Assembly: GCF_900110915.1 (NCBI RefSeq)
Contig: NZ_FOFG01000001.1
Span: forward strand, 620,001-684,000
DNA from: Faunimonas pinastri
GTDB lineage: Bacteria; Pseudomonadota; Alphaproteobacteria; Rhizobiales; Afifellaceae
Direction: 5' to 3'
DNA: 64,000 bases
Part shown: positions 1-64,000 of the stretch, piece by piece
Layout: every line of letters begins with the position of its first letter
How positions within the stretch are numbered: the stretch's first letter is position 1
Program-made: the position numbers and the translations under genes
The notes under the pieces: model-generated
The model's input: only the letters and a program-made list of their open reading frames with translations
Database searches by the model: none
Told to the model about the DNA's origin: nothing

Positions 1-887
1 TCGGCGCCGACGTTCCCGCCAACATGCTGATGACGCGCGACGAGGCGCTGGAGCGCAACGTGGCGCTGGTCAACCGCTGGAAGGATGGCGACCGCGTCAA
101 GGCGTGGCTGGCGCTGCGCCAGATCATCGTCTGCTCGCCCGGCCTGATCCGGGATATCGGAGCCGCCGCGCGCGAACTCGATGTGAAGATCCACACGCAT
201 CTCTGCGAAGGGTCCTACGAGATCGACTATGCGCTGGAGAAGTTCGGCAAGCGGCCGGCGGAGTGGCTGGACGAGATGGGCGTGCTCTCCCATCACCTGC
301 ACTGCGCGCATTCCGTGATGCTCTCGCCCAACGAGGTCGACCTTTACGTCAAGCATCGTCCCTCCGCCTGTCATTGCGCCTTCGGCAATTATTCCATCGG
401 CAATCCGCGGCTCGTGGAGATGTGGCGGCGCGGCATCGATATCGGCCTCGGCACCGATGGGCCGGGAGCGGGCGGCACGCTGGACATCTTCCAGGTCGCC
501 CACACGGCGCGCGTCGGGCAGCAGGCGATGAACAGCGCGCTCTTCCATCAGCGCGATCCGATCTCGGCGGAGGAACTGCTCCGCGTCGCCACCAACGGGG
601 GCGCCCGCGCGCTCGGCATCCAGAATGAGATCGGCAGCCTGGAAGTCGGCAAGAAGGCCGATATCCTGCTTTGCGACGCCGACAGCATGGACCATGTGCC
701 GGTCTACGATCCGCTCTTCGTGGCGGCCGCCTGCGTGGTGGGTCGTGACGTGAGCACCGTCGTGGTGGACGGCGAGGTCGTGATGAAGAACCGCGAGATG
801 CTGACGGTGGACGTGGAGGCGATCCGGGCGAAGCTCAAGGAGCGCCTGCCGGTCATCTCCGAACGTTTCGAAAGGCTCGTGGGCTGA
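1..887 (+). CDS. Amidohydrolase of the TRZ/ATZ/cytosine-deaminase type, 5' end missing
   Basis: The reading frame is already open at base 3, so the N-terminus lies outside the window and about 294 residues are visible. Family members are metal-dependent hydrolases or deaminases of aminohydrolase substrates such as nucleobases, s-triazines and guanidines. Visible landmarks in order are the HTHLCE motif (near base 192), the AHSVMLSPNEVD stretch, a CHCAFGNY segment where the family often has H-x-P-x-S-N, and GLGTDGPGAGGTLDIF (near base 450) with the metal-binding Asp. The C-terminal ADILLCDAD strand is typical of the composite beta domain. The first metal-binding HxH motif is in the missing part. 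The stop lies 2 bp before the ABC ATPase, so the gene is co-transcribed with an uptake system and probably acts on its cargo. The substrate cannot be told from sequence. Confidence 0.85.
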   Translation, partial: GADVPANMLMTRDEALERNVALVNRWKDGDRVKAWLALRQIIVCSPGLIRDIGAAARELDVKIHTHLCEGSYEIDYALEKFGKRPAEWLDEMGVLSHHLHCAHSVMLSPNEVDLYVKHRPSACHCAFGNYSIGNPRLVEMWRRGIDIGLGTDGPGAGGTLDIFQVAHTARVGQQAMNSALFHQRDPISAEELLRVATNGGARALGIQNEIGSLEVGKKADILLCDADSMDHVPVYDPLFVAAACVVGRDVSTVVVDGEVVMKNREMLTVDVEAIRAKLKERLPVISERFERLVG

Positions 888-889
888 CG

Positions 890-1711
890 ATGACGGACGC
901 AAGCTCGCCCGTCGCCCATCTCTCGCCGGTCCGACCGGCCACGGAGACCGCGATCGATCTCGACCATATCGGCAAGTCCTTCCGGATGGAGAACGGCCGG
1001 GAGCTGGTCGCAATCGACGAGGTGTCGCTGAAGATCGGAAAGGGCGAGTTCGTGGCGCTGCTCGGCCCCTCCGGTTGCGGCAAGAGCACGATCCTCAGGC
1101 TGGTCGCGGCCCTGGAAGCGCCGAGCCGGGGCCGGGTGGTGGTCGAGGGACGCGAGCCGGAAGACCTGTCGAGGGCGCATCGGCTCGGCGTCGCCTTCCA
1201 GGATCATGCGCTGCTGCCTTGGCTCACCATCTCCGCCAATGTGGCGTTGCCGTTCCAGTTGGCCGGGCGGAGCGTCGATCGCAAGCGGGTGGAGGAGCTG
1301 ATCCGCCTCGTCGGCCTTGCCGGATTCGAGCAGGCGCGGCCCCGGCAGCTTTCCGGCGGCATGCGCCAGCGCGCCTCCATCGCCCGCTCGCTGGTGCTGC
1401 ATCCCGACGTGCTGCTGCTCGACGAACCCTTCGGCGCGCTGGATGCCGTGACGCGGCGGCAGATGAACGTGGAGTTGCAGCGGATCTGGACGGACGAGCG
1501 CATCACCACGCTGCTCGTCACGCATTCGGTGGAGGAGGCGCTTTTCCTCGCCGACCGCGTGGTCGTCATGAGCGGCCGGCCCGGTCGCGTGATCAAGACG
1601 ATCGAGGTGCCGTTCGAGCGGCCGCGCCAGCCGGCGATCATGCGCAGCGCCGAGTTCCACGACCTCGTGGACGAACTGACGCTTGCGCTGGAACCGGAGG
1701 AAGCGGCGTGA
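890..1711 (+). CDS. ABC transporter ATPase, nitrate/sulfonate/taurine type
   Basis: Cytoplasmic ATPase subunit (273 residues) powering import through the two permeases that follow. Walker A GPSGCGKST is at about residues 59-67, the Q-loop Gln near 104, the signature LSGGMRQR near 154, Walker B LLLDEP near 175 and the H-loop His in LVTHS near 212. The DEPFGALDA sequence and overall length are typical of the SsuB/TauB/NrtD family. The first 20 or so residues precede the usual family start and look like a short variable extension. The next gene starts with GTG overlapping this stop (GTGA), so translation is likely coupled. No binding protein is encoded next to it in the window; it may lie upstream of base 1. 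Confidence 0.93.
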   Translation: MTDASSPVAHLSPVRPATETAIDLDHIGKSFRMENGRELVAIDEVSLKIGKGEFVALLGPSGCGKSTILRLVAALEAPSRGRVVVEGREPEDLSRAHRLGVAFQDHALLPWLTISANVALPFQLAGRSVDRKRVEELIRLVGLAGFEQARPRQLSGGMRQRASIARSLVLHPDVLLLDEPFGALDAVTRRQMNVELQRIWTDERITTLLVTHSVEEALFLADRVVVMSGRPGRVIKTIEVPFERPRQPAIMRSAEFHDLVDELTLALEPEEAA

Positions 1712-2469
1712 TCGCGCTTTCGCAGGAACGCTGGCGGGGGATCGTGCTGGGCGCGTTCGGCGTGCTCCTGTTCCTCGGGCTCTGGCAGCTGATCGGCGTC
1801 AACCGCTGGGCCGGCCTGACATGGCCGCCGCTGACCGACGTGCTCACCTTTTTGTTCAACCCGTCGCGCCGCGCGCTCTTCGGGCGGGCTATGTCCGCGA
1901 GCTTTTCCATGATCGCGCTCGGCTACGTCACGGGCGCGGCGATCGGGATCGTGCTGGCCGGCATCGCCCATCTGGTTCACCCGCTCAGGCCCGGTCTCGA
2001 CCGGCTGGCGAGCGTGGTCCACGCCATCCCCGCCATTGCGCTGGCGCCGCTGTTCATCGTCATGCTCAGCCGCGAGATGACGGGCATGGCCATCGCGGCG
2101 CTGAACGTGTTCTTCGTGATCTATGTCGCGACCACGTCCGGCCTCGTCGCCAGCACCGCGGCCCATCGCGACCTCTTCCAGGTTTTCGGCGCCTCGCCCG
2201 TCAAGCGGCTGATGCGGCTGGACTTGCCGGCAGCCCTCCCGGCCATCGTCAGCGGGCTCAAATATGCCGTGCCCGCCGCGTTTATCGGGGCGATCCTCGG
2301 CGAATGGTTCGGTTCCTCGCGCGGTCTGGGCTTGCTGATGGTGAGCGCCATGCAGAACTTCCAGATCCCGCTGCTCTGGAGCGCGGTGCTGATCGCCTCG
2401 ACCGCGTCGCTCTTGGTGTTCGCCGCGATGAGCGTGGTCGAACATCTCGTCTACAGGCGCTATCGATGA
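1708..2469 (+). CDS. ABC transporter permease (SsuC/TauC type), first of two
   Basis: Inner-membrane permease of 253 residues with repeated hydrophobic segments. The cytoplasmic EAA loop region is visible as DLFQVFGASPVKRLMRLDLPAALPAI, in the form typical of the binding-protein-dependent permease family. The GTG start at 1708 overlaps the ATPase stop by 4 bp. It is preferred to internal starts because the first transmembrane segment (GIVLGAFGVLLFLGLWQLIG) follows directly. The next permease overlaps by ATGA. Two non-identical permeases in a row suggest a heterodimeric channel. Confidence 0.9.
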   Translation: MIALSQERWRGIVLGAFGVLLFLGLWQLIGVNRWAGLTWPPLTDVLTFLFNPSRRALFGRAMSASFSMIALGYVTGAAIGIVLAGIAHLVHPLRPGLDRLASVVHAIPAIALAPLFIVMLSREMTGMAIAALNVFFVIYVATTSGLVASTAAHRDLFQVFGASPVKRLMRLDLPAALPAIVSGLKYAVPAAFIGAILGEWFGSSRGLGLLMVSAMQNFQIPLLWSAVLIASTASLLVFAAMSVVEHLVYRRYR

Positions 2470-3245
2470 GGCCGGAACCTGCAACCCCGAACCGTCCGCT
2501 GCGGATGCTGAAGACCGCGCTCTCGCGCTATTGGGGCGTCATCGCCGTGCTGGTGATCTGGCAAGCCTGGGTGTCGATCTCGGGCGTCAACCAGATCGTG
2601 CTGCCGCAGCCGGTCGACGTCTTCCGCGACCTCGTGGCGGAGCCCGGCATCTACCTCCGCAATGCCGGGCAGACACTGCTTCTGGCGGCGCTCGGGCTGA
2701 TCCTCGGCATGCTGCTCGGCACGGTCATCGCCGTTCTCGCGTGGTCTTCCACGCTGCTCAGCGGTATCCTTACCCCGCTGGGGCTGGTCTTTTCTTCCGT
2801 GCCGGTCGTGGCGCTGATCCCGGTGATCGCGCGCATCATGGGCTACGACCTGAAGACGGTGCTCGCCATCGTCGTCATCATCTCCTTCTTCCCGGCCTTC
2901 GTCTTCACCTCCGCGGGGCTGAAGACGCTGCCGCCCGGCAGCTCCGATCTTTTCCGGGTGCTGGGCGCCAGCCGCTGGACGCGGTTCACCCGGCTTGTCC
3001 TGCCTTCCGCCGTGCCGAGTTGGATGATCGCCTTCCGTCTCGCCGCGCCGCCGGCGGTCCTGTCGGCCATGCTGGCGGAATTCCTGATGGGCACCAGCGG
3101 CCTCGGCTATCTCTTCCGCTCCGCCGCTTCCGGATTCCAGACGGAGCGTGCGCTCGGCACCAGCGTGGTCGCCACCGTGATCTCGGTGCTCTGCTTCACC
3201 TTCGCGCTTTGGGCCGAGCGCGCCGTCCTCAGAAAGTGGAACTGA
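2466..3245 (+). CDS. ABC transporter permease (SsuC/TauC type), second of two
   Basis: 259-residue inner-membrane permease. The ATG at 2466 sits inside the previous stop codon (ATGA). Sequence features are an N-terminal membrane segment (GVIAVLVIWQAWVS), a central hydrophobic core with the LVFSSVPVVALIPVIARIMG stretch, and the cytoplasmic coupling loop LFRVLGASRWTRFTRLVLPSAVPSW, which contacts the ATPase in this family. It probably pairs with the preceding permease. The ATPase and both permeases form a complete membrane unit that needs an external binding protein. Confidence 0.9.
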   Translation: MRPEPATPNRPLRMLKTALSRYWGVIAVLVIWQAWVSISGVNQIVLPQPVDVFRDLVAEPGIYLRNAGQTLLLAALGLILGMLLGTVIAVLAWSSTLLSGILTPLGLVFSSVPVVALIPVIARIMGYDLKTVLAIVVIISFFPAFVFTSAGLKTLPPGSSDLFRVLGASRWTRFTRLVLPSAVPSWMIAFRLAAPPAVLSAMLAEFLMGTSGLGYLFRSAASGFQTERALGTSVVATVISVLCFTFALWAERAVLRKWN

Positions 3246-3247
3246 CC

Positions 3248-3559
3248 ATGACCGACAAGCGGCCCCGACCTGGACGCCCCAAGGCCGAACCGACGCTGCA
3301 GATCGACAACGAGCGCGTCCGCGTCATGCTCTGGCGCTTCTCCCCCGGCGCGGAAACGGGCTGGCACCGCCATGGGCACGATTACGTCGTGGTGCCGCTG
3401 ACGACGGGCAACCTCATGCTGGAAGAGCCCGACGGCTCGTCGCACACGGCCGAATTGCGGGCGGGAGCGTCCTACAGCCGGCTCCTCGGCGTGGAGCACA
3501 ATGTCGTCAATCCGTCGGAGGACAGCGACTTCGCCTTTGTCGAGATCGAGCTGAAGTAG
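3248..3559 (+). CDS. Small cupin-domain protein
   Basis: 103-residue single-domain cupin. The metal-binding motif 1 is seen as TGWHRHGHDYVVV (His, His and a nearby acidic residue), followed by a second beta hairpin ending with GVEHNVVNPS, where the His would be the motif 2 ligand. Such small cupins act as sugar or keto-acid isomerases, dioxygenases or simple ligand-binding proteins; the sequence does not decide between these. It begins 2 bp after the permease stop and is followed 4 bp later by the SMP-30 gene, so it belongs to the same transcript and probably to the same catabolic route. Confidence 0.8.
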   Translation: MTDKRPRPGRPKAEPTLQIDNERVRVMLWRFSPGAETGWHRHGHDYVVVPLTTGNLMLEEPDGSSHTAELRAGASYSRLLGVEHNVVNPSEDSDFAFVEIELK

Positions 3560-3563
3560 CCGG

Positions 3564-4433
3564 ATGCGCATCGAGGTCGTGGTCGACGTCAAGACGACGC
3601 TCGGCGAATCTCCCGTCTGGGACGCGGATGCCGAGCGCATCTATTGGGTCGACAGCCTCGGCCGTCGCGTCTTCCGCGCCACCGCCGATGGGCGCGAGGT
3701 GCGGGCCTGGACGACGCCGGCGAGCTGCGGCTCCATGGTCCTGCGGCGGCGGGGAGGCGCGGTGCTGGCGTTGCGCAGCGGCGTGCATTTTCTCGACTTC
3801 GCCACCGGCGATCTCGAATGGCTGGTCGATCCCGAGCCCGATCTGCCGGACAACACGCTGAACGACGGCAAGGTCGACCGCGCCGGCCGCTTCTGGTTCG
3901 GCTCGATGAACACGGCCGGGCCGGAGCCCACGGGCGCGCTCTACCGGCTCGATCCCGATCTGACGCTGCGGGTGGTGGATCGGGGGATCGCCTGCTCCAA
4001 CGGACCCTGCTGGAGCCCGGACGGCGGCACCTTCTATTTCGGCGACAGTGGCACGCGCGAGATCCATGCCTATGACTTCGCCGCCGCGGAAGGCCGTCTC
4101 TCGGGTCGGCGGCTGTTCTGCCGGGCGGAGGAGCGTGCCACGGTGGACGGGGCGACGGTCGACGCCGAAGGCTGCCTCTGGAGCGCCCAGCCCGATGGGG
4201 GCACGATCCGCCGTTATTCTCCCGAAGGGGAGCTCATCCGCACGATCGAACTGCCGTCGCTTGCCGTCACCAGCGTGACATTCGGCGGCCCGGCGCTCGA
4301 CGTTCTTTTCGTCACATCCATGGCGTCGCCGCTGGATCCGGCGGTCACCGACCGCAATCCGCAGCGCGGCAGCCTTTTTGCCATTCATGACCTCGGCGTC
4401 CGGGGCGTGGAAGAACCGAAGTTCGCCGGCTGA
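3564..4433 (+). CDS. SMP-30/gluconolactonase-family lactonase
   Basis: 289-residue six-bladed beta-propeller hydrolase of the SMP-30/gluconolactonase/LRE-like family, which opens sugar lactones using one divalent metal. The three expected metal ligands are visible in context: Glu in LGESPVWD (about residue 15), Asn in ACSNGPCWSPDG (mid-protein) and Asp in VDGATVDAEG (C-terminal half). Characteristic blade sequences NDGKVDRAGRFWFGSMN and YFGDSGTREIHAY are present. Length is normal. It lies 4 bp behind the cupin gene in the same operon, suggesting that the imported compound or a derivative contains a lactone ring. The exact substrate is unknown. Confidence 0.88.
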   Translation: MRIEVVVDVKTTLGESPVWDADAERIYWVDSLGRRVFRATADGREVRAWTTPASCGSMVLRRRGGAVLALRSGVHFLDFATGDLEWLVDPEPDLPDNTLNDGKVDRAGRFWFGSMNTAGPEPTGALYRLDPDLTLRVVDRGIACSNGPCWSPDGGTFYFGDSGTREIHAYDFAAAEGRLSGRRLFCRAEERATVDGATVDAEGCLWSAQPDGGTIRRYSPEGELIRTIELPSLAVTSVTFGGPALDVLFVTSMASPLDPAVTDRNPQRGSLFAIHDLGVRGVEEPKFAG

Positions 4434-4471
4434 GGCCGGACACCTTCGCGACTCAACTCGAAGGAGAAGAA

Positions 4472-5053
4472 ATGACCAAAGTCACCCTGCCCAAGGACCC
4501 CTGGCAGAACGTCCGGACCGAGCACGACGTGCCGGCCGACGAGGTGATCTCGGCCCTGCAGAAATGCATCCGGCGCGGCCTCACGGAAAACGCGCTGCTG
4601 ATCGCCTATGAGATGTTTCTGACCAGCCCGCAGATGGAAGAGATGCTGTGGTCGCGCCTGACGGTGATCTCCGTCGAGGATGTCGGCGCCGGCAACATCA
4701 TGGCGCCGGTTCTGATCGATACGCTGTATCGCAACCACGAGCGTTATCCGCGTCCGCTGGGCGACCGCTTCCTGTTCGCCGCCCATGCGATCCGCGTCCT
4801 CGCGACCAGTCCCAAGGACCGCACCTCCGACGACATGGTGAACTGGGCGAAGCTGGAGATCCAGACGCGCGACAAGGCCCCGCCCATTCCCGATTTCGCC
4901 ATCGACATGCATACCCGTCGCGGCTGGGAGATGGGACGCGGCTACGAGCACTTCATGACCGAAGCCTCGCGCGTGGAAAACATGATCGAGGATCGCGACA
5001 CCAGCTACCGCGACCGCCTGATGGCGGCGATCGAAGCCGGCGAGCTTTCCTGA
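4472..5053 (+). CDS. Stand-alone protein resembling the C-terminal domain of RarA/MgsA (ATPase part absent)
   Basis: 193 residues with no P-loop. By eye it follows the order of motifs in the C-terminal half of the RarA/MgsA replication-associated ATPase. It has an ISALQKCIRRG helix like ISALHKSVRG, VISVEDVGAGN like IASEDVGNAD, AIRVLATSPKDR like the LACAPKSN helix, and WEMGRGYEHFMTEAS like EMGYGQEYRYAHDEAN. In RarA this region forms the oligomerisation and clamp-loader-like part. Here the whole ORF begins with its own Shine-Dalgarno (AAGGAGAAGA) and ATG at 4472, so it is not a broken rarA. It ends 1 bp before the deoxyribosyltransferase start, which points to a joint function in nucleoside or DNA-precursor chemistry. 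Homology is by visual alignment only; the function is unknown. Confidence 0.6.
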   Translation: MTKVTLPKDPWQNVRTEHDVPADEVISALQKCIRRGLTENALLIAYEMFLTSPQMEEMLWSRLTVISVEDVGAGNIMAPVLIDTLYRNHERYPRPLGDRFLFAAHAIRVLATSPKDRTSDDMVNWAKLEIQTRDKAPPIPDFAIDMHTRRGWEMGRGYEHFMTEASRVENMIEDRDTSYRDRLMAAIEAGELS

Positions 5054-5054
5054 G

Positions 5055-5636
5055 ATGCCGGCACCCATGAAGGTCTATCTCGCCGGGCCGGAGGTCTTCC
5101 TGCCCAACGGGCGCGAGGTGATCGAGGCCAAGCAGGCGCTGACCCGCCGCTATGGCTTCGAGCCGAATGTCTGGCTGGGCGAGGGCGAGCCGCCGCCTGC
5201 CGAGCCTTTCGCCTTCGGCCTCTATATCAGCGCGGCGAACGAGGCGGTGATGCGGGACAGCGATCTCATCATCGCCAATCTCACGCCGTTTCGCGGCATC
5301 AGCGCCGATATCGGCACCGCCTACGAACTCGGCTTCATGTGCGCGATGGGCAAGCCGGCCTTCGGCTACACCAACGACCCCCGGGGATACGTCGAGCGCC
5401 TGACCGGGGATTTCTATGCCGGGAAGGTCGAGGCGGACGCGGAGGGCGTGCTTCGCGGCACGGACGGCCTCATGGTCGAGGATCACGGCATGGTCGACAA
5501 TCTGATGGTCGATGGCGGCATCGACCGCAACGGCGGCGTGATCGTCCGGCGAAGGGTCGAGCCCGCCCGTATCCTGGACGATCTCGGCGCACTGGAAGAG
5601 TGCCTCGGGATCGCGCGGGATCGGCTTCCGGGCTGA
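5055..5636 (+). CDS. Nucleoside 2-deoxyribosyltransferase-like protein
   Basis: 193-residue protein of the nucleoside 2-deoxyribosyltransferase family, whose members exchange or hydrolyse the base of 2'-deoxynucleosides, with 5'-phosphate N-hydrolases as relatives. Family hallmarks are the N-terminal KVYLAGPEVFLP strand-loop and the MRDSDLIIANLTPFRG segment. The ISADIGTAYELGFMCAMGKP stretch contains the catalytic Glu in AYELG. A C-terminal extension carries DPRGYVERLTGDFY. It starts 1 bp after the RarA-C-like gene and is the last gene before a terminator hairpin. In the context of an amidohydrolase, transporter and lactonase it may release a base from an imported nucleoside-like compound; that is inference. 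Confidence 0.82.
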   Translation: MPAPMKVYLAGPEVFLPNGREVIEAKQALTRRYGFEPNVWLGEGEPPPAEPFAFGLYISAANEAVMRDSDLIIANLTPFRGISADIGTAYELGFMCAMGKPAFGYTNDPRGYVERLTGDFYAGKVEADAEGVLRGTDGLMVEDHGMVDNLMVDGGIDRNGGVIVRRRVEPARILDDLGALEECLGIARDRLPG

Positions 5637-5652
5637 ACTCAGAAAGATGAAG

Positions 5653-5693
5653 GAAGGGGCGACCGATCGGCCGCCCCTTCGGGCGCCCCTTTC
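5653..5693 (+). terminator. Intrinsic-terminator-like hairpin after the first operon
   Basis: A 9-bp perfect stem GAAGGGGCG (5653-5661) / CGCCCCTTC (5672-5680) encloses a loop that itself contains the palindrome CCGATCGG. It is followed by a GGGCGCCCCTTTCC stretch with a short T-run. It lies 16 bp after the deoxyribosyltransferase stop and before ilvA, as expected for the end of a transcript. Confidence 0.65.
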
Positions 5694-5792
5694 CTGTCGG
5701 CGAGCAAGCCTTGTTGCGCGCGGGGGTGAAACTGCCTACCCACCTCCGTCAGGGCCGCTGTCGCATGGGCCCGAGAAACCGGAGCCCGGTCC

Positions 5793-7322
5793 GTGCTCGA
5801 CCTGATCAAGAACATCCTGTCCGCCCGCGTCTATGATGTCGCCATCGAGAGCCCGCTCGATTCCATGCCGCGGATCTCGAGCCGGCTCGGCAACAAGGTG
5901 CTCCTGAAGCGGGAAGACCTGCAGCCCGTTTTTTCCTTCAAGCTGCGCGGCGCCTACAACAAAATCTCCAAGCTTTCCGTCGACGAACTGGCGCGCGGGG
6001 TGATCTGCGCTTCCGCCGGCAACCACGCGCAGGGGCTGGCGTTGGCGGCCCAGCGGCTCGGCGTCCGCGCCACCATCGTGATGCCGCGCACCACGCCGGA
6101 CATCAAGGTGAACGCCGTGCGCTCGCGTGGCGCGGCCGTGGTGCTCCATGGCGACACCTTCGACGAGGCGAGCCTTCATGCGGGCGAGCTGCGGGAGGCG
6201 CACGGCTATGTCTACGTGCACCCCTTCGACGATCTCCACGTCATCGCCGGGCAGGGCACCATCGGCATGGAAATCCTGCGCCAGCATTCCGGGCCGATCG
6301 AGGCGGTGTTCCTGCCGGTTGGCGGCGGCGGGCTCGCGGCCGGCGTCGCGGCCTATATCAAGTTCATCCGGCCGGAGGTGAAGGTGATCGGCGTGGAGCC
6401 GGAGGACGCGGCCAGCATGAAGGCGGCGCTGGAGGCGGGCCGTCCGGTCGCGCTGAACCAGGTCGGCCTCTTTGCCGACGGCGTCGCGGTGCGGCTGGCG
6501 GGATCGGAGACCTTCCGCCTCTGCCGTCAATTCCTGGACGAGATCGTCACGGTCACCACGGACGAGATCTGCGCGGCGGTGAAGGACATCTTCGACGATA
6601 CCCGCGCCGTGGCCGAGCCGTCCGGCGCGGTCGGCCTCGCCGGCATGAAGAAATATGTCGAGCGTGAGGGCCTGTCAGGCGCGACGCTGATCGCGGTGAA
6701 CACGGGCGCCAACGTCAACTTCGACCGCCTGCGCTACGTGGCCGAGCGCGCCGATGTCGGCGAGCGGACGGAAGCGCTGCTGGCCGTCACGATTCCCGAG
6801 GAGGTCGGCAGCTACCGCGCCTTCATCGGCGCCATCGGCGAGCGGGCGATCACCGAGTTCAACTATCGCTGGGCGGAAACGGGAAAGGCCCATGTTTTCG
6901 CCGGCGTGAAGCTCAGGGGCGGCGACCGCGAGCGGCAGGATCTCGTCGCCACTCTGCGCGGCAAGGGTTATGCGGTGGTCGACATGACCGACAACGAGCT
7001 CGCCAAGCTGCATGTCCGCTACATGGTGGGCGGGCGCGTGCCGGAGCTTGCCGACGAGATCATCTTCCGTTTCGAGTTCCCGGAGCGGCCGGGCGCGCTC
7101 CTGAAGTTCCTCGACAGCCTCAGCCCGCGATGGAACATCTCGCTCTTCCATTATCGCAACCACGGCTCCGACAATGGGCGCGTGCTGGCGGGCCTGCAGG
7201 TGCCGCAAGCGGAGCGCGCCGCCTTTCTGGAGCGGCTGACCAGCCTCGGCTATCCCTTCACTGACGAGACGGACAATCCGGCCTACGGCCTTTTTCTCGG
7301 CACCGGCGACGATCGGGCCTGA
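5793..7322 (+). CDS. ilvA: Threonine dehydratase (ammonia-lyase), biosynthetic IlvA type
   Basis: 509 residues, the length of the two-domain biosynthetic enzyme (E. coli IlvA is similar). It converts L-threonine to 2-oxobutanoate and ammonia with PLP, the first step towards isoleucine. The PLP lysine is in FSFKLRGAYNK (about residue 50). The Gly-rich phosphate loop is PVGGGGLAAG, and SAGNHAQG binds the substrate carboxylate. Two ACT-like regulatory repeats follow (from about EALLAVTIPEEVGS and from FRFEFPERPGALLKF), implying allosteric control by isoleucine. The start is GTG at 5793 in a GC-rich leader; no in-frame ATG gives a better N-terminus. It stands alone after a terminator, so it is probably housekeeping and not part of the flanking catabolic operons. 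Confidence 0.92.
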   Translation: MLDLIKNILSARVYDVAIESPLDSMPRISSRLGNKVLLKREDLQPVFSFKLRGAYNKISKLSVDELARGVICASAGNHAQGLALAAQRLGVRATIVMPRTTPDIKVNAVRSRGAAVVLHGDTFDEASLHAGELREAHGYVYVHPFDDLHVIAGQGTIGMEILRQHSGPIEAVFLPVGGGGLAAGVAAYIKFIRPEVKVIGVEPEDAASMKAALEAGRPVALNQVGLFADGVAVRLAGSETFRLCRQFLDEIVTVTTDEICAAVKDIFDDTRAVAEPSGAVGLAGMKKYVEREGLSGATLIAVNTGANVNFDRLRYVAERADVGERTEALLAVTIPEEVGSYRAFIGAIGERAITEFNYRWAETGKAHVFAGVKLRGGDRERQDLVATLRGKGYAVVDMTDNELAKLHVRYMVGGRVPELADEIIFRFEFPERPGALLKFLDSLSPRWNISLFHYRNHGSDNGRVLAGLQVPQAERAAFLERLTSLGYPFTDETDNPAYGLFLGTGDDRA

Positions 7323-7347
7323 CACCTCACTCCTAGGGAGAACCGCT

Positions 7348-7761
7348 TTGAAGTCGCTCTTTCATCTCGCCTACCACGTGACGGACCTCGATGCGGCGCG
7401 GCGCTTCTACGGCGGCACGCTCGGCTGCAAGGAAGGGCGCTCGACCGAGACCTGGGTCGATTTCGACTTCTTCGGCCACCAGATCTCGCTGCATCTCGGC
7501 AAGCCGTTCGAGGTGACCCGCACCGGCAAGGTGGGCGATCACATGGTGATGATGCCGCATCTGGGCGTGGTGCTGGGGCTCGACGACTGGTTCGCGCTGG
7601 CACAACGGCTGGAGCGGGACGGCATCGCGTTCGACATCCCGCCCGTGGTGCGTTTCGAGGGCCAGCCCGGCGAGCAGCGCACGATGTTCTTCTTCGACCC
7701 CTCGGGCAATCCGATCGAGGTCAAGGGCTTCCGCGATTTCGAATCCGTCTTCGCCGCCTGA
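7348..7761 (+). CDS. VOC (glyoxalase/bleomycin-resistance fold) protein, 137 aa
   Basis: A TTG start at 7348 follows a clear Shine-Dalgarno (CTAGGGAGAA). The protein shows the paired beta-alpha-beta-beta-beta modules of the vicinal-oxygen-chelate fold. The first module contains HLAYHVTDLDAARRFYGGTLG with a potential metal His. The second ends in MFFFDPSGNPIEVKGF, where the Glu is the usual last metal ligand. Members include dioxygenases, glyoxalases and epimerases. This subgroup, often labelled glyoxalase or dioxygenase, has no assigned substrate. It is 25 bp downstream of ilvA, possibly co-transcribed, and converges 13 bp from the kinase gene on the other strand. Confidence 0.8.
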   Translation: MKSLFHLAYHVTDLDAARRFYGGTLGCKEGRSTETWVDFDFFGHQISLHLGKPFEVTRTGKVGDHMVMMPHLGVVLGLDDWFALAQRLERDGIAFDIPPVVRFEGQPGEQRTMFFFDPSGNPIEVKGFRDFESVFAA

Positions 7762-7774
7762 GGAGCGCGAGGCT

Positions 7775-9106
7775 TTACGCGGAGGGAGCGCCGGACAGGA
7801 GTCGTTCGAAGAGATCGTCCGAACCCATCTGGCCGCCCTTGAGCATCAGCTCCATCCCGTCCAGATCGTTTTCGCTGTGGGCCCGGCAGACCGTGACCCC
7901 CGGCGAAAGCACCGTCAGGGTGGACAAGCCCCAGATAGGCAGCGCCTTGACGGCGAGGCTCGACGTATCCCCGCCGGCGATCCCGATCCGCCGGAGTGGC
8001 GTGATCCTCAGCACCTCTGTGACAAGCCTCGCGGTCGCAGCGGCGATCGCCCCGGCGCGGCCCGTATCCGATGGCGGGCCTTCCGATGCGGTGTAGGCAA
8101 GCACATGCCGGCCATCGCGAAGGTGGCGGGAAAGGTCGTCGACCACCTTCGTCGCATATGCGTCTTCAACGGCAAGCCTCCCCGCGTCCAGCGCGACATG
8201 CTCGTAGGAACGGGCGGCCTCCACCTGGCGACGCGTCACCGGGGATAGGCTGCCGGCGAGAAGCAGGACCGGACCGCTCGCGGGTCCTAGCTCTCGCGAT
8301 GAGGCAAGGCCCGGGCTCGTGCCGAGCGCCTCCCAATGGGCGGCAAGCGCCTGGGCGACACTGCTGGGGCCGACCGCGAGAAGCGGCTCCCGCTTGGCCT
8401 CGTTCCAGATCAGCCGACCGATGGCCGCGAGATCCTGCGCCTCCGCGAGATCCATCAGGACGGCGCCCGGTTGCGCTCCGAGCAGCGCCTGCAGCGAAGC
8501 TTCCGGCTGATCCGTCCGGTAGGCCGGTGCGTGCAGGCCGACGACGGGCGCGAGGCCCTGCGCCTCCAGATGGAGCCGGAGATCGGCCTCCCGCATCGGC
8601 GTCACCGGATGCACGCTCATCGTCGGATGGCGGTCGATGCGATGGACGGCCCCGGCAGAGCCCGCCCGCGCGAAAAGATTGCTGAAGACGCAGTAGCGGC
8701 CGATATTCGGTTGCCCGCCGACGATCGGCACGAAGGAATTGGCGACGTGCCCCCGAAGCGTCGCGACCGCCGCGCCGATGCTGCCGACATCCGGTGCGCT
8801 GTCGAAGGTCGAGCAGCATTTGTAGTGCAGCACCGAAACGCCGAGTTCCTCGAAGAACTGGCCGACGGGTTCGAGTTCTTCCGCCATCCGTGGGGGAGAC
8901 ATGGTGCGTGACGCGCCGGCGATGCCCGCCGCATCCAGCGGACCGGCGAGTTCCAGCACCCGCCGGTCGGGCACGCCGAGGAACAGCACCGTGCGAAGAC
9001 CGCTGCCGGCGAGCGTCGCCAGCGTATCCGTCGCGCCCGTGAAATCGTCGCCGTACCAGCCGATGCGCGGCACCGGCCGGGCAGGCTCATCAACCGTCCG
9101 TTCCAT
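7775..9106 (-). CDS. Four-carbon acid sugar kinase family (DUF1537), OiaK-like
   Basis: 443-residue ATP-dependent kinase of the DUF1537 family, which phosphorylates tetronates, 3-oxo-tetronates and 3-oxo-isoapionate. The N-terminal motif GWYGDDFTGATDTL and the C-terminal nucleotide-binding GIAGGDTSS and LKGGQMGSDD motifs are all present. The ATG at 9106 is chosen because the family motif begins 15 residues later and the gene follows the RuBisCO-like gene by 5 bp; a longer open frame upstream lies inside that gene. A DUF1537 kinase directly behind a RuBisCO-like protein is the arrangement described for OiaK with OiaX or OiaT in D-apionate degradation, so 3-oxo-isoapionate is the best substrate guess. 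Another four-carbon sugar acid remains possible. Confidence 0.8.
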   Translation of the reverse strand: MERTVDEPARPVPRIGWYGDDFTGATDTLATLAGSGLRTVLFLGVPDRRVLELAGPLDAAGIAGASRTMSPPRMAEELEPVGQFFEELGVSVLHYKCCSTFDSAPDVGSIGAAVATLRGHVANSFVPIVGGQPNIGRYCVFSNLFARAGSAGAVHRIDRHPTMSVHPVTPMREADLRLHLEAQGLAPVVGLHAPAYRTDQPEASLQALLGAQPGAVLMDLAEAQDLAAIGRLIWNEAKREPLLAVGPSSVAQALAAHWEALGTSPGLASSRELGPASGPVLLLAGSLSPVTRRQVEAARSYEHVALDAGRLAVEDAYATKVVDDLSRHLRDGRHVLAYTASEGPPSDTGRAGAIAAATARLVTEVLRITPLRRIGIAGGDTSSLAVKALPIWGLSTLTVLSPGVTVCRAHSENDLDGMELMLKGGQMGSDDLFERLLSGAPSA

Positions 9107-9111
9107 CCGCG

Positions 9112-10380
9112 TCAGGCACCGAAGCGCTGGAGCGCGTGGGCCAATTCCGGCCGTGTCGATGCGTAATCGGCCAGCGTCTCGCCCGCCACCACGGCTTCCC
9201 ACGCCTGCCGCAAGCTGCGGACGCCCGCCGCCGGGCCGTCCGGATGCGCCATGATCCCGCCGCCCGACATGAAGAGGAGGTCGGTGTTGCCGATTTCCTT
9301 GAAGGTGACGGGCGCGGTGCCGGCCCATTGCCCGGAGGAGAAGGCGGGCATCACGCGGTCGTCCGCCGTCTCAGACATCCGGGTCAGGCAATCGTGGGCG
9401 GAGGAAACGACCTCTTCGTCGGTCTGCGCGAATTTTCCCTGCAGTCCGTGAACATGCATGTGGTCGACACCGGCGAGACGCCACATCGCCTGATAAGCCC
9501 CGAATGAGATACCCAGCAGCGGGTGGCGCGAAAAGGCGCCGTAGCCGTTGCGGTGACCGTGCAGGACGAGGTCGGTGTGCCGGCGCAGCGTCTGCACCGC
9601 CGAGAAGCCGCACCAGTTCAGGCTCACCATCGCGCAGGTGCCTTCTTCCCGCGCGATCAGGTCGGCATGCCGACGCATGGCGTCGGTCTCGTCGGTGATG
9701 TTGAAGGCGACCATCACCGCCTTGCCCGTGCGGTCGCGGTGCCGGCGCACGCGCTCCATCACCGCCGGGATACGCTGGGCCAGCGGCGCATGGAGCGGGT
9801 CGGCGCAGATTTCGTCGTCCTTGATGAAGTCGAGCCCGGCCCCGCACAGCTCTTCCACGATATCGGCCGTCTGCTCCGGCGAGAGGCCGACATTCGGCTT
9901 GATGATAGAGCCGATCAGCGGCCCCTGGGTGACGCCGGTCAGCGCCCGCGTTCCGGCAAGGCCCTGAGCAGGCATGTCGAACGTATCGCGATAGGCGGAC
10001 GGCAGGGTCAGCGTTTCCAACCGCAGGCCGGTGACCTCGCCGAGATCGAAGAGGTTGCCGCCGACCGTTGCCGCGAGGCTCGGCAGGTTGGTGCCGACAT
10101 TCGCGACGGGAAAGCTGATGCGGATGTGCGCGCGCCGCCACGGGCCGGTCACCTGCTTGCGGTCGAGCCACGCATTGGGCAGGCTCGGCACATCCACCGG
10201 CGTCGGATCGGTCTCGACCGCCTCGACGGTGGCACGGGCCCGCTGCCTCAGCTCGTCGGTTTCGCCATGGACACGAGTGAAGGTGCCGCAGGATTGCTCG
10301 CCCGCCATGATCTCCGCGATCTTGGCGGGATCCAGAGGCGTCTCGATGAGATACGTCGCCTCGAAGCGATCGTCGCGCAT
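9112..10380 (-). CDS. RuBisCO-like protein (form IV), OiaX/OiaT-like
   Basis: 422 residues with the RuBisCO large-subunit fold. The catalytic Lys in SIIKPNVGLS is kept (K161, equivalent to K175), but the second Lys of KPK is Asn (N163). The metal site KDDE is intact with carbamylatable K187, D189 and E190. HGHRNG carries the H294/R295 equivalents, loop-6 Lys is K316 in GLQGKF, and SGGG (from 372) should bind phosphate. Loss of the K177 equivalent argues against true CO2 fixation. Among RuBisCO-like proteins, partnership with a DUF1537 kinase points to 3-oxo-isoapionate-4-phosphate decarboxylase (OiaX) or the transcarboxylase/hydrolase (OiaT). The sequence alone does not separate the two for me. 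The gene lies 2 bp after the VOC gene and 5 bp before the kinase. Confidence 0.85.
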   Translation of the reverse strand: MRDDRFEATYLIETPLDPAKIAEIMAGEQSCGTFTRVHGETDELRQRARATVEAVETDPTPVDVPSLPNAWLDRKQVTGPWRRAHIRISFPVANVGTNLPSLAATVGGNLFDLGEVTGLRLETLTLPSAYRDTFDMPAQGLAGTRALTGVTQGPLIGSIIKPNVGLSPEQTADIVEELCGAGLDFIKDDEICADPLHAPLAQRIPAVMERVRRHRDRTGKAVMVAFNITDETDAMRRHADLIAREEGTCAMVSLNWCGFSAVQTLRRHTDLVLHGHRNGYGAFSRHPLLGISFGAYQAMWRLAGVDHMHVHGLQGKFAQTDEEVVSSAHDCLTRMSETADDRVMPAFSSGQWAGTAPVTFKEIGNTDLLFMSGGGIMAHPDGPAAGVRSLRQAWEAVVAGETLADYASTRPELAHALQRFGA

Positions 10381-10382
10381 GA

Positions 10383-10922
10383 TCAGAGCCTGCCGAGATC
10401 GGGGAAGGGGCGCACGGGATCGTTGCCGTCCCAGGTCTCGGAGGCTTCGCGGATCAGGCGGAACATCTCGCCCTTGGGGCCCGCCACTTCGGAAAGCTCG
10501 ATCACGGTGCCCGGATGATATTCCGTGTCGAAATAGACGAAGCGGCCGTTGCGGCCGACCTCGCCGCTCATCGCGATTTCGAAACCCTGGCCGGTGAGGC
10601 GGACGACGTCTTCGTCAAAGCTCTCGGTCCAGTAGGCGACGTGCTGCAGGCCGGTGCCGCTCGCCTGCTTGAAGTCGCGGTACATGGACGGCGCATCGTT
10701 GCGGGTCTGGATCAGCTCCACCTGCATAAAGCCGGAATTCGCCAGCGCGACGGAATTGTGCACGTCGTAGGCCTCGCCGCGATAGCGGTAGTTCTCTATC
10801 GGAACGCGTTCATTGTAGAAGAACGGACCGACGCCCAGCACGCGGCTCCAGTAGTCCATCGCCTGCTCGATATCGTCGACAACATAGCCGAGCTGGCGGA
10901 TCTGACCGAGAAAACGGCTCAT
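10383..10922 (-). CDS. VOC-family protein, 179 aa, in the RuBisCO-like operon
   Basis: Vicinal-oxygen-chelate fold protein in glyoxalase/epimerase style. The N-terminal module is RQLGYVVDDIEQAMDYW, continuing with VLGVGPFFYNERVP and FMQVELIQTRND. The second module begins GLQHVAYWTESFDEDV and ends YHPGTVIELSEV with a Glu at the metal position. The ATG at 10922 is fixed by the module start 11 residues in; a longer open frame upstream belongs to the TRAP gene region. It is placed between the TRAP transporter and the RuBisCO-like gene (2-bp spacing). It probably catalyses an isomerisation, epimerisation or lyase step of the same sugar-acid route, but the reaction is not known. Confidence 0.75.
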   Translation of the reverse strand: MSRFLGQIRQLGYVVDDIEQAMDYWSRVLGVGPFFYNERVPIENYRYRGEAYDVHNSVALANSGFMQVELIQTRNDAPSMYRDFKQASGTGLQHVAYWTESFDEDVVRLTGQGFEIAMSGEVGRNGRFVYFDTEYHPGTVIELSEVAGPKGEMFRLIREASETWDGNDPVRPFPDLGRL

Positions 10923-10951
10923 CGAACACTCACTTCGAAAGGGAAAGGGGA

Positions 10952-12889
10952 TCAGAGAAGGCCCGTCGAGAACCACGGCACGGCGGCGACCAGGAACAGG
11001 CCGACCAGCAGGGCTGCGATGTAGCCCCAGACGTGGCGGAGGCCCTCGTCGGGATGGATCCGGCTGATGGCGCAGGCGCCATAATAGCCGACGCCGAAGG
11101 GCGGGGCGAAAAGGCCGATGCCCATCGCGAAGATCACCACCATGGCATAGTGGACCTCGTTGACGCCGATGGCCTTGGCGATCGGGAACAGCAGCGGGCC
11201 GAAAAGCACCATGGCCGGGATGCCTTCCAGCACCGAGCCGAGGATGATGAAGGCCACGATGGATACCGCAAGGAAGCCGTAGGTTCCGCCGGGAATGCCG
11301 GCCATCCACTGCGCCAGGTTCTGCGAAAAGCCGGATTGTGTCAGGCCCCAGGCCATGGCGGTGGCGCAGCCCACGATCATGATGATCGCGCCCGTCAGGA
11401 CCGCCGTGTCGATCAGCATCGGCATGAGGCGCGACCAATCGAACTGCCGGTAGATCACGAGGCCGATCACGACGGAATAGACCACGCCGATGGTGGAGAC
11501 TTCGGTTGCCGTCGCAACGCCCTCCACCACGGCGGCGCGGATCACGAAGGGCAGCAGGATCGCGGGCAGGGCCACGAGGAAGAGCTTGGCGATCTCGCGC
11601 GCCCGGGGCTTGCTGATCGCGCTCAGGTCCTCTTTCCGGTAGCGCCACCAGACCACGGCGCAGAGCATCGCACCCAGCACGCAGGCCGGAATGAGGCCGC
11701 CGGTGAAGAGCGCGGCGATGGAGACGCCGGTGACCGAGCCGATTGTGATCAGCACGATGGAAGGCGGCACGGTTTCAGTCTGCGCGCCTGTGGCGGCCAG
11801 CAGCGCTACGAGTTCGCCGGGCTTTGCGCCTCGCTTCTGCATTTCCGGGAAGAGCACTGGCGCGATGGCGGCCATATCGGCGATCTTGGAGCCGGAAATG
11901 CCGGACACCAGATACATCGCCGCGATCAGCACATAGGAGAGGCCGCCGCGCACATGGCCGAGCATGCTCGCCAGGAACTGGATCATGGCGCGTGCCATGC
12001 CCGTCATCTCGATCAGCGCGCCCAGGAAGATGAAGAGCGGCACGGCCAGGAGCATCAGGTGGCCCATGCCTTCATCGAGCCGCCCGACCATCACCAGCAT
12101 GGGGGTGGAGGTTGTCAGCGCGAGGTAGGCAAAGGTGGAGAGCGCGAAGGCGAAGGCGATCGGCACGCCAGTGAAGACGCAGGTCGCGACCAGCCCGACA
12201 AAGAAGATCAGGAGGTTGATCTGGCCGAGAGGCTTGAGCCAGGGGCCCGCCGCCCAGAAGCAGGCGGCCACAACCAGCGTCACGACCACCGCGCCCATGA
12301 CCGGACGCCAGCCGATTTCCCGGGGCAGGCGGAAAAGCCGGAGCAGCGCCGCAACCATCATCAGTGCGATGCCGGTGGGGATGGCAGCCGCCCGCCAGGC
12401 ATTGCTGATTTCCAGCGCCGGGGTGACGATGAAGCTTTCCTCGTTGGCGTAGTCGATGGCCTCGGGAAGGATCAGGATCAGGAAGGCGAGGGGGGCCGCG
12501 ACCGCAAGCGCTTCCAGAAAGGCGCGCGTTGCCGGGCGAACCCGGGTCACCAGCCCTGTCATCCGCATGTGGTCGCCACGCCGCAGCGCCGCCACGGCGC
12601 CCAGCATGGAAAGCCACAGGAACAGGATGCCCGCGAGCTCATCCGACCAGACGAGCGGGCTCTGGAACACGTAGCGCGCGACGACGCCGGCAAAGAGGAT
12701 CACGATCTCCGCCACGACCAGCGCCGCGGCGGCCCCTTCGACCAGGAGCCGAAGCCAATGGTCGAGCCGCTCAACGATCGGCAGCCGTGGTGAACGCCGG
12801 GGCGTCGAGCCCGCACCGCTCTCGACGCCGAGGCTGCCGGCATTGACCAGATCCGGTCCGCGGACCGCCTCCTCCGTGTCGGCCAGCAT
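10952..12889 (-). CDS. TRAP transporter fused DctQ-DctM permease
   Basis: 645-residue inner-membrane protein joining the small DctQ subunit (about residues 40-200, with WSDELAGILFLWLSMLGA) and the large DctM subunit (about 210 to the end). The DctM part shows GVPIAFAFALSTFAYLAL, AVPLFIFLGALIEMTGMA, the HVRGGLSYVLIAAMYLVSGISGSK stretch and a C-terminal FAPPFGVGYYGA. The start at 12889 overlaps the binding-protein stop by one base (TGATG). Codons upstream of it in the same frame lie inside the dctP gene and are not used. Fused QM permeases are a known TRAP variant. Na+-coupled uptake of a carboxylate-bearing sugar acid is expected, fitting the kinase and RuBisCO-like enzyme downstream. Confidence 0.92.
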   Translation of the reverse strand: MLADTEEAVRGPDLVNAGSLGVESGAGSTPRRSPRLPIVERLDHWLRLLVEGAAAALVVAEIVILFAGVVARYVFQSPLVWSDELAGILFLWLSMLGAVAALRRGDHMRMTGLVTRVRPATRAFLEALAVAAPLAFLILILPEAIDYANEESFIVTPALEISNAWRAAAIPTGIALMMVAALLRLFRLPREIGWRPVMGAVVVTLVVAACFWAAGPWLKPLGQINLLIFFVGLVATCVFTGVPIAFAFALSTFAYLALTTSTPMLVMVGRLDEGMGHLMLLAVPLFIFLGALIEMTGMARAMIQFLASMLGHVRGGLSYVLIAAMYLVSGISGSKIADMAAIAPVLFPEMQKRGAKPGELVALLAATGAQTETVPPSIVLITIGSVTGVSIAALFTGGLIPACVLGAMLCAVVWWRYRKEDLSAISKPRAREIAKLFLVALPAILLPFVIRAAVVEGVATATEVSTIGVVYSVVIGLVIYRQFDWSRLMPMLIDTAVLTGAIIMIVGCATAMAWGLTQSGFSQNLAQWMAGIPGGTYGFLAVSIVAFIILGSVLEGIPAMVLFGPLLFPIAKAIGVNEVHYAMVVIFAMGIGLFAPPFGVGYYGACAISRIHPDEGLRHVWGYIAALLVGLFLVAAVPWFSTGLL

Positions 12890-13908
12890 CAGGCGAGCTT
12901 TCCGACCGAGCCTTCCAGCAGGCTCCAGGCCTCTTCGCCGAAGCGGCCCTTCCACTCCGTGTAGAAGCCGGCGTCCCGCAGCTTGGCGCGGAAGGTATCC
13001 GGCGCGGGCGAGTTGAAGGCCAGCCCCTTGGACTTGAGGTCCGCGACCACCGTGTCGTTCAGTGCCTTGATGTCCTCGCGCTGCTTGGTGCCCGCCTCGT
13101 TGAAGGCGGTGTGGATGATGGTCTGCAGATCGGCCGGAAGCCCGCGCCATGTCCGGCCGTTGAAGATGAACCAGTAACCGTCCCAGATGTGGTTTGTCAG
13201 GGCGCAGGATTTCTGCACCTCGTAGAGCTTCGCCACCTGGATGATCGGCAGCGGGTTCTCCTGCGCGTCGACGATCCTGGTTTGGAGCGAGGAATAGACT
13301 TCGCTGAACTGCAGGCTGGCGGGCGACGCGCCGAGGCCCTTGAACATGGAGATCGAAAGCGGGCTGACCGGCACGCGGATCTTGAGGCCGCTCATGTCGG
13401 CGGCCGTCTCGATCGGCTTGCCGCTGGTCGTCATCTGCCGGAAGCCGTTGTCCCACACCTTTTCGAAGGTGAAGAGGTTGGCCTTGGCGATCGCGGCGCG
13501 GACGAAGGAGCCGACCTTGCCGTCCATCGCGCCCCAGACCTGATCGTAATTGGCGAAGGCGAAGCCGACGGCGCTGATGGCCGCGACCGGTACCAGAGTG
13601 GCTATCACGAGCGCGGAAGGCGTGAACATCGTGATGCCGCCGGAGCGCACCTGCGCCAGCATGTCGGTGTCGCCGCCAAGCTGGTTGTTCGGGAAGATCT
13701 GGATCCGGACGCGGCCGTTGGATTCCTTGGCGACGCGATCGGCGGCTTCCTGCGCGCGGATGTGCAGCGGATGCGTTACGGGCAGGTTGTGACCGTATTT
13801 GAGGTCGAACTCGGCGGCTCTGGCGATGCCGGGCAGGCCGAAGGTAAACGCCGCGGCGGGCGCTGCAGCCATGGACCTGAGCACGGTCCGGCGCGAAATC
13901 GACATCAT
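12889..13908 (-). CDS. TRAP transporter substrate-binding protein, DctP family
   Basis: 339 residues. The N-terminus has a twin-arginine-like signal (SRRTVLRSM followed by a hydrophobic AAAPAAAFTFGLPG and an ARAAEF cleavage region), so it is probably exported folded. The DctP family features are GHNLPVTHPLHIRAQEAADRV, the FPNNQLGGD motif, GLKIRVP with the conserved Arg that binds the ligand carboxylate, and DAQENPLPII. It is the first gene of the minus-strand operon that continues with the QM permease, VOC protein, RuBisCO-like protein and kinase. The TTGACA hexamer and dyad upstream probably drive it. Two adjacent ATG codons are possible starts. Confidence 0.92.
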   Translation of the reverse strand: MMSISRRTVLRSMAAAPAAAFTFGLPGIARAAEFDLKYGHNLPVTHPLHIRAQEAADRVAKESNGRVRIQIFPNNQLGGDTDMLAQVRSGGITMFTPSALVIATLVPVAAISAVGFAFANYDQVWGAMDGKVGSFVRAAIAKANLFTFEKVWDNGFRQMTTSGKPIETAADMSGLKIRVPVSPLSISMFKGLGASPASLQFSEVYSSLQTRIVDAQENPLPIIQVAKLYEVQKSCALTNHIWDGYWFIFNGRTWRGLPADLQTIIHTAFNEAGTKQREDIKALNDTVVADLKSKGLAFNSPAPDTFRAKLRDAGFYTEWKGRFGEEAWSLLEGSVGKLA

Positions 13909-13961
13909 GGAACCTCCCGAATTTTGATGCGACTTGATGGCGTCGCTATTTCCTTGGGCTG

Positions 13962-13992
13962 GACACTAGGTAGGCCGATGGGGCAGTGTCAA
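13962..13992 (-). promoter_or_regulatory. Candidate promoter and LacI-type operator region between the TRAP operon and the lacI-type gene
   Basis: On the minus strand a consensus TTGACA hexamer lies at 13992-13987, with only a weak -10 candidate (CTAGTG) 17 bp further. The same stretch holds an inverted repeat GACACT (13962-13967) / AGTGTC (13985-13990) spaced by 17 bp, overlapping the putative promoter. The location between divergent genes, one of them a LacI regulator, suggests an operator. The dyad is short, so this is tentative. Confidence 0.4.
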
Positions 13993-14026
13993 ACCTAATC
14001 GATGATGGCTTTTGATGGATTGATGG

Positions 14027-15097
14027 ATGCAGCAGCAGGGTGACGATGCATCGGGTAAGCGCTCCCGCCGCACGCAGCTTGCCAGCGTGAGCGACGTGGC
14101 CGAGCGTGCCGCGGTATCGCCCGCCACGGTCGATCGCGTTCTCAACCGGCGCCCCGGCGTGCGGCCGGCCACGGTCAACCGCGTGCTCAAGGCCGCCGTC
14201 GAACTCGGCTATATCCCGGAATCGGAGATCGAGGCGGCCAGGCCGGGCAAGCCGATCCGGGTCACCTTCCTGCTGCCCGCCGGCAGCAACCGCTTTCTGT
14301 CGATGCTGGGCCGCTCCATCGTGGCGGCGGGGGAGACGATGGCCCGCTCGGACGTCAGGGCCAAGGTCGAGTTCGTCGAAAGCTTCAACCCGGATCTTCT
14401 CGCCCGACAATTAAGGGAGCAGGGCCGGAACGCCGATGGGATCGCCTTCATGGCGATCGAGCATCCGGCAGTTCGCGAGGCCGTGAACGATCTGGCGGAA
14501 CGCGGGGTGCCGGCCGTCACGCTGATCTCCGACATCGCGAATTCCCGCCGCGCCGCCTATCTCGGGCTGGAGAACCGTTCCGCCGGGCGCACCGCCGCCT
14601 CGCTCCTGTCCCGCTTCATCGGGCGGCGGCCCGCGACGGTCGCCATGATCGCGGGCTCGCGCAGCTATCGGGCGCATGAGGAGCGCGAGATGGGCTTTCT
14701 CCACTTCCTGGAGGAGATGGCACCGGAGGTGCAGGTGGTGGGCCTCCGCGAAGGTCTGGACGAGGAAGCCCGTAACTATCGCCATACCCGGACGCTGATC
14801 GGGCAATATCCGGATCTCGACGGCATCTACAATATCGGCGGCGCGCCGGAAGGCGTGGCCAAGGCGCTGAAGGAAGCCTCGCGCGACCGTGAGATCGTCT
14901 TTGTCGGCCACGGACTGACGCTGAACACGCGCGGCCTTCTTCTCGACGGCACGATGGATGCGGTGATCACCCAGAATCCATCGCGGACGATTGCCGCCTG
15001 CGGGGCGATCTTTGCCAATATCCGTGGCGGCGCCGACCCGTTGCAGGGCGTGGAACCGCTGCAAACGGAGATCATCCTGCGCGAGAACCTGCCGTGA
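14027..15097 (+). CDS. LacI-family transcriptional regulator
   Basis: 356 residues. The N-terminal helix-turn-helix and hinge helix are clear: LASVSDVAERAAVSPATVDRVLNRR, with the VNRVLKAAVELGYIP hinge. A periplasmic-binding-protein-like sensor domain follows (VTFLLPAGSNRF, DGIAFMAIEHPAVREAV, YNIGGAPEGVAKAL, and a C-terminal DAVITQNPSR). It is divergent from the TRAP / RuBisCO-like / kinase operon, with 118 bp between them, and overlaps the downstream dld start by 4 bp (GTGA). It therefore probably controls the sugar-acid operon and dld in response to a sugar-like effector. About 17 residues precede the canonical HTH start. Confidence 0.9.
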   Translation: MQQQGDDASGKRSRRTQLASVSDVAERAAVSPATVDRVLNRRPGVRPATVNRVLKAAVELGYIPESEIEAARPGKPIRVTFLLPAGSNRFLSMLGRSIVAAGETMARSDVRAKVEFVESFNPDLLARQLREQGRNADGIAFMAIEHPAVREAVNDLAERGVPAVTLISDIANSRRAAYLGLENRSAGRTAASLLSRFIGRRPATVAMIAGSRSYRAHEEREMGFLHFLEEMAPEVQVVGLREGLDEEARNYRHTRTLIGQYPDLDGIYNIGGAPEGVAKALKEASRDREIVFVGHGLTLNTRGLLLDGTMDAVITQNPSRTIAACGAIFANIRGGADPLQGVEPLQTEIILRENLP

Positions 15098-16914
15098 CCG
15101 CCGAAGTCCCGATGTCCGGAGAAAACCCCATGCTTGCAGCTTCCGAATGGCCCGCGGCGGCCTCGGTCGGATCGCGGAACGACCGAAACCGACTCATTTC
15201 GGATCTGCGATCCATCGTCGGCAGGAAGCATGTCCTGACGGAGGAAAGCGCGACGCGTCGCTATCGGACGGGATTTCGCTTCGGCTTCGGCCGCGCACTG
15301 GCGGTGGTGCGGCCCGGTTCGCTCGTGGAGCAATGGCGGGTGCTGAAGGCCTGCATCGAGGCGAACGTGATCGTCATCGCGCAGGCCTCCAACACCGGCC
15401 TGACGGGGGGCTCGACCCCGGATGGTAACGATTACGACCGCGATCTCGTCATCGTCAGCATGTCGCGGATGAAGACGATCCACGTCATCGAGGGCGGCGA
15501 GCAGGTCGTCTGCCTGCCCGGCGCCACGCTGGACCAGCTTGAGCGCGAATTGCTGCCGCTCGGGCGCGAGCCGCATTCGGTGATCGGCTCCTCCTGCATC
15601 GGCGCGTCGGTCTTTGGCGGCGTCTGCAACAATTCCGGCGGCTCGCTGGTGCAGCGCGGGCCGGCCTACACCGAGATGTCCGTCTTCGCGCGGGTGGACG
15701 AAGCGGGGCACCTGCACCTCGTAAATCACTTGGGCATCCGGCTGGACGGCTCGGAGGAGGAAGTCCTCGGCCGGCTGGACAACGGCACGTTCTCGGAAGG
15801 CGACGTGCTGCGCGATGCGGGGGCGGGCCACGATCATGGCTATGTCCGGCACGTGCGCGAGATCGAGGCGGCGACGCCCGCGCGCTTCAACGCGGATCCG
15901 GGCCGCCTCTTCGAATCGTCGGGGTCAGCCGGCAAGGTTATGGTCTTCGCCCTGCGGCTGGATACGTTCCCCATCGCGAGGAACGCCAGGGTTTTCTACA
16001 TCGGCACCAACCGGACCGAGGAACTCACCGACATCAGAAGGGCCGTCCTCGGCGAATTCGAGCACCTGCCGATTTCGGGCGAATACCTGCACCGGGATGC
16101 GTTCCGGGTGGCCGAAACCTACGGCAAGGACACCTTCCTGATGGTGCGTCATCTCGGCACCGCGCGGCTGCCCGGCCTCTTCGCGGCCAAGGCACGCTGC
16201 GACGCCATTCTCGACCGGATACCGTTTCTGCCCCGGCATCTCACCGACCGTATGATGCAGGCGGCAAGCCGACTTTTCCCGAGTCATCTGCCGCCCCGGA
16301 TGAGGGATTACGACAGGCGGTTCGAGCACCATCTGCTGCTGAAGGTCAGCGAGGAAGGGGCGGAGGAGGCGCGTCGCTTCCTGATGCGCTACTGCGAGAC
16401 GGCGACCGGCGCGTTTTTCGAATGCACGCCCGACGAAGGCGGCAAGGCGTTCCTGCACCGCTTTGCGGCGGCCATGGCCGCCAACCGCTACCGCGCGATC
16501 CATACCGGCAGCGTCGAGGATATCCTCGCATTGGACATCGCCCTGCCGCGCAACGAACGCGACTGGCTGGAAACATTGCCGCCCGAGATCGATGATCGGA
16601 TGATCCTCAAGCTCTATTACGGCCACTTCCTCTGCCACGTGTTCCACCAGGACTACATCGTGAAGAAGGGCAATGACTGCATGGCCCTGGAACATGAGAT
16701 GTGGAAGCTGCTGGACGAGCGCGGCGCCGAATACCCGGCCGAGCACAATGTCGGCCACATGTACGTCGCCAAGCCGGCGCTTCGCGAGCACTACCGCAAT
16801 CTCGACCCGTGCAACTGCTTCAATCCCGGTATCGGCCACACGTCGAAGGCGGCGAAGCATGGAAGAGAGGGCTCGCCATTGCCTTCATCACCTCCGACCT
16901 CGACGAGATCATGA
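15094..16914 (+). CDS. dld: FAD-dependent D-lactate dehydrogenase (quinone type) with an aberrant C-terminal tail
   Basis: 606 residues versus about 570 for E. coli Dld, a membrane-associated flavoprotein oxidising D-lactate to pyruvate and passing electrons to quinone. Visible features are the FAD-binding segment ASNTGLTGGSTPDG, VCLPGATLDQLE, SSCIGASVFGGVCNNSGG, and a C-terminal domain ending NPGIGHTSKAAKH, where E. coli Dld also ends in an NPGIGKTSK motif. The last 17 or so residues (after KAAKH, from about 16861) are read out of frame through a remnant of a sugar-transporter ATPase, so the natural stop has been lost. The GTG start at 15094 overlaps the lacI stop; internal ATGs at 15112 and 15130 are alternatives. 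Activity on glycolate cannot be excluded. Confidence 0.88.
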   Translation: MTAEVPMSGENPMLAASEWPAAASVGSRNDRNRLISDLRSIVGRKHVLTEESATRRYRTGFRFGFGRALAVVRPGSLVEQWRVLKACIEANVIVIAQASNTGLTGGSTPDGNDYDRDLVIVSMSRMKTIHVIEGGEQVVCLPGATLDQLERELLPLGREPHSVIGSSCIGASVFGGVCNNSGGSLVQRGPAYTEMSVFARVDEAGHLHLVNHLGIRLDGSEEEVLGRLDNGTFSEGDVLRDAGAGHDHGYVRHVREIEAATPARFNADPGRLFESSGSAGKVMVFALRLDTFPIARNARVFYIGTNRTEELTDIRRAVLGEFEHLPISGEYLHRDAFRVAETYGKDTFLMVRHLGTARLPGLFAAKARCDAILDRIPFLPRHLTDRMMQAASRLFPSHLPPRMRDYDRRFEHHLLLKVSEEGAEEARRFLMRYCETATGAFFECTPDEGGKAFLHRFAAAMAANRYRAIHTGSVEDILALDIALPRNERDWLETLPPEIDDRMILKLYYGHFLCHVFHQDYIVKKGNDCMALEHEMWKLLDERGAEYPAEHNVGHMYVAKPALREHYRNLDPCNCFNPGIGHTSKAAKHGREGSPLPSSPPTSTRS

Positions 16915-17045
16915 CGCTGGCGGACCGCATCCTCGTAATGTCGAATGGCTCACTTCCCAGCAAACTCTCCCGCCGCGACGGCACCCAGCACGCTCTCGTT
17001 CAAGATCAGCACGTGCGCTGTAGGAAGTTCTCGCGATCGGCATGA
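16860..17045 (+). pseudogene. C-terminal remnant of a ribose-type sugar ABC transporter ATPase
   Basis: In the frame starting at 16860 the translation contains GLAIAFITSDLDEIMTLADR and ILVMSNG, then RDGTQHALV and a TGA stop at 17045. This matches the end of RbsA/MglA-type double ATPases (the FISSELPEVL...SDRILVM region). Everything upstream of it (Walker motifs, signature) is gone, replaced by the dld 3' end, so the gene is a relic. The permease remnant begins right after it, as in an intact rbsAC order. Confidence 0.7.
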
Positions 17046-17443
17046 CTTTCGTGATCATCGCCGGCGGCATCGATTTTCCCGTCGGCTCCATCGTCGCCTG
17101 TCCAACATGGTGGCGGACGCTGATCCTCTATCGACTTGGCCGCTCGGCTACACCATCTGGTTCACGTGCCGGAGATCGTGCTGATCGCCAGCTCAAGGGA
17201 GTGCTCTTCGTCGCCGCGTTGGGCATGCTCTATGTCGTGCGCAGCGAGGTCATGCTCTCCTTCATGGCGCACGTTTCCCAACCTCTTGGGCGCGGACGGT
17301 CTCGGCGATATCGGCTTTCCCTGCTCGGCACCGGCAGTTCCGTCGGTGTGCCCCTTCGCGGTCTGAGCGCTGGTCGTCGGGGGGGGGGCGCCCATCTGGC
17401 GCTCGGCAAGTACCTGAAGTGGTCCGTCTATCGCCACACCTGA
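17042..17443 (+). pseudogene. Degraded RbsC-type sugar ABC transporter permease
   Basis: The ATG at 17042 opens with FVIIAGGIDFPVGSIVA, close to the hallmark VIIAGGIDLSVGS of RbsC-like permeases, and a later stretch reads LFVAALGMLYVVRS, matching the LGMLYIARG segment. Between them the hydrophobic core is missing. Beyond about 17280 the best match moves to another frame (NLLGADGLGDIGF) before a GKYLKWSVY fragment near 17405. Frameshifts, loss of membrane segments and a run of ten G at 17379-17388 show that it is not functional. It marks a former sugar-uptake operon beside dld and lacI. Confidence 0.65.
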
Positions 17444-17517
17444 AGCCGGAACGGATGGACGGTTCGTCTGAGGTGACCGGCCCCACCGTGTTGACGGATC
17501 GAACTCGCGACGGCTCT

Positions 17518-18243
17518 TCAGGAAAACAGTTCCGGCTTTTCCCTTAGCAGCACCTGGATCGTCTTGAAGACCTCCTCCAGGTGAACCTTCATGGCCTGTC
17601 CCGCGAGGGTCGGGTCGCCCAGGCGGATCGCGTCGACGATATCGGTGTGCTGCTCGATCAGGATATGCAGATGATCGGGCGACGGCAGGCTGAGATAGCG
17701 GACGCGGTCGAGCTGGCCCTTGACGCTCTGGATCACCTTCCATGCGCGCGGCATGGACACGCTGTCGCTGATCGCGCGGTGGAATGCCTCGTCGAGGACC
17801 ATGAAGCGGGCGGCGTCGCCGGCCACGATCGCCTCGGCCTGTTGGGCGAGAAAGCCCTGCAGCACCCGCACCGACGCGGTCTCCGGCTCCTCGGCCAGTC
17901 GCGCGGCGATCGCCGTTTCCAGCGCCTCGCGCAGGAAGCGGGCTTCCATGACCTCCGCCAGCCGGATCGGCGAAACAAACGTGCCCCGTTGCGGGAAGAT
18001 GTCGACCAGGCCCTCGTCGGCCAGCCGGATCAGCGCCTCCCTGACGGGGGTTCGGCTGACCCCTATGCGCAGGGAGAGCTCCTTCTCGCTGAGCGCTTCC
18101 TTGGGCTGGAGTCGCATCGTCAGGATCGCGTCCCGCAACCAGGCGTGCACCTGGCCGGTGATCGGCAGCTTCAAGTCGATGGGCAGATCGAGGGACGCTC
18201 TCTGCACGCTCTTCACCCTTGGTCGTCGTCGCGCGTCTCGCAC
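17518..18243 (-). CDS. GntR-family regulator, FCD (FadR/UxuR) subfamily
   Basis: 241 residues. The winged helix-turn-helix spans about residues 30-95 (LRDAILTMRLQPKEALSEKE, then GVSRTPVREALIRLADEGLV and FPQRGTFVSP). The FCD effector domain follows, with EARFLREALETAIAARLAE and the His/Asp-rich metal pocket residues in DEAFHRAI and LIEQHTDIVDAI. This subfamily senses carboxylates, including hexuronate intermediates. It is divergent from a dehydrogenase / TRAP / mannonate dehydratase operon and probably represses it from the palindrome at 18293-18310. The ATG at 18243 leaves about 25 residues before the HTH; a shorter start is possible. Confidence 0.9.
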   Translation of the reverse strand: MRDARRRPRVKSVQRASLDLPIDLKLPITGQVHAWLRDAILTMRLQPKEALSEKELSLRIGVSRTPVREALIRLADEGLVDIFPQRGTFVSPIRLAEVMEARFLREALETAIAARLAEEPETASVRVLQGFLAQQAEAIVAGDAARFMVLDEAFHRAISDSVSMPRAWKVIQSVKGQLDRVRYLSLPSPDHLHILIEQHTDIVDAIRLGDPTLAGQAMKVHLEEVFKTIQVLLREKPELFS

Positions 18244-18287
18244 GAAAGGCGCTCGATTACCACTCCAGTGCCTGTCATATCACGCAA

Positions 18288-18316
18288 TTGACGCACTACC
18301 ATGGTAGTGCTACAGC
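18288..18316 (+). promoter_or_regulatory. Promoter with perfect 18-bp palindromic operator (FCD-GntR target)
   Basis: GCACTACCATGGTAGTGC at 18293-18310 is an exact 18-bp palindrome. A -35-like TTGACG (18288-18293) abuts its left edge and a weak -10-like TACAGC (18311-18316) its right edge, at 17-bp spacing, so a bound dimer would block RNA polymerase. It lies 67 bp before the dehydrogenase ATG and 50 bp upstream of the divergent regulator start, the expected place for an autoregulated FCD-GntR operator. Confidence 0.7.
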
Positions 18317-18376
18317 GGTCAAAAGATCTCGCGAAATCGAGAGAACTCGCAAGAGTTGGGCCGAGGAAATGAACCG

Positions 18377-19393
18377 ATGAGCGCTGTCTCCATCCGCGAG
18401 CCGCATCACCTTCAGCTTCTTTCCTGCGAGCCGACCGAGCCCGGGCCGGGGGAGATCAGGCTTCGCGTGCAGCGTGGCGGCATCTGCGGATCCGACATGC
18501 ACATCCTTCACGGCGCCAATCCCTTCGCGAAATATCCGCGCGTGATCGGTCACGAATTCGCCGGAACGGTGGATGGCGTGGGCGAGGGCGTTACCGGCCT
18601 CGCCGAGGGCGACCAGATCGTCGTGGATCCCGTCGTCTCCTGCGGCCACTGCTATCCCTGCCGGATCGGGCGTCCCAATGTCTGCGCCAATCTCGAAGTC
18701 ATGGGCGTGCACCGCGACGGCGGCTTTCGCGAGTACATCACCATTCCCGCGGCGAACGCGGTGCGGGTTTCCCCGGCGCTGCCGGTCGAGATCGCGGCGC
18801 TGGCCGAACCGTTCTCGATCGCGGCCAACGTCCTTTCGCGGACCGGATGCGGGCCGGAGGACACCGTCCTGGTCTATGGCGCGGGCACCGTTGGCCTGAC
18901 GGTCCTGCAGGTCGCCAGGCTCAAGGGGGCGCGCGTGATCGTGGCGGATCCCGATGGGCAGCGGCTCGCCCGCGCGGAGAGCTTCGGGGCCGACCGGCTC
19001 CTTAGGACGGGGCGCGACGATATCCCGGCCAGCGTGGCGGGCGAGACGGAGGGGCTCGGCCCCACGGTCGTGATCGACGGGGCAGGCATTCCCGCTCTGC
19101 TGGAGGAAGCCTGCCGGGTCGCGAGCCCCGCGGGGCGGATCGGCGTCCTCGGCTTCTCGCCTGCGCCCTGCAACGTCTCGCAGCAGGAGATCGTGAAAAA
19201 GGAGCTGACGCTGTTCGGCTCGCGCCTGAACCGCAAGCTGCTGCCGGAGGTGGTCGGCTGGCTGGAAGACGGGCTCCTCAAGCCCGCGGCCATGATCACC
19301 CAGACCTATCGCGCTGAAGACGCGAAGGCTGCCTTCGACCTGATCGAGGCAGCGCCGGACCGCACGGTGAAGGTCCAACTCGCCTTCAACTGA
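18377..19393 (+). CDS. Zinc-dependent MDR dehydrogenase, L-gulonate/L-idonate 5-dehydrogenase-like
   Basis: 338 residues from the ATG at 18377, which has a good Shine-Dalgarno (CGAGGAA); an in-frame TTG 21 bp upstream is less likely. Medium-chain dehydrogenase motifs are GICGSDMHILHG (catalytic-zinc Cys), GHEFAGTVDGVG (zinc His and Glu), the structural-zinc cluster CGHCYPCRIGRPNVC, and the Rossmann loop VYGAGTVGL. The HEFAG and ICGSDMHI patterns resemble RspB/YjjN-type sugar-acid dehydrogenases. With mannonate dehydratase in the same operon it may oxidise L-gulonate (to fructuronate) or a similar aldonate. A fructuronate reductase is not seen in the window, so the route is incomplete here. 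Confidence 0.85.
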   Translation: MSAVSIREPHHLQLLSCEPTEPGPGEIRLRVQRGGICGSDMHILHGANPFAKYPRVIGHEFAGTVDGVGEGVTGLAEGDQIVVDPVVSCGHCYPCRIGRPNVCANLEVMGVHRDGGFREYITIPAANAVRVSPALPVEIAALAEPFSIAANVLSRTGCGPEDTVLVYGAGTVGLTVLQVARLKGARVIVADPDGQRLARAESFGADRLLRTGRDDIPASVAGETEGLGPTVVIDGAGIPALLEEACRVASPAGRIGVLGFSPAPCNVSQQEIVKKELTLFGSRLNRKLLPEVVGWLEDGLLKPAAMITQTYRAEDAKAAFDLIEAAPDRTVKVQLAFN

Positions 19394-19447
19394 GCGACCA
19401 GAAGAACCGGGTCCACAAGGCCCCGGACATAACAGGGAGGAAGACGA

Positions 19448-20440
19448 ATGAAGGACTTTCCGATCTCGCGCCGCACGTTCGTCGGCGGCGCCGTCGCGGC
19501 CGGGTTTGCCCCGGCGATCATCCGTCCGGCTCGTGCGGCGGGCCGGACGCTGAAGCTCGGTCACCTCGCCAACGAGGAGAACAGCTGGCACAAGGCCTCG
19601 CTGAAATTCGCCGAGGAGGTGAAGAACCGCACCAACGGCGAAGTCGAGGTGCAGGTCTTCCCGAACGAGCAGCTCGGCAAGGAAACCGATCTCATCAAGG
19701 GGATCCAGCTCGGCACGGTGGATTTCACCATCACGGGTGAGTCGCTGCAGAACTGGACGCCCTACGCCTCGCTTCTCGCGACCCCCTACGCCATCCGCGA
19801 CCTCGACCAGATGAAGACCGTCGTGGACGGCCCGATCGGGGAGAAGATCGCCGCCGCCGTCCGGGACAAGGCCAAGCTGGTGCCGCTGACCTGGTTCGCC
19901 CGTGGCCCGCGCGAGCTCACCTCCAACACGCCGATCAAGACGCCCGCCGATCTCGCGGGCCTGAAGATGCGCGTGCCGAACGTGCCGCTCTTCGTGTCCT
20001 TCTGGACGGCGCTGGGCGCCAAGCCGACCCCGATGGCCTTCTCCGAAGTCTTCACCGCGCTGCAGAGCCATGTGATCGACGCGCAGGAGAACCCGCTGGC
20101 GCTGATCCGCTCGGCGAGCTTCAACGAGGTTCAGAAGTATACGAATCTCACCGATCACGTGCTGAGCTGGATCTATCTGGCGACGGGCGAGCACACGCTG
20201 AGGAAGCTGACGCCCGACCAGCAGAAGGCGCTGCGCGATGCGGCCAAGGTGGCGCAGGACTATGAGCGCGAGCTTTTCCTGGCGGACGAAAAGCGCTTCC
20301 GCTCCGAGCTGGAGAAGGGTGGCATGACCTTTGTCGAAGTGGACAAGAAGGCCTTCGCCGAGAAGGGCAGCCAGGCGGTTCTCGCTTCGCTGAACCCGGA
20401 AGTCGTCCCCCTCTACAAGGAAATCGTGGCCGCCAAATAG
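19448..20440 (+). CDS. TRAP transporter substrate-binding protein, DctP family (hexuronate-type cluster)
   Basis: 330 residues preceded by GGGAGGAAGA. The N-terminus ISRRTFVGGAVAAGFAP carries a twin-arginine-like motif. Family features are LKLGHLANEENSWHKAS, the VFPNEQLGKETD motif, GLKMRVPNVPLF with the carboxylate-binding Arg, and DAQENPLALI. Together with the following DctQ and DctM it forms a tripartite importer, presumably for an aldonate or hexuronate given uxuA at the end of the operon. It resembles but is clearly distinct from the DctP at 12889-13908. Confidence 0.92.
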   Translation: MKDFPISRRTFVGGAVAAGFAPAIIRPARAAGRTLKLGHLANEENSWHKASLKFAEEVKNRTNGEVEVQVFPNEQLGKETDLIKGIQLGTVDFTITGESLQNWTPYASLLATPYAIRDLDQMKTVVDGPIGEKIAAAVRDKAKLVPLTWFARGPRELTSNTPIKTPADLAGLKMRVPNVPLFVSFWTALGAKPTPMAFSEVFTALQSHVIDAQENPLALIRSASFNEVQKYTNLTDHVLSWIYLATGEHTLRKLTPDQQKALRDAAKVAQDYERELFLADEKRFRSELEKGGMTFVEVDKKAFAEKGSQAVLASLNPEVVPLYKEIVAAK

Positions 20441-20456
20441 GCGAGGCTCCACGGCA

Positions 20457-20485
20457 GGAGCGTTCGGCGCCGTGCCGGGCGCTCC
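20457..20485 (+). other. Intercistronic hairpin between dctP and dctQ
   Basis: GGAGCG (20457-20462) and CGCTCC (20480-20485) can form a 6-bp stem with a GC-rich loop in the 92-bp gap between the binding protein and DctQ. There is no T-run, so it is better read as an mRNA-processing or stabilising element favouring binding-protein expression than as a terminator. Confidence 0.45.
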
Positions 20486-20532
20486 ATGAGAACGCCGGGT
20501 AACGGCGCGGTTTCGGAGGGGAGAAACGGATC

Positions 20533-21027
20533 ATGAGAAAGGTACTGGGCGCGGTGGTCTCCGCGCTTTCGGCCATCTGCAAGGCCGGGACCCTGCTGTC
20601 ATTCGCGGTGCTGATCTGCGTGGTGACGGTGCAGGTGCTCGGGCGCGTGCCGGGGATCTCGGCTCCCGCCTGGACGGAGGAAGTCGCCCGTTTCGCGCTG
20701 CTTTATCTGGTCGCCTTTTCCTGCGGTCTTGCCGCCCTCTATGGCGAACTCGTCAACGTCGATCTCGTCACCAACGCGCTTCCGGCGCCGGTGCAACTGG
20801 TGATTTCCAAGATCGTCGACATCATCGTGGTGCTGTTCTGCATCATGATCGCGCCGGGCGCCTACGGCTACGTCGTCAACAGCGTCGGCGAGCGGGCGCG
20901 GTCCTTCGACATGCCGATGACCCTGGTCTACGTCACGATCTTCATCATCCCCGTCGCCCTGGCGGTCTTCACCATCGCGCGTCTTCTCGGGTTCGGCCGG
21001 CCGATGCAGCACGAGGAGATGATCTGA
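20533..21027 (+). CDS. TRAP transporter small permease subunit, DctQ family
   Basis: 164-residue membrane protein with four hydrophobic segments, the usual DctQ topology. The family signature region reads SAPAWTEEVARFALLYLVAFSCGLAALYGELVNVD, with the conserved acidic-containing W-x-EE-x-x-R. The Shine-Dalgarno GGAGGGGAG is strong. Its stop overlaps the DctM start by one base (TGATG), so the two membrane subunits are translationally coupled. Confidence 0.92.
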   Translation: MRKVLGAVVSALSAICKAGTLLSFAVLICVVTVQVLGRVPGISAPAWTEEVARFALLYLVAFSCGLAALYGELVNVDLVTNALPAPVQLVISKIVDIIVVLFCIMIAPGAYGYVVNSVGERARSFDMPMTLVYVTIFIIPVALAVFTIARLLGFGRPMQHEEMI

Positions 21028-22301
21028 TGCTGATCGCGGCGCTTTTCGGCACCTTCGTCGTCTGCCTGCTTCTCGGCGTTCCCGTCGCGGTGACGCTGGG
21101 AGTTTCCTCCGTCGTCTATCTCTGGCTGGCCGGCATCGACCTGACCGTGGTGGCCCAGTTCCTGTATTCCGGCATGGACAGCTTCGTGCTGCTCTGCATC
21201 CCGGGCTTCGTACTGGCCGGCAACCTGATGAATGGCGGCGGCATCACCGACCAGATCGTCCGCTTCGGCAATTCGCTCTTCGGTCACATCCGCGGCGGGC
21301 TGGGCCTTGCCAACGTAACGGGCTCGATGATCTTCGCCGGCATCTCCGGCACGGCGGTGGCGGAAACCGCCTCCATCGGCGCGGTCATGATCCCCGCCAT
21401 GAAGAAGGCGGGGTACGGCGCGGCCTTTTCCGCCGCGACCACGGCCGCCGCCTCCACCGTCGGACCCATCATCCCGCCCAGCGTTCCCATGATCATCGTC
21501 GGCACGCTGACGGGTCTTTCCGTGGGCCGCATGTTCATGGCCGGCGCGGTTCCCGGTCTCCTGATGGGGCTCGGCATGATGCTGACGGTCTACATCGTCG
21601 CCCGCATCCGCAACTATCCGAAGGGGGAGTGGAAGGGTTTCCGCGAGGTGCTCTCCTCCGGCAAGTCGGCGATCTGGGCGATCCTGATGACGGCGATCAT
21701 CCTGTTCGGCATCGTCGGCGGCTACTTCACCCCGACTGAAGCCTCGATCGTCGCCTGCATCTACGCCTTCATCGTCGGCCTTTTTGTCTACAAGGGCTTC
21801 ACCCTGCGCGATCTGCCCCGGATCATGCTGGACAGCGCGATCGGCTCGGGCGCGCTGATCCTTCTGGTCGGGCTTGCCAGCGTCTTCGGCTGGATCCTGA
21901 CCAGCGAGCAGATCCCGCAGACCATCGCCAATGCGATGCTGTCGCTGACGACCAACAAGTACCTGATCATCCTCCTGATCAACGTCCTGCTGCTGATCGT
22001 CGGCACCTTCATGGAAACGATCGCGGCGCTGATCATCCTGTTTCCGCCGCTTCTGGCAGTGGCGGTCAAGGTCGGGATCGATCCGATCCACTTCGCCATG
22101 ATCGCGGTGATCAACCTAATGATCGGCCTTACAACGCCACCGGTCGGCATCTGCCTTTTTGTGGCCGGCAATATCGGCAAGGTGACCCTCGGTCAGGTCA
22201 GCCGCGAGATCGGTCCCTTCCTGATCTGCAACATTCTGGTGCTGATGCTGGTGTCGTTCGTGCCGGCCATTTCGCTCTGGCTTCCGAGCCTGTTCTTCTA
22301 A
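21027..22301 (+). CDS. TRAP transporter large permease subunit, DctM family
   Basis: 424-residue, highly hydrophobic transport subunit of the ion-transporter superfamily. Landmarks are GTFVVCLLLGVPVAVTLG at the N-terminus, IPGFVLAGNLMNGGG, the HIRGGLGLANVTGSMIFAGI helical hairpin, AAASTVGPIIPPSVPMIIVG in the substrate/ion region, and the second hairpin GLTTPPVGICLFVAG near the C-terminus. It completes the importer with the two preceding genes. Confidence 0.94.
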   Translation: MLIAALFGTFVVCLLLGVPVAVTLGVSSVVYLWLAGIDLTVVAQFLYSGMDSFVLLCIPGFVLAGNLMNGGGITDQIVRFGNSLFGHIRGGLGLANVTGSMIFAGISGTAVAETASIGAVMIPAMKKAGYGAAFSAATTAAASTVGPIIPPSVPMIIVGTLTGLSVGRMFMAGAVPGLLMGLGMMLTVYIVARIRNYPKGEWKGFREVLSSGKSAIWAILMTAIILFGIVGGYFTPTEASIVACIYAFIVGLFVYKGFTLRDLPRIMLDSAIGSGALILLVGLASVFGWILTSEQIPQTIANAMLSLTTNKYLIILLINVLLLIVGTFMETIAALIILFPPLLAVAVKVGIDPIHFAMIAVINLMIGLTTPPVGICLFVAGNIGKVTLGQVSREIGPFLICNILVLMLVSFVPAISLWLPSLFF

Positions 22302-22322
22302 CCGGGATCCCCGGATCCCGGT
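22301..22322 (+). other. Perfect 22-base inverted repeat between dctM and uxuA
   Basis: ACCGGGATCC (22301-22310) and GGATCCCGGT (22313-22322) are exact complements separated by two C. The left arm starts on the last base of the dctM stop. No U-tract follows, so a processing or stability hairpin, or a protein-binding dyad, is more likely than a terminator; uxuA starts 39 bp later. Confidence 0.55.
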
Positions 22323-22361
22323 ATCGCAGTATCCCCCGACGCAATCCCAAAGAGAGACAAC

Positions 22362-23546
22362 ATGGAAGAGACCTGGCGCTGGTTCGGACCGGAAGATGCG
22401 ATCGGCCTTGCCGAAATCCGGCAGACGGGCGCGCGCGGCATCGTCACCGCCCTGCATCAGATCCCCTATGGCGTGGTCTGGACCGAAGAGGAAATCGCCA
22501 GGCGGCAGGCGATGATTTCGGCCGATCCGGCGCTTGGGCTGGAATGGAGGGTAGTGGAAAGCCTGCCGATCCACGAGCGGATCAAGCTCGGCGACGGCGA
22601 TATCGAGCCGCTGCTGGAGAACTACCGCCAGTCCATGCGGAACCTCGCCGCCTGCGGCATCCACATCATCTGCTACAATTTCATGCCGGTGCTGGACTGG
22701 ACGCGCACCCGCCTCGACCAGCCGCTGGCGGGCGGCGGAACGTCGCTGCGCTTCAACATCCACGAATATGCCGCCTTCGACTGCTTCATGCTGGAGCGGC
22801 CGGGCGCCGAGGCCGAGCACACGCCGGAGGTGCTGCGGCGCGCGAAAGCGTGGTTCGACGCTTCCACCGAGACCGACCGCGCGCGGTTGCTGACCAACAT
22901 CATGGCCGGCCTGCCCGGGGCTTACGAACGCTACGACGTGCCCGGGCTACGCGCCGTGCTGTCGCGCTACGATCATGTCACCCGCGACGATCTCCGCGCC
23001 AATTGCGTGCGCTTCCTGGAAGCCGTGGTGCCGACGGCCGAGGACGTGGGCATACGCCTCTGCGTCCATCCCGACGATCCGCCGCGCCCGCTCTTCGGGC
23101 TCGACCGCATCGTGTCCAATGCCGACGACATCGCCTTCATCCTCGACGCGGTGCCCTCGCAGGCCAACGGGCTGACGCTCTGCGCCGGCTCGCTCGGCGC
23201 CAACCCCGCCAACGACGTGCCGGCCATCGCGAGGCGCTTCGCCGATCGCATCCATTTCGCCCATCTCCGCAATGTGCGGAAGGATGCCGATGGCTCCTTC
23301 GAGGAAGCCGATCATCTCGACGGCGACACGGACATGGTGGCGCTGGTGAAGGTGCTGATGGACGAGCAGGCGCGGCGCAGGGCCGAGGGCCGGTCCGACT
23401 GGCAGATCCCGATGCGGCCCGACCATGGCCATGAGCTACTCTCCGACATTGGCCGCAAGACGCATCCCGGCTATCCGCTGATCGGCCGCATGCGCGGTCT
23501 GGCGGAACTGCGCGGCGTCATGCGGGCGGTGGAACGGCTGGGCTAG
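22362..23546 (+). CDS. uxuA: Mannonate dehydratase UxuA
   Basis: 394 residues, normal for UxuA, which dehydrates D-mannonate to 2-keto-3-deoxy-D-gluconate in hexuronate catabolism. Characteristic sequences are WRWFGPEDAIGLAEIRQTGA and GIVTALHQIPYGVVW near the start, CYNFMPVLDWTRTRL, the metal-site HPDDPPRPLFGLDRIVS, HFAHLRNVRK, and RPDHGHELLSDIGRKTHPGY near the end. The TIM-barrel metal ligands (His and Cys/Asp in these motifs) are in place. It is the last gene of the FCD-regulated operon and identifies the operon as acting on aldonates or hexuronates. Confidence 0.95.
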   Translation: MEETWRWFGPEDAIGLAEIRQTGARGIVTALHQIPYGVVWTEEEIARRQAMISADPALGLEWRVVESLPIHERIKLGDGDIEPLLENYRQSMRNLAACGIHIICYNFMPVLDWTRTRLDQPLAGGGTSLRFNIHEYAAFDCFMLERPGAEAEHTPEVLRRAKAWFDASTETDRARLLTNIMAGLPGAYERYDVPGLRAVLSRYDHVTRDDLRANCVRFLEAVVPTAEDVGIRLCVHPDDPPRPLFGLDRIVSNADDIAFILDAVPSQANGLTLCAGSLGANPANDVPAIARRFADRIHFAHLRNVRKDADGSFEEADHLDGDTDMVALVKVLMDEQARRRAEGRSDWQIPMRPDHGHELLSDIGRKTHPGYPLIGRMRGLAELRGVMRAVERLG

Positions 23547-23578
23547 CTCACGGCCTCCGACGGGGGAGGGAGCGCGAA

Positions 23579-23608
23579 TTCGATTGCGGCTTCCGGGCCG
23601 CAATCGAA
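23579..23608 (+). terminator. Strong hairpin after uxuA
   Basis: TTCGATTGCGG (23579-23589) pairs perfectly with CCGCAATCGAA (23598-23608), an 11-bp stem with an 8-base loop, 32 bp after the uxuA stop. There is no T-run after it, so termination may need Rho, but the position between operons supports a terminator role. Confidence 0.55.
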
Positions 23609-23613
23609 GGGCC

Positions 23614-23708
23614 GCCGGCTGCAAGGAGCCGGGTGCGAGGGGCCGGGTGCGAGGGGCCGGGTGCGAGGGGCCGGCTGCAACGAGCCGGGTGCGAGGGGCC
23701 GGGCTTCG
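23614..23708. repeat. 14-bp tandem repeat, six copies plus a partial
   Basis: Units begin at 23614, 23628, 23642, 23656, 23670 and 23684. Four copies are identical (GCCGGGTGCGAGGG); the first (GCCGGCTGCAAGGA) and fifth (GCCGGCTGCAACGA) are variants. A partial GCCGGG copy follows at 23698. The array lies between the uxuA hairpin and the LysR gene, 48 bp before its ATG, where copy-number change could affect expression. Confidence 0.9.
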
Positions 23709-23755
23709 TACATGCGGATTGAAAAGTTTTTCCTTTCCGCGTCACAGTCCCGGGC

Positions 23756-24670
23756 ATGATCGACCTGCGGAATATCGAGACATTCTTCTGGGCGGCCGCG
23801 CTGGGCAGTCTTCGTGCGGCCTCCGACCGGCTGGGAACCACGCAGCCCGCCGTCTCGCAGCGCATCGCCTCGCTGGAAAGCAGCCTCGGCGTGCGACTGT
23901 TCGAGCGTGACGCGCGCGGGGTGAAGCTCACCCCGAAGGGGCACGAGCTGCTGGTCCATGCCGAGCGGCTTCTCATGGCGCGGCGCGACATGATCGATGC
24001 GGCCCGGGACCAGTACACGGTCGCCGGGACGCTGAAGATCGGCGTTGCGGAAACCATCGTGCAGACTTGGCTGCCGCGCCTGATCGAAAGGGTCCACGCG
24101 GCCTATCCCGCTTTGGTGCTGGAAATCGAGGTGGACAGCACGCATGTGCTGAAATCCCACCTTCTGTCGCGCGAGATCGACCTGGCTTTCCTGATGGGCC
24201 CGGTGCTGGAAACGCGGGTGGAGAACCTGCCGCTCTGCACCTATCCGCTGGCCTGGGTGGCAAGCCCGGCGCTGGATCTCGGGCCGGAGCCGCTCACGCT
24301 CGACCGGATCGCGCGGTTTCCGATCGTCACCTATCCTTCCCGCAGCAGGCCGTATCGCGTGGTGCGCGATATGCTGATGCGAGCGGGGGTCGCTTCGCCG
24401 CGCATGTACGGCAGCGCCTCGCTTTCCATGATCGTGCGGATGACGATGGACGGCATCGGCACAAGCGTGATCGCGCCCGTTTTCCTCGACAAGGAACTGC
24501 AGCGGGGTGAACTCAGGATCGTCGAGGTCGAGGCGGATCCCTTGCCGGACCTGAGCTTCACGGCGACCTGGCTCGACGGACCGCAAGGTCCGGCGCCTCG
24601 CCTGATCGCGCAGATCGCGCAGACGGTCGCCCGCAACGACGCTCTGGGCAGCGATAAGCCGCGCTTATAG
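23756..24670 (+). CDS. LysR-family transcriptional regulator
   Basis: 304 residues. The winged HTH is MIDLRNIETFFWAAALGSLR, then AASDRLGTTQPAVSQRIASLE and LGVRLFERDARGVKLTPKG; an effector domain follows (LKIGVAETIVQTWLPRLIERV, DLAFLMGPV, and a C-terminal GIGTSVIAPVFLDKEL). It precedes, in the same orientation, the TRAP / DUF2848 / amidase / hydro-lyase operon and is the likely regulator of it. The dyad at 24710-24727 is a candidate binding site. The gene has a repeat array upstream in place of an obvious promoter, and a small GAAAA-GT-TTTTC dyad at 23721-23732. Confidence 0.92.
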   Translation: MIDLRNIETFFWAAALGSLRAASDRLGTTQPAVSQRIASLESSLGVRLFERDARGVKLTPKGHELLVHAERLLMARRDMIDAARDQYTVAGTLKIGVAETIVQTWLPRLIERVHAAYPALVLEIEVDSTHVLKSHLLSREIDLAFLMGPVLETRVENLPLCTYPLAWVASPALDLGPEPLTLDRIARFPIVTYPSRSRPYRVVRDMLMRAGVASPRMYGSASLSMIVRMTMDGIGTSVIAPVFLDKELQRGELRIVEVEADPLPDLSFTATWLDGPQGPAPRLIAQIAQTVARNDALGSDKPRL

Positions 24671-24709
24671 CCCGCATGCAAAGTTACGATTGGACGCTGG
24701 ACGCACGTT

Positions 24710-24727
24710 CATTCCCAATGAGGAATG
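24710..24727 (+). promoter_or_regulatory. Candidate LysR-type operator upstream of the third TRAP operon
   Basis: CATTCC (24710-24715) and GGAATG (24722-24727) form an inverted repeat spaced by six bases and contain the T-N11-A pattern typical of LysR-regulator sites. It lies in the 183-bp gap between the lysR stop and the binding-protein start, where the operon promoter should be. No convincing -35/-10 pair was found. Confidence 0.4.
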
Positions 24728-24853
24728 CCCAAAGGGTAGTCAGGCCTCCAAACGAGGCGGATGATCCCGAAATGATCGCGCCCTCGACCTTCGGACATGT
24801 CCGTAGCCGTGGTCACAAGCGGCGAGGCGAGGGCGAGACGAAGAGGAGAACAG

Positions 24854-25897
24854 ATGAAAACCGTCGCGCTGGCCTTTGCCGCATTGCTTGCGGGCAGCAC
24901 CGTTGCCGCAGCACAGGAGCTTCCGAAGACCCAGCTCAAGGTCGTGGGCGGCCTGAGCAACCTGACCGCCTATCAGGATTACGAAAAGCCGTTCTGGACC
25001 AAGACCGTGCCGGACCTGTCCCATGGCCAGGTGACCGCGCAGATCCGCGGCTTCAACGAGATGGGCCTGAAGGGGCCTGAGATCCTGCGTCTGATGTCGC
25101 AGGGCGTCATCGAGTTCGGCACGGCGACCCTGTCATATTTCGCCAGCGACAACCCGATCAACGAGGCCATCGATCTCGCCGGCCTGTCGCCCGACGCGAA
25201 GACCGCCCGCGAAGTCACGGACGCTTTCGAGCCGGTCCTGGCCAAGACCTACGGCGAAGGCTCCAACGTCAAGCTTCTCGGCATTTCCACCTATCCGGCG
25301 CAGGTCCTGTTCTGCAACGCGGACATCAAGGGGCTCGCCGACCTGAAGGGCAAGAAGGTCCGCACCTCCAGCCGCACGCAGGCCGAGTTCGTGGACGCCT
25401 TCGGCGGCTCCAGCGTTACCATGGCCTTCGGCGAAGTGGTGCCGGCGCTCCAGAACAAGGTCGTGGACTGCGCCATCACCGGTTCGCTCTCCGGCTATTC
25501 GGCCAAGTGGTACGAGGTTTCTACCCATCTCATGGCCCTGCCGATCAACTGGAACCAGCAGATCCATGCGGTGAACCAGAAGACCTGGGACAAGCTCGAT
25601 CCCAAGGTGCAGGCTTTCCTGCAGACCAACATCGACAAGATGGTGAACGACATCTGGGATGCCGCCGCCAAGCAGACGCAGGAAGGCTACGACTGCAACA
25701 CCGGCGCTGCCGCCTGTCCCCTCGACGTGAAGGGCAAGATGGTTCTGGTGGAGCCGAGCGAGGCCGACCGGGCCCTGCTGAAGACGGTGCTGCAGGAGCA
25801 GATCCTGCCGAAATGGGCGGCGCGTTGCTCGGCGGAATGCGTGGAGAGCTTCGACGCGACCGTGGGCAAGACCCTGGGCGTGACCGCGAAGAAGTAA
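24854..25897 (+). CDS. TRAP transporter substrate-binding protein, DctP family (third system)
   Basis: 347 residues from the ATG at 24854, chosen because GAGGAGAACAG sits just upstream and a Sec-type signal peptide (MKTVALAFAALLAGSTVAAAQ) follows. Unlike the other TRAP binding proteins here it uses a Sec, not a twin-arginine-like, signal. DctP-like features are GLKGPEILRLMSQGVIEFG, GKKVRTSSRTQAEFVDAFGG with the ligand-binding Arg, and FGEVVPALQNKVVDCAITG. Four cysteines near the C-terminus (YDCNTGAAACP and CSAECV) could form disulfides. Neighbouring amidase and DUF2848 genes suggest an amide- or lactam-containing carboxylate as cargo. Confidence 0.9.
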   Translation: MKTVALAFAALLAGSTVAAAQELPKTQLKVVGGLSNLTAYQDYEKPFWTKTVPDLSHGQVTAQIRGFNEMGLKGPEILRLMSQGVIEFGTATLSYFASDNPINEAIDLAGLSPDAKTAREVTDAFEPVLAKTYGEGSNVKLLGISTYPAQVLFCNADIKGLADLKGKKVRTSSRTQAEFVDAFGGSSVTMAFGEVVPALQNKVVDCAITGSLSGYSAKWYEVSTHLMALPINWNQQIHAVNQKTWDKLDPKVQAFLQTNIDKMVNDIWDAAAKQTQEGYDCNTGAAACPLDVKGKMVLVEPSEADRALLKTVLQEQILPKWAARCSAECVESFDATVGKTLGVTAKK

Positions 25898-25904
25898 CCC
25901 GACG

Positions 25905-25932
25905 ATGCCGGGGGAGCTCCGTCCCCCGGCAT
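25905..25932 (+). other. Strong intercistronic hairpin between dctP and dctQ (third system)
   Basis: ATGCCGGGGG (25905-25914) pairs perfectly with CCCCCGGCAT (25923-25932), a 10-bp GC-rich stem with an 8-base loop, 8 bp after the binding-protein stop. No U-run follows. It probably protects or attenuates the transcript so that binding protein exceeds membrane subunits, as at 20457-20485. Confidence 0.65.
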
Positions 25933-25982
25933 GAACCGCCTCGACGCTCGCCCCTCGAAACGCCGCCGTCAGGGATTTCCCG

Positions 25983-26603
25983 ATGCCATCCTCCGCCCCA
26001 GTCCTCCGCCTGGCCGCGCTGTCGCGCCGAGCCGAGGCGCTAGCCCGCTATGCCGTCTGGTTCAGCGGCGCCCTCACTCTCGCCAGCGTCCTCCTGATCT
26101 CGGTGGACGTGCTGGCCCGCAAGTTCCTCGGTCGCAATACCGGAGCGGCCGACGAACTGTCGAGCTACGCCTTCGCCATCAGCACATCGTGGTCGCTCGC
26201 CTTCGCCACCCTGCAGCGGGCGAATGTGCGCGTGGACGTGCTTTATCAACGTCTCCCGGTCCGCCTGTCGGCCGTTCTCGACTGGCTCTCGCTGGTCGCC
26301 ATGGGCGTCTTCATGGCGTTCCTCACCTACTATGCGCTGGGTGTCGTACAGGCATCCTGGGATCAGCACTCGACCGCCAACACGCCGCTGGCCACGCCGC
26401 TTTATATCCCGCAGGGGCTCTGGTTCCTGGGCCTGCTCTTCATGTGCCTGATCCTCGCCCTCATGCTGCTGCGCGCCTCGGTGGCGCTGGTGACCGGCGA
26501 TCTGGACACGGTCCGCGAGATTTGCGGCGTTCGCTCCACAAGGGAAGAGGCGGAAGACGAGGCCGAAGCCGGCGAGCGCATGGTGAGGGGAGAATCCGCA
26601 TGA
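25983..26603 (+). CDS. TRAP transporter small permease subunit, DctQ family
   Basis: 206 residues, somewhat longer than usual. Four hydrophobic segments are preceded by about 30 residues (MPSSAPVLRLAALSRRAEAL) and followed by a charged tail rich in Glu (EEAEDEAEAGERM). The signature segment reads NTGAADELSSYAFAISTSWSLAFATLQRANVRVDV. The stop overlaps the DctM start (ATGA). An in-frame ATG upstream is not available; the start at 25983 lacks a strong Shine-Dalgarno, so the N-terminus is less certain. Confidence 0.88.
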   Translation: MPSSAPVLRLAALSRRAEALARYAVWFSGALTLASVLLISVDVLARKFLGRNTGAADELSSYAFAISTSWSLAFATLQRANVRVDVLYQRLPVRLSAVLDWLSLVAMGVFMAFLTYYALGVVQASWDQHSTANTPLATPLYIPQGLWFLGLLFMCLILALMLLRASVALVTGDLDTVREICGVRSTREEAEDEAEAGERMVRGESA

Positions 26604-27883
26604 TTGCGACCGCACTTGTCCTGCTTTTGGCGCTGATCGGGCTTTCCATCCCGGTCGCCGCGGCGCTCGGCGTCCTCGGACTGATCCTGGACCCGCTCTA
26701 TTCGATGCTGCCGCTGAGCCGCGCGATGGGGGAACTCGCCTGGAGTTCCAACAACGAATTCCTGATGGTCGCCATCCCGCTCTTCATCCTTTTGGGCGAA
26801 GTGCTGCTGCGGGCCGGCTTCGCGGAAAGCATGTACGGCGCCATGAGCCTGTGGCTTTCCTGGCTGCCGGGCGGGCTGATGCACGCCAATATCGGGGCGT
26901 CGACACTGTTTTCGGCGACGTCGGGCTCCAGCGTCGCGACGGCGGCGACCGTCGGAACCGTCGCGATCCCCCAGATCAAGCGCTACGGCTACAACGAGCC
27001 GCTGTTTCTCGGCAGTCTCGCCGCGGGCGGCACGCTGGGCATCCTGATCCCGCCGTCGGTGAACCTCGTGATCTACGGCGTGCTGACGAACGCATCGGTG
27101 CCGAAGCTCTATTTGGCCGGGATCATCCCCGGCCTGATGATGGCCGGGCTCTTCATGCTCACCATCATCGCCGGCTGCGTGGTGAAGCCGCATTGGGGCG
27201 GGGAGCGGATCCACGCCACCTGGGGCCAGCGGCTGCGCAGCCTTGTGCATCTGGCGCCGCCGCTCGGCATTTTCCTTCTGGTGGTCGGCTCCATCTATGC
27301 GGGCATCGCCACGCCAACGGAAGCGGCCGCGCTCGGCGTGCTCGGTGCGCTGATCCTCGCGGCGTGCTTCGGCCGCCTGTCCTTCGCCATGCTCCGCGAG
27401 GCGATCGAGGGGACGATGAAGACCACCGCGATGATCATGCTGATCATCATCGCCGCGAGCTTCCTTAACTTCATCATGTCGGCGACGGGCCTGATCGACG
27501 CCATCACCAGCTCGATCTCGTCGCTCGGCCTGACGCCGACCGAGATGCTGATCGCCGTGGTGATCTTCTACCTGATCCTCGGCTGCTTCATGGAAACGCT
27601 GTCCATGATGATCACCACGATTCCGATCGTGGCGCCCATCATGTTCAAGCTCGGCTACGATCCGATCTGGCTCGGCATCGTGATCATCATCTTGGTCGAG
27701 GCCGCGCTCATCACGCCGCCGGTCGGGCTGAACCTCTTCGTCGTGCAGAGCCTGCGCAAGAACGGGTCGATGGGCGCCGTCATCAGCGGCAGCCTGCCCT
27801 TCGTCTTCGCGATGTTCGTGATGCTGCTCCTGCTCGGCATCTTCCCGGCTCTCGCCCTGTTCCTGCCGCACGCCTTCGGATGA
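26600..27883 (+). CDS. TRAP transporter large permease subunit, DctM family
   Basis: 427 residues, hydrophobic throughout. Landmarks are LIGLSIPVAAALGVLGLIL, AIPLFILLGEVLLRAGFAE, GGLMHANIGASTLFSATSGS (first helical hairpin), GGTLGILIPPSVNLVIYG, and ALITPPVGLNLFVVQSL (second hairpin). The ATG at 26600 lies within the DctQ stop. It completes the third TRAP importer of the window. Confidence 0.93.
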   Translation: MIATALVLLLALIGLSIPVAAALGVLGLILDPLYSMLPLSRAMGELAWSSNNEFLMVAIPLFILLGEVLLRAGFAESMYGAMSLWLSWLPGGLMHANIGASTLFSATSGSSVATAATVGTVAIPQIKRYGYNEPLFLGSLAAGGTLGILIPPSVNLVIYGVLTNASVPKLYLAGIIPGLMMAGLFMLTIIAGCVVKPHWGGERIHATWGQRLRSLVHLAPPLGIFLLVVGSIYAGIATPTEAAALGVLGALILAACFGRLSFAMLREAIEGTMKTTAMIMLIIIAASFLNFIMSATGLIDAITSSISSLGLTPTEMLIAVVIFYLILGCFMETLSMMITTIPIVAPIMFKLGYDPIWLGIVIIILVEAALITPPVGLNLFVVQSLRKNGSMGAVISGSLPFVFAMFVMLLLLGIFPALALFLPHAFG

Positions 27884-27923
27884 GCGGCAGGACCATTCTC
27901 TCCTTCAATGCTCCAGGATCGAC

Positions 27924-28604
27924 ATGGAACTGAAATTCACAATCGCTGACGGGCAAAGCGCGGCATTCACCGCCACGGTCGACAACCTCGTCGTTGCCGG
28001 CTGGGCGGGTCGCGACATGGCGGCGATCGAGCATCACATCGAGGAACTCTTCGCCATCGGCGTGCCCCGGCCCAGCGCCGTGCCGCTCTTCTATCGCGGC
28101 TCGGCGAACCTCTTGACGCAAAGCGAGCGCGTGCAGGTCGTGGGCGGCGAAAGCTCCGGCGAGGTGGAAACCTTCGTCTTCGCCGCCGGCGGAGAGCTCT
28201 TCGTCAGCATCGCTTCCGACCATACCGACCGCAAGCTGGAGACGCAGAGCGTGGCGCTCTCCAAGCAGATCTGCGCCAAGCCGGTGGCGCGCGAGGCCTG
28301 GCGCCTCGCCGATGTCGCCGGACACTGGGACGAACTCGTGATCCGTTCCTTCATCCAGGAGGGCGGCCGCGAGGTGCTCTACCAGGAAGGCCCGCTCGCC
28401 TCGCTGCGGCCGCCGATGGAGCTGATCGCCGGCTTCTGCGGGGCGGGCACGCTGCCCGACGGCACGGGCATGCTCTGCGGCACTGTCGGCGCGATCGGCG
28501 GCATCCGCCCCGCTCCGGTCTTTTCGATGGAGCTGTTCGATCCCCGCCTTGGCCGCACCATCCGCCATCGCTACGCTGTCGAAATCCTGCCGGAGGTTGC
28601 GTGA
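27924..28604 (+). CDS. DUF2848-family protein
   Basis: 226 residues without signal peptide or membrane segment. I place it in the DUF2848 family on the basis of VGSDHTDR-like wording (here SIASDHTDRKLETQ followed by SKQICAKPVA), the VPLFYRGSANLLT N-terminal region and its position next to a TRAP transporter and an amidase. The overall pattern (short beta-rich domain, C-terminal GTVGAIGGIRPAPVFSMELFDP) recalls fumarylacetoacetase-like hydrolases, but no catalytic set can be assigned. It is 3 bp upstream of the amidase start, so the two are probably functionally coupled. Biochemical role unknown. Confidence 0.65.
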   Translation: MELKFTIADGQSAAFTATVDNLVVAGWAGRDMAAIEHHIEELFAIGVPRPSAVPLFYRGSANLLTQSERVQVVGGESSGEVETFVFAAGGELFVSIASDHTDRKLETQSVALSKQICAKPVAREAWRLADVAGHWDELVIRSFIQEGGREVLYQEGPLASLRPPMELIAGFCGAGTLPDGTGMLCGTVGAIGGIRPAPVFSMELFDPRLGRTIRHRYAVEILPEVA

Positions 28605-28607
28605 TCC

Positions 28608-29975
28608 ATGAGTGAGTTGGCTGAAGCGACGATCGCGGAACTCGGCGCGGCACTGGACGAGGGCCGGACGAGCTCCGTCGCCCTGACGCGGGCGGCGCTG
28701 GACAAGGCCGCCGATCCGGCGGGCGAGGGATCGCGCATCTTCACCCGGCTGTACCGGGATCGGGCGCTCGCCATGGCGAGCGCATCGGACGCGTTGCGCG
28801 CGGCGGGCATCCGACGCTCACCCATCGATGGCCTGCCGGTCTCGATCAAGGACCTCTTCGATGTCGCGGGCGAAGTGACGCTTGCCGGCTCCGTCGCGGC
28901 CGATGGCAACGCGCCCGCATCCGCCAACGCGGAGATCGTGGACCGGCTGATCGCCGCCGGCGCCGTGATCGTCGGGCGCAGCAACATGACCGAGTTCGCC
29001 TTTTCCGGCCTCGGCATCAATCCGCATTACGGCACGCCGCTGAATCCCTTCGACCGGCAGACCGGCCGCATTCCCGGCGGCTCTTCCTCCGGCGCGGCCG
29101 TCTCCGTCAGCGATGGCATGGCGGTGGCCGGCATCGGGTCCGACACCGGCGGCTCGGTTCGCATTCCGGCCGCGCTCTGTGGACTCGCCGGCTTCAAGCC
29201 GACGGCGCGGCGCGTCTCCACGAAGGGCGCGTTGCCGCTTTCCACCACGCTGGATTCGGTCGGACCGATCGCCCGCACCGTGGCCGATTGCGCCGTTCTG
29301 GATGCGGTTCTGTCGGGCGACGACCGGCCGCTCCCGGCCGCTTCCGACATCACCGGCCTGCGCATCGCCGTTCCCACCACCGTGGTGCTGGACGGGATGG
29401 ACGAGACGGTTGCCGACGCCTTCCACACCGCGCTGAAGGCGTTGCGAGATGCGGGTGCGCTCGTGAGCGAAATCGCGATCCCCGAATTCGCGCATCTGCC
29501 GGCGATCAACGCCAAGGGCAGCTTTGCGGCGGCGGAAGCCTGGCACTGGCACCGTGACCTCATAGGAAAGGCGGCCGACCGCTACGATCCCCGCGTGCTC
29601 TCGCGGATACGGCCGGGCGGAAGCATGTCTGCGGCCGAGTATCTGGACTTGATCGAGGCCCGGGCGGCCTGGATCGCGGCGGTGGAAAACCGCATCGCCG
29701 GCTTCGACGCCGTACTCATGCCGACGGTGCCGTTGATCGCGCCGCCGGTCGCCGCGCTGCGGGACGACGACGAGGCCTACACCAGGACCAACGGCCTGAA
29801 CCTGCGCAATCCGACCTTCATCAACTTCCTCGACGGCTGCGCCCTCTCCGTGCCCTGCCATGCGCCGGGGATGGCCCCGGTCGGCCTGATGATCGCAGGT
29901 CCGGCAAATGCCGATCGGAAGGTAATCGCCGTCGGGCAGGCGGTGGAGCGGGTGTTGGCGGCCCAATGGGGATAG
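28608..29975 (+). CDS. Amidase, amidase-signature family
   Basis: 455-residue Ser-cisSer-Lys hydrolase. The triad is visible as Lys81 in SIKDLFDV, Ser159 in PGGSSSGAAV and the nucleophile Ser183 in DTGGSVRIPAAL, with the 24-residue serine spacing typical of the family (GatA, AtzF and others). Length is normal and there is no signal peptide. It lies between the DUF2848 and YcsI-type genes in the TRAP operon, so it likely hydrolyses an amide in the imported compound. It is not GatA, as no gatB or gatC is nearby. A 14-bp repeat begins just before its stop. Confidence 0.92.
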   Translation: MSELAEATIAELGAALDEGRTSSVALTRAALDKAADPAGEGSRIFTRLYRDRALAMASASDALRAAGIRRSPIDGLPVSIKDLFDVAGEVTLAGSVAADGNAPASANAEIVDRLIAAGAVIVGRSNMTEFAFSGLGINPHYGTPLNPFDRQTGRIPGGSSSGAAVSVSDGMAVAGIGSDTGGSVRIPAALCGLAGFKPTARRVSTKGALPLSTTLDSVGPIARTVADCAVLDAVLSGDDRPLPAASDITGLRIAVPTTVVLDGMDETVADAFHTALKALRDAGALVSEIAIPEFAHLPAINAKGSFAAAEAWHWHRDLIGKAADRYDPRVLSRIRPGGSMSAAEYLDLIEARAAWIAAVENRIAGFDAVLMPTVPLIAPPVAALRDDDEAYTRTNGLNLRNPTFINFLDGCALSVPCHAPGMAPVGLMIAGPANADRKVIAVGQAVERVLAAQWG

Positions 29976-30003
29976 CCGGGCGGGGATAGCCGGGCGGGGA
30001 TAG
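29968..30003. repeat. Short 14-bp direct repeat at the amidase 3' end
   Basis: GGGGATAGCCGGGC occurs at 29968-29981 and 29982-29995, followed by a partial copy GGGGATAG to 30003. The first copy includes the amidase stop codon, and the repeat ends just before the GGAGGAGCGGAG ribosome-binding site of the next gene. Confidence 0.85.
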
Positions 30004-30019
30004 GAGGAGCGGAGCAATA

Positions 30020-30811
30020 GTGAACCGTCATAACGCCACCGCCGCCCGCGAGGTCAGGCTGCTGGCCCGCTCGGGCGCGCTCACCGGCCCCACGGCCAAT
30101 CTCGCGCCCGGTTTCGTGCAGGCCAATCTGGCGATCCTGCCCAGGGATCTGGCAGGCGATTTCCTGCTGTTCTGCCAGCGCAATCCCAAGCCCTGCCCGC
30201 TGGTCGGCGTCTCCGAAGCGGGCGATCCGATGCTGCCGGTGCTGGCCGAGGATCTGGATATCCGCAGGGATGTCCCACGCTACCGCGTCTGGGAGAACGG
30301 CGATCTGGTGGCGGAGCCGACCGACCTGGAGCCGTACTGGCGAGACGATCTCGTCACCTTCGCGATCGGATGTTCGTTTTCCTTCGAGGACGCGATGCTG
30401 GCGGCCGGGCTGCCGGTGCGCCACATCGAGCAGGGCTGCAACGTCCCGATGTACCGCACCTCTATCCAGACGCAGCCGGCGGGTCCCTTCGCCGGGCCTC
30501 TGGTCGTCTCGATGCGCCCGCTCCTGCCGGCGCAGGCGATCCGGGCCGTGCAGGTCACCTCGCTGTTGCCAGCCGTCCACGGTGCCCCGGTTCACCTCGG
30601 CGATCCCGCGATGATCGGCATCGACGATATCGCCAAGCCCGATTACGGCGATCCCGTCAGCATCCGCGAGGGCGAAATGCCCGTCTTCTGGGCCTGCGGC
30701 GTCACCCCGCAATCCGTGATCGCTCATGCCCGTCCCGATTTCTGCATCACGCATGCTCCCGGCCACATGCTGGTAACCGATCTCCTCAATCGCGACCTGT
30801 CTTTGCTCTGA
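30020..30811 (+). CDS. Putative hydro-lyase of the YcsI/DUF1445 (D-glutamate cyclase-like) family
   Basis: 263 residues from a GTG at 30020 behind GGAGGAGCGGAG. Family features are [32 protein letters not shown], the [15 protein letters not shown] segment with a conserved Cys, NVPMYRT, and [12 protein letters not shown]...[10 protein letters not shown] near the end. Members of this family are annotated as putative hydro-lyases and one mitochondrial relative is a D-glutamate cyclase (5-oxo-D-proline hydrolase). That would suit an operon handling cyclic amides or D-amino-acid derivatives; the link is inference. It is the last gene of the third TRAP operon. Confidence 0.82.
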
Positions 30812-31472
30812 GGGGTAGGGCAACCGCCCCGGAATCCAGTCTTGCCCCGACCGTTCATTCGCCCCGGAGCGGACGGCGCGGAATTGTCGTCGGCGCTGCC
30901 AAACCCGCAACCCGCGAGAGGGAAAACGCCGGGACCCTGGGCGACGCCCTCTGTCTCGCCGGGGCGGGGCAGCGGCAAGCCGACCCTGACGAGCGGGGCC
31001 GGTCGGCACAGGACTGGCCGGATGCCGCGTATGGCGCGATCCTCTCCGCGCTTCCGGAGCCGCCGTTCCGCATGCCTCCTTTCGTCGGAAAAATCTCGCA
31101 GCCTTCGCTCCTCGGGATGCCGGAGATCCCATGACAATTCGTCTGTCCGGGCGAAGGGGACTGAGCGCGCTCGTGCTCCTTCGCGGCTGCCCGAGCGGCA
31201 AACCTCGGCCATGCCGTTCAGCTTCCTGTACCCCTCCGCCTATCCCTCGATATCCGGAAGGCCCGTTATGGCCGGAGGGCGAGCGCGTGCATCGCCATGT
31301 TCTCCGCACCGCGGGTGATTTTCCCCGAGCCGTGCTCACGGCGCTGCACTGGTCGTCTCGTGCTGCCGCTCGTGCCACCGTTCTTCAATAACCATCTAAG
31401 GTTGAAAATAGCACTTATGCGCGTGTGGGAATTGTACTATAGAGGGTCATAGAATCTTTCGGTGAGGGAAAG
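30812..31472. other. 661-bp region without a recognisable gene
   Basis: Open frames exist on both strands but their translations are Arg/Pro/Ser-rich and resemble no family I know, with no ribosome-binding sites. The first bases contain a weak GGGG...CCCC hairpin that may end the preceding operon. The last 90 bp (from about 31385) are clearly richer in A+T, including TTGAAA at 31402 and TACTATAGA at 31435, and probably hold the promoter of the pilus operon. Confidence 0.6.
31402..31443 (+). promoter_or_regulatory. AT-rich candidate promoter of the chaperone-usher pilus operon
   Basis: The A+T content rises sharply before the pilin gene. TACTAT (31435-31440) and the overlapping TATAGA (31438-31443) are the best -10 candidates, about 30 bp before the ATG at 31473, but no -35 with correct spacing is evident (TTGAAA at 31402-31407 is too far). 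The composition shift is clear; the exact elements are uncertain. Confidence 0.3.
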
Positions 31473-31973
31473 ATGCGTAGAAGTGTAAGTAAAATTGCTT
31501 ATATCGGGGCTTGCGCGTGCGTTCTAAGCTGGTCGGCTCAGGCCGCCACGACCGCCCAGAGCAACCTTCACGTGCATATGACGGTGGAGGAATCCTGCAC
31601 GGTCGGCGATGCCGACCTTGATTTCGGCAGCGTTCATGACCTGAGCAGCGAGAGAAACGCTCAAGCCACTATCGCGGTCAACTGCGCCAATACTGGCGCT
31701 TACACGATAGCCCTTGATCCGGGGCAGGGGGCCGGCGCCGCGGTGACCCAGCGCTACATGAAGCTGGGCGGCACCGATGGGGCGCATCAGGTCAGCTATG
31801 GCCTGTTTTCCGATGCGTCCCGCTCAGCGGTCTGGGGTGACGGGACCGGATCATCGCAAATGATGTCCGGCGCCGGGACGTCGAGCTTCACGGTCTACGG
31901 CCAGGTGCCCGCCCAGTCGCTTCCGGCGCTGGGTTCGTATTCGGACACCGTCACGATCTCCGTCGCCTACTGA
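31473..31973 (+). CDS. Spore-coat-U-domain pilus subunit (Csu-type major pilin-like)
   Basis: 166 residues. A Sec signal peptide (MRRSVSKIAYIGACACVLSWSAQA) is followed by one SCPU domain. The domain has a beta-rich core, a cysteine pair (EESCTVGDADLDFGSV and AVNCANTGAY) and a C-terminal beta strand SYSDTVTISVAY of the kind donated in chaperone-usher assembly. First gene of a four-gene cluster in which subunit, chaperone, usher and two-domain tip protein follow each other, as in archaic Csu-like pili involved in surface attachment. Codon use at the 5' end is more A-rich than in neighbours. The stop overlaps the chaperone start by one base. Confidence 0.88.
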   Translation: MRRSVSKIAYIGACACVLSWSAQAATTAQSNLHVHMTVEESCTVGDADLDFGSVHDLSSERNAQATIAVNCANTGAYTIALDPGQGAGAAVTQRYMKLGGTDGAHQVSYGLFSDASRSAVWGDGTGSSQMMSGAGTSSFTVYGQVPAQSLPALGSYSDTVTISVAY

Positions 31974-32695
31974 TGCGCCGGGCCTTCGTGAGCGCAATGG
32001 CGGGGGCCGTGTCAGCGGCCCTTGCCTCCCTTGCCTCGTTCGGCGTGGCGCATGCGGCGGGCATGAGCATCAGTCCCGTCCTGCTCGACCTGCAGGCCCC
32101 CGCCACCACGGCGTCGGTGACATTGCGGACGAGCGGGCAGGATCCGATCGCCGTTCAGGTGCGGGTCTTTCGCTGGACCCAGCAGAACGGCGAGGACCGG
32201 GTCGATCCGACAAGGGATGTTGTCGCCAGCCCGCCTTTGGTCCGGCTTCAGCCGGGAGCCGATTACCAGGTGCGGATCGTGCGCCTCGCCAAGCAGCCCG
32301 CCACGTCCGAGGAAAGCTACAGGCTCCTTGTCGACGAACTGCCGGATCCGGGCCGCCGTCGCGCAGGCACGGTGTCGCTTCTCGTCCGCTACTCGGTCCC
32401 CGTCTTCTTCGGTCCCGATACGGGCGCTGCCGACGTGAAGTGGACCGCGACGCGTGCGGGTGGAGGAATTGCGGTCACGGCCATCAATACCGGCACCAAA
32501 AGAGCACGCATCGTGGATCTCTCGGTGGAGGACGGCGGCGGCCACGTCGTGGCGGAACGTCGGGGCCTGGCGGGCTACGTGCTTGCCGGGGCGACACGTC
32601 ACTGGACGCTGCGCGGCAAGGCCGGCGGGGGAAGCTTGCACGTAAGGACGGGCAGGTCTGGAGGAAAGGATGCGTCTGCTTCAGGCGCCCCTTAG
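31973..32695 (+). CDS. Periplasmic pilus-assembly chaperone (FimC/CsuC-like)
   Basis: 240 residues with an N-terminal signal peptide ending around VAHAAG. Two immunoglobulin-like domains are suggested by SISPVLLDLQAPATTASVTLRTSG, PIAVQVRVFRWTQQNGED, PPLVRLQPGADYQVRIVRL and the RLLVDELPDP G1-like segment, all hallmarks of PapD-type chaperones. It caps subunits in the periplasm and hands them to the usher. The 3' end overlaps the usher gene by 26 bp, an unusually long overlap for this operon, and the overlap contains the usher signal-peptide start. Confidence 0.88.
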   Translation: MRRAFVSAMAGAVSAALASLASFGVAHAAGMSISPVLLDLQAPATTASVTLRTSGQDPIAVQVRVFRWTQQNGEDRVDPTRDVVASPPLVRLQPGADYQVRIVRLAKQPATSEESYRLLVDELPDPGRRRAGTVSLLVRYSVPVFFGPDTGAADVKWTATRAGGGIAVTAINTGTKRARIVDLSVEDGGGHVVAERRGLAGYVLAGATRHWTLRGKAGGGSLHVRTGRSGGKDASASGAP

Positions 32696-35087
32696 ATCCG
32701 GCGCGTTTCTCCGGAGCCTGCTGCTTCTCTGCTGCCTCCTGGACCGGGCCTCTGCGCAGACCCTTCCCGAGGCGAATGGGTCAGCTCCAACGGCGGAGGA
32801 TCTGTATCTTGCCGTGACCGTCAACGGGCAAACCACGAACCTGATCGCAGCTTTCCGCCGAACGGCGGACGGACATCTCACGATCACTCCGGAGGAACTG
32901 TCCGAGCTCCACGTGAAAGCGGGGGAGGGCACGATGACCGAAGACGGCCGGGTCGATCTGTCCCGCGTGCCGGGAGTGACGGTCGCCTACGACGAGGCTT
33001 CGCAGAGCGTCGATCTGAGAACCGGCGAGGCCAACCGGACCGCGCGCCTCGTCGATGCGAGCGGCCGGAAGGCAGGACAGGTCCCGGACCGATCCGCTCT
33101 CGCCGCCGTTCTGAACTATGACGTGATCGCCGCGACCTCCGGCACCGGAGGGTTCGACTGGAAGAGCGAGCGCGTCTCCGGCGCGTTCGAAGGAAAGGTG
33201 TTCAGCCCCTATGGCGTCTTTTCCACGGGCGTGCTCGCTTCGTCCGGCGGCCGCGCGGATCTGATCCGCACCGACACGACCTGGACCTATCCCGATCCCG
33301 CGCATCTGATGACGGACCGGGCCGGCGACTTCATCTCGTCCGGGCTCTCCTGGACCCGTCCCGTTCGGCTGGGCGGCGTTCAGGTGGAGCGGGATTTCGC
33401 ATCCCGGCCGGATCTCGTCACGATGGCTCTTCCCAGCGTGTCAGGCAGCGCGGCCGTGCCATCGGCCGTCGACGTCTACACCAACGACGTGAAGAGCTAT
33501 TCCGGGGATGTGCTCGCCGGCCCGTTCACGATCGCCAGCGTTCCGGCGGTGAACGGAGCCGGGACGGCACGCATGGTGGTCCATGATCTTCTCGGCCGGA
33601 CGACGGTGACCGAGGTGCCCTTCTTCGTTTCCTCCAAGCTGCTGGCCGAGGGCCGTCTGGACTTCTCCGCCGAGGCAGGATTTCCCCGGCGCTCCTACGG
33701 CATCTCCTCCTTCGACTATGACGACGATTTCGCAGGTTCCGCCAGCGCCCGCTACGGCGTCTCAGATAAGCTGACGCTCGAAGGCCACGCGGAGGGCGAT
33801 GCGCAGCTCGCGAACGGCTCGGTCGCCGCCGACGTGCTGCTCGGGTCGTTCGGCGTTGCGACGCTCGGCGGAAGCGCAAGCTTCTCCGGCGACGGGCCGG
33901 GCGGACAGGCGCGGGCGGCACTGGATCTTGGCCGCCGCGGCGTCGCGCTGCATCTGAGCGCGGAGCAGAGCCTCGGCGCCTACGAGGATCTGGCCTACGT
34001 CGCCTCCGACCTGAGCCGGATGGACAGGTCGGCGCGTCTCCAGGCTCGTCCCGCGCGATCCACACAGCAGGCCGTCCTCTCCATTCCGCTCGGATTCGAT
34101 CCGTCCGTGCTGAACGCAAGCTATGGCCGAAGCGAAAGCGAGGGCGGGATCTGGAACCAGACCTTCGGGCTCTCCTACGGCCGCAGCCTGATGCGACGGA
34201 CGAGCTTCCAGGCCACGGTTTCCTACGGGCAGTCGGGGGGCGGCGAGGGGCAGCGCGAGAAGGACAATCTCGCCTTTCTGGCCGGCATCGACATATCGCT
34301 GGGTTCCGACATGAACGCATCCGCGTCCCTCAGCGGGGGCGACGGCGATGTCGCGGGTCGGGCTGAACTCAGCCGTACGGCGAAAGACGAGGTCGGCGGG
34401 TTCGGCTGGCGCGTTGGCGGTCAGGAGGGACGCACCGAGCAGGCCTATGCCAACGGAACCTACAGGAGTTCGGTCGCGTCGCTCCAGGCCGGTGTGAGCG
34501 AGGATGCGGGCAGCTTTTCCGGCTATGCGGAAGCATCGGGCGCGGTCGCCGCAGCAGATCATCAGCTGTTCCTGAGCCAGCCTATCGAGGATTCCTTCGC
34601 CGTCGTCGATGTCGGAGCGCCCGGCGTGCCGGTGGCAGCACAGAGCCGAAAGGCGGGAACGACCAACAGCCGCGGAACGCTGCTCGTGCCGGATCTGGTG
34701 CCTTACGAGCCGAACCGCATCACCATCGACAACCGCAAGCTTCCGGTGGACGCGGCGATCCCCGAAACCGCGAAGGTGGTGACCCCGCGCCCCGGCAGCG
34801 GCACCGTCGTGAAGTTCGGCGTCCGGGAGGCGGCGCAGTCCGCCGTGGTCGCCATCTCCGACAGGAACGGTACGCTGCTCCCGCCCGGGCTCGGCGGGCA
34901 ACTCAACGACGGCGAAGCTTTCGTCATCGGCTATGACGGCCAGGCCTATCTCTCCGGCCTGGGCGCTCGGAACCACCTCACGGTGACACTGGATGACGGC
35001 ACGAGCTGCGCGGCTTCCTTCCCCTTCAAACCCGATCCCGGTCGGCAGGTGGTCATCGGCCCTGTCGCCTGCCTGCCTTCATCATGA
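32670..35087 (+). CDS. Outer-membrane fimbrial usher (CsuD/FimD-like)
   Basis: 805 residues, normal for ushers. The N-terminus is a signal peptide (MRLLQAPLRSGAFLRSLLLL then ASAQT). The periplasmic N-domain contains DLYLAVTVNGQTTNLI, and the long beta-barrel region shows VYTNDVKSYSGDVLAGPFTI and MVVHDLLGRTTVTEVPFFVS plus many alternating aromatic/Gly strands. The C-terminal plug-like part has VDVGAPGVPVAAQSRKAGTT and LLVPDLVPYEPNRITIDNR. The start at 32670 has a strong Shine-Dalgarno (GGAGGAAAGG) inside the chaperone gene. It secretes pilus subunits across the outer membrane. Confidence 0.92.
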   Translation: MRLLQAPLRSGAFLRSLLLLCCLLDRASAQTLPEANGSAPTAEDLYLAVTVNGQTTNLIAAFRRTADGHLTITPEELSELHVKAGEGTMTEDGRVDLSRVPGVTVAYDEASQSVDLRTGEANRTARLVDASGRKAGQVPDRSALAAVLNYDVIAATSGTGGFDWKSERVSGAFEGKVFSPYGVFSTGVLASSGGRADLIRTDTTWTYPDPAHLMTDRAGDFISSGLSWTRPVRLGGVQVERDFASRPDLVTMALPSVSGSAAVPSAVDVYTNDVKSYSGDVLAGPFTIASVPAVNGAGTARMVVHDLLGRTTVTEVPFFVSSKLLAEGRLDFSAEAGFPRRSYGISSFDYDDDFAGSASARYGVSDKLTLEGHAEGDAQLANGSVAADVLLGSFGVATLGGSASFSGDGPGGQARAALDLGRRGVALHLSAEQSLGAYEDLAYVASDLSRMDRSARLQARPARSTQQAVLSIPLGFDPSVLNASYGRSESEGGIWNQTFGLSYGRSLMRRTSFQATVSYGQSGGGEGQREKDNLAFLAGIDISLGSDMNASASLSGGDGDVAGRAELSRTAKDEVGGFGWRVGGQEGRTEQAYANGTYRSSVASLQAGVSEDAGSFSGYAEASGAVAAADHQLFLSQPIEDSFAVVDVGAPGVPVAAQSRKAGTTNSRGTLLVPDLVPYEPNRITIDNRKLPVDAAIPETAKVVTPRPGSGTVVKFGVREAAQSAVVAISDRNGTLLPPGLGGQLNDGEAFVIGYDGQAYLSGLGARNHLTVTLDDGTSCAASFPFKPDPGRQVVIGPVACLPSS

Positions 35088-36094
35088 ACGGAGCCGCCGC
35101 CATGCGTGCTTTGATCGTTTCGCTTCTCCTGCTGTTCGGCGCCTGCTGTGGCGTCGCGGGCGCGCAGACGGTAAGTTGCAGTTTCACCGTGCCGGGCGGG
35201 ATCGTCTTTCCCGAGATGTCGGCATTTTCACAGAGCGCCGTGGATACGACCGGTAAGCTCCACGTCTCCTGCTCGCAAAAAGGACCGGTTTATCTTGGTC
35301 CTCTCTCGGTGGCGATCTGCCCCTATCTGGGGGCTGGCTCCGGCGGTGCGACCGCCAGCGATCGAGGCATGGCGAACGGCACGTCGAGGCTCAGCTATGA
35401 GCTTTTTACCGACCAGGCTCGTACGCAGATCTGGGGGAGCGGAGGGAATGCATCGGTGGGTGTGCCGCCGCTGCTGATCTTGTCCGTTCCGACATCGGGA
35501 AGCGCCACGGCGGACGCCACGATCTACGGTCGGGTGGCCGGGAACCAGAACCTGCCGGTCGGAAACTATACGTCCAGTTTCGGTGCCGCCGACACGCCAT
35601 TCGTATACGGCACGATCAGCGTGAATGTTGGCGGATGCGCTCTCACCCTGGCTCTGGGTTACTCGGGGAGCGCCAGTTTCAGTGTTAACGAGACGCTGGC
35701 GGGCGGTTGCTCCGTCGGGTCGTCCGATCTCGGGTTTCCCAACACGACGGACCTGACCCGCGACGACATCGCCGCGCAGGCGGCGATCTCCGTCAAATGC
35801 ACTGCGACCACACCTTACAGCGTCGCCCTGGGGATGGGGTCGGGAGGAGGAACCGATCCCGCTCAGCGTCGGATGAAGCGGACGGGGGGAACGGAGACCA
35901 TAGCCTACGGTCTCTACAAAGACGCGGCGCACCATGTGCCATGGGGAAGCACCACCGGATCCGACACACTCGACGGGCAGACCGGCAGCGGCCTGAACCA
36001 GAGCATTCCCGTTTACGGACTGGTGAAGAAGGCCCCGGCCACCCCGCCGCCCGGATCCTACAGCGACGATGTCGCGATCTCGATCAACTACTGA
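35084..36094 (+). CDS. Two-domain SCPU protein, putative pilus tip adhesin (CsuE-like)
   Basis: 336 residues with a signal peptide (MRALIVSLLLLFGACCGVAGAQ, reached from either the ATG at 35084 or the one at 35102). Two SCPU domains follow: the first spans about residues 28-180 (VSCSFTVPGGIVFPEMSAF ... SVNVGGC), the second about 190-336 (GGCSVGSSDLGFPNTTDL ... SYSDDVAISINY) and resembles the subunit at 31473. In Csu pili the two-domain protein sits at the tip and mediates attachment. The ATGA overlap with the usher couples translation. Nothing recognisable lies between its stop and the convergent transporter gene (220 bp). Confidence 0.88.
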   Translation: MNGAAAMRALIVSLLLLFGACCGVAGAQTVSCSFTVPGGIVFPEMSAFSQSAVDTTGKLHVSCSQKGPVYLGPLSVAICPYLGAGSGGATASDRGMANGTSRLSYELFTDQARTQIWGSGGNASVGVPPLLILSVPTSGSATADATIYGRVAGNQNLPVGNYTSSFGAADTPFVYGTISVNVGGCALTLALGYSGSASFSVNETLAGGCSVGSSDLGFPNTTDLTRDDIAAQAAISVKCTATTPYSVALGMGSGGGTDPAQRRMKRTGGTETIAYGLYKDAAHHVPWGSTTGSDTLDGQTGSGLNQSIPVYGLVKKAPATPPPGSYSDDVAISINY

Positions 36095-36314
36095 GGCGGC
36101 GCCCCTGCCGGGTTCAACGCCGGGCCGACACCTGCGATCGTCGCTTCAGCCGGGCATCGACGTCCGTCGGCGCGCGTGTCGCAACGCACGCCTCTCGGTC
36201 TCGCACACGCCGCCATGCTGACCTGCCGCCTGAACGGGAAATAACTCCGGTCGGGGCTCCGCTCACCGATCCCCTGCTGCGGGGCTGGGGCGGGACCTTG
36301 CGTCGATCGCCCGA

Positions 36315-37139
36315 TCAGGCGCTTTCTCGCAACCCTTTCGGAACGGCGTCCAGGAGCTTGCGTGTATAGGGATGCTGCGGGTTCTCCATCACTTCGCTCG
36401 GCGTGCCGCTTTCCACGATCACGCCGGACTGCATGACGATCACGCGGTTGCAGATACGCCGCACGACGGCAAGGTCGTGACTGATGAAGATCAGGGTCAG
36501 CCCCGATTCCGCCGCCAGGCCGATCAGGAGATTGATGATCTGGCCCTGTAGCGACACATCGAGGGCCGAGACGGGCTCGTCCGCGACCAGCAGTTCCGGC
36601 TGCATGGCGAGCGCGCGGGCGATGTTCACGCGCTGCCGCTGGCCGCCGGAGAGAGCGTGGGGATGGCGGTCGAGAATGCCTTCCGGCAGCCCCGTTCGCC
36701 GCAGGAGCTGCGCGATCTCCTCATTGCATCGACCGCGGGGCACGCCCGCGGCGCGAAGCGCTTCGTGCAGGGTTCGGCGGATGCGCTTGCGCGGATTGAG
36801 CGACGAGCCGGAATCCTGGAAGATCATCTGCACGCGGCGGCGATAGGCCCGCAGCGACCGGGACGTGCCCTCCGAGAGGGCTGTTCCCTCGAAGCTCAGG
36901 ACGCCCTCCGTCGGCTCCAGCAGGCGCACGACGATCCGGCCGAGCGTCGATTTTCCGCTGCCGCTTTCGCCGACTATGCCGACGATATCGCCGCGCCGGA
37001 TCTCCAGATCGATGTCCCGCAGCGCGTCGAGGCGGGGCGTCCGGCCGCGCAGTCGCGCAAGAAGGCCGCCCCTGAGCCGATAGCTTTTGCCGATGCCCCG
37101 AAGCGAGAGAATGGGCGTGGTCGGAGGAGGAGCGTTCAT
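36315..37139 (-). CDS. Peptide/nickel-type ABC transporter ATPase (DppF/OppF-like)
   Basis: 274 residues. Walker A GESGSGKST, Q-loop Gln in MIFQDSGSSLNPR, signature LSGGQRQRVNIARAL, Walker B LLVADEPVSALD and H-loop FISHDL are all intact. The C-terminal extension NPQHPYTRKLLDAVPK is the oligopeptide/dipeptide family tail (oligo_HPY). It pairs with the next ATPase (4-bp overlap) as the two energising subunits of a Dpp/Opp-type importer. It is the last gene of the minus-strand operon that starts with the binding protein at 41505. Confidence 0.94.
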   Translation of the reverse strand: MNAPPPTTPILSLRGIGKSYRLRGGLLARLRGRTPRLDALRDIDLEIRRGDIVGIVGESGSGKSTLGRIVVRLLEPTEGVLSFEGTALSEGTSRSLRAYRRRVQMIFQDSGSSLNPRKRIRRTLHEALRAAGVPRGRCNEEIAQLLRRTGLPEGILDRHPHALSGGQRQRVNIARALAMQPELLVADEPVSALDVSLQGQIINLLIGLAAESGLTLIFISHDLAVVRRICNRVIVMQSGVIVESGTPSEVMENPQHPYTRKLLDAVPKGLRESA

Positions 37140-38104
37140 GCGGCGAGCCAGCAGGCGGCCTGTCCTGCCTCTTGCGGGAAGGCCGGTGGCATCGCGAGGC
37201 AGCGCTCGTGCGCCGCCGGGCAGCGCGGCCGGAACGGGCAGCCGGATGGCAGCTTGCCGAAGAGCGGCGGTTCACCGGGAATGGTGGCGAGCGGGCCGGG
37301 CCTGTCGTCCAGCCGGGGAATGCAATCCAGCAGCATGCGGGTATAGGGGTGTTGCGGCCGGCGGAAGATCTCCTCCACCGTATTGGTCTCGACGATGCGG
37401 CCCGCATACATGACCGCGACGCGGTGGCAGATCTCGGCCACCAGATCGAGATTGTGGCTGATCAGCAGGATGGCGAGGCCGAGTTCCTGCCGCAGCCGGG
37501 CCAGCAGCGCCATGATCTGCGCCTGAACGGTGACGTCGAGGGCCGTCGTGGGTTCGTCCGCGATCAGCAGCTTCGGCCCTGAGGCGAGCGCCAGCGCAAT
37601 GGCGACGCGTTGCCGCTGGCCGCCCGACATCTCATGCGGAAAGGAGTGCAGGCGGGCTTTCGGCGACGGGATGCCGACGAGGTCGAGCAGCTCTTCCGCC
37701 CGTTTCGCCGCCGCGCCGCGCGAGAGCGGATGGTGCGAGCGGATCGCGTCTGTGAGCTGCCGGCCGACGGTGAAGGCAGGGTTCAGCGCACTCAGCGGAT
37801 CCTGGAAGATCATCGCGATCTCGCCGCCTCGGATCTTCCGGATCGCATTGCTGGAAAGCGTGTCGAGCTGGTTCTCGCCGATGCGGATCCGGCCTCCGAG
37901 CCGCCTCGCGCCGCCCGGCAGCAGGTCTATCAGGCTGAGGGCGGTTAGGCTCTTGCCCGATCCGGACTCGCCCACCAGCGCCAGCGTCTCGCCGGCGGAC
38001 AACGCGAAATCCACGCCGTGAACGACGGGCACGTCGCCCGCCCGGCCGGGGAATCCGATCCGGAGATCGGAAACCTCCAGAAACGCGGGAGCTGCCGCAC
38101 TCAT
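37136..38104 (-). CDS. Peptide/nickel-type ABC transporter ATPase (DppD/OppD-like)
   Basis: 322 residues from the ATG at 38104, which overlaps the permease stop (ATGA); the open frame further upstream lies inside the permease gene. Walker A GESGSGKSL, MIFQDPLSALNPAF Q-loop, LSGGQRQRVAIALAL, LLIADEPTTALD and the C-terminal CPFRPRCPAAHERC cysteine-rich tail (as found in DppD/OppD) are visible. The four Cys tail often holds an Fe-S or zinc site in this family. Works with the neighbouring DppF-like ATPase. Confidence 0.93.
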   Translation of the reverse strand: MSAAAPAFLEVSDLRIGFPGRAGDVPVVHGVDFALSAGETLALVGESGSGKSLTALSLIDLLPGGARRLGGRIRIGENQLDTLSSNAIRKIRGGEIAMIFQDPLSALNPAFTVGRQLTDAIRSHHPLSRGAAAKRAEELLDLVGIPSPKARLHSFPHEMSGGQRQRVAIALALASGPKLLIADEPTTALDVTVQAQIMALLARLRQELGLAILLISHNLDLVAEICHRVAVMYAGRIVETNTVEEIFRRPQHPYTRMLLDCIPRLDDRPGPLATIPGEPPLFGKLPSGCPFRPRCPAAHERCLAMPPAFPQEAGQAACWLAA

Positions 38105-38982
38105 GCCGGTGCCATCGTCAGTTTGCGGCGGGGGTCCAGAACGTCGCGAATCCCATCGCCCATGAGATTGAAGCCGATCACCGTGATCGAGATGAAGAGG
38201 CCCGGGAAGACCGAGAGCCACCATTCGCCGGAGAAGACGAAATTGCGGGAGGCGGCGAGCATGTTGCCCCAGCTCGCGGCCGGCGGCTGCACGCCCAGCC
38301 CGACGAAGCTGATGGCGGCCTCCAGGATGATGCCGACCGCGATCTGCAGCGTCGCATGCACGATGACGGGAGACAGCGTGTTGGGAAGCACGTCGCTGAA
38401 CAGGATCTTCCAGCCCGGCACGCCCTGCAGGCGCCGCGCCGCCACGTAGTCCGCCTGCGCCTCCACAAGCGTCGCCACGTAAATGATGCGGGCGAGGCCG
38501 GGAATATAGAGGAGACCCAGCAGGATCGTGACTTTGGTCTGGTTGCCGATCGCCAGCGGGCCGAGCTGCGAGACGCCGACGCCGAGAATGCCGACCACGG
38601 CGATCGCCCAGATCAGCGTGGGGATCGCGGCCACGGCGTCCAGCGTCCGCATGATCACCTGTTCCACCCAGCTTCCCTGGTTGAAGCCGGCGACCAGACC
38701 GAGCGGCAGGCCGAAGAGGATGCTGACGAGCACGGAGCCGATGCCGATCTCCAGCGACGGACGGGCACCCCAGATTACGCGGCTCAGGATGTCGCGGCCG
38801 GACTGGTCGGTGCCGAACCAGTGGAGCAGGTCGGGCGGCGTGAGCTGGCGGTCGAGCGCCACCGCATCGGGATCGAAGGGCGAGATTGCCGGTGCGAGCA
38901 GCGCCATGGCGATGACGAGGACGACGATCGCGCCGCCGATCAGGCCGGTGGGACCGCCAAAGGCGCGGACGAGGCGGTTCAT
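38101..38982 (-). CDS. Peptide-type ABC transporter permease (DppC-like)
   Basis: 293 residues from the ATG at 38982, which overlaps the previous stop. Typical DppC features are the N-terminal membrane anchor (GLIGGAIVVLVIAMALLAPAI), HWFGTDQSGRDILSRVIWGAR, the coupling loop VAARRLQGVPGWKILFSDVLPN, and EAAISFVGLGVQPPAASWGNML. Forms the channel with the DppB-like permease. An open frame running further upstream lies within that gene and is not used. Confidence 0.92.
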   Translation of the reverse strand: MNRLVRAFGGPTGLIGGAIVVLVIAMALLAPAISPFDPDAVALDRQLTPPDLLHWFGTDQSGRDILSRVIWGARPSLEIGIGSVLVSILFGLPLGLVAGFNQGSWVEQVIMRTLDAVAAIPTLIWAIAVVGILGVGVSQLGPLAIGNQTKVTILLGLLYIPGLARIIYVATLVEAQADYVAARRLQGVPGWKILFSDVLPNTLSPVIVHATLQIAVGIILEAAISFVGLGVQPPAASWGNMLAASRNFVFSGEWWLSVFPGLFISITVIGFNLMGDGIRDVLDPRRKLTMAPA

Positions 38983-39929
38983 GCCTGCACCGTGCGCAGG
39001 CGCGGGTTGAGCCATGCGTTCAGGAGATCCGCCGCGAGGTTGGCGAGAAGGAAGATCAGGGTGAAGACGAAGACCACGGCGCGCACGGTCGCGTAGTCGC
39101 GCTGGCTGATCGCGTTCAGCAGCGATCCCGACATGCCGGCGATGTTGAAGACGGTCTCGATGATGAGCGCCCAGCCGAACATGTAGCCGAACGACATGGA
39201 AGTGACCGTGACCACCGGCACCATGGCGTTCTTCAGGGCGTAGCGAAGCACCAGCGAACGGGGCAGGCCGGTCGCGCGGGCGGTGCGGATGTAATCCTGC
39301 CCGAGCACCTCGATCAGGCTCGACCGCGTCATGCGGCTGAGCACGGCCGTGTAGAAGATGCCGAGGCAGAAGGCCGGGAGCACCAGCGACATGATGTGCG
39401 GGCCGAGCCCCTCGCTGACCGGCGTGATGCCGCCCGGCGGGAAGATCGGGATGCGGATCGCGAAGAACAGGATGAGGATCAGCGCGGTCCAGAAGCCCGG
39501 AACCGAAACGCCGATCACCGTGAAGATGCGCGAGGCGTGGTCGATCCAGCTGTTCTCGAAGACGGCCGATGCGGTGCCGAGAGCGATCGACAGGACCACC
39601 GCGAAGACGAAGGCTACGATTACCAGCTCCAGCGTCACCGGCAGGGTCTCGGCGATCTGCTCGTTCATGCCGAGGCCGGTCACCACGGAGGTGCCGAAAT
39701 CGCCGTGGAGCGCCAGCCGGTCCACCCATTCGCCGTAGCGGACGAGCAGCGGCCGGTCGAGCCCGTGCTCATGTTCGAACTGCTGGACCTGGACTTCCGG
39801 CGCATCCGCGCCCAGCACGATGCGGGCCGGGGATTCCGGGATCGCCGCCGTCAGCACGAACAGGATCAGGCTGATCATAAGCACGGCCAGTATCGAGAAG
39901 CCGAGGCGATGGAGGAAGAAGCCCAGCAT
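38979..39929 (-). CDS. Peptide-type ABC transporter permease (DppB-like)
   Basis: 316 residues. The N-terminal segment FFLHRLGFSILAVLMISLIL, HEHGLDRPLLVRYGEWV, the GVSVPGFWTALILILFF region and the coupling loop DYIRTARATGLPRSLVLRYALKN are standard for the DppB/OppB family. It lies 7 bp after the binding-protein stop, and the ATGA overlap with the DppC-like gene shows coupled translation. Confidence 0.92.
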   Translation of the reverse strand: MLGFFLHRLGFSILAVLMISLILFVLTAAIPESPARIVLGADAPEVQVQQFEHEHGLDRPLLVRYGEWVDRLALHGDFGTSVVTGLGMNEQIAETLPVTLELVIVAFVFAVVLSIALGTASAVFENSWIDHASRIFTVIGVSVPGFWTALILILFFAIRIPIFPPGGITPVSEGLGPHIMSLVLPAFCLGIFYTAVLSRMTRSSLIEVLGQDYIRTARATGLPRSLVLRYALKNAMVPVVTVTSMSFGYMFGWALIIETVFNIAGMSGSLLNAISQRDYATVRAVVFVFTLIFLLANLAADLLNAWLNPRLRTVQA

Positions 39930-39936
39930 GCGCCGG

Positions 39937-41505
39937 TCAGGCCTTCAGCCCGACGCTTCGCACATCCATGGTGATGCCCTGGTTGACCCTGAAATCGGTC
40001 ACGTTGCCGCGCCAGAGATTGGCGGCATTGAGGAAGCCCAGCCACGCATAGGGACAATCGTCGGCGATCTTCTTCAGGATCTTCGCGTAGATCGGCTTCA
40101 GCGCCGCCTGGTCGTTCTCGGCATAGGCCTGCTTCAGGAGATCGGCAATCTCCGGGGCGGCATAGCCGGAGACCTTGGAATAAGGCTGGTTCTCCGTGAA
40201 ATTCTGGCCGAGCAGGTAGGTCGGCTCGCCCGGCGACGTCAGGTTCATCAGGAGCGCCTGCAACTCGCCCTTCTTCGCCTGCCCGAGCGCCACCAGCGGT
40301 TCCGTCATCTTCAGCGTGCAGCGGATGCCCACCGCCTGCAACTGCGACTGGATCGCGACGGCCGCGTCCTTGAGGTCGAGCAGGTAGGGGGTCGCCGGCA
40401 GCGTCATCTCGAAGGCGGCATCCGTGGCGTGTTTCGATTGCGCGAGGAAGCCCTTCGCCTTTTCCGGGTCGTAGCCGATGGATCCGTCGGCCTCCGCGTC
40501 ATACCACCAGGCCTGTCGGGGAGCGGGCAGGGTGCAGGGATCGACCATGCCGAAGAAGGCATATTGCGCGAGCTTCTGGCGATCGATCGCCCAGTTCACC
40601 GCGCGACGGACATTGATATCGTCGAAGGGCGGCTTGGCGTTGTTCATCATCAGCGTGCTCCAGCCACCGAAGGTGGAGCGGACCTCGCCGGCGAGTCCCG
40701 AGCGCTTGGAGAGCGAGGCGAAATCGCGCGGGGCGGGCGCGCCGATGATGTCGGCCTGCCGGGCCAGGAGGTAAGCGGTGCGGGTGGCGTCCTCGGGGAC
40801 GAACTTCACCACCAGCCGCTCCCATTTCGGCAGGCTCTTGTCCCAGTAATTGGGATTGCGCTTCAGCGTGACGGACTGGTTCGGCCGCCATTCCTCGAAG
40901 ATGCCCGGACCCGTGCCGATCCCGACCGGTTTCATCTTGAAATAGTCGTCGCCGTATCTCTCGCGCGAGCCGGCGGGCCAGATGCCCATGTACTTCGTCA
41001 GGAAGTTCAGCCAGGGCGCGTAGGGCTCGCTCAGGATCACGTGCACCCGATGCGGACCGTCCGTTTCCACCCGGGCGATCTTCTCGAAGATCACGCGACG
41101 AGCGGCGTTCCGCTTCTTGTCCAGCATGGATTCGAAGCTGTACTTCACGTCTTCCGACGTCATGGGCTGGCCGTTCTGGAACTGCACGTCGTCGCGCAGG
41201 TCGAACGTATAGGTCAGCTTGTCAGCCGATATTTCGGGCAGTGCGCGGGCGAGCTGCGGCCGAAGCACGCCGTCGACGTCATATTCGACCAGGTTCTCGA
41301 AGATGCACTGGTTGATGACCATCGGATCCTGCAGCACCGCATTGATCGGATCCAGCGTGTTGGGGCTGTTCGGGATCGCCAGCGTCAGCGTCTTGCCCGA
41401 GCTCTGCGCCCAGGCGGTATCGTCGAACCCCGTCAGGAGGCCGGCCGCCGGCAACGTTGCCGCCACCTGCATCAGCATTCGCCGCGTGATCACGAACCCG
41501 CTCAT
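39937..41505 (-). CDS. Peptide-type ABC transporter substrate-binding protein (DppA/OppA family)
   Basis: 522 residues with a twin-arginine-like signal (ITRRMLMQVAATLPAAGLL). The family 5 binding-protein pattern is clear: TLTLAIPNSPNTLDPINAVLQ, LVEYDVDGVLRPQLARALPE, TYTFDLRDDVQFQNGQPMTSEDVKYSFE near the start and NNAKPPFDDINVRRAVNWAID in the middle. It is the first gene of the transporter operon and has its own promoter region with the TGTATAG dyad (41522-41539) just upstream, although hyuB ends only 48 bp away. The ligand may be a peptide-like or cyclic-amide compound handled by HyuAB; this is inference. Confidence 0.92.
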   Translation of the reverse strand: MSGFVITRRMLMQVAATLPAAGLLTGFDDTAWAQSSGKTLTLAIPNSPNTLDPINAVLQDPMVINQCIFENLVEYDVDGVLRPQLARALPEISADKLTYTFDLRDDVQFQNGQPMTSEDVKYSFESMLDKKRNAARRVIFEKIARVETDGPHRVHVILSEPYAPWLNFLTKYMGIWPAGSRERYGDDYFKMKPVGIGTGPGIFEEWRPNQSVTLKRNPNYWDKSLPKWERLVVKFVPEDATRTAYLLARQADIIGAPAPRDFASLSKRSGLAGEVRSTFGGWSTLMMNNAKPPFDDINVRRAVNWAIDRQKLAQYAFFGMVDPCTLPAPRQAWWYDAEADGSIGYDPEKAKGFLAQSKHATDAAFEMTLPATPYLLDLKDAAVAIQSQLQAVGIRCTLKMTEPLVALGQAKKGELQALLMNLTSPGEPTYLLGQNFTENQPYSKVSGYAAPEIADLLKQAYAENDQAALKPIYAKILKKIADDCPYAWLGFLNAANLWRGNVTDFRVNQGITMDVRSVGLKA

Positions 41506-41521
41506 CCCGTTCCCCTCAATC

Positions 41522-41539
41522 TGTATAGTCGTCTATGCA
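41522..41539 (-). promoter_or_regulatory. Candidate UTRA-GntR operator before the peptide-type transporter operon
   Basis: TGTATAG (41522-41528) and CTATGCA (41533-41539) form an 18-bp imperfect inverted repeat with a 4-bp centre. On the minus strand it includes TATACA, a good -10 sequence, 16 bp upstream of the binding-protein ATG. A near-identical dyad stands in the promoter region of the GntR gene at 47147-47164, supporting shared regulation. Confidence 0.6.
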
Positions 41540-41553
41540 ATCGGCATGCCAGT

Positions 41554-43266
41554 TTACGTCTTCCCCGTGGCTTCCACCTGCCAGTCGTAGACGGTACGGG
41601 CAGCCCCTTCGCTGACGTAGCCGTAGGCGACATCGCGCCGGACGGCGTCCCTCGGCCGGTTGGCGGGATCGCCATGGCCGCCGCCGCCGGCGGAGATGCA
41701 GACGATCGTCGCGCCCGGCTCGATGGCGACGCCGCTGTCATGCACGCCGAGGCGATCGATGCACCCGTCCCCGTGCTCGACGGAATAGGCATGCCCCGGT
41801 CCCGCCGTGCCGCCCTGGCTGGCGAAAGGCGGCACCAGCACGCCTTCGCCGGAGGCATTCAGGACGGCGGGCCTGTCGCCGACATAGCGAAGGCGCAGCC
41901 GTCCGCCGAGGCCGCCGCGTCGCGTGCCGGCACCGCCGGAATCCGTCAGCAGGGAATATTCCTCGACCAGCAGCGGATAGGCCGCTTCCGTCCGCTCCAC
42001 CGAAGGCGAGGGTGTGCCGCCGGGATTGTGCAACCCGCCGATATTGGCCCAGCCATCGTGCTCGGCATTGCCGCCGGTGCCGCCCTTGTTGAAGAAGTAG
42101 TGCCAGATGAAGGGCCGCCCGCCGCGGTCCTGCCCGGCGAGGGCGAAGCGGAAGCGGCGGGCAAAGCCGCCGATGGCGCGGGCCGGATCGGCTCCTTCCA
42201 GAGCCTGCAGCAACGCCTCGATAAGCGCGCAGGCCGTGGACGAGGTGCAGGCGCCGACGGGAGCCGGCGACACCGGATCGAGCAGGCTGCCCTTGCGCGT
42301 GCGGATCTCGATCGCCCGCGCGCTGCCGTCGTTCAGGCCCTGATCGTCACCGCTGAAATAGAGGAATGCCACCATCACGGCGGCGCGCGTGTTGGCGAAG
42401 GGGCTGTTGATGAAAGCGGCCACTTGATCGGGGCATTCGGTGAGGTCCACGACCGCCCGTCCGTTATCGATGGTGACCGTCACCGGGATCGGCAGCAATC
42501 CGCCGGGTGCCTGCGCGAACTCCATGTGGCTCAGGCCGGAATGGCGACCCTCGCGGCAGCCCGCCAGCATGGCGCGCATCACCGCTTCGCCGCCGTCCAG
42601 CATGGCCTGCACGCAGCCCGCGACCTCTTCGCCCCGGTAGCGGGTGAACAATTCCGACAGCCGGGCGTGACCTATCCGGACGGCCGCGAGTTGCGCCAGC
42701 AGATCGCCTTCGAGGTCTTCCGGCTTGCGCGAATTGGTGGCGACGAGGCGGAGGATATCCTTGCGGAGCCGCCCCCCGTCGACGAGCTTCACCGGCGGCA
42801 GCCGCAATCCTTCCTGCCAGATCTCGCGGGCGGCCGCGCTGTAGCCACCGGCGGAGATGCCGCCGATATCGCCCTGATGCGCGCGCAGCGCCACCCAGAA
42901 GGCAATCTCGCCGGCGTGGAAGAACGGCATCGCCAGCGTCACGTCGGGCAGGTGGCTGCCGCCCCAGAAGGGGTCGTTGGCCATCAGCACGTCGCCCTCG
43001 GCAAGGTCGCCGCGGAAGGCATCCGCCATCATTCGCACCGCGAGCGGCATGGCGCCCATGTGGATCGGCACGCGTTCGGCCTGCGCGACCGTGCGGATCT
43101 CCGCATCCAAGAGGACGGCGGAGAAGTCCTGGTTCTGGTTGAGGATGGGCGAGAAGCAGGTGCGCGTCATCGTCTCCACCATCTCCTCGCTGATCGCCTT
43201 CAGCTTGTTGCGGACGACGGCAAGGGTGAGCGGGTTGGGCGCGAGGCGGGAGGACGCGGCGTTCAT
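41554..43266 (-). CDS. hyuB: Hydantoinase/oxoprolinase subunit B (HyuB family), first copy
   Basis: 570 residues from the ATG at 43266 (ATGA overlap with hyuA). HyuB-family features are LTLAVVRNKLKAISEEMVETM, the FSPILNQNQDFSAVLLDA segment, GDVLMANDPFWGGSHLPDVT and WGCISAG-like GGGGHGDPANR near the C-terminus. With HyuA it forms an ATP-dependent amidohydrolase opening cyclic imides or lactams (N-methylhydantoin, 5-oxoproline and relatives), or in other members a carboxylase. A second pair is encoded at 53234-56997; the two HyuB proteins are similar in plan but clearly different in sequence, so they probably act on different substrates or steps. Confidence 0.92.
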   Translation of the reverse strand: MNAASSRLAPNPLTLAVVRNKLKAISEEMVETMTRTCFSPILNQNQDFSAVLLDAEIRTVAQAERVPIHMGAMPLAVRMMADAFRGDLAEGDVLMANDPFWGGSHLPDVTLAMPFFHAGEIAFWVALRAHQGDIGGISAGGYSAAAREIWQEGLRLPPVKLVDGGRLRKDILRLVATNSRKPEDLEGDLLAQLAAVRIGHARLSELFTRYRGEEVAGCVQAMLDGGEAVMRAMLAGCREGRHSGLSHMEFAQAPGGLLPIPVTVTIDNGRAVVDLTECPDQVAAFINSPFANTRAAVMVAFLYFSGDDQGLNDGSARAIEIRTRKGSLLDPVSPAPVGACTSSTACALIEALLQALEGADPARAIGGFARRFRFALAGQDRGGRPFIWHYFFNKGGTGGNAEHDGWANIGGLHNPGGTPSPSVERTEAAYPLLVEEYSLLTDSGGAGTRRGGLGGRLRLRYVGDRPAVLNASGEGVLVPPFASQGGTAGPGHAYSVEHGDGCIDRLGVHDSGVAIEPGATIVCISAGGGGHGDPANRPRDAVRRDVAYGYVSEGAARTVYDWQVEATGKT

Positions 43267-45314
43267 GCGGGCTGATCCGAGATGCGAAGGCTGCCGGTCT
43301 CGTCGATGCTGGCGAGGCTGCCTTCCAGCACGAGAACCGAGGTGGAAGCCGCGTCGATGAGGGCGGGCCCGGCAATGGTCATGCCGGCAACGAGATACTC
43401 GAAGCGGTAGACGGGCGCCTGCACCTCGCGGCCGATATGGATGCGCCGCTTGCCGCAGAGAGCGCGGGCGGCATCGGCGCCGGGCTCGACCGGGTAGCGG
43501 GGCAGATCGAGCTTGGGGAGCGGGCTGTAGACGGAGACCCGGCAGGTTTCCACGATCGCCGGTTCGCCGGGATGGGAGTGCTGGTAGAGCTCCCCATAGG
43601 TTTCGGTGAAGCGCCGCTCCAGGTCGAAGGGCGTGTCGCCTGCCTTTGTGGGGATGGGCAGCGTGTGGATCTGCCGTTCGTAGCGGCATTCCGCGACGCG
43701 GTCCGTCCAGGTCTCGCCGTCTCCCTGCCCGGCGACGCTGGACGACATCGCGGCATGCGCTTCGTTCGCGAGATCCTTGAAGATCGTCTCCAGATCGTGC
43801 GCCGACAGGGAATTGATCGGCGCGTTCACGGTCCGCTGCCGGTCGCGGCGGACATCGGCCGCGAGGAAGCCCAGCGCGGAGAGAACCGAGGCGAAGCGGG
43901 GGATGATCACGGACGGGATCTGCAGGTCGCGGGCGACTTCGTTGGCATGAAGACCGCCGGCGCCGCCGAAGGACATCATCGCGAATTCACGCGGGTCCAG
44001 TCCGCGCCGCACCGTGGCCAGCCGGATACCCTCGGTGATGCGGGAACTCGCCAGCACATGGATCGCCCAGGCCGCTTCCTCGATGCTGAGGCCGAGCGGC
44101 TCCGCGACGTCCCGGTTCACCGCCGCGCGCGCCTGTTCCAGATCGAGCTGGAAGCGGCCGCCGAGGAAACCGGTCTCGGGAAGCAGCCCCAGAACGAGGT
44201 TGGCGTCCGTCAGGGTTGCCCGCGTGCCGCCCTTGCCGAAGCAGGCGGGCCCCGGGACCGCGCCGGCGCTTTGCGGCCCGATTTCCAGAATGCCGGCGGG
44301 GTCGATCCAGGCGATGCTGCCGCCGCCGATGCCGAGCGGGTTCACCTCGATGGCCGGCGCGGTGATGCGCATGTCGGCGAGGTCGGTGCGGTCGCGCTCG
44401 GCGGGCACGCCGTCATTCACGATGCAGACATCGGTGGTGGTGCCCCCGGTGTCGTAGGTCACGAGCCGGGGCAGGCCCAGCGCGCGGGCGAACATCGCCC
44501 CGGCCTTGGCGCCCCCGGCGGGACCGCTCGTCACCGCCCCGACCGCCAGCCGTCCGGCATCCTCGACGGGCAGAACGCCGCCATGCGATTGCATGACGAG
44601 CACCGGAACCCGGATACCCTGCTCGGTGAGGCGGCCGAAAAGGCGGTTCAGGTAGGTCTGCAATCCGGGGCCGACATAGGCGTTCACCGAAGCCGTCGAG
44701 AGCCGGTCGTATTCACCCTCGCGGTTGAGGATTTCGTGCGACAGCGAGACGAACGGCGACCAGCCGGCGGCTTCGATCAACTCGCGAACGGCGCGCTCGT
44801 GCTCCGGATTGCGGTGCGCGTGGAGCAGGCAGACCACGACGCCGTTCACTCCGGCGGCGCGAAGATCCTCGATCGCCCGGCGCGTATCGTCCCGGTCGAG
44901 CGGCAGCAATGCCGCGCCGTCGAAGCCGGTGCGCTCGCCGATTTCGCGGCGGAGGGGGCGGGCGATGATCGGCTCCGGTGCCGCTACGCGCAGGGCATAC
45001 CGGTTGTCGCGCGAGCCTTCGCGCAATTCCAGCAGATCGCGGAAGCCGGCGGTGGTGATCAGGCCGAGCTTCGCCCCGCGCCGCTGCACGAGGATATTGG
45101 TGGCGACCGTGGTGCCGTGGATGAAAAGTTCGATATCGGCAAGGACCTCGCCGAGGGGGCGCCCGAGGTCTGCCGCCAGCAGTTCCAGCGCATCCAGCAC
45201 GCCACGCGAGGGATCGTCCGGCGTGGATGGCGACTTGACGAAGCGCAGGCCCAGTTCCGGATGGGCGACGACCAGATCGGTGAAGGTTCCACCGACATCG
45301 ATGCCGACCATCAT
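43263..45314 (-). CDS. hyuA: Hydantoinase/oxoprolinase subunit A (HyuA family), first copy
   Basis: 683 residues. The ASKHA-type ATP-binding phosphate loop is at the very N-terminus (GIDVGGTFTDLVV), followed by IHGTTVATNILVQRRGAKLGLITTAGFRD, the central DTGGTTTDVCIV second phosphate motif and GGGSIAWID. Length is normal. Together with HyuB it couples ATP hydrolysis to ring opening. It is the first gene of the minus-strand hyuA-hyuB unit and divergent from a LysR regulator (152-bp gap). A motif ACFGKGGTRATLTDANLVLG is typical of the family. Confidence 0.93.
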   Translation of the reverse strand: MMVGIDVGGTFTDLVVAHPELGLRFVKSPSTPDDPSRGVLDALELLAADLGRPLGEVLADIELFIHGTTVATNILVQRRGAKLGLITTAGFRDLLELREGSRDNRYALRVAAPEPIIARPLRREIGERTGFDGAALLPLDRDDTRRAIEDLRAAGVNGVVVCLLHAHRNPEHERAVRELIEAAGWSPFVSLSHEILNREGEYDRLSTASVNAYVGPGLQTYLNRLFGRLTEQGIRVPVLVMQSHGGVLPVEDAGRLAVGAVTSGPAGGAKAGAMFARALGLPRLVTYDTGGTTTDVCIVNDGVPAERDRTDLADMRITAPAIEVNPLGIGGGSIAWIDPAGILEIGPQSAGAVPGPACFGKGGTRATLTDANLVLGLLPETGFLGGRFQLDLEQARAAVNRDVAEPLGLSIEEAAWAIHVLASSRITEGIRLATVRRGLDPREFAMMSFGGAGGLHANEVARDLQIPSVIIPRFASVLSALGFLAADVRRDRQRTVNAPINSLSAHDLETIFKDLANEAHAAMSSSVAGQGDGETWTDRVAECRYERQIHTLPIPTKAGDTPFDLERRFTETYGELYQHSHPGEPAIVETCRVSVYSPLPKLDLPRYPVEPGADAARALCGKRRIHIGREVQAPVYRFEYLVAGMTIAGPALIDAASTSVLVLEGSLASIDETGSLRISDQPA

Positions 45315-45466
45315 CGCCGTTTACCTCGTCCGAACGAACCGCCCATCGTCATCGCTGTCCAAAGATTGTTCTTGCCAATCCATCAGGCAGCTTCGATCCT
45401 GATCTCACAAGTCGAATTCAGGGTGTCGGGCGATCTCGTTTCGGCATCGCACGCGGCGCAGGAGGG

Positions 45467-46393
45467 ATGATGAACCTGGAAGCGCTGCGCTATTTCGTGG
45501 CGGTGGCGGAAGCCGGCTCCATCCGGGAGGCGGCGGAGAACCTGCACGTCGCGCAATCGGCGTTGAGCCGGCAGATCCAGAATCTTGAGCAGGCCTTCGG
45601 CGCCCCGCTGCTCTCACGGCTGCCGCGCGGCGTGGAAACGACACCGGCCGGGCGGATCTTCCTGCGGCGGGCGCGGGACAGCCTCGCCGCCGTGGCGCTG
45701 GCGCGCGACGAGATCGCCGCGCTGCAGGGGCTGAGCACGGGCGAGGTGCGGATCGCCAGCATCGAGCCGTTCGCCGACGACCTCCTGCCCGACCTCATCA
45801 CGCGCTTTCGGGAGAAGCATCCCGGCATCACCTTCGACGTGCGCGTCGGAAATACACGTCAGGTCGTCGGGCTGGTGCAGGAGGGGGTCGTGGAGATCGG
45901 CATCGGCTATAATCCACCGCCCGACCCCGCATTGCGGGTGCTGACGTCGCTCACCCAACCTTTGGTGGCGCTGGTCTCGCCCCATCATTCCTTCGCCGGA
46001 TGCGAGGAAATCCGCTTCGCGGATCTCGCCGGGCAGCCGCTGGTGCTAGCGCCCGCGGGTTCGCCGACCCGGCAGGTCATCGAGGCGGCGGCCGCGAGGG
46101 CCGGAATCCGGCTCCGCGTCGTGGTGGAAAGCGATTCCGTCCCGCTCCGGCTGGGCCTGGCGGAGCGGGCGTCGCTGATCGCCATTCTTGCCGAACTCTC
46201 CGGGCGTGCGGCGGCCGAACGGGGCCGGCTCGTCAGCCTGCGCTTCAGCGACGCGCTTCTGCAGGAGAGCGAAGTGCAGATCATCTCGCTGAAGGATCGG
46301 GCGCGTTCGCGCGCCGTGATCGATTTCGAACGGGGCCTCTACGGCGCGATCCGGCGGATGAATGGTTCCCGGGATGCGTCGGGGGAGGCCTAG
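45467..46393 (+). CDS. LysR-family transcriptional regulator, divergent from hyuA
   Basis: 308 residues. HTH MNLEALRYFVAVAEAGSIRE, then AAENLHVAQSALSRQIQNLEQ and GAPLLSRLPRGVETTPAG; the effector domain begins VRIASIEPFADDLLPDLITRF. The Gly-rich coinducer region includes VEIGIGYNPPPDP. Divergent orientation to hyuA suggests control of hyuAB. Its stop (46391-46393) overlaps the stop of the convergent GntR gene in a shared CTAG, so the two regulator genes have no gap between them. Confidence 0.92.
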   Translation: MMNLEALRYFVAVAEAGSIREAAENLHVAQSALSRQIQNLEQAFGAPLLSRLPRGVETTPAGRIFLRRARDSLAAVALARDEIAALQGLSTGEVRIASIEPFADDLLPDLITRFREKHPGITFDVRVGNTRQVVGLVQEGVVEIGIGYNPPPDPALRVLTSLTQPLVALVSPHHSFAGCEEIRFADLAGQPLVLAPAGSPTRQVIEAAAARAGIRLRVVVESDSVPLRLGLAERASLIAILAELSGRAAAERGRLVSLRFSDALLQESEVQIISLKDRARSRAVIDFERGLYGAIRRMNGSRDASGEA

Positions 46394-47121
46394 TTCGCCT
46401 GCTGGACGAGGTAGTCGATCTGGAATTCGGAGCGGTAGATGGATTCGCCGCTGACGAGCGGGCGGCGATCGGCGCTGAAGAGGACGTAATCGCGGATCAG
46501 TACCGGACTGCCGCGCTTCACCTCCAGCCGGTCGGCGATCGCCGGCTTGGCGATGTCGGCGCGGATCTTGCCTTCCACGCGATGCACCGGCAGGTGGAAA
46601 TCGTCGGCGAGGATGCGGTGCATGGACTTGGTCTGCAGCATGTCGAGCGTCATGTGGCGGCCGAGTTCCTCCGGGATGATCCGGCTCTCCAGGCTCATTT
46701 TCTTGCCCGCGACCACGCGGAGGCGATCGAGCAGATAGAGATTGTCGTCGCCGTCCAGATGCAGGGTTTCCGCCTCCGAAGGACTGGCCTGTCGGCGGGA
46801 AAAGCCGACGAGTTCGTACTGGATCGCCGCGCCCGTGGCGGCGAGTTGCTCCTCGAAGGAGCGGACATGCGTAAGGTCGATCGGCGCGCTGATCCGGCGC
46901 GGCGCGACGAAAGTGCCGCTGCCGGCGCGACGCACGATGATGCCCTCGAAGACGAGATCCTGGAAGGCGCGGGAAACGGTGGCGCGCGTGGTCCCGAAGC
47001 GTTCGGCAAGCTCCGGCTCCGAAGGCGTCCGGTCGCCCTCCTGCAACCGTCCGGATGCGATCTCGTCGCGCAGGAAGCGCTGGATGCGGGCGTAAAGGGG
47101 AATGAAGTCAGCGGGATGCAA
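46390..47121 (-). CDS. GntR-family regulator with UTRA domain (HutC subfamily)
   Basis: 243 residues from a TTG at 47121, preceded by AAAGGGA at a proper distance; a TTG at 47157 would add 12 residues but overlaps the -10 and operator. The winged HTH follows the family start (PLYARIQRFLRDEIASGRLQ ... LAERFGTTRATVSRAFQDLV ... RRAGSGTFVAP). A UTRA sensor domain then runs from about residue 80 (QYELVGFSRRQASPSEAETL, ILADDFHLPV, SPVLIRDYVLF, ESIYRSEFQIDY). It sits between the two Hyu operons and next to a dyad repeated at the peptide transporter. Likely a repressor relieved by a substrate or product of the Hyu pathway. Confidence 0.88.
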   Translation of the reverse strand: MHPADFIPLYARIQRFLRDEIASGRLQEGDRTPSEPELAERFGTTRATVSRAFQDLVFEGIIVRRAGSGTFVAPRRISAPIDLTHVRSFEEQLAATGAAIQYELVGFSRRQASPSEAETLHLDGDDNLYLLDRLRVVAGKKMSLESRIIPEELGRHMTLDMLQTKSMHRILADDFHLPVHRVEGKIRADIAKPAIADRLEVKRGSPVLIRDYVLFSADRRPLVSGESIYRSEFQIDYLVQQAN

Positions 47122-47146
47122 GGAATGAGGTCCCTTTAAAAAAATC

Positions 47147-47164
47147 TGTATAGGCAACTAGACA
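47147..47164 (-). promoter_or_regulatory. Candidate UTRA-GntR operator in the gntR / ABC transporter intergenic region
   Basis: TGTATAG (47147-47153) and CTAGACA (47158-47164) form an 18-bp imperfect dyad with a 4-bp centre. Aligned with the copy at 41522-41539 it shares TCTGTATAG and, at the other end, the CTA and CAAT elements. Read on the minus strand it contains TATACA at the -10 position of gntR, so binding would autoregulate the gene and possibly also control the divergent transporter operon. Confidence 0.65.
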
Positions 47165-47247
47165 ATACTTTCGAACTCCCCTTAGGATCGGTCTTGCGAG
47201 CGAGGCAAGCGCAACGTGAAGCCTCGGCACCGGCAAGATGGATCCTC

Positions 47248-48072
47248 ATGAGTGAGGCAGATGCTTCCCCATTGATCAAGCGGAGATTACCGTTCGCTTC
47301 GCGCGCCATTCCCGGTTTCGGGGAGCGTTCGAACGCCGCTCTCTACTGGGGATCCCTGATTTTCGGCATTGTCGTGTGGCAGCTCTTCGCCGCGACGCAA
47401 TCGGGTTTCGTCCTGGCCCCGCCCGTCGCGGTGTTCCGGCGGCTGGGTGAACTGACGCTCGGCGGGGTCCTTCCCAAGGCGCTTGTCGCAGCCCTCGGCC
47501 ACATGGTCCTGGGTTATCTCATCGCCTGCCTGATCGCGCTTCCCGTGGGTCTCGCCATGGGTCGCGTCCGCTTCGTCGGCGACCTGCTTGGGCCGGTGGT
47601 GACGCTTGTCTATGCAGTTCCAAGCGTCGCCTGGGCGCCGTTCCTGATGATCTGGTGCGGGCTCTACTTCAAGGCTCGCGTCGCCCTGGTGGTGCTGATG
47701 TGCGTGTTCGACATGATCATCGTGCTCAGCGTCGGCGCGCGGAACGCCGACCGCAGGCTGCTCGATGTCGGCCGCTCCTTCGGCACGACGCGCTGGCAGA
47801 ACGTTCGCTACGTCCTCCTGCCGGAAAGCCTGTCCTTCGTCTTCACGGCGCTGCGCATCGGCGCGGTGCGCGCGGTCAACGCGATGATCACGGCGGAACT
47901 CTTCCTCGCGGCCGTGAACCTTGGTTCCATCATGAAGCAGGCGGCCGCCCATTTCGACAGCGCGGCCGTGCTGGGCGTCCTCTTCGTGCTCTGCCTGCTG
48001 GGGCTCCTCCTGCAGGAGATCCTCCTCCTGGTCGAGGCTCGCATCTGCACCTGGCGACCGGGGAGGGGCTGA
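47248..48072 (+). CDS. ABC transporter permease (SsuC/TauC type), first of two, second system
   Basis: 274 residues from the ATG at 47248; a TTG at 47194 in the same frame would add 18 residues and neither has a strong Shine-Dalgarno. Hydrophobic segments and the coupling loop NADRRLLDVGRSFGTTRWQNVRYVLLPES are typical. SVAWAPFLMIWCGLYFKARV is the usual core. The stop overlaps the next permease by one base. It is the first gene of the long plus-strand operon running to fhs. Confidence 0.88.
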   Translation: MSEADASPLIKRRLPFASRAIPGFGERSNAALYWGSLIFGIVVWQLFAATQSGFVLAPPVAVFRRLGELTLGGVLPKALVAALGHMVLGYLIACLIALPVGLAMGRVRFVGDLLGPVVTLVYAVPSVAWAPFLMIWCGLYFKARVALVVLMCVFDMIIVLSVGARNADRRLLDVGRSFGTTRWQNVRYVLLPESLSFVFTALRIGAVRAVNAMITAELFLAAVNLGSIMKQAAAHFDSAAVLGVLFVLCLLGLLLQEILLLVEARICTWRPGRG

Positions 48073-48827
48073 TGCAGCTCGGGCGGCTCACGACGAATAT
48101 CCTCGGCATCGTTCTGGTCCTGATCCTGTGGCAGGCCGTCGGCATGCATCTCGGCGACGCCCTCGTGGCAACGCCGGTGCAGGTGGCGAAAGCGCTGCCG
48201 GAAACCCTCACCGATCCTGAATTCTGGCCCGCTCTCGGCCTGATGATCGGGCAGATGATGATCGGCTATCTCCTGGCGCTGGCCGTCGGCATTCCGCTCG
48301 GCATCGCCATGGGTCGGTCGCGTCCGGTCTTCACCGTGGTGAAGCCCTGGGCCTCGATGTTCATCGTCGTCTCGGCGGCGGCGCTGGTGCCGCTGCTCAT
48401 CATCCTGATGGGGCGGGGTCTTCTGTTCCGCACCTGCATCGTCTTCGTGGCGACGCTCTGGTACGTGGTCGTGTCGATCACCGAGGCCGCGCGCGCCGTG
48501 TCGCCGCGCCTGCTCGACGTGGCGAAATCCTTTTCCGCCAGCGACTTCCAGCGCTTCCGCTTCGTCATCCTGCCGGCGCTCTATCCCTACCTGCTGATCG
48601 CCGCGCGCATCGGCCTGATCCATGCCCTGCGCGCCATGGTGACGGCGGAAATGTTCATCGGCGCCGGCTTCGGCGGGCTTCTGAACAATGCCGGCCTCGA
48701 CCTCTCCACCGCTCCGCTCTTCGGCCTGATCGTCGTCCTGATGCTGGTCAGCGCCGGGGCGACGGAACTCCTGCGTCGTGTCGCGGGGCGTGCCGCGCCC
48801 TGGTACGCGAGCCGCACCGGCGGCTGA
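48072..48827 (+). CDS. ABC transporter permease (SsuC/TauC type), second of two, second system
   Basis: 251 residues starting at the ATG in TGATG overlap with the previous stop. Membrane segments include TTNILGIVLVLILWQAVGM and MIGYLLALAVGIPLGIAMG; the coupling loop reads SPRLLDVAKSFSASDFQRFRFVILPALYP. Paired with the preceding permease, the binding protein at 48868 and the ATPase at 49913 it makes a complete importer. Confidence 0.9.
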   Translation: MQLGRLTTNILGIVLVLILWQAVGMHLGDALVATPVQVAKALPETLTDPEFWPALGLMIGQMMIGYLLALAVGIPLGIAMGRSRPVFTVVKPWASMFIVVSAAALVPLLIILMGRGLLFRTCIVFVATLWYVVVSITEAARAVSPRLLDVAKSFSASDFQRFRFVILPALYPYLLIAARIGLIHALRAMVTAEMFIGAGFGGLLNNAGLDLSTAPLFGLIVVLMLVSAGATELLRRVAGRAAPWYASRTGG

Positions 48828-48867
48828 TCCGGGCTCAAGCAACAATCGACGACAATAAAGGGGAACG

Positions 48868-49911
48868 ATGATGTTTGACGCCATGAACCGACGCGATCTT
48901 CTGCGCGCGGGACTTTGCGGAGCAGGTGTCGTCATGCTGGGGGCGGGCTCCCGCGCCATGGCTGCCGACGCCCGTGTCCTGAAGATCAACACGCTGGCCT
49001 CCGCCTCGGCCGTGAACGTGCCGCTGCAGTCCGCGCTGCGATCCGGGCTGGGCGAGATCGCGGGCTTCGCGCCGGCGGAGATGCGTCCGACCGCCAAGAT
49101 CCCGCAGATCGCGCAGGAAGTGATCGCCGGCGCCGCCGACATGGGCGACGCGGACATCGCCTCCACGCTCGCCGCCGCAGAAGCGGGGGCGGACCTGAAA
49201 ATCATCGGGCTGTCCTACAACAACACCGACCAGGTGATCGTCAGCAACGCGGACAAGACGAAGAGCCTCGCCGACATTGCCGACAGGGGCGGCACGATCG
49301 CCGTCAACAGCATCGGCGACTTCATGTACGTCATGGTGCTGGGCGCGCTCGCCAAGCAGGGCATCGATCCGCAGAAGGTGAACTTCATCGAGATGGGCAG
49401 CTCGGGCGACCGCGCGCGGGCGCTGCTCGCCGGCCGCGTCGACGCGGTGCCAATGCATATCGAGCAGGCCGAGCAGATCAAGGCGCGCGGCAACTACCAG
49501 GTGCTGGTCACGCCCTGGAAGGAATACGACGACTGGTTCAGCGCGGTCATCATGGCGACGTCCGGCTGGCTTAAGGCCGACGAAAACAAGAAGGCCGCCG
49601 TGGCCGTGCTGAAGGCCTCGCTCACCGCCTTCCGCAAGACCGACAGCGACTATGCCTGGTACAAGACGCAGGTCGGAAAGTACGCCTCTTCCAAGGATCT
49701 CAAGGCGGCGGACGATACGCTCCTGAAGCCGGTCTGGCAGCAGCTCACCGGTGAGATCAAGGCGTTCAGCGACATGGAGCAGCTGAACCCGGACGCGTTC
49801 GCCAAGATCATGCCTGTCTACAAGCAGGCCGGGGCCCTGAAGGGCACGCTCGACCTCGGCAAGGTGATCGACCGGACCTACCTCGAACAGGCCCTGAAAG
49901 AACTCGCCTGA
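48868..49911 (+). CDS. ABC transporter substrate-binding protein (taurine/nitrate/NMT1 type)
   Basis: 347 residues. The N-terminus has a twin-arginine-like motif (MNRRDLLRAGLCGAGVVML) followed by a cleavage region around AMAADA, and GGGGAACG as ribosome-binding site. The mature protein shows the NMT1/THI5-like pattern: ASAVNVPLQSALRSGLGEIAG, GAADMGDADIASTLAAAEAG, the GGTIAVNSIGDFMYVMVLGAL segment, and GRVDAVPMHIEQAEQIKARG. It lies 1 bp before the ATPase gene. The ligand is unknown; downstream enzymes suggest an amino-acid-derived cyclic amide. Confidence 0.88.
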   Translation: MMFDAMNRRDLLRAGLCGAGVVMLGAGSRAMAADARVLKINTLASASAVNVPLQSALRSGLGEIAGFAPAEMRPTAKIPQIAQEVIAGAADMGDADIASTLAAAEAGADLKIIGLSYNNTDQVIVSNADKTKSLADIADRGGTIAVNSIGDFMYVMVLGALAKQGIDPQKVNFIEMGSSGDRARALLAGRVDAVPMHIEQAEQIKARGNYQVLVTPWKEYDDWFSAVIMATSGWLKADENKKAAVAVLKASLTAFRKTDSDYAWYKTQVGKYASSKDLKAADDTLLKPVWQQLTGEIKAFSDMEQLNPDAFAKIMPVYKQAGALKGTLDLGKVIDRTYLEQALKELA

Positions 49912-49912
49912 C

Positions 49913-50668
<756 letters not shown>

Positions 50669-50671
50669 ATC

Positions 50672-52084
50672 ATGACCCCCGAACCCTCTTCATCGTCCCC
50701 GATCGGGCGGGCGATCGCCACCGCCTTGACCGCGATCCGCTATGAGGACATCCCGGAAGACGTGCTCGCCACGACGCGCGCCTTCGTGCTCGACACCATC
50801 GGGGTCATCGGCGCGGCCACCCATGCTCCCGGCATGGAGAACCTGCTGGCGGCGCTGGGCGAATGGGAGCTGGGCGGATCGGCGACGCTGCTGCTGAACG
50901 GCCGGACGGCGAACCCGGCGACCGCCGCGCTCGCCAATGCCGCCGCCGCTCACAGCCTGGATTTCGACGACCAGCACGACCCCGCACGCGTGCATGTATT
51001 CTGCGTCGTGCTGCCGGCTGTCCTTGCCGCCGTGGAGGCCGAAGAAATGGTGCATGGCCGCGACGCGCTGGCCGCCATCGCCGTGGGGGTGGAGCTTTTC
51101 TGCCGGCTCGGCCTTGCCTGCTACAATTCGCTCGGCAAGGGCTGGCATCCGACGACGGCGCTCGGCTCGCTTGCCGCCGCCGCTGCCGCCGGCAAGGTGC
51201 TCAAGCTCGATGCAGAGCAGATGGTCCATGCCCTGGGCATCGCCTTCGTGCAGATGAGCGGGACCACGCAGTTCATCGCCGACGGGGCGCTCGCCAAGCG
51301 CCTCGGCCCGGGCTTCGCCGCCCGCAATGGCGTTCTCGCGGCGCAGATGGCCCGGCATGGGCTGACCGGGCCGTGGCGCTTCCTGGAAGGCGAGGCCGGC
51401 CTCTTCAATCTCCATGAGCGCGGCGAAGTCCGCCCGGAAATCCTGACCGACGGGCTCGGGACGGAGTGGCACCTCCGCGATCTCAGCATGAAGCCCTATC
51501 CGTGCTGCCGCTGCACCCACACGGTCATCGAGCTGGCGCGCGATCTCCGGCGCGAGGGGCTGACGGGCGACGACATCGAGAGCGGCACGATCGAGCTTGG
51601 CCGCGTCAACCGACAGATCGTCGGCGCCGCCTTCGACCGGAGCCATCCCAACCCCGTGGTCCACGCCCAGTTCAACGCGGCCTACACCTTCGCCGCCGCG
51701 CTCAGGGACGGCGAGGTGACGATCCCGACCTTTCTGCCGGAGCGGATCCGGGCAGCGGACGTGGCCTTCGCAGCCCGGCTGGAGACACGCGAGGCCGCCG
51801 ATTTCGAGCCGACGGCGATCGCCCCGGCGCGCGTTCGGCTGCAACTCCGGGACGGCAGCACGATCGAGAGCACCCGCCTCACCATCAAGGGCGCGCCGAA
51901 CGATCCGATGAGCGAGGCGGAGGTGCTGGCGAAGTTCCGGAACTGCCTCAACTGGGGGCTCGGCGAGGACGCCGCCGCCATCGCCGCGCTGGAGCGCATT
52001 GCCCTGCATCTCGACGAGCAGGAAGACGCGCGCGACCTCGTGCGGTCCTTCCTCGCCTGCCGGACGGAGGCGCGGGCGGCATGA
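50672..52084 (+). CDS. MmgE/PrpD-family protein
   Basis: 470 residues. MmgE/PrpD family pattern: VLDTIGVIGAATHAPGMENL, AAAHSLDFDDQHDPARVH, SLGKGWHPTTALGSLAAAAAA, a GTTQFIADGALAKRLGPGFA segment and SMKPYPCCRCTHTVIELA. The family includes 2-methylcitrate dehydratase and cis-aconitate decarboxylase, but many members in catabolic operons have unrelated, often isomerase, lyase or lactam-related, roles. The start is 3 bp after the ATPase stop; its stop overlaps the PLP enzyme (ATGA). Confidence 0.9.
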   Translation: MTPEPSSSSPIGRAIATALTAIRYEDIPEDVLATTRAFVLDTIGVIGAATHAPGMENLLAALGEWELGGSATLLLNGRTANPATAALANAAAAHSLDFDDQHDPARVHVFCVVLPAVLAAVEAEEMVHGRDALAAIAVGVELFCRLGLACYNSLGKGWHPTTALGSLAAAAAAGKVLKLDAEQMVHALGIAFVQMSGTTQFIADGALAKRLGPGFAARNGVLAAQMARHGLTGPWRFLEGEAGLFNLHERGEVRPEILTDGLGTEWHLRDLSMKPYPCCRCTHTVIELARDLRREGLTGDDIESGTIELGRVNRQIVGAAFDRSHPNPVVHAQFNAAYTFAAALRDGEVTIPTFLPERIRAADVAFAARLETREAADFEPTAIAPARVRLQLRDGSTIESTRLTIKGAPNDPMSEAEVLAKFRNCLNWGLGEDAAAIAALERIALHLDEQEDARDLVRSFLACRTEARAA

Positions 52085-53184
52085 CGAACCCCGAAAGCCT
52101 CGTCGGCTGCACGCCGGACGCGCTCGATACGCCGTCGCTGCTGGTCGACCTCGACGTGATGGAAACGAACGTCGCGCGGATCGCCGGCTTCTGCGCCCAG
52201 CACGGCGTCGCCTGGCGGCCGCATTGCAAGCCGCACAAATCCCCCGATGTGGCACGTCTCGAAATCGCCGCCGGCGCGATCGGCATCACCTGCGCCAAGC
52301 TCTCCGAAGCGGAAGCGATGGCGGATGCGGGCATTGCCGATATCCTGATCGCCAACCAGATCGCCGGGCCGATCAAGGTGGCGCGGCTGATCGGCCTGCG
52401 AAAGCGCGTCGACGTGGCCGTCTGCGTCGACGGCGAGGACAACGTGCAGGCGCTGGCCGATGAAGCGGCGCGGGAGAACGTTGTTCTCCGGGTTCTGATC
52501 GAGGTCGATACGGGGACCCGGCGAGCCGGGGTCCAGCCGGGAGAACCGGTGCTTCAGCTTGCCCGCATCATCGCAGGCCATCCGTCGCTGCACTTTGCCG
52601 GCGTGATGACCTGGGAAGGCCACACCACCCGCATCGAGGATCAGGACGAGAAGCGCGGCGCCATCGAGGAGGCCGTCGGCCAGCTCGTCGCCAGCGCCGA
52701 TCTCTGCCGCGCGGCGGGTATCCCGGTCGGGATCGTCAGCTGCGGCGGGACGGGCACCTACCGCTTCTCCGCCGCCATTCCCGGCGTGACTGAGATCCAG
52801 GCCGGCGGCGGCATCTTCGGCGATGTACGCTACCGCACGATCTACAACGTTCCGGTCGAATACGGCCTGACGCTGCTGTCGACCGTGACGAGCCGGCCGA
52901 ACCCGACGCGCGTCATCTGCGACGCGGGGAAAAAGGCGATGAGCAGCGACGCGGGCATGCCGATCCCGCTCGATATCCCGCCCGTCGCGAGCCTCGGCTT
53001 CTCCGCCGAGCACGGCAAGATCGAGCTGCGGGAGCCGAGCAGCCTGCCGCGCGTCGGCGACCGCATGCGCTTCGTCGTCGGCTACGCCGACACGACCGTC
53101 CACCTCCACAGCGAAATCTTCGCGATCCGCCACGGCCGCGTCGAGCAGGTCTGGCGCATTCCGTCCGGCGCCCGCCTGCGCTGA
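52081..53184 (+). CDS. PLP-dependent D-threonine aldolase / D-serine dehydratase-like enzyme (DSD1 family)
   Basis: 367 residues of the alanine-racemase-fold DSD1 group. The N-terminal DTPSLLVDLDVMETNVARIA strand and RPHCKPHKSP with the PLP Lys (K50) are typical; IEVDTGTRRAGVQPGE, MTWEGHTTRIED and SCGGTGTYRFSAAIPGVTEIQAGGGIF bind PLP and its phosphate. The C-terminal metal site of classic D-threonine aldolases is seen only as a weaker GYADTTVHLHSE motif without the usual HxC, so substrate and metal need may differ. It lies between MmgE/PrpD and HyuA, where it could cleave or racemise a D-amino acid released by ring opening; this is inference. Confidence 0.85.
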   Translation: MTNPESLVGCTPDALDTPSLLVDLDVMETNVARIAGFCAQHGVAWRPHCKPHKSPDVARLEIAAGAIGITCAKLSEAEAMADAGIADILIANQIAGPIKVARLIGLRKRVDVAVCVDGEDNVQALADEAARENVVLRVLIEVDTGTRRAGVQPGEPVLQLARIIAGHPSLHFAGVMTWEGHTTRIEDQDEKRGAIEEAVGQLVASADLCRAAGIPVGIVSCGGTGTYRFSAAIPGVTEIQAGGGIFGDVRYRTIYNVPVEYGLTLLSTVTSRPNPTRVICDAGKKAMSSDAGMPIPLDIPPVASLGFSAEHGKIELREPSSLPRVGDRMRFVVGYADTTVHLHSEIFAIRHGRVEQVWRIPSGARLR

Positions 53185-53233
53185 TCCCGCGGCCCCCTCA
53201 TTCAACTCGCCGCCCTCGTTCACAGGACACACA

Positions 53234-55333
53234 ATGACAGCATCATCCTATCGCCTCGGGGTCGATATCGGGGGCACGTTCACTGACGTGGTCCTGATGC
53301 GCGACGACGGCACGATCTTCAGCAAGAAGGTCCTTTCCACGCCGAAGGACTACAGCCAGGGCATCGAGACGGGCGTGGCGGCCCTGTTCGCGGAAGTCGG
53401 CGTCGACGCGGCCGAGATCGGCGAATTCGTGCACGCCACGACGGTGGCGACCAACACGATCATCGAGCGCAAGGGCGCAAAGGCCGGGTTGCTGACGACG
53501 CGGGGCTTCCGCGACGTTCTGGAGATCGGCCGCTTCCGCACGCCTCGCCTCTACGACCTCACCTACAAGAAGCCGGACCCGCTGGTGGAGCGCCGGCTGC
53601 GCCTGGAAGTCGACGAGCGCATCGCCTCCGACGGCTCGGTGCTTAAGCCGCTCGACGAGGCGGATCTGGCCCGCGCCGCCGAGACCTTCCGGCACGAGGG
53701 CGTGGAGGCGCTGTCGGTTACCTTCATCAACTCCTACGTCAATGCCGAGCACGAGCGCCGCGCGGCCGCTTTCCTCGCCGACCGGCTGCCGGGCGTTCCC
53801 GTCACCGCGTCCGTGGACCTGCTGCCGCAGCTCGGCGAATACGAGCGCACCAGCACGACGGTGGTGAACTCCTACATCCGCCCGGTCGTGGAGCGCTACG
53901 TCTCCTCCCTGAAGGCGCGGCTGGACCGGCTCGGCATCAAGGCCCCGCTGATGATCATGCAGTCGAGCGGCGGCATCTCGCCGGGCGACGTCGTCGCGCG
54001 ACAGCCGATCGACATCATCGAAAGCGGTCCCGCCGCCGGTGTGCTCGGTGGCCAGCGGCTCGGCAGCAAGATCGGCATTCCCGACATGCTGGTGTTCGAC
54101 ATGGGTGGCACGACGGCCAAGGCGACCGTCATCGAGAACAACGCCTACGCGCTCTGCCCGGAGACGGAAGTCGGCGGCGGCGCGGCGCTCGGCACGCGCA
54201 TGATCAAGGGCGCGGGTTATCCCGTGCAGGTGCCGACGATCGATATCGCGGAAGTCGGCGCGGGTGGCGGCAGCATCGCAGCCAGCGACGTCGCCGGCGG
54301 CCTGCTGGTCGGGCCGCGCAGCGCCGGCGCCGAGCCGGGACCGGTCGCCTATCGCCGGGGCGGCGAGCAGCCGACCGTGACGGACGCCAACCTCGTCCTT
54401 GGCTATCTCAATCCCAAAGCCCTGGTCAGCGGCGAGCTTGAGGTCGATCTCGACGGCGCCCGCGCCGCCATCGCCGCGCTTGGCGAAAGGGTAGGGCTTT
54501 CGGCCACCGATACCGCGTACGGCATCCACGCCATCGCCGATGCCACGATGCTCAGGGCGCTGCGCGGCGTCTCCTCGGAGAAGGGGCGCGATCCCTCGCA
54601 ATATGCGATGCTGGCCATCGGCGGCAACGGCCCGGTGCATGCCTGCTCGCTCGCCGAGGCAGCGGGCATGACGCACATCGTCGTACCGCCCGTCGCGGGT
54701 CTCTTCAGCGCCCTCGGCATGCTCTTCGCCGATGTCGAGCACCAGCTGGTCGGCGCCTTCTACCGCCGCTACGAGGATGTCGATCTCGACATGCTCGACC
54801 GCGCCGCCGCGCCGCTGCGCGAGCGCGGGCTGGAGATGCTGCGTTCGGAAGGCTTCGCCGAGGACGGCCGCCGTCGCATGACGCTCTTCGCGGATATCCG
54901 TTATGTCGGCCAGACGGCGCCGCTGACGCTGGAGATCCCGGCCGAGGGCGACGTGCTGGCGACGCTGGCGGCCCGCTTCCACGCCGAGCACCAGAACGTC
55001 TTCGGCTATTCCTCGCCGAGGGAGGCGATCCAGTTCGTCTCGCTGAAGCTGGTCGCGCAAGGCGTGCCCGAGCAGCCGCGCATGCCCGACCGCGTGGAAC
55101 GGGGCGCGGAAAAGAGCCCCGAACCTTACCGGCGGCAGGCTTTCTTTGGCGAGGCGGGCTGGATCGATACGCCGGTCCTGCCGCGCCGCGCGCTGACGGC
55201 GGAGCCGCTCGCCGGCCCGCTGATCGTGGAGGAATACGACACGACCGTCGTGGTGCTGCCTGGCTGGCAGGCCGCGATCGACAGCTGGAACAACGTCATT
55301 ATCGGCCGTGTGGCCCGGGAGAAGGTGCAATGA
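53234..55333 (+). CDS. hyuA: Hydantoinase/oxoprolinase subunit A (HyuA family), second copy
   Basis: 699 residues. Phosphate loops GVDIGGTFTDVVLMRDDG (N-terminus) and VFDMGGTTAKATVI (centre), HATTVATNTIIERKGAKAGLLTTRGFRD, GGGSIAASDVAGG and VTDANLVLGYLNPKAL identify the family. It is distinct from the copy at 43263-45314 (different spacing and a longer C-terminus ending SWNNVIIGRVAREKVQ). The start is separated from the PLP enzyme by 49 bp with a modest ribosome-binding site (AGGACAC). It partners the HyuB at 55330 via ATGA overlap. Confidence 0.93.
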   Translation: MTASSYRLGVDIGGTFTDVVLMRDDGTIFSKKVLSTPKDYSQGIETGVAALFAEVGVDAAEIGEFVHATTVATNTIIERKGAKAGLLTTRGFRDVLEIGRFRTPRLYDLTYKKPDPLVERRLRLEVDERIASDGSVLKPLDEADLARAAETFRHEGVEALSVTFINSYVNAEHERRAAAFLADRLPGVPVTASVDLLPQLGEYERTSTTVVNSYIRPVVERYVSSLKARLDRLGIKAPLMIMQSSGGISPGDVVARQPIDIIESGPAAGVLGGQRLGSKIGIPDMLVFDMGGTTAKATVIENNAYALCPETEVGGGAALGTRMIKGAGYPVQVPTIDIAEVGAGGGSIAASDVAGGLLVGPRSAGAEPGPVAYRRGGEQPTVTDANLVLGYLNPKALVSGELEVDLDGARAAIAALGERVGLSATDTAYGIHAIADATMLRALRGVSSEKGRDPSQYAMLAIGGNGPVHACSLAEAAGMTHIVVPPVAGLFSALGMLFADVEHQLVGAFYRRYEDVDLDMLDRAAAPLRERGLEMLRSEGFAEDGRRRMTLFADIRYVGQTAPLTLEIPAEGDVLATLAARFHAEHQNVFGYSSPREAIQFVSLKLVAQGVPEQPRMPDRVERGAEKSPEPYRRQAFFGEAGWIDTPVLPRRALTAEPLAGPLIVEEYDTTVVVLPGWQAAIDSWNNVIIGRVAREKVQ

Positions 55334-56997
55334 TCACGATCGATCCGATCCGTCGCGAACTCCTGAAGAACGCGCTCGTGACGACCGCCGACAACGCGCT
55401 CGTGATGGTGACGCGCACGGCGCGTACCTCGAACGTCAAGAACAGCATGGATTTCTCCGCCGCGATCTGCGACGGGGAGGGACAACTCGTGGCTCAGGGC
55501 CTGGCCGTGCCTGTCCATCTCGGCGTGGTGATGCCGGCGCTGGCAGCCTGCCTGGAGCATTTCGGCGACGACATCCATGAGGGCGACGTGCTGGCCAGCA
55601 ACGATCCTTATTCCGGCTGCAGCCATCTCAACGACATCTTCACGTTCAAGCCGGTCTACCGCAACGGCGAGCGTATCGCATTCGTCAGCCTAATCCTGCA
55701 CCACAGCGATCTCGGCGGCCGGGTGCCGGGCGGCAATGCCGCCGACAGCATGGAGGTCTTCGAGGAAGGCCTGCGGATCCCGCCGGTGAAGATCGTCGAG
55801 AAGGGTCGGCTCAACGATACGCTGATGCGCATCATCGAGTTCAACACCCGCGTTCCCGACCGCGTCGTCGGCGACGTGCGCGCCCAGCTGGCCGCGCTCG
55901 ATCAGGCCGCGATCGAGGTCACGAAGCTCGCCGCGAGCTGGGAGCCGGCCGAGCTCAAGGCGTATCTCGCCGATCTCATCGACTATGCGGAGGCGCTCAC
56001 CCGCGCCGATCTCGCGGCGCTGCCGGACGGCGTGGTCGAGTTCGTCGAATGGAACGACGACGACGGCGTGGGCAACGGCCCGATCCGCATCCATCTCAAG
56101 CTCACCAAGAAGGGCGACGAGATCGAGGCGGATTTCAGCGAGACCGACGACGACAAAGGCGGCGCGGTGCACTGCAACCGCGCCTTCACCGTCTCCTGCG
56201 CCTATGCCGCGATCCGCACGGTCTTGGGAGCCGCCATTCCCAACAATGCCGGCCTTTACCGCGCGATCCATGTGAAGACCCGCCACGGCACATTCGTGGA
56301 CGTGAAGTTCCCGGCCGCCGTCGGTTCGCGCGGGCAGGTCGGTTTCCGCCTCCGCTCCATCGTGCTCGGCGCGCTGGCGTTGCTCCTGCCCGGCCGGATG
56401 CCGGCCTGCGCCGGCGGTTCGGAATTCGCGATCGCGGCCTCCGGCAACGACGCCAGCGGCCGCCGTTTCCTGCATCTGGAATTCCACAACAATACGGGCC
56501 TGGGCGGCGGTCCCGATTCCGACGGGCAGGACGCCGGGCCTTATTGCATCGGCAACCTCGCCAATGTCCCGGTCGAGCTGATCGAGGCGGAGCATCCGCT
56601 GCGCATCGAGGAATACGGCTTCCTGCCCGATACCGGCGGCGAGGGACAGTATCGCGGCGCGCTGGGCATGGTTCGCCAGTACCGGCTCCTCTCCGACGAC
56701 GTGCAGGTGCAGGTCCGATCCGACCGCTTCAAGTCGCAGCCCTGGGGGATCTTCGGCGGCGGCGGCGGTGCCGGCGCGGTGTCGATCCTCAATCCCGGCA
56801 CGGAGAAGGAGGAGGCGCTGCCTTCCAAGTTCACACGTCGCTTCATGAGCGGCGACGTGCTTCGCTTCGAGATGGCGGGAGCCGGCGGTTACGGACCGGC
56901 GGCGGATCGCGATCCCGGGGCTGTGGCGGAAGACCTCCGGCAGGGTAAGCTGACGACGGATTATGCCGGCCGGGTCTACGGCCATCCGGGCGCCTAG
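55330..56997 (+). CDS. hyuB: Hydantoinase/oxoprolinase subunit B (HyuB family), second copy
   Basis: 555 residues. Family features are IDPIRRELLKNALVTTADNALVMV, SMDFSAAICDGEGQLVAQGL, GDVLASNDPYSGCSHLNDIF, and the C-terminal WGIFGGGGGAGAVSILNPG. Forms the ATP-dependent ring-opening or carboxylating complex with the preceding HyuA. It is followed 35 bp later by fhs in the same direction, so a one-carbon product of the pathway may be captured as 10-formyl-tetrahydrofolate; this is inference. Confidence 0.92.
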   Translation: MITIDPIRRELLKNALVTTADNALVMVTRTARTSNVKNSMDFSAAICDGEGQLVAQGLAVPVHLGVVMPALAACLEHFGDDIHEGDVLASNDPYSGCSHLNDIFTFKPVYRNGERIAFVSLILHHSDLGGRVPGGNAADSMEVFEEGLRIPPVKIVEKGRLNDTLMRIIEFNTRVPDRVVGDVRAQLAALDQAAIEVTKLAASWEPAELKAYLADLIDYAEALTRADLAALPDGVVEFVEWNDDDGVGNGPIRIHLKLTKKGDEIEADFSETDDDKGGAVHCNRAFTVSCAYAAIRTVLGAAIPNNAGLYRAIHVKTRHGTFVDVKFPAAVGSRGQVGFRLRSIVLGALALLLPGRMPACAGGSEFAIAASGNDASGRRFLHLEFHNNTGLGGGPDSDGQDAGPYCIGNLANVPVELIEAEHPLRIEEYGFLPDTGGEGQYRGALGMVRQYRLLSDDVQVQVRSDRFKSQPWGIFGGGGGAGAVSILNPGTEKEEALPSKFTRRFMSGDVLRFEMAGAGGYGPAADRDPGAVAEDLRQGKLTTDYAGRVYGHPGA

Positions 56998-57032
56998 TGC
57001 GCCCATCCTTTTGACGAACTGGAGTTTTTCGA

Positions 57033-58712
57033 TTGGCTGAAGCGCAGAGCGACCTCTCGATTGCGCGGGGCGCGGTGAAGCGTCCGATCGCGGATGTGGC
57101 GGCCCGGCTGGGCATTCCGCCGGAGGCGCTGATCCCCTATGGCCGGGACAAGGCGAAGATCGATGCGGGTTTCCTGCGCGATCTCGGCGGGCGGCCGGAC
57201 GGCAAGCTGATCCTCGTGACGGCGATCAACCCGACGCCGGCGGGCGAGGGCAAGACCACGACCACCGTCGGCCTCGGCGACGGTCTTTCGGCGCTGGGCA
57301 GGCGGACGGCCATCTGCCTGCGCGAGCCCTCGCTCGGGCCCTGCTTCGGGCAGAAGGGCGGCGCGGCCGGCGGCGGCCATGCGCAGGTGGTGCCGATGGA
57401 GGACATCAACCTCCATTTCACCGGCGACTTCCACGCCATCACCACGGCCCACAATTTGCTGGCGGCGGCGATCGACAACCATATCCACTGGGGCAACGAG
57501 CTGGGGCTCGATCCCCGCCGGATCGTCTGGCGCCGCGTGGTCGACATGAACGACCGCGCGCTCCGGGACATCGTGCAGTCGCTCGGCGGGCCGGCCAACG
57601 GGGTGCCGCGCGAAAGCGGCTTCGACATCACGGTCGCCTCGGAAGTGATGGCGATCGTCTGCCTCGCCGCCGACATGAAAGACCTGAAGGAGCGCCTCGG
57701 CCGCATCGTCATCGGCTACCGCTTCGACCGGACGGCCGTGCACGCCCGCGATCTGAAGGTGGACGGCGCCATGGCCGTGCTGCTGCGCGATGCGATGCTG
57801 CCGAACCTCGTGCAGACGCTGGAGAACAATCCCGCGTTCGTGCATGGCGGCCCGTTCGCCAACATCGCCCATGGCTGCAACTCCGTGGTGGCGACACGCG
57901 CCGCGCTAAAGCTTGCCGACTATGTCGTGACGGAAGCGGGCTTCGGCGCCGATCTCGGGGCGGAGAAGTTCTTCGACATCAAGTGCCGGCAGGCGGGGCT
58001 CCGGCCCGCGGCCACGGTCGTCGTCGCGACGGTGCGGGCGCTGAAGATGAATGGCGGCGTCGCCAAGTCCGATCTCGGACGCGAGGATGTCGAGGCGGTG
58101 CGGCGTGGCTCCGTCAACCTCAAGCGCCACGTGGCCAACTGTCTTCAATACGGCGTGCCGGTGGTGGTGGCGATCAACCATTTCGGAACCGACACCGATG
58201 CCGAGATCGAGGTCGTGAAGGTCGCCGCGCGGGAGGCGGGCGTCGAGGCGATCCTCTGCCGCCACTGGGCGGAGGGCTCGGCCGGAGCGCTGGAACTGGC
58301 GCGCAAGGTCGCGGAACTCGTCGACAGCGGCGAGGCGACCTTCCATCCGCTTTATCCCGACGAGATGAGCCTCCTCGGCAAGATCGAGACGGTGGTGGAG
58401 AAGATCTACCACGGCGCGGGGGTCACGGCCGAGCCGCTGGCGCTGCGCGAATTGCAGCGGTTCGAGGAGGATGGTTATGGCCACCTGCCGGTCTGCATGG
58501 CGAAGACGCAGTACTCGTTCTCCACAGACCCGTCGAAGCTCGGTGCGCCGACGGATCATGTGGTGCATGTGCGCTCCGTCCGTCTGGCGGCCGGCGCGGG
58601 CTTCCTGGTCGCCATCTGCGGCGACATCCTGACCATGCCCGGCCTGCCGCGCCATCCCGCCGCCGAGCACATCCACCTCACCGACGCGGGCGAGGTGGAA
58701 GGCTTGTTCTAG
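57033..58712 (+). CDS. fhs: Formate-tetrahydrofolate ligase
   Basis: 559 residues, the usual length. It makes 10-formyl-THF from formate, THF and ATP. The start is TTG at 57033 with CTGGAG upstream. The ATP-binding loop is [18 protein letters not shown], followed by [23 protein letters not shown] and [14 protein letters not shown], both highly conserved in Fhs; [16 protein letters not shown] and a C-terminal [17 protein letters not shown] are also present. Chromosomal fhs genes are common, but here the gene follows HyuB by 35 bp as the apparent last gene of the catabolic operon, and a hairpin follows. A folD partner is not in the window. Confidence 0.95.
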
Positions 58713-58718
58713 AGGCGG

Positions 58719-58741
58719 CGGCGAGCCTCAACCGCTCGCCG
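58719..58741 (+). terminator. Hairpin after fhs
   Basis: CGGCGAGC (58719-58726) and GCTCGCCG (58734-58741) form an 8-bp stem with a 7-base loop, 6 bp after the fhs stop. No U-run follows. A second palindrome (GCTCACGTGAGC near 58815) lies further on in the 230-bp convergent gap before the TetR gene and may end transcripts from the other strand. Confidence 0.5.
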
Positions 58742-58942
58742 AAGCAGCGGTCCCCGGGTCAGCGAGCGTTGGTGCTTGCAGGGCGGGCTTCGATCCTCCG
58801 GCGGTCGGCCGCCTGCTCACGTGAGCGGGGCAGGCCGCCGGCCCGCGTGCGCTCCTGCTGTCGGTGCGAGAATTGTCGGGGATCTCAGTCGCCAGATAGC
58901 TGTCGCGCGCTTGGCGCCGGTGCGGGCGGGCTTGTAGCGGCG

Positions 58943-59476
58943 TCATTCCGCAAGGCATGCGGCAAGCACTTTCTCCACTTTCTTCTCGTCCGCAGGGCGC
59001 GTCTCCTCGCTCGAAAGATCGAGGCCGACCACATGCTGCATCAGGCTGATGCCGAAGAGGCATGCGGTGAAGAGCGTCGCGTCGTGTTGATCGGCTTCGC
59101 TCAGCTTGGCCGAAACGGGCCGGATGAAGTCATTCAGCACGGCATCCCGGATCAACTCCCGTGCCTTCGGGCTCGCGATGGAGCGAGCCACGATCTGAAG
59201 CGGGTCCACGGTCCCCAATCGAGACGAGCGATCCGCCAGTACACGGCGCGCCATGTGCGGGATCAGATCGGCAAGATCGCCATCGAGCCATCCCTCCGGC
59301 CGCATCACGCTCTTCAGGACCTCCGCGAAGAGCCGCTCCTTGGAGCCGAACGCCCGATGGACGAGCGCCACATCGACCCCGACATCGTCGGCGATGTCCC
59401 GGAGCTTCATTTCCTCATAGGAGCACTGGGAAAACCGCAATGTCGCGGCCTGAAGAATGTGATCCCGCGTCTTCAT
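58943..59476 (-). CDS. TetR-family transcriptional regulator
   Basis: 177 residues from the ATG at 59476, chosen for the AGGA ribosome-binding site 10 bp upstream and because the TetR helix-turn-helix begins at once (TRDHILQAATLRFSQCSYEEM, then IADDVGVDVALVHRAFGSKERLF). Starts at 59500 or 59509 have no ribosome-binding site. The C-terminal ligand domain is variable (DPLQIVARSIASPKARELIRD, LFTACLFGISLMQHVVGLDLS). Divergent from a HlyD / RbbA export operon and adjacent to a palindrome, it is the likely repressor of that exporter, sensing a toxic compound. Confidence 0.9.
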   Translation of the reverse strand: MKTRDHILQAATLRFSQCSYEEMKLRDIADDVGVDVALVHRAFGSKERLFAEVLKSVMRPEGWLDGDLADLIPHMARRVLADRSSRLGTVDPLQIVARSIASPKARELIRDAVLNDFIRPVSAKLSEADQHDATLFTACLFGISLMQHVVGLDLSSEETRPADEKKVEKVLAACLAE

Positions 59477-59543
59477 GTTCGTTCCTGGATGCGTGCCCAT
59501 GTTGCTCAAGCGTCAGACCTTGGCCACCGTTCCGGTTGAAAAT

Positions 59544-59568
59544 GTCAACAGCTGTTGACTCAGGTCAA
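59544..59568. promoter_or_regulatory. Palindromic operator between tetR and the exporter operon
   Basis: GTCAACAGCTGTTGAC (59544-59559) is a perfect 16-bp palindrome, and its right TTGAC arm also pairs with GTCAA at 59564-59568, giving three GTCAA/TTGAC half-sites. It lies 68 bp from the TetR ATG and 128 bp before the HlyD ATG, as expected for a TetR repressor of divergent genes. Confidence 0.65.
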
Positions 59569-59648
59569 TGTGCGGTCGCAGGATCGCATGTATGTCGTGG
59601 CTCGGGTGCCTGAAATCGTCGCATTCCGGCGAATGACCGAGGCACCGG

Positions 59649-59673
59649 GGCCGGTTGGCCGTTGTTTTTTTTT
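59649..59673 (+). other. Short hairpin plus nine-T tract in the exporter leader
   Basis: GGCC (59649-59652) and GGCC (59657-59660) form a small stem, followed by TTG and nine T (59665-59673), directly before the GAAGGGA ribosome-binding site of the HlyD gene. The layout resembles an intrinsic terminator, so leader attenuation is possible, but the stem is only 4 bp. Confidence 0.3.
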
Positions 59674-59686
59674 GAAGGGATCGTGC

Positions 59687-60757
59687 ATGGCGGGGCTGAA
59701 AAAGAGGTGGCTTGGACTGATAGTCGCCTTGCTTGTCGCCATCGGGGCCTATTATGGCTGGCAGCACTTCAAGCCGGGCGAACTGCCCCGGAGCATCGCC
59801 AGCGGCAACGGCCGCATCGAGGCTACGGAGATCGATATCTCCACACGGACAGCCGGCCGTATCAGCAAGATCGAGGTGGACGAAGGAGCCTTCGTCACGG
59901 CCGGCCAGGTGCTTGCCCGCATGGATACGCAACAGCTCGATGCGCAGCATCGCGAAGCCGAAGCGCAGCTCCAGCGTGCCGAAATCTCGGTACAGACCGC
60001 CGGCAGCATGGTGACGCAACGTCAGGCCGAGCGGACGGCGGCGGTCGCCGTCGTGGCCCAGCGCGTCGCGGAGCAGGATGCCGCCGAGGGCCGGCTGGGG
60101 CGTTCCGTCAAGCTGGCCGCCAACGATAACGTGTCGCGCCAGACGCTGGACGACGACCGGGCCAAGGCGCAGGGAGCCAAGGCCGCCGTCGGCGCCGCCA
60201 ACGCGCAACTGGCCGCCAGTGACGCCGCCATCAGTGCCGCCCAGTCCCAGGTGATCGACGCCAAAGCATCCGTGGAAGCGGCAAAGGCGACGATCGAGCG
60301 AATCCAGGCCGACATCGAGGACAGCGCCCTCAAGGCCCCGCGCGACGGTCGCGTGCAGTACCGGGTGGCTCAGCCGGGCGAAGTCCTCTCTGCGGGAGGG
60401 CGCGTGCTGAACCTCGTGGATCTCGGCGACGTCTACATGACCTTCTTCCTGCCGACCGAGCAGGCTGGAAAGGTGGCGATCGGCTCGGATGTGCGCCTGA
60501 TCCTCGATGCGGCGCCCCAATATGTGCTTCCGGCGAAGGTGACCTTCGTGGCCGACGTGGCTCAGTTCACGCCGAAGACGGTGGAAACCGCGGAGGAACG
60601 GCAGAAGCTGATGTTCCGCATTCGCGCTCGCATCTCGCCTGAGCTCCTGAAGAAATATATCCGCCAGGTGAAGACCGGGCTGCCGGGCATGGCCTATGTC
60701 CGCCTCGATCCCGACGCGGAGTGGCCGGCCAACCTGCAAGGCAAGCTCGCCCAATGA
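59687..60757 (+). CDS. HlyD-family membrane-fusion protein of an RbbA-type exporter (YhiI-like)
   Basis: 356 residues from the ATG at 59687 behind GAAGGGA. A single N-terminal membrane anchor ([20 protein letters not shown]) is followed by a biotinyl-lipoyl-like domain ([34 protein letters not shown]). A long coiled-coil hairpin rich in Ala, Gln and Glu spans about residues 85-205, and the returning lipoyl half reads [20 protein letters not shown]. The C-terminal [18 protein letters not shown] is typical of the YhiI/YbhG group. It bridges the inner-membrane pump and an outer-membrane factor not encoded here. The stop overlaps the rbbA start (ATGA). Confidence 0.92.
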
Positions 60758-63543
60758 GCGATGCGCCCGCTGACGGTACGGGGCGCGGCTCGCCGGCCCC
60801 GGTCGTGCGCCTGAAGGATGTCAGCCATTCCTACGGCAAGACGCGCGCGCTCGACGGGATCGATCTGGACCTTCCCGCTGGCTGCATGGTCGGCCTGATC
60901 GGGCCGGACGGGGTGGGCAAGTCTACGCTCCTGTCCCTGATCGCCGGTGCCCGTGCGGTGCAGGACGGGACGGTCGAGGTGCTGGGCGGCGATATCGCGC
61001 AGGGAGCCCATCGCACGCGCGTGGGGCCGCGCATCGCCTACATGCCCCAGGGGCTCGGAAAGAATCTTTATCCGACGCTTTCGGTCTTCGAGAATGTCGA
61101 CTTCTTCGGCCGGCTCTTCGGCCAGGACAGGCAAGAGCGCGAGCAGCGCATCCGGGATCTTCTCCAGAGCACCGGCCTCAGCCGCTTCGCCGACCGTCCG
61201 GCCGGCAAGCTGTCCGGCGGCATGAAGCAGAAGCTCGGGCTTTGCTGCGCCCTGATTCACGATCCCGACCTGCTGATTCTGGACGAGCCGACCACCGGCG
61301 TCGATCCTCTGTCGCGGCGCCAGTTCTGGGATCTGATCGACGAGATCCGCGCCAGCCGCGCCGGCATGAGCGTCCTGGTCGCGACGGCCTACATGGAGGA
61401 GGCCGCCCGCTTCGACTGGCTCGCGGCAATGGAAGGTGGCCATGTGCTCGCGACCGGGCATGCGAGCGAGCTTCTGGCCAAGACGGGCACCGCATCGCTG
61501 GATGCGGCCTTCATCGCGCTGCTGCCGGAGGAAAAGCGCCGGGGCCACATGCCTGTCGTCATTCCCCCCCGCACCGCGGACGGGACGGATGACGTCGCCA
61601 TCCAAGCCGATGGACTGACGATGCGCTTCGGCGACTTCGTTGCCGTGGATCATGTCGACCTGCGGATCGGGCGGGGTGAGATCTTCGGCTTCCTCGGCTC
61701 CAATGGCTGCGGCAAGACCACGACCATGAAGATGCTGACGGGATTGCTGGCGGCCAGCGAAGGCACTGCGCGCCTGTTCGGCAAGGACGTCGATCCCGAC
61801 GATCTGCAGACCCGCCGCCGCGTCGGCTACATGTCCCAGGCCTTCTCTCTCTATTCCGAACTCACCGTGCGGCAAAATCTGACGCTGCACGCGAAACTGT
61901 TTCAATTGCCGCCGGACACGATCCCCGCGCGCGTCGCTGAGATGGCGCGGCGGTTCGATCTTCCGGGCGTCATGGACGAACTGCCGGACGCGCTGCCGCT
62001 CGGCGTGCGCCAGCGCCTGTCGCTGGCCGTCGCCATGGTGCATGCGCCGGAGATCCTGATTCTCGACGAGCCGACTTCCGGCGTGGATCCGGTGGCCCGG
62101 GACAGCCTCTGGCAGATCCTCGTCGATCTCGCCCGCAAGGACCGGGTGACGATCTTCATCTCGACCCATTTCATGAACGAGGCCGAGCGCTGCGACCGCA
62201 TCTCGCTGATGAATGCGGGCAAGATCCTCGTCAGCGACACTCCCGCCGGGATCGTGAAGCAACGAGGCAGTTCTTCGCTGGAGGAAGCTTTCATCGGCTA
62301 TCTCCAGGATGCGATCGGTCTGGCCGACCGGAGCGCGCCTGTTCCGGTTGCCCCCGCTTCCGCGGCTTCCCTCCCGCGAGCGGCGGCGGTCGCGGCGAGA
62401 ACCGCACACCGGCGATTTTTCGATTTCCGGCGCATGTTCAGCTATACGCGCCGCGAGGCGCTGGAACTGCGCCGGGATCCGGTCCGCGCGACGCTGGCTC
62501 TCCTGGGAAGCGTGATGCTGATGTTCGTCATCGGCTACGGCATCAACATGGATGTCGAGAACCTGACCTTCGCCGTTCTCGACCACGACCAGACGACAAG
62601 CAGCGAGGAATACATCCTCGATATCGCCGGCTCCCGATACTTCGAGGAACGGCCGCCGATCGCTGACTATGCCGATCTCGACCGCCGCATGCGAAACGGT
62701 GAACTCAGCCTCGCCATCGAAATCCCGCCGGGATTTGCCCGCGACATCGCGCGAGGCCACGAGGTTCAGGTCGGGGCCTGGATCGACGGGGCCATGCCGC
62801 AGCGGGCGGAGACCGTGCGCGGCTATGTGCAGGGCATGCACGCAAGCTGGCTGACGCAAAAGGCGCGGCAGCTCCTGGGCGACGCGGCGGTGACCGGCAA
62901 CTTCGATCTGGAGACGCGCTTCCGCTACAACCCGGATATCGCCAGCCTGGTCGCGATGGTTCCCGCCGTGATCCCGCTGCTTCTCCTCATGATCCCGTCG
63001 ATGTTGGCGGCGCTGAGCGTGGTCCGGGAGAAGGAGCTGGGGTCGATCGTGAACCTGTACGTGACCCCCGCCACCAGGCTGGAGTTCCTGATCGGCAAGC
63101 AGCTTCCCTATGTCGCTCTGGCGATGCTGAATTTCCTGCTCCTGACAGGCTTCGGCATCTTCGTCTTCGGGGTGCCCTTCACCGGCAGCTTCCTGGCCTT
63201 TGCCGTCGCCGCGCTCCTTTATGTTTTTGCGGCGACCGGGTTCGGGCTCCTGATCTCGACCTTCATGAGCAGCCAGATAGCCGCGATCTTCGGTACGGCA
63301 ATCCTGACGCTGTTACCTGCCGTGCAGTATTCCGGAATGATCGATCCGGTTTCGTCGCTGCAGGGCGCCGGCGCCTTCATCGGCAAGATCTATCCGGCGA
63401 CCTATTTCATCACGATCGCGCGCGGCACCTTCTCCAAGGGACTGGATTTCGGCGCCCTGACATCCGCCTTCATCCCGCTGCTGCTGGCAGGTCCGATCCT
63501 GCTCCTCGCCAGCGCGTTCCTTCTCAAGAAGCAGGCGAGCTGA
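60754..63543 (+). CDS. rbbA: RbbA-type ABC exporter: two ATPase domains fused to an ABC-2 permease
   Basis: 929 residues. ATPase domain 1 (about residues 10-250) has [20 protein letters not shown] and [12 protein letters not shown]; domain 2 (about 290-530) has [10 protein letters not shown] and [12 protein letters not shown], but its signature is [11 protein letters not shown] in place of LSGG, as in some RbbA/YhiH proteins. A C-terminal ABC-2 membrane domain begins near residue 560 ([28 protein letters not shown]) and has several membrane segments. The gene order HlyD, RbbA, ABC-2 permease matches E. coli yhiI-rbbA-yhhJ. E. coli RbbA has been linked to ribosome binding, but export of a xenobiotic under TetR control is the more likely role here. 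Confidence 0.92.
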
Positions 63544-63546
63544 GCG

Positions 63547-64000
63547 ATGCAGATCTCCAACATCCTGCAGCTCGGCATCAAGGAACTGCGTGGTCTCGTT
63601 CGAGACCCGATGCTGCTGGTGCTGATCGTCTATGCCTTTACTCTGTCGATCTACACGGCGGCCACCGCAATGCCGGAGACGCTGAGCCACGCGCCCGTCG
63701 CCATCGTGGACGAAGACCAGTCGCCGCTGTCTGCCCGCATCGCCAGCGCCTTCAGCGAGCCCTATTTCTCCCGTCCGGAACTTATCACCGCCTCCGAGAT
63801 GGACCGCCGGATGGATGCGGGCTTCGATACCTTCGCGCTCGATATTCCCAGCAACTTCCAGCGGGATGTGCTTGCCGGCCGCGTTCCCTCGATACAGCTG
63901 AACGTCGATGCCACGCGTATGTCGCAGGCGTTCACGGGGAGCGGCTATATTCAAAGCATCGTCACCGCCGAAGTGACGGAGTTCGTCCAGCATTACCGAG
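63547..64000 (+). CDS. ABC-2-type permease (YhhJ-like), 3' end missing
   Basis: About 151 residues are visible before the window edge. The ATG at 63547 is 3 bp after the rbbA stop. It opens with ILQLGIKELRGLVRDPMLLV, then the first membrane segment LIVYAFTLSIYTAA, and continues into the periplasmic region APVAIVDEDQSPLSARIASAF ... DIPSNFQRDVLAGR, typical of ABC-2 exporter permeases (compare the similar [12 protein letters not shown] and [10 protein letters not shown] in the RbbA membrane domain). It is probably the second membrane subunit of the exporter. Confidence 0.9.
   Translation, partial: MQISNILQLGIKELRGLVRDPMLLVLIVYAFTLSIYTAATAMPETLSHAPVAIVDEDQSPLSARIASAFSEPYFSRPELITASEMDRRMDAGFDTFALDIPSNFQRDVLAGRVPSIQLNVDATRMSQAFTGSGYIQSIVTAEVTEFVQHYR

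Follow-up and report, generated by a model that had tools for sequence, protein, structure and literature searches.

The window, a 64,000-nucleotide stretch of the Faunimonas pinastri genome, carries a gene cassette that probably imports and breaks down an unusual branched plant sugar acid by way of a RuBisCO relative. In its full form, the explanation that we favor is a LacI-controlled catabolic cassette for a branched sugar acid at the carbonyl level, with a TRAP importer, a VOC protein, a kinase, and a RuBisCO-like protein (RLP) each taking a proposed step; we hold this account tentatively, at slightly less than an even chance. A known route for apiose is similar, but the enzymes here form a lineage of their own, and an isomerase-like VOC protein stands where the oxidation genes usually sit. 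A preliminary description of the locus had proposed D-apionate catabolism or, alternatively, a variant route or another 3-oxo sugar acid; the alternative is the better half of that statement.

Organization and conservation of the cassette

Five genes lie in one minus-strand operon, in the order DctP, fused DctQM, VOC, RLP and DUF1537 kinase. DctP (12889–13908; PF03480, 256 bits) is the solute-binding protein of a TRAP importer, and in DctQM (10952–12889) the small and large TRAP permeases are fused in a single frame (DctQ 97 bits, DctM 346 bits). They are followed by a VOC-fold protein (10383–10922; Glyoxalase_4, 88 bits), proposed to be a metal-dependent isomerase, the RLP of a VOC-linked clade (9112–10380; RuBisCO_large, 236 bits, E 5e-70), proposed to perform carboxyl transfer and hydrolytic cleavage, and a DUF1537-family kinase (7775–9106; SBD_N 169 bits, NBD_C 100 bits), proposed to phosphorylate a 3-oxo acid. 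The DctP/DctQM junction is a TGATG overlap, and the gaps between DctQM and VOC, VOC and RLP, and RLP and kinase are 29, 2 and 5 nt. Coordinates and family profiles agree with the positions and strand given for these five genes in the preliminary description; we add to the unit the divergent plus-strand gene of a LacI-type regulator (14027–15097; LacI 50 bits, Peripla_BP_4 126 bits), which is found with the RLP in 74 of the 80 cassette loci that are named. No conserved LacI operator was found in 103 LacI-transporter intergenic regions, some of them from overlapping loci, and the commonest perfect 10-base palindrome occurred in 7. A D-lactate dehydrogenase gene adjoins LacI at 15094–16914 (937.8 bits, cut-off 391); it was left out as a product-use member of the unit, its only match among loci L041–L149 being a partial one in L136.

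The kinase accompanies the window-clade RLP in all 80 named loci, and the VOC gene stands beside it in 77, so the VOC protein, at first regarded as an extra element outside the scheme, is a conserved partner. The upstream apionate oxidation genes, already described as absent, are missing more widely: ApnO and ApnL occur in 0/80 named loci, and neither had a match in the F. pinastri genome or in G483, one of the swap-type Bradyrhizobium genomes described below, while the same search found both in G290 and G294, two relatives in the same family as the window genome that served as positive controls. Among all loci collected, none held both VOC and ApnO. Judging by record titles, many Alpha- and Betaproteobacteria of soil and plants carry the cassette, and we found no description of it in the open-access literature searched. 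PMC11747546 describes growth on D-apiose and a gene cluster for its use, and concerns the canonical pathway, not the window cassette.

The RLP, VOC protein, kinase and importer

Placed in a tree with OiaX, as the preliminary description had recommended, the RLP fell outside OiaX in a clade of its own that includes PDB 3nwr (32 rows; support 100/100), with OiaX as a separate clade (11 rows; 100/100). Its match to 3nwr reaches 621 bits, which removes chance as an explanation; the PDB molecule name of 3nwr assigns no reaction. This tree had 86 rows, an earlier RLP tree 108 and the kinase tree 87, chosen from 152–175 RLPs and 169 kinases; the L334 RLP row (interrupted match) and the L257 kinase row are absent from them. 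No second RLP and no RuBisCO turned up in the genome that carries the window RLP. Its initial assignment as OiaX failed on score as well as on placement, the match being 430 bits against a cut-off of 700; over 394 genomes, OiaX members scored 757.8–791 bits and all other matches at most 487.7, leaving the range of 488–757 bits empty.

The residues first named for the RLP are all in place, namely K161-P162-N163, with Asn at the position of RuBisCO Lys177, K187/D189/E190 and the loop-6 K316. Asn163 is found in 111/111 aligned window-clade rows, a set that includes 3nwr and whose rows are not all independent, and Ser in 37/37 other non-OiaX rows; by this alignment, Asn163 is a mark of the clade, not a quirk of the window RLP. 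At RuBisCO positions 60, 123 and 327 the window clade has E (110/111), N (111/111) and H (111/111) instead of the D, G and Q of all 11 OiaX rows. Position 256 is W in 102/111 window-clade rows and S or A in 33 of the 37 other non-OiaX rows. Within those 37, Glu204 is lost in three rows and His294 in three. The window residue aligned to RuBisCO Ser379 is S348, and this position was left out of the comparison. Catalytic residues for hydrolysis are thus kept in the window RLP, as in the apionate-linked non-OiaX RLPs, except at position 163. OiaT is a transcarboxylase/hydrolase, and the non-OiaX RLPs of apionate clusters are presumably OiaT; we infer that the kept residue set marks this activity. 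These RLPs share 47–55% identity and the residues at positions 60, 123 and 327 with the window RLP, from which they differ in Ser at 163 and in their surroundings, since most have ApnO, ApnL or NanR as a neighbor. A RuBisCO carboxylase was rejected on Asn163 at the Lys177 site and on 232 bits versus a form III cut-off of 497.

In the VOC protein, Q11, E70, H95 and E143 are invariant in 30/30 sequences and align to the metal-ligand positions of methylmalonyl-CoA epimerase. The predicted structure (pLDDT 93.4) superposes on 3gm5 with Z 17.3 and rmsd 2.3 over 139 aligned residues. The protein thus adopts the VOC fold and has a residue at each of the four metal-ligand positions, as in metal-dependent VOC isomerases such as methylmalonyl-CoA epimerase and glyoxalase I; at 25.5 bits versus the TIGR03081 cut-off of 114.95, it is not methylmalonyl-CoA epimerase proper. 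We know of no precedent for aldose-ketose isomerization in this fold, a point against our explanation.

The kinase scores 305 bits with the OiaK model and 169 bits with that of 3-oxo-tetronate kinase, both under cut-off. Kinases in true apionate clusters also fall below the OiaK cut-off of 700, at 473 bits beside R. etli oiaX and 575 in Microvirga; the cut-off is narrow, so 305 bits decide little. In the 87-row tree, window-type kinases form a clade separate from the apionate-lineage kinases.

For DctP (model pLDDT 85.7), the nearest structure is PDB 4oan (426 bits, 61% identity), the next reaching 156 bits. 4oan (RPB_2686) is reported to have been modelled with 2-acetolactate, which has the same carbon skeleton as the proposed acid. 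A review (PMC5812351) names 2-acetolactate among the TRAP ligands of Vetting et al. with the protein not specified. Close orthologs of 4oan (81–87%) differ from the window cassette in having no adjoining RLP in 3/3 neighborhoods (L180, L181, L195), which counts against our explanation. 4oan was rejected as proof of the DctP ligand. In L180, a neighboring gene resembles acyl-CoA synthetase by eye. Some cassette loci carry an amino-acid-type ABC transporter in place of TRAP; sugar acids are not usually taken up in this way, and this counts against our explanation. The nearest structures to TRAP type B and to the ABC binding protein (150 and 116 bits) are uninformative on the ligand.

Module exchange and the proposed route

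Among 15 Bradyrhizobium loci, 11 keep the LacI-TRAP-VOC front end, but the RLP and the kinase joined to it belong to the apionate lineage, the RLP being of the non-OiaX kind; they are 51–54% (RLP) and 36–38% (kinase) identical to the window type, which they replace. A single clade of swapped and window-type RLPs was disfavored at p-AU 0.0104, for a group defined after L185 had been seen in the 108-row tree. In eight further loci, PdxA and a DhnA-type aldolase take the place of the RLP. The sharing of one front end with apionate-lineage enzymes suggests a common intermediate, likely one resembling 3-oxo-isoapionate-4-phosphate or a near analogue; the swapped pair may instead be promiscuous, which counts against our explanation. 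The chemistry family first proposed holds up in this respect, the RLP and kinase being nearest OiaX and OiaK among curated models and exchanging with the apionate lineage in relatives.

From these comparisons we infer a redox-neutral route. The starting compound would be a branched-chain sugar acid whose oxidation state is already that of a carbonyl, such as apiose in its uronic-acid form. It would enter through the TRAP importer, and the VOC protein would isomerize it to a 2-hydroxy-2-R-3-oxo-4-hydroxybutanoate (3-oxo-isoapionate if R = CH2OH). The DUF1537 kinase would phosphorylate O4 of this 3-oxo acid, and the RLP would apply the late half of RuBisCO chemistry to the carboxy-keto acid, that is, carboxyl transfer and hydrolytic C-C cleavage, probably yielding 3-phosphoglycerate and a small acid (glycolate if R = CH2OH, or lactate). 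Dehydrogenase and lactonase genes would be missing because the route requires no redox step. The invariant four-residue VOC metal site and the kinship of DctP to 4oan count in its favor.

The side chain R may differ from CH2OH, because of the clade-specific RLP positions 163 (N versus S) and, mostly, 256 (W), and because of the separate kinase clade. A substrate that is not apiose-derived is on balance unlikely but deserves weighing; aceric acid, the 3-C-carboxy-5-deoxy-xylose of rhamnogalacturonan II, would give R = CH(OH)CH3, and the RLP would then release 3-phosphoglycerate and lactate. In the eight PdxA and aldolase loci, decarboxylation and aldol cleavage would give acetaldehyde, not the more toxic formaldehyde, and the D-lactate dehydrogenase gene beside LacI fits the product; yet that gene is not conserved, the lactate expected by our stereochemical reading is the L form, the swapped RLP-kinase pair is of the apionate lineage and favors CH2OH, and nothing ties the cassette directly to aceric acid.

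A linear four-carbon acid is improbable. The VOC protein would interconvert 2-oxo- and 3-oxo-tetronate, the kinase would form 3-oxo-tetronate-4-phosphate, and the RLP would decarboxylate it to dihydroxyacetone phosphate, steps analogous to those of OtnI, OtnK and OtnC. Threonate and erythronate pathways, in which OtnK or DtnK works with OtnC or PdxA2, share the kinase superfamily with the window, DUF1537 kinases act on 3-oxo-tetronate, and PdxA, the RLP stand-in in eight loci, uses four-carbon acid phosphates. The window kinase is nonetheless nearer OiaK than the 3-oxo-tetronate model, the last step here is an RLP, and the exchange partners are apionate-lineage enzymes; moreover, the hydrolysis residues would be needless in a plain decarboxylase, and the decarboxylase OiaX lost three of them.

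Canonical D-apionate catabolism, with the RLP as OiaX or OiaT, the kinase as OiaK and the oxidation genes elsewhere in the genome, we consider improbable. This pathway, in which OiaK acts together with OiaX, an RLP that is a decarboxylase, is said to have been described by Carter and colleagues in 2018. As in its R. etli CFN 42 cluster, a DUF1537 kinase adjoins the RLP in the window, OiaX and OiaK are the best curated matches, apionate-linked RLPs are close kin, and the narrow OiaK cut-off leaves the kinase score with little weight. Against it stand the empty score range around OiaX, the separate RLP clade with E60, N123 and H327, the VOC protein, which it leaves without a role, and the missing ApnO and ApnL, on which this part of the preliminary description fails; the window cassette also differs in having no sugar dehydrogenase and, usually, a TRAP importer. 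OiaX is served by erythrulose-phosphate isomerases, and relatives of these were found in 0/96 window-clade loci of at least 9 kb; this absence is weak evidence, since 4/10 OiaX loci were also without them in the stretch read. Methionine salvage or another known form IV role (2,3-diketo-5-methylthiopentyl-1-phosphate enolase, methylthioribulose type), the placement named at the outset as speaking against the apionate reading, can be dismissed for an RLP that, though of the same superfamily, scores only 157 and 133 bits with the salvage models including MtnW (cut-offs 409 and 513.6), far under its OiaX score, in an operon that has no salvage genes and whose kinase and importer fit poorly.

Implications for RuBisCO-like proteins

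More broadly, it is possible, though doubtful, that redox-neutral use of branched plant cell-wall uronic acids of the apiuronate or aceric type proceeds through a VOC aldose-ketose isomerase, a DUF1537 kinase and an RLP from a clade that would be the third functional one beside OiaX and OiaT, with front and back ends exchanged as modules in evolution. As part of the same doubtful picture, the front would be importer and VOC, and the back a window-type RLP-kinase pair, an apionate-type pair, or a kinase with PdxA and aldolase.

The proposed route offers a concrete, testable role for an RLP clade that is without a known reaction and has one member with a crystal structure (3nwr). Single RuBisCO positions (60, 123, 177 and 327) separate the RLP clades, and exchangeable ends make the chemistry approachable by pairing known enzymes with the VOC step. 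The RuBisCO catalytic set may serve catabolism in this way, by transferring a carboxyl group and cleaving a C-C bond, and the occurrence of the cassette in so many soil- and plant-associated bacteria suggests that plants may be a common source of the acid on which it acts.

The operon and its relatives

The cassette occupies the minus strand from 13908 to 7775 as a tight operon of dctP, fused dctQM, VOC, RuBisCO-like protein (RLP) and DUF1537 kinase genes, with gaps of −1, 29, 2 and 5 nt between successive genes; a LacI gene diverges from it (14027–15097). Domain and curated family model searches make the domain assignments firm, and the observation in the preliminary description is confirmed, as are its remarks on the RLP residues upon alignment. 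No second RLP and no RuBisCO was found in the genome. Immediately behind the LacI gene lies a membrane-type D-lactate dehydrogenase gene (15094–16914, plus strand; PRK11183, 938 bits, cut-off 391), which is not conserved in other cassettes. An unrelated-looking second VOC protein (7348–7761, plus strand; Glyoxalase, 42 bits) is encoded convergently, its gene ending 14 nt from the kinase stop. TRAP importers are abundant in the window: a second sugar-acid cluster (17518–23546; GntR regulator, zinc dehydrogenase, second DctP with permeases, UxuA mannonate dehydratase) looks like one for hexuronate use, and a third TRAP set, recognized by eye, follows a LysR gene (24797–27883). Chaperone, usher and spore-coat-U-like genes, also recognized by eye, stand in a row at 31973–36094 on the plus strand.

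Conservation of the unit was surveyed in 80 named loci, the best 80 among the matches listed, with RLPs 59–76% identical to that of the window. The kinase is present in 80/80 and LacI in 74/80. The VOC protein, previously regarded as an extra element, accompanies this RLP in 77/80 loci, at 64–82% identity to the window protein and with conservation about equal to that of the RLP; of the three loci without it, L123 and L144 break off at contig ends and L143 is a true absence. Importers are TRAP type A, as in the window, at 52 loci, type B at 14 and neither at 14. Among these last, two loci start within a TRAP permease gene (L096, L110) and two at the RLP (L123, L144), while the three TRAP-less loci that were read (L080, L089, L113) carry an ABC transporter between LacI and VOC, with domains confirmed in L080 (SBP_bac_3, two permeases, ATPase). 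The importer–VOC–RLP–kinase order is annotated on plasmid records from Azospirillum, Roseomonas, Neorhizobium (with an additional dehydrogenase gene in front), Paracoccus, Paroceanicella, Sulfitobacter, Alloyangia and a Comamonadaceae strain. The D-apionate entry genes ApnO and ApnL were found in 0/80 loci, and VOC and ApnO occur together in none of all the loci compared. In this cassette the kinase–RLP theme takes the form of a conserved variant that combines a separate RLP clade with a VOC partner; no description of it was found in the open-access literature searched.

Eight loci (L192, L194, L297, L298, L299, L304, L305, L306) pair VOC and kinase with a PdxA-family gene and a DhnA-type class I aldolase and lack an RLP; six use TRAP type A and two type B, and their kinases fall outside the window's kinase clade. 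Two PdxA proteins tested scored 319 and 320 bits against a cut-off of 290; the single aldolase scored fell under every cut-off, so that only its superfamily assignment is safe. These cassettes are a separate, uncharacterised route. Most carry a DeoR regulator. L303 holds VOC and PdxA alone within the stretch examined, and L300 and L302 encode VOC relatives (49–50% identical) with neither RLP nor kinase, near a gene resembling cytochrome P450 by eye.

Lineage of the RLP

The RLP had been proposed to be OiaX or OiaT. Placement rejects OiaX: the OiaX model gave the protein 430 bits against a cut-off of 700, and RLPs scoring 757.8–791 bits occur in 24/394 genomes of the order, the next match reaching 487.7. 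A tree built from a selection of 86 RLPs unites the window RLP, PDB 3nwr and the VOC-linked rows, swapped loci (see below) excepted, in one clade (32 rows, support 100/100), and OiaX forms a distinct one (11 rows, 100/100). A further set of 33 rows (100/97) holds most RLPs from ApnO/ApnL/NanR clusters, plus four SDR-linked and ten swapped rows. At RuBisCO positions 60, 123 and 327, the window clade has E (110/111 rows), N (111/111) and H (111/111), and OiaX has D, G and Q (11/11), the rows not all being independent. Position 177 is N in 111/111 window-clade rows, S in 37/37 other non-OiaX RLPs and 10/10 swapped loci, and A (8) or S (3) in OiaX, again with rows not all independent. Three of the 37 other rows have lost Glu204 or His294. 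RLPs of L243, L245 and L253 have no kinase match nearby and sit on a long branch in an RLP tree, and six RLP–kinase pairs (L062, L064, L065, L189, L229, L231) have a short-chain dehydrogenase where ApnO or VOC would otherwise stand, which makes three kinds of front end.

A natural exchange of enzymes

A VOC protein close to the window's occurs in 15/242 genomes of one genus, inferred to be Bradyrhizobium, and all 15 neighbourhoods were examined. Four contain a window-type RLP (66–73% identity). The other 11, the swapped loci, have LacI, TRAP type A (permease 72–76%) and VOC (74–77%) as in the window, followed by an RLP just 51–54% and a kinase 36–38% identical. Ten of the 11 RLPs could be placed and form one clade within the apionate-linked set; forcing them together with the window clade was rejected (p-AU 0.0104). 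Their kinases nest among apionate kinases, and the two tested reached 551 and 530 bits against the OiaK model (window kinase, 305). Searches that were positive for ApnO and ApnL in two control genomes matched neither in G483, one of the swapped genomes. Since this front end works with apionate-lineage enzymes in the absence of apionate entry genes, the compound it supplies is very probably the one they act on, 3-oxo-isoapionate, or a close analogue.

The window DctP is 61% identical to 4oan (RPB_2686, Rhodopseudomonas palustris HaA2; 426 bits, far ahead of the next structure at 156). The ligand modelled in 4oan is reportedly (S)-2-acetolactate, which shares the carbon skeleton of 3-oxo-isoapionate but lacks two of its hydroxyls. 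An RLP lies beside close 4oan orthologs in none of three loci examined, which counts against leaning on 4oan.

A proposed pathway

The predicted VOC structure (pLDDT 93.4) best matches 3gm5, a putative methylmalonyl-CoA epimerase (Z 17.3), followed by other such epimerases, glyoxalase I and hydroxymandelate synthase (Z about 12–13). The curated methylmalonyl-CoA epimerase model places it outside that family (25.5 bits; cut-off 115). Q11, E70, H95 and E143 are invariant in 30/30 aligned proteins and coincide with the metal-ligand positions of the epimerase; human glyoxalase I, which is a metal isomerase, uses the ligands Gln/Glu/His/Glu, whereas dioxygenases have another set. Because the cassette core holds no redox gene, we propose that the importer brings in an acid already at the carbonyl oxidation level. 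VOC would convert it to a 2-hydroxy-3-oxo acid, either isomerising a branched uronate from aldose to ketose or moving a hydroxymethyl group, as in ApnO's isomerase half.

The OiaX product needs isomerases: the R. etli oiaX cluster encodes a relative of triose-phosphate isomerase along with a D-erythrulose-4-phosphate isomerase (258 bits, cut-off 240). Their relatives occur in 6/10 and 4/10 OiaX loci, whereas window-clade loci gave 0/96 for each; other RLP loci gave 0/35 and 1/35. Four of the 10 OiaX loci also lack both, so the absence is only suggestive. Together with intact hydrolysis residues, it points to the window RLP probably being of the transcarboxylase/hydrolase (OiaT) type, whose products enter central metabolism directly. 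In a Haloterrigena plasmid locus (L063), RLP, kinase and ApnO-relative genes cluster with genes for enolase and pyruvate kinase, an arrangement that would agree with an RLP yielding 3-phosphoglycerate.

The earlier reading of probable D-apionate/3-oxo-isoapionate catabolism thus survives in part: apionate-lineage RLPs and kinases share this front end in the swapped loci, but the RLP is not OiaX and the surveyed loci lack ApnO and ApnL. The overall catabolic scheme has moderate support, with substrate, VOC reaction and products standing as proposals from sequence. As proposed, the RLP step would yield 3-phosphoglycerate and glycolate, both directly usable in central metabolism.
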